Source: a virus. Taken from it: a stretch of DNA of 20,381 bases. Shown one piece after another: positions 1 through 20,381 of the stretch. Under the pieces are notes generated by a model that worked only from the letters and a program-made list of their open reading frames with translations, ran no database searches and was not told the origin of the DNA. The translations under genes and the position numbers were made by a program. Where the stretch lies: positions 1 to 20,381 of IMG/VR virus record IMGVR_UViG_3300032029_000038. One strand, 5' to 3'. Numbering within the stretch: the stretch's first letter is position 1; each line of letters opens with the position of its first letter.

Positions 1-559
1 TTCCGAGCGAGCCTATAACGCTATCATCACTTACCTTCCTAACATTTACCGTAGCCGTCCCTGTAGGAGAACCGTATTTTCTCAGATAGAACGCAGCGTA
101 TGTTATGGTAGATGCGGGAAGGTCATCTATGCGTTGACCTGCCCTCGTATCCCCGCCATTCCTCAAGGAGTTATAGCTAGTCTGGGTAGTATTTATAACT
201 TGGGTAAGCGCACCCATTGACCATGAACTGCCAGTCAGGTCTGTAGAAACAAGGTGAACTATCGCCCTTCTCTTATATGGGCTGGCAGTATCCTCTCTAG
301 CGAAGAAGATGTGTATCTTTGTTCCTATGATACCGCCCCCGACCCCTCTCACTCCCAAGACCGTATTGGCATCCTCATAGACAGTAGAAGCAGCACCCCA
401 AGTCTCGGTCGAGATTGTGTAAGTCCGCTTGACTATCGTAGAGGCTCCGCCCTGATGTAACACTCCCTGCCGATAGATGTACATCAGAGTATCATCCCCA
501 GTTTTCAACAGGACTCCAAAGGCATCATAGGTTGCTGTATCAAATTGAATTTCTGACAT
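1..559 (-). CDS. Phage tail fibre / receptor-binding-like protein, partial (C-terminus beyond left edge)
   Basis: An open reading frame starts with ATG at 559 and stays open for 186 codons to the left edge without a stop, so the C-terminus is missing. The N-terminus is MSEIQFDTATYDAFGVLLK. The first 100 or so residues alternate short strands with turns (TLMYIYRQG, RTYTISTETWG, TKIHIFFARED), a pattern seen in sialidase/BNR-type propellers. The later part (TYAAFYLRKYGSPTGTATV, then SDDSVIGSLG) resembles a beta-sandwich module often found in phage tail appendages. It begins three bases after the stop of the 47-residue gene and is the last gene of the tail block, the usual place for a host-recognition protein. 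A fibre or receptor-binding role is inferred from fold type and position; no enzymatic residues can be identified. Confidence 0.7.
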   Translation of the reverse strand, partial: MSEIQFDTATYDAFGVLLKTGDDTLMYIYRQGVLHQGGASTIVKRTYTISTETWGAASTVYEDANTVLGVRGVGGGIIGTKIHIFFAREDTASPYKRRAIVHLVSTDLTGSSWSMGALTQVINTTQTSYNSLRNGGDTRAGQRIDDLPASTITYAAFYLRKYGSPTGTATVNVRKVSDDSVIGSLG

Positions 560-562
560 GTC

Positions 563-706
563 TTAATATACCCACTTAGTTGCTTGATAAATTTGTTTTA
601 CTTCCGCTGGACTCAAACTTCGCTCATATTCTGGATATAGGTCAAGCCTTATCTTTAAATGATTCTTGTGTACGTCTGTCCCAGAGGGGTTAAATCTGAT
701 TATCAT
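563..706 (-). CDS. Small conserved-looking phage protein, 47 aa, unknown function
   Basis: ATG at 706 to TAA at 563 gives 47 residues, starting MIIRFNPSGTDVHKNHLKIR and ending QATKWVY. The composition is balanced (no low complexity, well-spaced charged and aromatic residues), and it fills most of an otherwise empty interval between the nuclease-like gene and the fibre gene. No strong Shine-Dalgarno site precedes it. Its ATG overlaps the TGA of an 11-codon minicistron (ATGA), so translation may be coupled to that. The HKNHLKIRLDLYP stretch reads like a compact beta-rich phage protein, but I do not recognise the family and assign no function. It could be a small tail accessory protein. Confidence 0.6.
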   Translation of the reverse strand: MIIRFNPSGTDVHKNHLKIRLDLYPEYERSLSPAEVKQIYQATKWVY

Positions 707-738
707 GCTAATGGAACTCTCAATACTAATTTAGTCAT
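703..738 (-). other. 11-codon minicistron, possible translational coupler
   Basis: ATG at 738 to TGA at 703 encodes MTKLVLRVPLA. Its stop overlaps the start of the 47-residue gene as ATGA, the same coupling used elsewhere in this operon. It could be a leader that delivers ribosomes to the next start, the relic of a longer gene, or chance. There is no strong Shine-Dalgarno sequence. Confidence 0.25.
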
Positions 739-747
739 AGTATTATC

Positions 748-1092
748 CTATCTCCCAGCGTATGTACTGTGGTCTATTCCTATTAAAGCCTGTTCAACGT
801 AATAGCGGGCATCTCTCAGTGCATCTTCAGCATCTATATATATCGTATTAATTCCCTGTGTCGATAAGGATATGTTCTGCATCATGTCCCTGGCCTCTAC
901 ATCCGGTCTGCCATAATGGAAATACTCGCCGATGACAGAAATCACTAGCCCGTAATCAGACAGATAGAAGTCGGCAATCGCTCCGCCCTTAACTTCTCTC
1001 CCACCCATAAGTTTCGACTGGAATTCAAAGGGTATTTGTAGCTTCAATAGTGCATTATAAACGGCCCTTTCAGGAGTAGTCATTAAATCCAT
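748..1092 (-). CDS. PD-(D/E)XK / Vsr-like (DUF559-type) small protein, possibly catalytically degenerate
   Basis: This 114-residue protein has the layout of small restriction-endonuclease-like folds: an N-terminal helix with a conserved-type glutamate (TPERAVYNAL, Glu8), IPFEFQSKL, then a glycine-rich turn and GAIADFYL (Asp41), the core strand GLVISVIGEYFHYG (Glu56, His59) and a helix with RD (68-69). DUF559/Vsr proteins normally carry an acidic residue in the strand equivalent to VISVIG; here those positions are Ser52 and Ile54. The protein may therefore be inactive, structural, or use Glu56 instead. The start ATG lies directly after the TAA of the propeller gene, with GAGG at suitable spacing. 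It sits between tail genes, not in a DNA-metabolism block, which is odd for a nuclease. The fold is a moderately confident recognition; the function is unknown. Confidence 0.65.
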   Translation of the reverse strand: MDLMTTPERAVYNALLKLQIPFEFQSKLMGGREVKGGAIADFYLSDYGLVISVIGEYFHYGRPDVEARDMMQNISLSTQGINTIYIDAEDALRDARYYVEQALIGIDHSTYAGR

Positions 1093-3348
1093 TTATGCCT
1101 CGATTAAGCTAAGTGTGTACTCCCCACCGTAATTCGTCCCAGTCTGCTTCCAACTTTGAGGGAGCATTACCTGAACATACTTGGCGGTACTACGATATAT
1201 TAGAGCTACGTCCGTCTCACTGATGGCCGCACTCTCAAGGTCTTCGTGTTGTTCCTTTTTAGTCCGGTTATGTAATCCGTCAATAACTATGGGCGCTGTG
1301 TATACCCAATTTCCTTTCGTTAATTTACGGTATGAAGTTACCATGCTTTGCAAGTCCGGCGAGAGTGTGTTCGTACCGCCCCTGGCCATGTCGATTCTAA
1401 ATTGGATAGCATTTACCGCAACGCCGGCACCGGAGGCGAACTCCGTTGTCACTTCCCCCGCTTCCGCCGTAGTATCTAAATCTGCTAAAATCGTCCAGTG
1501 ACTCCCGCTAAGGTCTAAGTCTACATCTTGCGTAGCGCGGTCTATTCTATAATAAATGATAATGGTTTCAGTGGTAGTCACGGATTTGGCGTAGTCTCTA
1601 ACTCTCTTTATTAACTTCTTCATTGCAGCAGCATCTGCGTCAAATATCGGGCTTATCAAGATACCCGCTGATTCATACTTTTGAGTTCCCGCTAACTGTT
1701 TGGGATTGGAGATACCCCTGTGAATATCTATATAAAAGACAGACCCTCCACAAACCCAGTAGACAGCGTATTCGCTTTCTGCGGAAGAAACCATAACATC
1801 GTACATCGCCCCATTATTCGCAGAGTCATACCACCAGCAACGCCAGCCCATGCCTGTATAAGCATAAAGACCGGATTTTGAATTACCGGATGTTTGAGAG
1901 GCATCTACAAGGGCGAATAAGACATCCATTGCAGAGTCTTCCCCGAACTTTACTATTTCTCCGTTGAACTCTACGGGGAGACCATCATCCTTATTCAGCC
2001 CGACCTCTGTAATCGTGGCTGTCGAACCGCTAACGTACTTCTTAACGCCCAATCCATAAGAGATATAATGCGCACCATGCCAGTAGCAAGCACCCTTACC
2101 GCCGTTAGGGTGGTCGGGGAGTTTTACCGCAGTATTTACCCATACTGAATTGGCAAACGTAGAACCTATAGCGAGAACTTTAAACCATGACTTCGTAGCA
2201 CAGCAAACAACTTCTTCACCCGAAGCATCCTTACCGACAAAGAATCGGGCTATTTGAGAGGCTATATCTGTGATAGAACCTATGGAAGTCCATGTTGGAC
2301 TTGAGGAGGCGGGGTCTGATGAATAGGCACAAGCCCCAGAAGAGTTTACCTTAAAAAGCTTGTTATCATATTGGAATCCCCAATAGGCATCGGCTGTAAT
2401 ATTCTGTTCAAGAAAATCAGAAGTATTTAAGGTGCAGTAACAGTGGTTGTCCCCCATGAATATATATAATTTAGAGGATAAAGATGGAATTAAAGCGGTT
2501 ATCGTTGTGGGAAGATACTCAACACAAGTGTAACTCGCCCTTCCTGCATCCAGTTTAAGAAGGTAATTCCCGATTGCAACATATTGTTCCCCATTAAAAT
2601 TAGCAAAGTGGCTTATATTCCCGCTAACTGCTGATGAATCACAAGTTTCTGCGTCTGCATCATGTATTCTGGCAGTATAAGCAGTCGCTCCACTGCTATT
2701 ATAAAATCTCACTCTTGCTTGAGAGTAAAAACGGTCTGTGTGGTCAATAGTTACCCATCCACCATAAGTCGGTGTGGCACTATAAATAGAAATCCATTCA
2801 TATCCATCCCATGCGTCAATAGACATCGTGGTAATAGCTACATTCGTTCTATCGGGGTAGATTCTGAACTGCCCATATAACTTAGCAGGGACAGTAAATA
2901 TGTAATATGCAGACCATGAAGATATACCAACGGTAATATAAGAATAATCTGTCGTATTGTTGTTATAAGCAGCGGGTCTACCAGACCAATCAGTTCCAAT
3001 ACTGCCTGTAGGGTCAGTCCACGTTGGTGTTACATCAAGGGCGTTAAAAGTAGAAATCTCCGTAGCCAGTCTTGGTAGTAATATATGCCCTTCAAAATCA
3101 CAGATGAGGTTTCCCCACCAGTATCGGTCGAAGTCTACCTTCTCATCCATTTCCTCCCGCCCCAGGCCAGCCCTTAAATCCTTGATATTCCAGTTGCTTA
3201 ACATCTGCTCTCTATCGTAACTGTCGGGGCCGATATTCACTTTTCCAGGCATACGGGAGACATATTGCGCTCTCAAAGGTGATTTGAGGGTGTAATACTG
3301 GTCGTTTAAGGCGATTTTATTAGGGTCCTTAGTAATACTCTTTGCCAT
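1093..3348 (-). CDS. Probable tail beta-propeller protein (nozzle/hub or adhesin), 751 aa
   Basis: A large beta-rich virion-type protein. Residues 1-80 are a mixed segment containing PLRAQYVSRMPGK. Roughly 85-230 look like a discoidin-like beta-sandwich (SYITVGISSWSAYYIFTV, then DAWDGYEWISIYSA). Roughly 235-560 consist of repeated blades of short strands ending in aromatic turns (YVAIGNYLLKLD, KLYIFMGDNHCY, GLYAYTGMGWRCWW), typical of beta-propellers. The last 190 residues contain SAGILISPIFDAD and SGSHWTILADLD, common after propellers in phage tail proteins. The start is supported by AAGGTGG six bases upstream, overlapping the end of the preceding gene. In short-tailed phages the nozzle protein that follows the adaptor gene is a propeller, which fits its position after the 432-residue gene. 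A receptor-binding or baseplate role is an alternative. There is no tape-measure-like coiled coil. Confidence 0.65.
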   Translation of the reverse strand: MAKSITKDPNKIALNDQYYTLKSPLRAQYVSRMPGKVNIGPDSYDREQMLSNWNIKDLRAGLGREEMDEKVDFDRYWWGNLICDFEGHILLPRLATEISTFNALDVTPTWTDPTGSIGTDWSGRPAAYNNNTTDYSYITVGISSWSAYYIFTVPAKLYGQFRIYPDRTNVAITTMSIDAWDGYEWISIYSATPTYGGWVTIDHTDRFYSQARVRFYNSSGATAYTARIHDADAETCDSSAVSGNISHFANFNGEQYVAIGNYLLKLDAGRASYTCVEYLPTTITALIPSLSSKLYIFMGDNHCYCTLNTSDFLEQNITADAYWGFQYDNKLFKVNSSGACAYSSDPASSSPTWTSIGSITDIASQIARFFVGKDASGEEVVCCATKSWFKVLAIGSTFANSVWVNTAVKLPDHPNGGKGACYWHGAHYISYGLGVKKYVSGSTATITEVGLNKDDGLPVEFNGEIVKFGEDSAMDVLFALVDASQTSGNSKSGLYAYTGMGWRCWWYDSANNGAMYDVMVSSAESEYAVYWVCGGSVFYIDIHRGISNPKQLAGTQKYESAGILISPIFDADAAAMKKLIKRVRDYAKSVTTTETIIIYYRIDRATQDVDLDLSGSHWTILADLDTTAEAGEVTTEFASGAGVAVNAIQFRIDMARGGTNTLSPDLQSMVTSYRKLTKGNWVYTAPIVIDGLHNRTKKEQHEDLESAAISETDVALIYRSTAKYVQVMLPQSWKQTGTNYGGEYTLSLIEA

Positions 3349-4647
3349 TTAGAGCCACCTTACCCCTCTAGGATAATTCGTAATCATACTTCTCAAGCCT
3401 AACTCAGCTTGTCCGAGCCAGTATTTAGCCTTGTCTTCTCTATTATCAATATCTAAGTTTCTTGACTTGGCATGGTTTATTAAGAGTGAACCTGTTACCT
3501 GAGATATAATGTAGGCGGGGTCTACCTCGCAATCCGTTGTATCGTCAGATAGCATGCCCGGCGGGTCGTAACCCGTAAGTCTCAAAAGTGTGTTCTCTCC
3601 CATAACCGAAAGCCCTGTTTTGGATATCTTGAGATAATTGGTTGAGCCGTTCACTAACTCCCAGTATTCATTCGCCAGGTCTGCGTAGGCACGGCTGGAA
3701 GATTTCAATGCCAATATATAGTCAAGATAGATTGTGCAAGGTCCTATATCAATTGTTGCCTTCTGGCGAAGCCCTACGCTGATTATCGCGGTATCCGAAT
3801 GAGGATTTGCTAAAGAAACAACACATCTAGTCCATGTGGCTGCGGTCAAGGCAGGTAAGTCAATCGTTTCCAACGCAGAGACGCAGGCTGCCGTATCGTC
3901 CAGCATGATTTGAAGTTGTCCGGCTGTAATTGCGATTGAACTGTAAATCCAAAGTTCTAAAGTATCGCACTTAGAGATGTCTATTGAGGATATAGCATAG
4001 TAACCTAAAGTCGCACCGGCAGCAACACCGGCAGCTACCGCGAGTTTAGCGCATCCGTTCCCTTCTTTTTCAATAGTCTCGTCGAGGGTAGCTGTGACAT
4101 TCGTACCACCAGTCCAAGCTAACTCGCATCTATCAACTACGACACTCTCGCCGATGCTCTTGACATATTCAACTCTTGAGATACCTGTAAAACCTGAAAG
4201 GCAGTTGTATTCATATTTAATTCTTTCAGTAAAAGTGTCGAAGGTTTTCTTCATTTGCAGCGCATATCGAGAGCCCTTGATAATAGCCTGATTTATAGCA
4301 TCGTTTATCTCCTCGATGGTAAAGACTCTCCACATCTCGTACTTATCCCCAACTACGATGTCATCCGTAAAGACCGGGGAACAGGTGGCATCTGATGTAG
4401 AACCCGTATAATCAGAAACACGTGATTCCTCACCATCCACAATAGAGCCATAAGCATCATAAATCATCACCTGCTTACCGTTGTGTTCATCATCCCCGCC
4501 CTGTAGTCTTACGGTATCGATAAGTGAAGATGTGTCTGCACCACCACCCGGTATGGCGGTCACTGTACCAACGATAACATCATTCAGGTTATATCCAATG
4601 GGATGCCTTATTTCTTGACGATTTTGGGCTTGTATTCCTGCTGTCAT
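3349..4647 (-). CDS. Probable neck/head-to-tail adaptor protein with inserted carbohydrate-binding-like domain, 432 aa
   Basis: Three parts are visible. The N-terminal 120 residues contain a beta-rich section and a helix (FTIEEINDAINQAI). Roughly 160-310 form a galactose-binding-like beta sandwich (CDTLELWIYSSIAI, GQLQIMLDDTA, CTIYLDYILAL). The C-terminal 110 residues (TGYDPPGMLSDDTTDCEVDP, then helices ending in YPRGVRWL) resemble the folded core of phage adaptor-type proteins: a beta element followed by a helical bundle. Immediately downstream is the probable propeller protein (stop TAA abuts that ATG), matching the adaptor-then-nozzle order of short-tailed phages. The ATG at 4647 is preceded by GAGGAG at a longish distance, inside the end of the 45-residue gene. 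The adaptor role is inferred from layout; a plain structural tail protein is possible. Confidence 0.5.
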   Translation of the reverse strand: MTAGIQAQNRQEIRHPIGYNLNDVIVGTVTAIPGGGADTSSLIDTVRLQGGDDEHNGKQVMIYDAYGSIVDGEESRVSDYTGSTSDATCSPVFTDDIVVGDKYEMWRVFTIEEINDAINQAIIKGSRYALQMKKTFDTFTERIKYEYNCLSGFTGISRVEYVKSIGESVVVDRCELAWTGGTNVTATLDETIEKEGNGCAKLAVAAGVAAGATLGYYAISSIDISKCDTLELWIYSSIAITAGQLQIMLDDTAACVSALETIDLPALTAATWTRCVVSLANPHSDTAIISVGLRQKATIDIGPCTIYLDYILALKSSSRAYADLANEYWELVNGSTNYLKISKTGLSVMGENTLLRLTGYDPPGMLSDDTTDCEVDPAYIISQVTGSLLINHAKSRNLDIDNREDKAKYWLGQAELGLRSMITNYPRGVRWL

Positions 4648-4655
4648 AATTTACA

Positions 4656-4793
4656 TTACTCCTCTTTGGATAATACGGTATAGGGTTTCCCGCACCGGAA
4701 ACACCTGCCTTGCCATATATTCTTTTTAATCAGGTAGAGTCTATCCACTTCACCACCACAATTACACCTTTCGCCTTGTTCAATAGCTTCCAT
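4656..4793 (-). CDS. Tiny zinc-ribbon protein, 45 aa
   Basis: ATG at 4793 overlaps the TAA of the LamG-like gene (TAATG) and runs to TAA at 4656. The 45-residue product carries two cysteine knuckles: CNCGG (Cys10, Cys12) and CFRCGK (Cys31, Cys34), separated by EVDRLYLIKKNIWQGR. This is the layout of a minimal zinc ribbon with four metal ligands. It almost exactly fills the gap between two confident genes and its end supplies the ribosome site (GAGGAG) of the 432-residue gene. Zinc ribbons bind metal for stability and often contact nucleic acid or protein; nothing shows which here. It is probably a small virion or assembly accessory protein translated by coupling to its neighbours. Confidence 0.75.
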   Translation of the reverse strand: MEAIEQGERCNCGGEVDRLYLIKKNIWQGRCFRCGKPYTVLSKEE

Positions 4794-5485
4794 TATAAAT
4801 ATCTCCCCTTTGTCGCGCGATATATGTGGCTGATTTCGTAGGTAGTTAAAGCCCTATCATAAAGGATTACATCACCGATATACCCTTTATAATGGTGGAC
4901 ATTATCGCTCCTGATTACATTCCCTACCGAAAAGTTATCCCTATTGGTCGTGTCAAAGAACCAATCTCCATTATTAGCTCCATCTGAAACCGTTAAGCTC
5001 TCTGCGGTAACATCAAGATAAATCGTGTACGCTGTTCCCGAACTAACGATGGAGGCCATATGCCAGGCATCATCGGTTACTGTAGTGCCTCCCCTTATAT
5101 CATCGCCGGTATCATACTTATACTGATAAACAACTAATTTGTTCGTACTCCTTATACCGAACCAGATATAATAGGCACTCGTTCCTTCATCAGCCGAGCC
5201 GAAAAATGCCTGGTTTGCACCCGTAGTCCCGCACTTGAACCAGATAATAATCGTACCCGCAGTATCATTAAGTCTCCAATCAGCGGTGGTGTTTTTTAGA
5301 TAGTCGTCCGTGCCGTCAAAATACCTGCCCTTCGAAACCCATACAGCCCCAGAAACCGTACACAAGTGGCCGTAACGGTCAATGGACTTGAACGTAGAGC
5401 CTCTTAACCCCCACAAAGGGAGATTTAGAACACAACCATTAGGAATGGGATTGTAACTCCAGAGGCTTTTAGGGTAATCTCTCAT
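4793..5485 (-). CDS. LamG/concanavalin A-like jelly-roll protein, 230 aa
   Basis: The protein shows the classic order of a Laminin_G_3-type jelly roll: an opening strand CVLNLPLWGL, the motif GRYFDGTDDYLKN, a core strand GTIIIWFKCGTTG, WHMASIVSSGTAYTIYLD, and the closing strand YKGYIGDVILYDRALTTYEI. In phages such domains sit on virions or tail appendages and bind carbohydrate or protein. I choose ATG at 5485 because it overlaps the stop of the 118-residue gene as ATGA and has GGAGAG just upstream; an upstream TTG at 5503 would add six residues and has no such support. The stop overlaps the start of the small zinc-ribbon gene (TAATG). The specific ligand is unknown. Adhesion to host surface sugars or capsid decoration are both plausible. 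Confidence 0.8.
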   Translation of the reverse strand: MRDYPKSLWSYNPIPNGCVLNLPLWGLRGSTFKSIDRYGHLCTVSGAVWVSKGRYFDGTDDYLKNTTADWRLNDTAGTIIIWFKCGTTGANQAFFGSADEGTSAYYIWFGIRSTNKLVVYQYKYDTGDDIRGGTTVTDDAWHMASIVSSGTAYTIYLDVTAESLTVSDGANNGDWFFDTTNRDNFSVGNVIRSDNVHHYKGYIGDVILYDRALTTYEISHIYRATKGRYL

Positions 5486-5838
5486 CGCTCTCCTTTCCAG
5501 CAAATCATCTGTCTGTTAGGATTAAAGGGTTTCCAATTACTTTCAAAAAGCTCCTTTAGAATCCAATCAAGTATGTTACGGTATTGGGGGCTTTGCTCAT
5601 ATTTCACTATCAATAATTTAAAGAGAGCCTCGAATAATAGCCCCCTTAGTCCGAAAGCCCAGCTTTTGCGAAACTCATCCCTTACATCTAATAGAATATG
5701 CGAGTTCGGGTGTAGAACATTCTCGTGAGTAGGTTCTGGATAGCGCCTGGCAAGTAAAACAATAGCCTTTACAAGTGGCTTATCTACTTTATCCACAAAG
5801 TATTCAAGGGATGCCTTCATCTGATGCTTGAGATACAT
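5482..5838 (-). CDS. Unknown helical protein, 118 aa, paralogue of the gene at 6925-7347
   Basis: A basic, predominantly helical protein. Residues 15-40 (VDKVDKPLVKAIVLLARRYP, followed by EPTHEN) align with residues 32-58 of the 140-residue gene further right (VDVVKAPLMKAIILAAKLLP, followed by AKPTKQN) with one gap. The C-termini also match (SNWKPFN and CWKGER against GNWQLN and IWEEK). The two are therefore diverged copies of one family. The start overlaps the TAA of the preceding gene (TAATG), implying coupled translation. There are no signal peptide, catalytic motif or cysteine cluster. The hydrophobic helix is amphipathic and too interrupted by charges for a membrane segment. Its place among tail and adhesion genes suggests an assembly or connector role, but I do not recognise the family. 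Confidence 0.75.
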   Translation of the reverse strand: MYLKHQMKASLEYFVDKVDKPLVKAIVLLARRYPEPTHENVLHPNSHILLDVRDEFRKSWAFGLRGLLFEALFKLLIVKYEQSPQYRNILDWILKELFESNWKPFNPNRQMICWKGER

Positions 5839-6497
5839 TAAAGGTGTTCTATCTGTAGTGCGATTTCGATATCATCGGTAACTGACTGAGTGAATATATC
5901 TTCCGTTACCAGAACTCCATAAAGGGCAGTGGCAGCAGCGGCGCATTTATACCATAAAGGCAAGCCACCCACTGTTGAGGGAGTCGCAGATGCTTCCGAA
6001 GCACATGAAGCAGACCTTGCGTTCAGGGCAGGGAATTCTATCTTGCCTACATATTTAATACGGTCTGCTGGAAGCGGATTGGTGTTTGCGGAGTTGTCCG
6101 TGAGTTGACCTGTCGGCGTTGCATTGAAAAGAAACAGGGTTAATCGCGGTTCAATATTCTCTGTCTCACTGAATATAGTGGCGGATTTAATCACACCATA
6201 TCCGCCGACTGCACTTGCCATACCTGGAAACGTCCAGCAAGTAGCCGTAGTAGAACAGTCGTCATCGTTCACGACATCGTTAAATCCGTAAGCCCCTATC
6301 GATGCGTCAATGGCTTTGGCTACTCTTACCTCAAGAGAGTTCCCAACTATGAGGGATAGAACATCTACCTGCAAATGCCCCTCAGAATCAAGCAATGGAA
6401 AGAGCCATGTACCGCTACCATCCTTTGCCGTGTTAAATAAAATCGGCCGTATTATTTGCCCGTATTGGTTGATAAGCTCTGTATTGTATGCTGTCAT
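5838..6497 (-). CDS. Probable phage structural protein, 219 aa, unknown family
   Basis: The ATG at 6497 has an excellent ribosome site (GGAGGATAAC directly before it). The protein is beta-rich: GTWLFPLLDSEGHLQVDVLS near the start, a central region of small residues with RLTLFLFNATPTGQL, then KIEFPALNARS, and a C-terminal module GGLPLWYKCAAAATALYGVL followed by DDIEIALQIEHL. Alternating strands with Ser/Thr/Ala-rich loops and a lack of charged helices are typical of virion proteins such as decoration, fibre-base or minor tail proteins. The two C-terminal strands resemble the closing strands of a beta barrel or jelly roll. It lies between a zinc-ribbon gene and the 118-residue paralogue and shares a TAATG junction with the latter. 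The specific role is unknown. Confidence 0.65.
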   Translation of the reverse strand: MTAYNTELINQYGQIIRPILFNTAKDGSGTWLFPLLDSEGHLQVDVLSLIVGNSLEVRVAKAIDASIGAYGFNDVVNDDDCSTTATCWTFPGMASAVGGYGVIKSATIFSETENIEPRLTLFLFNATPTGQLTDNSANTNPLPADRIKYVGKIEFPALNARSASCASEASATPSTVGGLPLWYKCAAAATALYGVLVTEDIFTQSVTDDIEIALQIEHL

Positions 6498-6507
6498 GTT
6501 ATCCTCC

Positions 6508-6711
6508 TTATATTGCTCTTTCTAATTGGTCGGGATTTCCTTTTATATGAGAACTCTCCGTTAATCGCCAGCCGAAAGTGGCGTTGCACGGGGATAATAT
6601 CCTCTCGGCTGTTAAGCCACAATCGCATTTAACGGGTTTATTATAGTCATTCATTGCTTTGAACTTTGCTGTGATATGCCCCAATGGGCATTTATACTCG
6701 TACAGTGGCAT
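6508..6711 (-). CDS. FmdB-like zinc-ribbon protein, 67 aa
   Basis: The N-terminus MPLYEYKCPLGH is the hallmark of the FmdB/putative regulatory zinc-ribbon family, in which a tyrosine-rich opening strand leads into the first metal knuckle. Here the first knuckle is CPLGH (Cys8, His12) instead of CxxCGH, and the second is CDCG (Cys29, Cys31), so one usual cysteine is replaced and His may act as a ligand. The tail (FGWRLTESSHIKGNPDQLERAI) is of the kind seen in phage members. The start overlaps the end of the upstream 77-residue gene by 20 bases; GAGGAG lies about ten bases before the ATG. Family members are usually annotated as regulators, but a phage virion-operon setting suggests a structural or assembly role, which is inference. 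Confidence 0.7.
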   Translation of the reverse strand: MPLYEYKCPLGHITAKFKAMNDYNKPVKCDCGLTAERILSPCNATFGWRLTESSHIKGNPDQLERAI

Positions 6712-6925
6712 CCTCTAAAATCTCCTCAATGGTTTTTCCACCGATTGTATTACCCCTCATAGCCATATACTCCGCCTGAGTCCTGACGTAATCAGTCTGC
6801 GAATTGGTGAACGTAAACAGATATTCGCCATCTGAATAAACCTCACAGGACTTTAGTTCTTTGAGCTGGCTGGCTTTGAGTTTCTTAAACTCTGAAATTG
6901 TTATGTTCGGTATCAATGTCGCCAT
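6692..6925 (-). CDS. Small protein of unknown function, 77 aa
   Basis: I choose ATG at 6925 because it overlaps the TAA of the upstream gene (TAATG) and has GGGAGGAGAAATA directly before it; an in-frame ATG 33 bases upstream lacks this. The product begins MATLIPNITISEFKKLKASQ and ends IEEILEDATVRV. It has an early strand, an amphipathic lysine-rich helix (EFKKLKASQLKELKS), a strand pair (EVYSDGEYLFTFTN) and a C-terminal helix. This helix-strand-helix shape recalls small antitoxin-like or DNA-binding-type folds, but there is no diagnostic motif and no partner toxin gene. It lies between the 140-residue paralogue and the FmdB-like gene inside the structural operon, so an assembly accessory is equally likely. 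Confidence 0.6.
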   Translation of the reverse strand: MATLIPNITISEFKKLKASQLKELKSCEVYSDGEYLFTFTNSQTDYVRTQAEYMAMRGNTIGGKTIEEILEDATVRV

Positions 6926-7347
6926 TATTTCTCCTCCCAGATACCTTTTTGAGGGCATCCGCCATCATTGAGTTGCCAGTTACCTTTCGCTATTTCCTTC
7001 GCTATTTCTTCAGCGAAGTAGTTGAGCACGAACATCTCAACAACGTCATGCTCCATTTCAAATAATATTATATCCCTGCTTGCCTCATATAACTCATGGA
7101 GCCGGGGGTTAATCAACCCTTCGAGGAATCTTTCAAATATGCCGTCAAGGACTCGTGTATTGTGCTGGTGGCAGTTCTGTTTAGTCGGTTTAGCGGGAAG
7201 CAACTTTGCAGCCAGGATGATAGCCTTCATCAAAGGGGCTTTAACCACATCTACCACATGGTTGAACCACAGACTGTTAAGCACTTTGTCCTTGAGCGAA
7301 TAGGGATAGGCGTCTAAATTCAAATCTTCGCATATCTTTTGGTACAT
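6925..7347 (-). CDS. Unknown helical protein, 140 aa, paralogue of the gene at 5482-5838
   Basis: ATG at 7347 is preceded by GGAGG four bases upstream. The protein is mostly helical and the same family as the 118-residue protein: residues 32-58 and the C-terminal NWQLN/IWEEK region match it. Compared with that copy it has about 17 extra N-terminal residues (from MYQKICEDLNLDAYPYS) and an acidic stretch ILFEMEHDVVEMFVLNYF with EEIAKEIAKGNWQ after it. It is the first gene after the capsid block, separated from it by a strong hairpin, and its TAA overlaps the next ATG. In many phages the first genes after the capsid genes encode connector or completion proteins, which is a possible role; nothing in the sequence proves it. 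Confidence 0.7.
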   Translation of the reverse strand: MYQKICEDLNLDAYPYSLKDKVLNSLWFNHVVDVVKAPLMKAIILAAKLLPAKPTKQNCHQHNTRVLDGIFERFLEGLINPRLHELYEASRDIILFEMEHDVVEMFVLNYFAEEIAKEIAKGNWQLNDGGCPQKGIWEEK

Positions 7348-7360
7348 CCTACCTCCGTGA

Positions 7361-7387
7361 GAGAGGGGGGTTTTTAGCCCCCCTCTC
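7361..7387 (-). terminator. GC-rich 10-bp perfect hairpin after the capsid genes (attenuator, weak terminator or mRNA-stability element)
   Basis: On the minus strand GAGAGGGGGG pairs perfectly with CCCCCCTCTC around a seven-base loop (CTAAAAA). It lies nine bases after the stop of the capsid-surface gene and before the GGAGG of the next gene, the only sizeable gap in this part of the operon. No T-run follows on the minus strand, so it is not a canonical intrinsic terminator. It could partially terminate, pause polymerase or protect the 3' end of capsid mRNA. Confidence 0.5.
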
Positions 7388-7395
7388 CATTACTT

Positions 7396-8208
7396 TTACC
7401 TGTCTAGGGTCAGGAATATCAGTGACTTATCAGTTGTTACGCCGACGTTCCGGCAGAAGCCGATAACCGGATGCGTATATGCTTCTACGGGGCCAACGCA
7501 GCCGTCAACCGTACCAGATGAAGTAATACCAGAAACAGCATCGCCAAGTACCAGTGTACCAATGCCGTGAATGGCAATGTCGCCTCCCGTCTGCATCCAG
7601 AAGTAGTAGGCAATTGTAACCGGTATATCGCATGCTCCGACAATCATGCCTGTCAGGGTAGTGTCTGGAGTGATTACCACACCGCTATAGGGATTGCGCC
7701 TGACACCAGTGAGTGTAGATGCAGTAAGTGCCAGAGTCACCGGGTCGTAACACGTGATAACCCCTGTTTCGTTATGGGTGATGGCCGGGTGAGACTTGAT
7801 TTTTAGGCACTGGCCTTCACCGGCTAAATCATTGGTGAAGAGATACCCTTCCTTGTACTGATCTTTGGTCATGCTCACTGAGGAAGTGGGGGTTATTGTT
7901 ATATCGTAGTCTCCTACATCCGCCGCCGCAGTCACCATGTCCATATCGTGCTCTGACCCAGCAGAGGCGGCAGTCTGGCAGGTGTAACCGGGAACCAGGG
8001 CTACCGCCCCATTAAGAGCATACCGCCATACCCTTTCCCCCTGAATCAGTTTAGTACCCAGTGGGAATCTCTGCTCAGAACTTATAGAAAAGGGATCAGG
8101 CGGGTAATGCTGTAGCAGTTCACCCTGGTCTCCGATATTAGGATACATCAGAACGAAACCGCTATCATTGAATACTTGATGCCTATATTGAACATTTCCG
8201 TCTACCAT
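7396..8208 (-). CDS. Probable capsid decoration/head protein, 270 aa
   Basis: The gene directly follows the major capsid gene with its own strong ribosome site (AAGGAGG nine bases before ATG). The protein is beta-rich with few helices: MVDGNVQYRHQVFNDSG, a proline-containing opening, then repeated short strands with Gly/Thr/Val (TPTSSVSMTKDQYKEGYLF, GVITCYDPVTLALT, GVVITPDTTLTGMIVG) and a C-terminal strand set (GFCRNVGVTTDKSLIFLTLD). The region QYKEGYLFTNDLAGEGQCLKI, a strand pair after a turn, recalls small beta-barrel cement modules. Genes in this location commonly encode head decoration (cement) or minor head proteins. A GC-rich hairpin follows it, so it and the capsid gene may form a high-expression unit. 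The exact family is not recognised. Confidence 0.6.
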   Translation of the reverse strand: MVDGNVQYRHQVFNDSGFVLMYPNIGDQGELLQHYPPDPFSISSEQRFPLGTKLIQGERVWRYALNGAVALVPGYTCQTAASAGSEHDMDMVTAAADVGDYDITITPTSSVSMTKDQYKEGYLFTNDLAGEGQCLKIKSHPAITHNETGVITCYDPVTLALTASTLTGVRRNPYSGVVITPDTTLTGMIVGACDIPVTIAYYFWMQTGGDIAIHGIGTLVLGDAVSGITSSGTVDGCVGPVEAYTHPVIGFCRNVGVTTDKSLIFLTLDR

Positions 8209-8240
8209 TAGATTATCCTCCTTATTTACTTTTCGTTAGT

Positions 8241-9263
8241 CTAGGCAGCGTTCATCAGGACTGCGGCAGCCGTCTTATTGGTCAGCCTCATACCACAGTA
8301 GAATTTGATGCGCTTTCCTTTGGCATCCTTGCCTTCCAGTATGCCGAGGTCATCTACCTGAATCATACCGACACCGTTCATACCGCACAGGCCATCTTCA
8401 CCAAACCTGACGGCGAATATCGGTGAGGTGTCGATAGTCCCCGCATCATAAGCTTGGTCGTAGTCGTAGTCTGCGATTGCAGTAACCATAGTATTAGCCG
8501 AGTCGTCCATGTTGTTCTTTATCTGGTCGTCAATGAGGAGTTTCTGTTCCCCAAATCTGATCACTATGTTGCCGAGTTCATTGCTAACATTCAGGTTCTG
8601 ACCGGATGCCTCAGCAAGTGTCTGCACTTTCTGCCTCATCAACCGACTCATAACGAAATGTGTTGGACTTGGCCTCACTGCATCCCTCAAGGCATGAAGC
8701 ATCGCCAGGGTTAGGGCTGCCGATGCGTCAGATGCGGCCATGAGCACCTGTGGGTTATGTGCATTGCTGTTATCTCCAGAAAAGAGCCAACCATCAAGGT
8801 CTGTGGTAGTGCTCGTCTCTGCCTCTGCTATTAGTCTAAGTAGCCCCTTGAAGTTCTTGCTACTGGAAAGTGAACCTACAGATGTAGTTCTCCCGTAGAT
8901 AGCTAGTTTGTCAAAGGTCTGGCTGACTCCCTTTGTTTTTAGCTCTATTGCCGCAACCATCGCACTCTCGGGTCCAGAAGCAAACTCGCCGAAGTTGTCT
9001 ACATCAATATTATCGCCGAGAATTGCTAACTGCGCTTCCCTGTATTCCCACGTGGGGTTGATGGTACTCCAGGTATCGTCAACATCATGCACACTTGCGC
9101 CCCCATCTGAAGTCTCCATTTTGTATCTGGAGATGTTGTTGTCTGTCAGTTCCACAAAGGGCAAATCCTTGAACCACGGTGATACTTTTACCAAGGTTTT
9201 ACCTATGCCCATCCGTGTCTCTTGGTCTTGTCCGAGATATTTATATTCTGCCAATGTAGTCAT
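8241..9263 (-). CDS. Major capsid protein, 340 aa, HK97-type fold likely
   Basis: The start is ATG at 9263 (MTTLAEYKYLGQDQETRMGI), preceded by AAGGAGG at good spacing; an in-frame ATG 72 bases upstream overlaps the scaffold gene and has no such support. The order scaffold, capsid, decoration protein and the size of 340 residues are typical. Features of HK97-fold capsid proteins include an N-terminal arm, WFKDLPFVEL leading into the E-loop-like strand region (SRYKMETSDGGASVHDV), an acidic central helix with AAIELKTKGVSQTFDKLAIYG followed by NFKGLLRLIAE, and a P-domain helix in LTLAMLHALRDAVRPSPTHFVMS. The C-terminal section has DTSPIFAVRFGEDG and ILEGKDAKGKRIKFYCGM. It forms the icosahedral shell. 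No maturation protease gene is present; a separate protease could lie outside the window or be absent. Confidence 0.85.
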   Translation of the reverse strand: MTTLAEYKYLGQDQETRMGIGKTLVKVSPWFKDLPFVELTDNNISRYKMETSDGGASVHDVDDTWSTINPTWEYREAQLAILGDNIDVDNFGEFASGPESAMVAAIELKTKGVSQTFDKLAIYGRTTSVGSLSSSKNFKGLLRLIAEAETSTTTDLDGWLFSGDNSNAHNPQVLMAASDASAALTLAMLHALRDAVRPSPTHFVMSRLMRQKVQTLAEASGQNLNVSNELGNIVIRFGEQKLLIDDQIKNNMDDSANTMVTAIADYDYDQAYDAGTIDTSPIFAVRFGEDGLCGMNGVGMIQVDDLGILEGKDAKGKRIKFYCGMRLTNKTAAAVLMNAA

Positions 9264-9271
9264 TGTGACTA

Positions 9272-9278
9272 CCTCCTT
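9272..9278 (-). promoter_or_regulatory. Strong ribosome binding site of the major capsid gene
   Basis: AAGGAGG, complementary to the end of 16S rRNA, lies eight bases before ATG 9263. It overlaps the TAA stop of the scaffold gene and decides the capsid start over the upstream in-frame ATG. Confidence 0.8.
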
Positions 9279-10071
9279 ATTTCTTTTTTCTTCTTTCTCC
9301 CATGATAAGTAGTTCGTGAGCATCAAGGTCTTCAAGGTTTATACTCCCCGCCGTCTTGCTCTTAGCATCGGCGGGCTTGTGCTTGTTGGGAGACTTCGAT
9401 TGAATTTCCATACTCATCACCTTTGCGAGAGAATCCAACTCCTTCGGACTCGAAGAATCGGACTCTACCAATTCCTTGATATAGTCCTCTCGAACCTTTG
9501 AAGTTTTTGCATCCCCGTTGGGAAAGTATTTGTAGCCATAATCCCGTGCCTTTAGACTCCGTTCCCTCTCAGCTAACCCGTTCTCATATCTGGATGAAAC
9601 CTTGCCTTCCTTATCATTGTAGAGTTGTAAGAAAGAGTGTTTATTTATGAGACCTGTTAGCTCCTGATGCCTTTTCAGTATCCTTTCACGGGCTTCTTTG
9701 GCACTAATGGCTCTCTCTTCACCGTGTGAATCGGTCTCGTCAGCAAAAAGGACTTCGTTAGCTTTTACATCAAGTTTGTTGTTGAGTTCGGCGTTTTCCT
9801 TCCTGACTGTTTCCAGTTCATCATATAGAGGCTTTAATTCCTTGTCCTTATTGGACTGTGATTTTTTCCTCTCATCATCCCTGGCACTTATTAAGTCATC
9901 CTCGGAATACTTGATTTCCGGCTTTGCATCCTCTTCGCCTTTAGTCTCCTCGGATTCTGTTTCCTCTGAAACATTCTCCTCCGCATCGGTTGAAGCGTTC
10001 TCTGGTTCGGGTGTATTCTCATCTTCCAAAGCTGTCTCCTCCACAACGCCAGTCTGTTCCTCGGTTTCCAT
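9277..10071 (-). CDS. Scaffold protein, 264 aa
   Basis: The first 60 residues are extremely acidic and low complexity (METEEQTGVVEETALEDENT and more Glu/Thr/Ser). Residues roughly 60-115 form a predicted coiled coil (DERKKSQSNKDKELKPLYDE, ETVRKENAELNNKLD), and a helical segment continues to about 150 (KEARERILKRHQELTGLINK). The C-terminus is basic and ends GERRKKK. Acidic tail, coiled coil and short basic C-terminus are characteristic of phage capsid scaffolding proteins, whose C-terminus contacts the coat protein. It lies immediately upstream of the capsid gene. The ATG follows AGAGGAGGAAC. No protease motif is visible, so the scaffold is probably released rather than self-cleaved. Function is inferred from composition and position. 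Confidence 0.85.
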   Translation of the reverse strand: METEEQTGVVEETALEDENTPEPENASTDAEENVSEETESEETKGEEDAKPEIKYSEDDLISARDDERKKSQSNKDKELKPLYDELETVRKENAELNNKLDVKANEVLFADETDSHGEERAISAKEARERILKRHQELTGLINKHSFLQLYNDKEGKVSSRYENGLAERERSLKARDYGYKYFPNGDAKTSKVREDYIKELVESDSSSPKELDSLAKVMSMEIQSKSPNKHKPADAKSKTAGSINLEDLDAHELLIMGERRKKK

Positions 10072-10102
10072 GATTTATTGTTCCTCCTCTTTATTTAATC
10101 TT

Positions 10103-13100
10103 CTATTTAATACCTGAGAGTAATTCTTCAAATGATGGCATTCCGCCCTTATCCCCCTGCCCTCCAGTGAGAATATCCTCAAAAGACGTGGGGTAGGAAG
10201 GCTTGGTTGTTCTATTCCCTTCTTCTTTTCCTCTTTTAAGTGCTGGTATGGAACTCGGAGGTATTTCATATTCTTCCATTAATTGACGTATTCTAGCTTC
10301 AGTTTCATCATCATAAATAGTTGACCAAGTTCCCCAAATCACCATGTCGGCCACGAACTCAGGGTGAGAATCTTTGTATTCTTTCTGTTGTGCCGATGTT
10401 AATTCGTCATAATAGTAATCTCTCTGCTCTTTGTACGACCAATAATATTCAACGAGTTTATTGAAACCCTCGTCTGTTGTTCTCATATCAGGCTCTAATT
10501 TATAGGTTGCACTCCCAATGTCAGCACCGAGGTCGGACATTGTATAATTCCAATCTTTATCCTCAAGTTCAAGACGCTTATCAATACTAGCGTTTGCCAA
10601 AGCCTTTTCTTTAGTTAAGGTATCTTCTCCGCCAAGCTGTGCAATAGCTTCGTTTACAGACTCTAAAGCGACTTCATTAATGGTAGGGTCGGATGCTTCA
10701 CCCGCGAATAGAGCGTGTTGGATTGCCTCGTACCAGTTGCGTTCCTTTTCGTAAAACTCAGAGTTGAGTTCGTATGTCTTATCAAATATCTCTTTAACCT
10801 GCCTGAGTATCTTCCTGTCAAGGTACTGTTGCTCTGTGGCAACTTCGAGAATATCCATAACTCTGCCGTAGAATAGTATAAACATATCGGCAGCTCTTGG
10901 AACGTCTTTTACAAGGTTGTCCATCGCCCACTCTTCGCCGTGCATTATGCCGTTTATATCATTCATTACGGCTGTTGCTGCTTCTATCGAACCTGTGGCC
11001 AGACCACCAGGACTCCAACCCATTAACATTGAGAAAAGGTCGTAGGGATTTCTCTTTTTCCCTGTAACTTTGCGGTATGTTTCTCCAGCTAGGTACATGC
11101 CAACAGCGGCAGCTATTAGGCTCTTTAACGCCCTGCGTTTCATGGATGGGGAAGTATTGGAACCCGGCCTTAATTTCTCAAAGTGGAGGTACATTTTCTG
11201 GGCAACGCTTCGAGGGAATGTCGCCAGATTACCGAGTATCCTTCCTGAAATCCCCATTTCTAAAGGGGCACGGTCACGCCTTTTATATCTAAAATGCGTC
11301 CTAGTCGTTACAAAATTGGCAATTTCTCTTACGGCGGCTTCCCCGCCAGTCACCGATTCGATACTCTCTAGACCATAACCGACTTTATCCTGAGCTAACA
11401 ATTCCAATACTCTTACCTGCTCCGTATGCGACATATCGTTCATGCCGGAGGCGTCTATGAATTTCTTTACATTCCCGTCCTTCTGATATTGGAATAATGC
11501 TCTCTCAGCTTTATTAAGACTTGCGAAGACAGCTAGGATATCCCTGTTAATCTGGTCTGATTTTCCATAATATGATATCTTTTTCAGAGCTCGCTCAATA
11601 GCTGTATTACCCATCCCTTCCTGCATCAGCCACTCTTTCATAACGGCCTTGAACTGGCTGACATAAGTTTTGACGTATTCTTGCTCCTGTGGAGCAAGAA
11701 TCCTGTTTCGCGGGTCGAAGAACACTCCGACATCCGGGTGTAGTGCAGGGTTTTGGAAGAGGTTTCTGATAAACATGTGCGGTGAAAGAGCTAGTGTGCT
11801 GAACGAGAAACCGGCCATCCTCATGGCAATTACCGCAAATATCTCTTGAGGATAATAGCCCTTCGCTTCCTGCATCCACATTTCTATATTATGAGCCGTA
11901 CCTGAAGTGTTCTTTAATTTTGTAGCGACATCGTTCTGAAATATCCTGTCAATCTCCCTAAAATATGGTTCTAATTTCAGGTTTTCCATCTGTCGGATAT
12001 ATGCAGCTCTACGCTGAAGTATATTCTTTTCGTGAGGAGCGAAATCGACACCTTCTCGACTCTTTAGTCGGCCTGAACCCATTACGGTTGCCTTAATCCT
12101 GTGTGCTTGTATTTTTGGATTTATAGCGATGTGGGGTTCGTAGCCACTCTTGATAACACCCCAGTCTTTAGTATCGAGATATTCCCTTAAACCTCCGGCA
12201 CCTTTCGTTTCGTAGAATTTGATAGATTCTTTAATATCCTCTCTTGGCGCATTGGGGATATCATCTTGTATCAAATCGACATTGCCGTTTCGTTTATAAT
12301 ATGACTTGGTAAACCGGAAAAATCGTACATCGTTTTCATAACTGAAAAGGTCTTTAGATATCTGGTCGGCTATCAATATTTCTACATCGGTAATATCTTC
12401 AGGCATTTCCGGCCCCATCTTATTTTGTGAGGCTATGTACTGGTTAATCCTTTCAAGGGCTTTTTTGTCCTTCGCAATGGTCTTAAACTTAGGAGTAATC
12501 TTTTCCAGCACTTCGTCCATCAATTCGGATTTGCGGTCAGATTCATCTGTAATATCCTTCGCCATTTTATAAACATCGTAGATACGGCTTTCAGTGCGTT
12601 CCTGAAGGCGTTGCATATAAATCGGCATGTCATAAAGAGGGCTTACTCCAACGTCTTTAGGCGGGAGTGATTTGGTTATTCTGCCCTTAATACCATCAAT
12701 GACGCTGGATAATTCAGGTTTATCTTTCAAGGCTTCGGCGACTCTTGTATCGTGTTCTATTAAACCGACTTCGGCCTCACGGTTCATTGCCCTGATTAAT
12801 TCCTTACCTTCGCTCTCGGTAATAAACCTTTGAGAGTATTCATATTTATCTGTTTTTAACTTATTGATATCCATCAATCTCTGATAAGCATCTTCGGAAA
12901 ACTTACCCTGAGATACTAGTTCATTTTTAAGTGACTGGATTGCCTTTTCCGTGCCTTCTGTCACTACGTGTTTGCCTCTAATAGATTTCGGCCTGACTGT
13001 CTTTACTCTGGCGAGTATCTTATCAAGACCTTCGTAATTTATATTGGTGAGGTAACTATTCCCACCCTTTTCTCTAAATAATGTTCTATATTGAGAAGCA

Positions 13101-14776
13101 GGGATACCTCTAGTATTCAATATCCCCATTATCTGCTGGCGGAGAGCCTTTTCTTGAGGTAGTATTTCTTTATTGAGCTTTGCCAATTCCTGTCGTAGTT
13201 CAACTTTGGTAGTACCTTTAGGTAATTCTTTTGCGGGTTTCTTAATGAGTACCTGCACCTCATTACGCCTTTCAATCGGTGTTTTAACAGTATTCGGAGC
13301 GACTCTACCTTTTTCCTGAATATCCTTTACCTTCGGCGGAGCTTTTGTAACCTCTGGGGTAACAGGTGCAGGTACTCTCTCTGCCTCTTTAGCGGGTGTT
13401 ACAGCCCGCCCGCCTTCCTCATAAGGGGTTGTGCCTATCTTTTTCTCTGCTGCTGCCTGCCCTACTTGATTAGCCATTATTTCCAGTTCGTCAATCTTAG
13501 GCTTCTCTACTTCTCCCGCTTTTGCCAACTCAGGGTAATACTTCAAGACTTCAGGCGGTACTGGCTTTCCTTCGGAGAGAGCTTTCCCTACGGCATGTTG
13601 ATGCGCCAATCTAAACCACATTATCCCCTCTTGGTCTGCACGTGCGCCTAAAGTCAAAGCACTAGTTTTTTTTGAGGGCGGTAGTCTTTCAGCCATATTC
13701 TTTTTGATGTATTCAGCCTGCGTCATCTGCCAGGGTTCTTTAGCAAGTTCCATCCTGCCTTTGCCTATTGCTTCGGCTGTCTCAGGGACTATACCCTGCA
13801 TACCTTTTATGATTTCAGCTTGTGTTATGGTCTGGCCTGGTATTCCTACATTCGTAGCTGTGAACTTCGTTATTTGAGGGGCATATTGTTTTACCAGCGC
13901 GGTAACTTCTTCATTTACCTCCCTGACTACATTTGCATCCTTGAACTGGACTCCGACCTTAGTGGGTCTGAATAGGGTTTTAATCGCCTGCTGACTGAGC
14001 CACTTCTTCGGTAATCTGGCGTAAAGATAGGTCACCATATTGGACTTAGTGTCTTTGGGTAATTCTATGCCTGCGCTCTTCGACCAACTATCGAGATTTC
14101 TACCGACTGAAAGTTTTAAGAAAGCATCCCAACCTATCTTTGCAGCTTGATATCCACCGTAGGTTATCAAGGCTATACCAGCAATATCAGGTGCAGAGAC
14201 ATCTACTCCTGCTATATTGAATAGAGGCGCATTGACAGTCGAGATTATGTCTTTGTGTATTCCTTCAGGCATACTGGAAATCATTGTCTCTATGGGTGTC
14301 ATTGCCCTGGAGGGTTTTCTTATACCAACTCTGCCCCATTCTATCTCGCCTTCAGATATTTTCTCTCCTGGAGTAGTTACCGAGAAGCCATGAAGGGGTA
14401 TTTCAACATCGGGAGCATATTCGGGGGCAGCCCTTTTACCTTGAATGAGGTCTATTACTTCATTGCCTTTGAGTACACCCTTTTCTCTCAATAACTCTTC
14501 ATCCAGACCCAACCCTCTGAATTCCTCTATATCCATGCCCTCATCGGAGGTAAGTCTATCTCTCAACATGGATATTTCAGAGGCTTCTCTTTCTTGAAGC
14601 ATAGAAGTTTCCGCTCTCTCTGCCAGTTCGGGGGTGTATGGAGCGGTCACGTCTGCACTCACCCCCGTTTCAACGGGCGGTGTATTTTGGAGTAGCCATG
14701 GGTTTCTCTTGAGTATGCGCTCCAAATCCATGCTTTCCTCTTTATTCTTTTGAAGAAATGAGTCAAAGTAAGTCAT
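10103..14776 (-). CDS. Giant polyvalent-type phage protein, about 1,550 aa, probable internal/ejected virion protein
   Basis: The largest gene here, located between unknown genes and scaffold. Residues 1-130 are charged and low complexity. About 187-215 is a hydrophobic stretch (DIAGIALITYGGYQAAKIGW). About 455-500 is Pro/Lys/Glu-rich linker. 500-900 is helical, with long coiled segments and SGYEPHIAINP. Around 985-1010 is MAGFSFSTLALSPHMFIRNL followed by FQNP. Near 1220-1270 two hydrophobic segments (LIAAAVGMYLAGETY; LFSMLMGWSPGGLATGSIEA) look membrane-active. The C-terminus has two copies of an SFEDIL/SFEELL motif. The HMFIRNL-plus-hydrophobic C-terminal layout resembles large polyvalent phage proteins that enter the cell with DNA. 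Such proteins often carry enzymatic domains; I see no catalytic motif. Start is uncertain: ATG 14776 is close to the previous stop with weak GGTGA; ATG 14731 has a better GAGGA. Confidence 0.7.
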   Translation of the reverse strand: MTYFDSFLQKNKEESMDLERILKRNPWLLQNTPPVETGVSADVTAPYTPELAERAETSMLQEREASEISMLRDRLTSDEGMDIEEFRGLGLDEELLREKGVLKGNEVIDLIQGKRAAPEYAPDVEIPLHGFSVTTPGEKISEGEIEWGRVGIRKPSRAMTPIETMISSMPEGIHKDIISTVNAPLFNIAGVDVSAPDIAGIALITYGGYQAAKIGWDAFLKLSVGRNLDSWSKSAGIELPKDTKSNMVTYLYARLPKKWLSQQAIKTLFRPTKVGVQFKDANVVREVNEEVTALVKQYAPQITKFTATNVGIPGQTITQAEIIKGMQGIVPETAEAIGKGRMELAKEPWQMTQAEYIKKNMAERLPPSKKTSALTLGARADQEGIMWFRLAHQHAVGKALSEGKPVPPEVLKYYPELAKAGEVEKPKIDELEIMANQVGQAAAEKKIGTTPYEEGGRAVTPAKEAERVPAPVTPEVTKAPPKVKDIQEKGRVAPNTVKTPIERRNEVQVLIKKPAKELPKGTTKVELRQELAKLNKEILPQEKALRQQIMGILNTRGIPASQYRTLFREKGGNSYLTNINYEGLDKILARVKTVRPKSIRGKHVVTEGTEKAIQSLKNELVSQGKFSEDAYQRLMDINKLKTDKYEYSQRFITESEGKELIRAMNREAEVGLIEHDTRVAEALKDKPELSSVIDGIKGRITKSLPPKDVGVSPLYDMPIYMQRLQERTESRIYDVYKMAKDITDESDRKSELMDEVLEKITPKFKTIAKDKKALERINQYIASQNKMGPEMPEDITDVEILIADQISKDLFSYENDVRFFRFTKSYYKRNGNVDLIQDDIPNAPREDIKESIKFYETKGAGGLREYLDTKDWGVIKSGYEPHIAINPKIQAHRIKATVMGSGRLKSREGVDFAPHEKNILQRRAAYIRQMENLKLEPYFREIDRIFQNDVATKLKNTSGTAHNIEMWMQEAKGYYPQEIFAVIAMRMAGFSFSTLALSPHMFIRNLFQNPALHPDVGVFFDPRNRILAPQEQEYVKTYVSQFKAVMKEWLMQEGMGNTAIERALKKISYYGKSDQINRDILAVFASLNKAERALFQYQKDGNVKKFIDASGMNDMSHTEQVRVLELLAQDKVGYGLESIESVTGGEAAVREIANFVTTRTHFRYKRRDRAPLEMGISGRILGNLATFPRSVAQKMYLHFEKLRPGSNTSPSMKRRALKSLIAAAVGMYLAGETYRKVTGKKRNPYDLFSMLMGWSPGGLATGSIEAATAVMNDINGIMHGEEWAMDNLVKDVPRAADMFILFYGRVMDILEVATEQQYLDRKILRQVKEIFDKTYELNSEFYEKERNWYEAIQHALFAGEASDPTINEVALESVNEAIAQLGGEDTLTKEKALANASIDKRLELEDKDWNYTMSDLGADIGSATYKLEPDMRTTDEGFNKLVEYYWSYKEQRDYYYDELTSAQQKEYKDSHPEFVADMVIWGTWSTIYDDETEARIRQLMEEYEIPPSSIPALKRGKEEGNRTTKPSYPTSFEDILTGGQGDKGGMPSFEELLSGIK
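14736..14740 (-). promoter_or_regulatory. Alternative ribosome binding site inside the giant gene's start region
   Basis: GAGGA, about four to five bases before an in-frame ATG at 14731. It supports a start 15 codons downstream of ATG 14776 and is the stronger of the two sites. Confidence 0.45.
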
Positions 14777-14783
14777 AATATTA

Positions 14784-15194
14784 TCACCAGTTTAACCATC
14801 TAGCTGAAGGGGCTGACCTTGATAAATTGAACCCTCTACGATAGGGAGAAAGCCCCGCATATTCCTGCTCGAAATTTATTGGATTTAGAAATGAGGAGAA
14901 AGTCCTCGTTGGCAGTTCACTGGAAACTCTAGCTTCATTAGCCAGTTCCCCTTGATAGCGGTTATAATATGTGCCAAGCTGAGAGCCGAAGAAGTCACTT
15001 AATCCGGGTCTTAACTGACCAAGACGTGCTTGATATGCAAGGTTAGGGTCGGAGTTAAGCCAGTCGGAAATCATCGCTTGCTTCCTTCTCTCTTCCGCCT
15101 CCCTTGCCATTAAGATTTCTATACCTCCGCTTTTCCAAGCCCCCATCCCTGCCTGCATATCTGCTAACGTTGTTCCTACAGGGTTATTCGACAT
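14784..15194 (-). CDS. Unknown protein, 136 aa, in the portal-scaffold interval
   Basis: I place the start at ATG 15194 because a GGAGG site lies exactly five bases upstream; an in-frame ATG at 15206 would put that site inside the coding sequence. The product starts MSNNPVGTTLADMQAGMGAW. It has a helical N-terminus with EILMAREAEERRKQAMISDW, then many Gln/Tyr/Asn residues (AYQARLGQLRPGLSDFFGSQ, YYNRYQGELA) and an Arg/Ser/Trp-rich tail ending RWLNW. This resembles small internal virion or head-completion proteins, but I do not recognise the family. The stop TGA is followed at once by TAA. The giant gene begins seven bases later, so the two may be translated together. Confidence 0.65.
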   Translation of the reverse strand: MSNNPVGTTLADMQAGMGAWKSGGIEILMAREAEERRKQAMISDWLNSDPNLAYQARLGQLRPGLSDFFGSQLGTYYNRYQGELANEARVSSELPTRTFSSFLNPINFEQEYAGLSPYRRGFNLSRSAPSARWLNW

Positions 15195-15199
15195 ATTAT

Positions 15200-15204
15200 C
15201 CTCC
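15200..15204 (-). promoter_or_regulatory. Ribosome binding site deciding the start of the 136-residue gene
   Basis: GGAGG, five bases before ATG 15194. It excludes the upstream in-frame ATG at 15206, which lies on the other side of it. Confidence 0.7.
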
Positions 15205-15223
15205 ATTTTTAAGACGAGATAGA

Positions 15224-15343
15224 TTAGCTTTCAGCCGCGAGAGTCTCCCAATAGTATGGGTGGCAATAAGTATATCTGACAGCATCAACATAATCACTAA
15301 TGTAATGAATAGGCTGGCCTCTCCACCCACAGTATAAACACAT
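15224..15343 (-). CDS. Small zinc-ribbon-like protein, 39 aa as read, probably missing its true start (frameshift or readthrough)
   Basis: From ATG 15343 to TAA 15224 the frame encodes 39 residues with CLYCGWRGQPIHY near the start and YTYCHPYYWETLAAES at the end: Cys2, Cys5, Cys27 and His28 would suit zinc. The same frame is open upstream back to the TGA of the 408-residue gene (15377) and reads plausibly (EFKSAAGQEY just before the Met), yet it contains no start codon there and the ATG at 15343 has no Shine-Dalgarno site. An ATG at 15380, overlapping that TGA as ATGA, is one base out of frame. Removing one G just after it would give MSEFKSAAGQEY joined to the ribbon, 51 residues. Either the gene is translated from 15343, or it is frameshifted here, or it is an extension of the upstream protein. 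Confidence 0.5.
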   Translation of the reverse strand: MCLYCGWRGQPIHYISDYVDAVRYTYCHPYYWETLAAES

Positions 15344-15376
15344 ATATTCTTGGCCCGCAGCACTCTTGAACTCACC

Positions 15377-16603
15377 TCATTTTCCTAAATACTCCCTCAG
15401 CCATTGCATGAATTCTTTATCGCCACCTTCGTCCATCCATTGATAGTAAAGGTAATATTCGTTATCCCTAAGCCACCTCGTGACCGGCTCGGAAAATCCT
15501 TTTATATAATCAATGAACTCCGCTCTGATTTTACCTGTTATCTCCTTGAATTCACCTTGAGTAGCTGCGACTTCTCCGGTGTGTTGTATATTTCTTTTCT
15601 CATAATCCTCAAGTTTTTTAGAATAGCCCTGTTCCAAACCCTGAAATTCTGTCTTCCTCTGGTTGATATAATCTTGAAACACTTTTAACGACTCATTGCC
15701 TGTATAGCCTTGCACTTCGTTAAAAAGGGGGAGTTCCGTAAAAACCATCCCTAGACCTACCATCTCGTTTGCCTGATTTAAGATAGATTCTGCCTTGACT
15801 GATGTCATAAGCGGTGATAATATTTCAGTAATTCTATCTATAAGGCGGGTTTTACTTTGCTCGTAGACTTCGCCCGACATCTGGGTAGTTTGATAAAGTT
15901 TCTCCAATTTAGCCATTGAAGTTTCATAGTCAGTCCGGGCTTCCTCAATATCCATGTAGTCTTTCTTAACCGCATCTCTTAGATAATCAGAGAGTTGAGC
16001 CTGATAAAGTTGATAAGAAGGCTGCATATCTTCAAACTTAGGCTCTGTCCATTGCGGAACTTCTAACTTCTCTCTCTCTGGATAATACTCGGCCAAAAGC
16101 TCATCGCTTGCAGGAAACCCCCCTGTTAATCCAGAACTTGGGTTTCCGTAATAATGTCCTGCGTTGACATAGGGTTGAGATAATTCAGGATTGTTAGTGC
16201 GAAAAATAGGATTCCCCTCTTCATCTGTGATAAGTAAGGCCTCTTCAGGTACTAAACCACCTTGTCCCGGCCCGTAAGCTGTAATGTTTTGGTAAGGACG
16301 ATAATCTTGAAAAGTTAGGCCACCCCATCCCATTTTACCCATTGTTGATTCAGGGCTATAATGGAACTCACCTGTATCTTCTCCGCTTCTCCACTGTTGA
16401 GCCTCTTGTGCAGTCGGTGCTCTCATATTTTGCTGAACGAAATCCAGTATCCAATGCTCCTCTTCCTGAGTAGACGGCGCCCCGCTATAACCAAAAGATG
16501 GCTCATAATACCATCCCTTTCTTTCAAGATTAGCCCTCTCCTCACTTGATGCTCCCTTTGTGGCTTCATTATGAAGTTTTATAAAGTCGCGATAATCAGG
16601 CAT
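15377..16603 (-). CDS. Unknown virion-associated protein, 408 aa, next to portal
   Basis: The gene starts two bases after the portal stop. The protein is acidic and rich in Tyr, Gln, Glu and Gly. Residues 1-200 are mostly loop-like with little predicted regular structure (YYEPSFGYSGAPSTQEEEHW, YQNITAYGPGQGG). About 205-300 is helical (AVKKDYMDIEEARTDYETSM, KLEKLYQTTQMSGEVYEQSK) and 310-400 contains further helices ending in GDKEFMQWLREYLGK. There is no signal peptide, transmembrane segment or catalytic motif. Genes directly after portal often encode head morphogenesis, protease or minor capsid proteins, but no Mu-F-like or protease signature is seen. The TGA stop is followed by an open frame encoding a zinc-ribbon-like segment, so readthrough could add about 51 residues. 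The family is unknown. Confidence 0.7.
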   Translation of the reverse strand: MPDYRDFIKLHNEATKGASSEERANLERKGWYYEPSFGYSGAPSTQEEEHWILDFVQQNMRAPTAQEAQQWRSGEDTGEFHYSPESTMGKMGWGGLTFQDYRPYQNITAYGPGQGGLVPEEALLITDEEGNPIFRTNNPELSQPYVNAGHYYGNPSSGLTGGFPASDELLAEYYPEREKLEVPQWTEPKFEDMQPSYQLYQAQLSDYLRDAVKKDYMDIEEARTDYETSMAKLEKLYQTTQMSGEVYEQSKTRLIDRITEILSPLMTSVKAESILNQANEMVGLGMVFTELPLFNEVQGYTGNESLKVFQDYINQRKTEFQGLEQGYSKKLEDYEKRNIQHTGEVAATQGEFKEITGKIRAEFIDYIKGFSEPVTRWLRDNEYYLYYQWMDEGGDKEFMQWLREYLGK

Positions 16604-16605
16604 AC

Positions 16606-18360
16606 TTAACCTCTCGCTCTAACCTCTTCACGCACATTGGCAGGCACTTTCGTGTTTCTCATAGCTCCATTAGTTGATGAGGGTGGCATTGCTCTCGGAA
16701 CACCAGATATCCCTGGCTGATTCCCTGCTTGGGGAGTTTGCACCATAGACATAACCTCTTGAATGAGTATATTCGCTTTTATTCTGCTTAAAGTCGCTTT
16801 TGCTGAATTATCCGTCCCGGCATCCTTTATCAAGGCTATGGCCGCACTAAGTTTGGCTAACCTTTCATCACCTTCAAGCATTTCCATAGATATAAGCTCT
16901 TCCTCATGGTCGGGGTCTTTCACCAATTGGCATTCATCTCTCCCAGTCCTCCGTGACCATGCACCTGATTGCACACCCTGGGCAAATATACCCATTAACA
17001 TATTTTTATCTCTCAATATGTCGGGTATAAGCCGGCAAGAAAAGGGAAGGTCAGTTATCATATTGTCCGGCTTGGCTTTAACCTTATATCGTTTTGAACC
17101 CGATGCCTCGAACTCTACCGGAGAATATTCACCACCCTTATATTGACTCACGATTTCCGAGGCTACCCACTCATAGTCACGCTCCAATGCCAGTTGGAAG
17201 GGCTTTAACTTGCTCATGGTCATGTGGGCAATGATTTCCGTTCCCTGCGCCGTCTCAGGATATGGAGCTAGACCTAAGACTAGCTCGCCTACACCGCCTA
17301 TAGAGAGTAAACGCTGCGTTAATACTGTCATCTTATCAATATTATCACCATTCCCTACGAGCTCGAGAGGCTCTATGTCTTGGCCTTTCCCTGCGTCTAA
17401 CGGAATATTCTCCCCTTTCTTGATAGGCATGTTCATCTTCTCCGGTGGTACGGGGTCTTGCTTGCTATCGTAAATCTGCTTTAATGTATTTCTGGACTCA
17501 ATCCCCGCCCTCGTCTTACCGTAGGTAAGAAGTTCGCTTTGCAAGTCGTAAACGCCCCTGTTTGTAGCAAAACAGCTTTCACCTACATACTTGATACTAT
17601 TGGTTATTTCCCCGTTTATTAAGGGTGAGAAGTTACCGGGCTTTATTCTTACAGGAATATAATCTAAGCCTATCCCATCCGGCTCTTCTACCCAATCTTT
17701 ATCGATAAAGACACCCTCTTCCGCTTCTTCCCCCGGGGAAGAACAATCAAAGACATTATAGACCTTGATAAATCCTTGAGAGTTCGGTTTAGCGTTACAG
17801 CCAGGGTATCTTAATTCAATCCCTTCTTTTGTTTCATACGAGATATAGCAGACATAGATTGGATTCTTCTTACCGTCAATCCATCGCGTGTTTCTAATAT
17901 CCCAAACAGCCCAGTCGCAAATAGTGTTTCCATCATCATCTTCATAAAGAAGTAGTCGGTCAGCCGTCCATCCCCTTACGACCTGGTAGAAGCTCTTGAG
18001 ACTATGCAGGTCCGTTTCACAAGAACTACCAGTATAAGCCTGCTTCGCCATGCGGATAAACCCGTTAGCGCAGTCCTCAGTTTCCTGCAATTTCTCCCTG
18101 CGTGGAGCATTAGCCCCTAATTGAGATAGAGATACTGATACCTCGGCAGTGGCTAGAGATGATATGAGTTTATCAGCCTCCGCTCTCGATAGGTTCGAGG
18201 TTACACTATCGAATGCCCCTTTATCATTTGTTATTTTGAACTCTTCAAGCAGATACCGCTTCAGATAATCCTCATCGAAGCGCTCTATAAGAGGGTCCAG
18301 GTACTTCTCTATATCATCTACTTTCTTCTTTTGCTCGGTAACATCATAGTCTAATGGCAT
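16606..18360 (-). CDS. Portal protein, 584 aa
   Basis: The size, the location after the large terminase and the internal pattern fit a phage portal. The N-terminal half has a helical head (EKYLDPLIERFDEDYLKRYL), a conserved-type helix around CANGFIRMAKQAY and a wing-domain core LKSFYQVVRGWTADRLLLYE leading to strands (DWAVWDIRNTRWI, NPIYVCYISYE). The second half has the crown/stem helices: GELVLGLAPYPETAQGTEII, a frequently seen portal feature, then AHMTMSKLKPFQLALERDYE and WVASEIVSQYKGG. The C-terminus is helical, then disordered and Pro/Arg-rich (TPQAGNQPGISGVPRAMPPS). Portals form the dodecameric DNA channel at one capsid vertex and the docking site for terminase. The start ATG overlaps the previous TAA (TAATG) and GGAGG lies just before. 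Confidence 0.85.
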   Translation of the reverse strand: MPLDYDVTEQKKKVDDIEKYLDPLIERFDEDYLKRYLLEEFKITNDKGAFDSVTSNLSRAEADKLISSLATAEVSVSLSQLGANAPRREKLQETEDCANGFIRMAKQAYTGSSCETDLHSLKSFYQVVRGWTADRLLLYEDDDGNTICDWAVWDIRNTRWIDGKKNPIYVCYISYETKEGIELRYPGCNAKPNSQGFIKVYNVFDCSSPGEEAEEGVFIDKDWVEEPDGIGLDYIPVRIKPGNFSPLINGEITNSIKYVGESCFATNRGVYDLQSELLTYGKTRAGIESRNTLKQIYDSKQDPVPPEKMNMPIKKGENIPLDAGKGQDIEPLELVGNGDNIDKMTVLTQRLLSIGGVGELVLGLAPYPETAQGTEIIAHMTMSKLKPFQLALERDYEWVASEIVSQYKGGEYSPVEFEASGSKRYKVKAKPDNMITDLPFSCRLIPDILRDKNMLMGIFAQGVQSGAWSRRTGRDECQLVKDPDHEEELISMEMLEGDERLAKLSAAIALIKDAGTDNSAKATLSRIKANILIQEVMSMVQTPQAGNQPGISGVPRAMPPSSTNGAMRNTKVPANVREEVRARG

Positions 18361-18497
18361 TATTTCCTCCGTGTGGGCTTAAATCCATGCTTTACAGCCT
18401 GTGCAAGCTTCTCAAAATCATCCCTGGCCTTTTCCGATTTGAACGTCTTCACCTCGCCACTTGACATCCTTAGCTTTGTTTTGCCTATCTTCGTCAT
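18360..18497 (-). CDS. Small basic protein between terminase and portal, 45 aa
   Basis: ATG 18497 to TAA 18360, which overlaps the portal ATG (TAATG). The product starts MTKIGKTKLRMSSGEVKTFK and ends AVKHGFKPTRRK; it is strongly basic, with an amphipathic helix SEKARDDFEKLAQAVKHG. The Shine-Dalgarno site AGGAGG is five bases upstream and contains the end of the large-terminase gene. Position, ribosome site and perfect fit of the gap make this a real gene too short for most gene finders. Tiny basic proteins at this place occur in other phages; they may help terminase-portal docking or bind DNA. That role is inference and no catalytic function is expected. Confidence 0.75.
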   Translation of the reverse strand: MTKIGKTKLRMSSGEVKTFKSEKARDDFEKLAQAVKHGFKPTRRK

Positions 18498-18498
18498 T

Positions 18499-19863
18499 TT
18501 ATCCTCCTGGTGAATATGGTTGGAAACTCTTTACACGCTTCTTATCCTGTGAGTCGATGGATTCTACCGGACTTATCTCACTGAGTATGTAACCCTCCGC
18601 CGACATATAGTGGAATGAGGACTCATTGTGTATCTTCTCCTGCATCATGTCTTCTTTATCTACTTCGTAGGCAAATGACATCTTCTCATCCAGTACGCCG
18701 GCTAAGTCACTGAAGTAATATACTTTGTTATGGGCATGTAGAGAGTTCACCATTACTATTCTGGCTTTTACATCGTTAGAATGACGCGGTTCGGTAAGAT
18801 GCCAACCAGCCAGTGAATAAGCCTCTCTTACGTTCTCTTCTTGAAGATTTCCACCGACCTTTCGCCTGAAGGTCTCATTTTTGCTTGACTCTTGAAAGGA
18901 TTTAACGTGCTCGGTTAGACTCGCCTTCTGCAAATATTCCCTATAGCAGTAGAGAAATCCAGTTCCCGGCTCCATTGCGTACCAGAGGGCAGCTGTATTA
19001 ACTCGCCCGAAGTCCTGACCGAAATACCTCGGCCATTCTTGAGGTAAAGCAAATCTTGGGATTATACAAGCCTCCGAGTCGAAGGCATCATAAACTAATC
19101 CTTTCAATGAAGAGAGTATCTCACCGGCTAGCTCCTGCCGACCTAAACGCGTACCTTCGTACTTCTGAATGATATGACTTAGGAATTGGGGAGCTAGATT
19201 GAACTTATTATCTAACGTATGTCCCCGTGTTACCGTAACCCTTTTGTCACCCCGGATTGAATCTTGCATCAGTTCTTTGATTATTTTTATAGGTCGCGGT
19301 GTAGTAGCCACAACACATTGAGGGCTTTTTCCAGTCCTAAGTCCCAACAAAAGGTTATCCCATGTCTGTTGAGGATATAGGAACTTCGCAAGCTCATCAA
19401 CTGCTGCTTTTGCATGTTGAGGACCCCTGAGTTGGTCTGGCTCATCACCTGAGTAGATAACAGCCTGGACACCGTTAGGCCACGTTAAACGCCTCTTGGA
19501 AGGCTCATACTCCGGCATAAACCAGGGGGGGGATATCTTTAATATAGATGAATCACCAAGCTCTACTATTGTATCTCTAACATCGGCTTTTGTCTGCCCT
19601 ACCAGAGCTATCGGTGTATAACCTTCACTAGCCCACTGCCTGACAACTTCAGACAACGCTCTCGTCTTCCCGAAACCCCTACCCGACAGAAGAAGCCATA
19701 TGAACCAATCTCCTACCGGTGGTAACTGGTTGACTCTAGCCCATTTCTCCCAGTCATAAAGTAGAGCGAGTTTCTCTTCATCACTCAGATTGTTCTGGAA
19801 CTTCGTCTTCTCTGATTCTGGCAGAGAGCATAGTAATTGCATTTTCGAGGCGTTCCCCTGCAT
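18499..19863 (-). CDS. terL: Terminase large subunit, 454 aa (Terminase_6-like)
   Basis: The N-terminal ATPase shows the Walker A variant LLLSGRGFGKT (residues 57-67), LVGQTKADVRD (motif before strand 2), Walker B KAAVDELAKF (Asp156, Glu157) preceded by DQLRGPQHA, and a coupling motif VVATTPRP (184-191). The C-terminal nuclease begins YFGQDFGRVN (Asp284 as first metal ligand). The third expected metal ligand, normally the Asp of H-x-x-D-A-x-R-Y, reads HYMSAEGY here (Ser421), a possible loss. Near-complete length for the family. The N-terminus is uncertain: ATG 19863 overlaps the small-terminase gene by 83 bases with a weak ribosome site; ATG 19842 is an alternative. The protein powers packaging at the portal. 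The stop lies inside the ribosome site of the next gene. Confidence 0.92.
   Translation of the reverse strand: MQGNASKMQLLCSLPESEKTKFQNNLSDEEKLALLYDWEKWARVNQLPPVGDWFIWLLLSGRGFGKTRALSEVVRQWASEGYTPIALVGQTKADVRDTIVELGDSSILKISPPWFMPEYEPSKRRLTWPNGVQAVIYSGDEPDQLRGPQHAKAAVDELAKFLYPQQTWDNLLLGLRTGKSPQCVVATTPRPIKIIKELMQDSIRGDKRVTVTRGHTLDNKFNLAPQFLSHIIQKYEGTRLGRQELAGEILSSLKGLVYDAFDSEACIIPRFALPQEWPRYFGQDFGRVNTAALWYAMEPGTGFLYCYREYLQKASLTEHVKSFQESSKNETFRRKVGGNLQEENVREAYSLAGWHLTEPRHSNDVKARIVMVNSLHAHNKVYYFSDLAGVLDEKMSFAYEVDKEDMMQEKIHNESSFHYMSAEGYILSEISPVESIDSQDKKRVKSFQPYSPGG
18503..18508 (-). promoter_or_regulatory. Ribosome binding site of the 45-residue gene, embedded in the terL stop
   Basis: AGGAGG five bases before ATG 18497, formed by the last codons of terL (GGA GGA TAA). 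Arrival of ribosomes at the terL stop would expose it, implying coupled expression. Confidence 0.75.
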
Positions 19864-20356
19864 TTATAACCGCCTTGTCTATATTGATATTGTTATTAAC
19901 TATCGCAGCCCCTTCGGTGTATATCTTATCCATCTTGTTTAATAGGTCTATGGCTTGAGTAGGAGAATGGAGCTTAACTTTAGTAACCAGAGCAGCCCCC
20001 GCCCCCTCTTTATCGTACTCAGTCCGGGAAGTTATCTCACTAATAGCCCTTGTGTTCGGTGATTCCTTGCCTATAGAAAGATACCCTCCGTCTGCACCCG
20101 ACTCCTGGTAGTCTATTAAGTTGCCCCTGGCTATCTCAGTTAGTATCTCCTGACGTTCTCTGAAGTCGGCTATCTTCTCGCTGGCTGCTTTATCCCTTAA
20201 TTCCTGAATGCGTGCCTGGACGTTAGCTTTTGTTAGATTTACCGAGGCAATATTCCTAATAGACCTTGCTGAATAACCGGCTATCAAAGCTGCTTCACTA
20301 GCATTACCGTATTCAAAATAATTAAGGCAGAAATTTTCTTGTTTTTGAGTAAGCAT
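19781..20356 (-). CDS. terS: Terminase small subunit, 191 aa (Terminase_2-like)
   Basis: The N-terminus MLTQKQENFCLNYFEYGNAS followed by EAALIAGYSARSIRNIASVN is the characteristic opening of Terminase_2 small subunits: a first helix, then a helix-turn-helix that binds packaging DNA (roughly residues 3-60). Then AREIL-type helices (REIQEL region, RERQEILTEIARGNLIDY), a polar middle section, and the C-terminal oligomerisation helix LHSPTQAIDLLNKMDKIYTE (roughly 126-148), the usual order. The last 30 residues are acidic. ATG 20356 has CGAGG nine bases upstream. The end overlaps the start of terL in another frame. It recognises the viral genome and delivers it to TerL; the recognition site itself (cos or pac) cannot be located here. 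Confidence 0.88.
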   Translation of the reverse strand: MLTQKQENFCLNYFEYGNASEAALIAGYSARSIRNIASVNLTKANVQARIQELRDKAASEKIADFRERQEILTEIARGNLIDYQESGADGGYLSIGKESPNTRAISEITSRTEYDKEGAGAALVTKVKLHSPTQAIDLLNKMDKIYTEGAAIVNNNINIDKAVINAGERLENAITMLSARIREDEVPEQSE

Positions 20357-20381
20357 GAGAAAAACCTCGTGATAAATATTG

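Follow-up and report, generated by a model that had tools for sequence, protein, structure and literature searches.

A giant protein encoded in a conserved slot between portal-like and scaffold-like genes is a candidate capsid-internal, ejected protein of an uncultivated phage lineage

The window analysed here (20,381 bp) represents an entire IMG/VR record. Its main genes all lie on the minus strand, as do the parts of P0001 and P0002 and the small genes P0014 and P0015 described below. Their order is terminase small subunit (TerS), terminase large subunit (TerL), portal-like protein, P0003, P0002, a giant ORF (P0001), scaffold-like protein, major capsid protein, several small genes, P0011 and P0010, and the run from the portal-like gene to the major capsid protein gene is co-directional. 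TerS (19781–20356) and TerL (18499–19863) were identified with Pfam and PHROGs, the latter also in the TerL search of the lineage; the two frames overlap by ca. 83 bp (19781–19863) when the first ATG is taken as the TerL start. The portal-like P0004 (584 aa; 16606–18360) had no Pfam, PHROG or PDB match and was assigned only by its position after TerL and its homology within the lineage. P0003 (408 aa; 15377–16603) lies between the portal-like gene and P0002. P0002 (140 aa; 14784–15206), directly upstream of the giant, belongs to a conserved partner family and bears the C-terminal motif RGFNLSRSAPSARWLNW (14787–14837). On the other side of the giant, the acidic P0007 (264 aa; 9277–10071) was called scaffold-like only on composition and position and has a homologue in locus L004, and the major capsid protein P0008 (8241–9335) matched phrog_212 (5.3e-32). 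The original prediction had set the giant between portal and scaffold together with two further genes, and this neighbourhood was recovered, with the scaffold role inferred and the major capsid protein gene following.

Among the small genes, P0015 (5482–5838) and P0014 (6925–7347) are paralogues with 28% identity over 96 aa (5.6e-9), so that the run contains two copies. P0012 (4793–5503) contains a Concanavalin A/LamG-like lectin domain (PF13385, 7.6e-13), which probably serves in host binding.

P0001 comprises 1,557 aa (10103–14776), starts with ATG, has no internal stop and takes up 4,674 of the 20,381 bp (23%), in agreement with the ca. 1,550 residues and nearly a quarter of the window originally described. 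The end of P0002 and the start of P0001 are 7 bp apart, and 31 bp separate the end of P0001 from the scaffold-like gene. The gene is intact in contig L002, which is 99.9% identical to the window over 14,829 bp, and the frame stays open in full-length or core orthologues at 31%–45% identity. Thus, the ORF is not a product of chance. Its N-terminal variable third (residues 1–526; 13199–14776) is a swapped module with a hydrophobic stretch at ca. 177–204 and the motif HQHAV..AL.EGKPVP.EVL.YYPEL (residues ca. 392–418; 13523–13603), which it has in common with the giant of L226. An all-helical conserved block (residues 527–970; 11867–13198) and a conserved C-terminal core with modest hydrophobic segments (residues 979–1400; 10577–11842) follow, and a C-terminal module (residues 1407–1519; 10220–10558) is common to the giants of L035 and, partly, L005. 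The core contains the motifs SPH-x3-RNL-x-QN-x-A-x-HPD and THF-x-Y-x-R-x2-RAP-x-EMG, and the HMFIRNL motif named in the original prediction is present at residues 1000–1006 (11759–11779). The two C-terminal hydrophobic segments that had been claimed proved approximately right: Kyte–Doolittle profiles gave three peaks from ca. 979 on (ca. 979–997, 1216–1230 and 1295–1313), in addition to the N-terminal one at ca. 177–204. All are modest (best 19-residue mean 1.74) and have the appearance of short or amphipathic stretches, not of classical transmembrane helices.

Searches with P0001 itself were largely negative. Pfam returned no family at E ≤ 1, including any LPD or effector domain, and P0001 does not reach the gathering score of LPD38 (PF18857). 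NCBIfam and PDB sequences gave no match, and the only two rows from PHROGs were weak (best 0.0044) and were taken as chance. Accordingly, the claim that the protein has no recognised enzymatic core stood in all four of these searches. No sequence match to T7 or P22 ejection proteins was found in PHROGs, phage records or PDB sequences, again as anticipated, and the DarB-family PHROG did not match either. The tape-measure, lysin and transposase-like proteins that the original prediction had named as evidence against itself were looked for in Pfam and PHROGs, and none of these profiles matched P0001. A tblastn search against 50,697 phage records matched neither P0001 nor the giants of L004, L011 and L044 and the core of L082; the L038 giant matched two Vibrio phages, in one of them inside a 9.9-kb gene annotated as N-6 adenine methylase. 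PDB profile searches with the portal, adaptor, nozzle, capsid and P-type (see below) alignments yielded nothing usable. Because P0001 itself had no usable match, its neighbours in the window were followed up.

An AlphaFold2 model of residues 527–1400, built from seven sequences, agreed with the long helical parts originally noticed. Residues ca. 540–970 were modelled as all-helical with pLDDT ca. 80–95 and dips at the start and in two loops; the HMFIRNL-containing core was also modelled as helical, mostly with low confidence, and the second half of the model was largely below pLDDT 50. In BFVD, an ADP-ribosyltransferase polyvalent protein ranked second (9.4e-4) and a putative internal core protein of Ralstonia phage RSB3 third (2.5e-3, probability 0.99), with low TM-scores (0.13–0.27) over the top four matches, and 8 of the top 50 were named large polyvalent protein-associated domain proteins. 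A fold search of the PDB gave no match below E 0.14. The core type represented by the window, hereafter P-type, is an unannotated family without a solved relative.

P-type orthologues of P0001 were found in L141 (43% identity), L223, L227, L082, L225 and L226 (31%), with conservation strongest over residues 527–1400 and weak in the N-terminal third. It is in this third that the orthologues differ in content: L223 carries a GNAT acetyltransferase domain (PF00583, 24.7 bits; cut-off 20.7) and L082 a HEIGH motif, and HExGH is present in several other giants. The corresponding part of P0001 has no recognised module and only the HQHAV-EGKPVP-YPEL motif in common with L226, the full pattern being matched by two ORFs among all fetched loci (G copies excluded). 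Modular domain swapping was thus observed among the P-type orthologues. Furthermore, a 47-kb phage (G014; L228–L230) encodes a giant with a P-type core at 22623–26438 and lacks the other cassette families of the window, indicating that the core moves between phage lineages.

Relatives of the window were collected with a TerL search (26 loci), a portal profile (15 loci), a widened portal profile (80 of 385 relatives kept) and a P0011 adaptor profile (80 of 222 kept), and the portal and adaptor scans revealed a large IMG/VR lineage with the gene order of the window. Where contigs are long enough, the order is usually portal (ca. 600 aa), one or two variable proteins, a P0002-like protein, a giant, a scaffold-like protein and capsid. 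P0002 is the best-conserved part of the set, and its profile collected 64 ORFs (contig copies included). For the slot count, 45 non-duplicate P0002-like genes followed by an ORF of > 150 aa were considered, leaving out those without such an ORF within 250 nt downstream; motif matching found 70 P0002-like ORFs, compared with 63 rows in this count, copies included in both. Seventeen followers were cut by contig ends, and all 28 complete ones were giants of 1,181–3,057 aa. The largest, of 3,057 aa, is encoded by G013 (8075–17248, minus strand). The C-terminal motif pattern occurred in 26 of 47 unique complete P0002-like proteins. Where a separate P0002 gene is lacking, the motif or domain often forms the C-terminus of the preceding protein (RTRWLLNY in L004 and L034, APQTRWLLF in G017), and it is also carried in L035, L044 and G001. 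L005, L011 and G015 are exceptions, in which the giant directly follows the portal without a P0002-like gene or such an ending. The slot is conserved across the lineage while its giant proteins differ greatly. Since the giant comes after a P0002-like protein in most members of the lineage, the idea of a set of capsid-internal proteins was strengthened. A literature search, mainly of open-access papers, found no description of this portal–P0002–giant cassette.

The giants of the lineage are mosaics. After removal of duplicate contigs, which preceded the blastp grouping, the profile comparison and the slot and core-type counts, blastp linked 27 of the 36 giants or fragments by segments that they have in common, not by whole proteins, and left a separate group of five and four singletons. 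Profiles distinguished three types of C-terminal core, namely LPD38, B/C and the P-type of the window. At 1e-5, 50 non-duplicate ORFs were assigned (23 B/C, 20 LPD38 group, 7 P), none of which was matched by two types, and the 28 complete slot giants comprised 14 LPD38, 8 B/C, 3 P and 3 unclassed proteins. The original suggestion to look for LPD families was productive: Pfam LPD38 was confirmed in three of 29 giants (fragments included), as well as in L143 and L163 and in 2 of 13 records, and one of the 29 syntenic giants had a DarB-like match (phrog_10089, 2.6e-7). The closest kin of the window with a different core type, G018 (identity of 51% for the nozzle and 43% for the adaptor, and a capsid profile match at 2e-148), has in the same slot a giant of 1,439 aa with Pfam LPD38 at 1.8e-18 (G018/L143). 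By hhalign, the P-type core showed no link to the LPD38 group (E 0.56). Against the B/C group it gave E 0.025–0.042, which is only suggestive, and across alignment versions the values for B or C ranged from 0.016 to 0.15, so that no link is claimed. B and C matched each other at 5e-82, and after iteration both sets share most of their members. An attempt to unite the three core types by profile failed; only the B–C link was solid.

These observations can be read tentatively as indicating a standard dock for head cargo in the lineage, in which the P0002-like protein, with its C-terminal RG..AP.xRW/F(L/I) pattern, would be a dedicated adaptor loading whichever giant adjoins it. Mutually exclusive and perhaps unrelated giants might then be swappable, with the dock being conserved; we regard this as a possibility of rather less than even weight.

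Evidence on the tail came from the genes downstream of the capsid genes. P0011 (432 aa; 3349–4647), directly upstream of P0010, was taken as adaptor-like from its position. P0010 (751 aa; 1093–3348) was modelled with AlphaFold2 from 34 sequences (pLDDT 63) as a beta-propeller resembling short-tail nozzle proteins; Foldseek ranked the tail of podophage E1004 first and the T7 nozzle third, with Kp9, Kp7, SU10 and VP1 tails within the top 22 matches. A second aligner rated the propeller as generic, with numerous unrelated propellers scoring Z ca. 20. ORF listings of the lineage showed neither a tape-measure nor a tail-tube gene; as families of the window served as the sole labels there, this absence is weak evidence. 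From the P0010 model, the window phage is probably short-tailed. Downstream of the nozzle-like gene, P0016 (748–1092) has a weak match to an HNH-endonuclease PHROG (3.8e-4), and its family, with 59 ORFs counting contig copies, recurs beside the nozzle gene of related phages.

Several known systems offer a framework for this gene set. LPD38 is described as occurring only in polyvalent proteins of the phage type, whose packaging in capsids is considered likely (PMC5512222). For one LPD38 protein, gp69 of the podophage JC1 (4,515 aa, LPD38 at 4195–4401), 51 unique peptides were reported from purified virions (PMC9144972). Such proteins, including JC1 gp69 and DarB-like ones, are like P0001 giants in a virion-gene context; they are multidomain, and LPD38 giants fill the slot of P0001 in close relatives. 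In contrast, P0001 has neither an LPD38 match nor a profile link to LPD38, and in JC1 the gene of gp69 lies far downstream of those of the portal and capsid (gp45, gp48). DarB of phage P1 (251 kDa) is reportedly packaged into the head and believed to pass into the cell; its first 30 residues are enough to direct a reporter to the capsid (PMC9024508). Its gene (ORF 10) stands between those of the small helper Ulx (ORF 9) and the portal (ORF 11) in the numbering given there (PMC9024508), an arrangement akin to that of the window, where the giant follows a small gene downstream of the portal-like gene. However, P0001 showed no similarity to DarB by PHROG, and P1 belongs to the myophages. A capsid signal lies at the N-terminus of DarB, whereas none was identified in P0001.

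Ejection proteins, in turn, have been characterised as mosaic, fast-diverging and operon-clustered, with one better-conserved small member (PMC8954989). The window set resembles gp14/gp15/gp16 of T7 and their P22 counterparts, as far as these are described, in combining one small and larger fast-diverging proteins in an operon. It differs from them in having no sequence match and in lying between portal and scaffold, and no link between T7 gp14 and P0002 was found in PHROGs. In kind the set fits the ejection-protein pattern; in sequence and gene position it does not. The one BFVD fold match to a podophage internal core protein is no more than suggestive of a gp16-like protein.

Taken together, P0001 resembles phage-type polyvalent proteins and fits their context as a large protein among the virion genes of a portal- and terminase-bearing phage. 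Lacking a domain of that kind, it is not filed as a formal polyvalent or LPD38 protein, although it would work like one. The explanation that we consider probable, with some reserve, is that P0001 is a capsid-internal, ejected giant of a short-tailed phage that acts like P1 DarB and the internal core proteins of podophages. The original reading as a capsid-internal, ejected set is thereby supported; we infer the presence of P0001 in virions, its ejection, any effector activity of its own and the role of P0002. With P0002 and perhaps P0003 as helpers, P0001 would be loaded into the prohead near the portal and later leave through the nozzle, either before the DNA or together with it. The conserved block of helices and the weakly hydrophobic HMFIRNL core could form the part that mediates ejection and envelope crossing, and the variable N-terminal third could be an interchangeable carrier of cargo.

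The strongest competitor is a purely structural ejectosome protein, an envelope conduit like T7 gp16 that bears no effector cargo and whose N-terminal third is a linker with portal docking. T7 gp16 is described as a 1,318-aa, largely alpha-helical protein with two predicted transmembrane regions (PMC8954989), and the helical block and modest hydrophobic segments of P0001, its lack of an enzyme domain and the internal core protein at BFVD rank 3 are all in keeping with this reading. Nevertheless, the N-terminal third of P0001 is strongly variable, and same-slot orthologues carry GNAT or HExGH modules and close kin carry LPD38, which are typical of cargo-bearing polyvalent proteins. We therefore hold this alternative to be plausible but clearly the less probable; as it forms a subset of the ejected-protein reading, the confidence placed in the two overlaps.

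An inner scaffold or morphogenesis core, which would aid head assembly and leave before maturation, is suggested by the adjoining portal and scaffold-like genes. This explanation is unlikely, given that a separate scaffold-like gene exists, that relatives contain enzyme modules and that giants of such unequal length with interchangeable cores are unlike a shape-determining scaffold. Slightly less likely still is a non-structural early protein merely placed in the head operon. The placement of P0001 in virions is a prediction from sequence and gene context, and a P-type core also turns up in G014 in a different gene neighbourhood, but the position between portal/P0002 and scaffold/capsid is very stable across the lineage. 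Finally, a tape-measure protein of a long-tailed phage can be virtually dismissed: P0001 is long, large and helical, but its gene does not follow tail-tube genes and lies between those of the portal and the capsid, a nozzle-like protein is encoded downstream, no Pfam or PHROG match was found, and tape measures appeared in the BFVD search only from rank 22, with weak matches (probability ≤ 0.08).

Ejected head proteins belong to the least conserved parts of virions, and their identification usually relies on mass spectrometry. With a conserved small partner to mark it, a stable slot makes giant cargo proteins of uncultivated phages findable by position alone, and it makes the selection of cargo for the phage head directly testable.

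With regard to the host, a portal-profile scan of genome contigs gave no match, and the P0011 adaptor profile gave three, in a Nitrospirota MAG, a Dehalococcoides MAG and Cohnella. All three contigs match P0011 over residues ca. 169–314 only and carry no portal, P0002, capsid or nozzle families. Because the matches are partial and the rest of the cassette is missing, no host is claimed. Residues ca. 169–314 of P0011 represent a separately conserved module.
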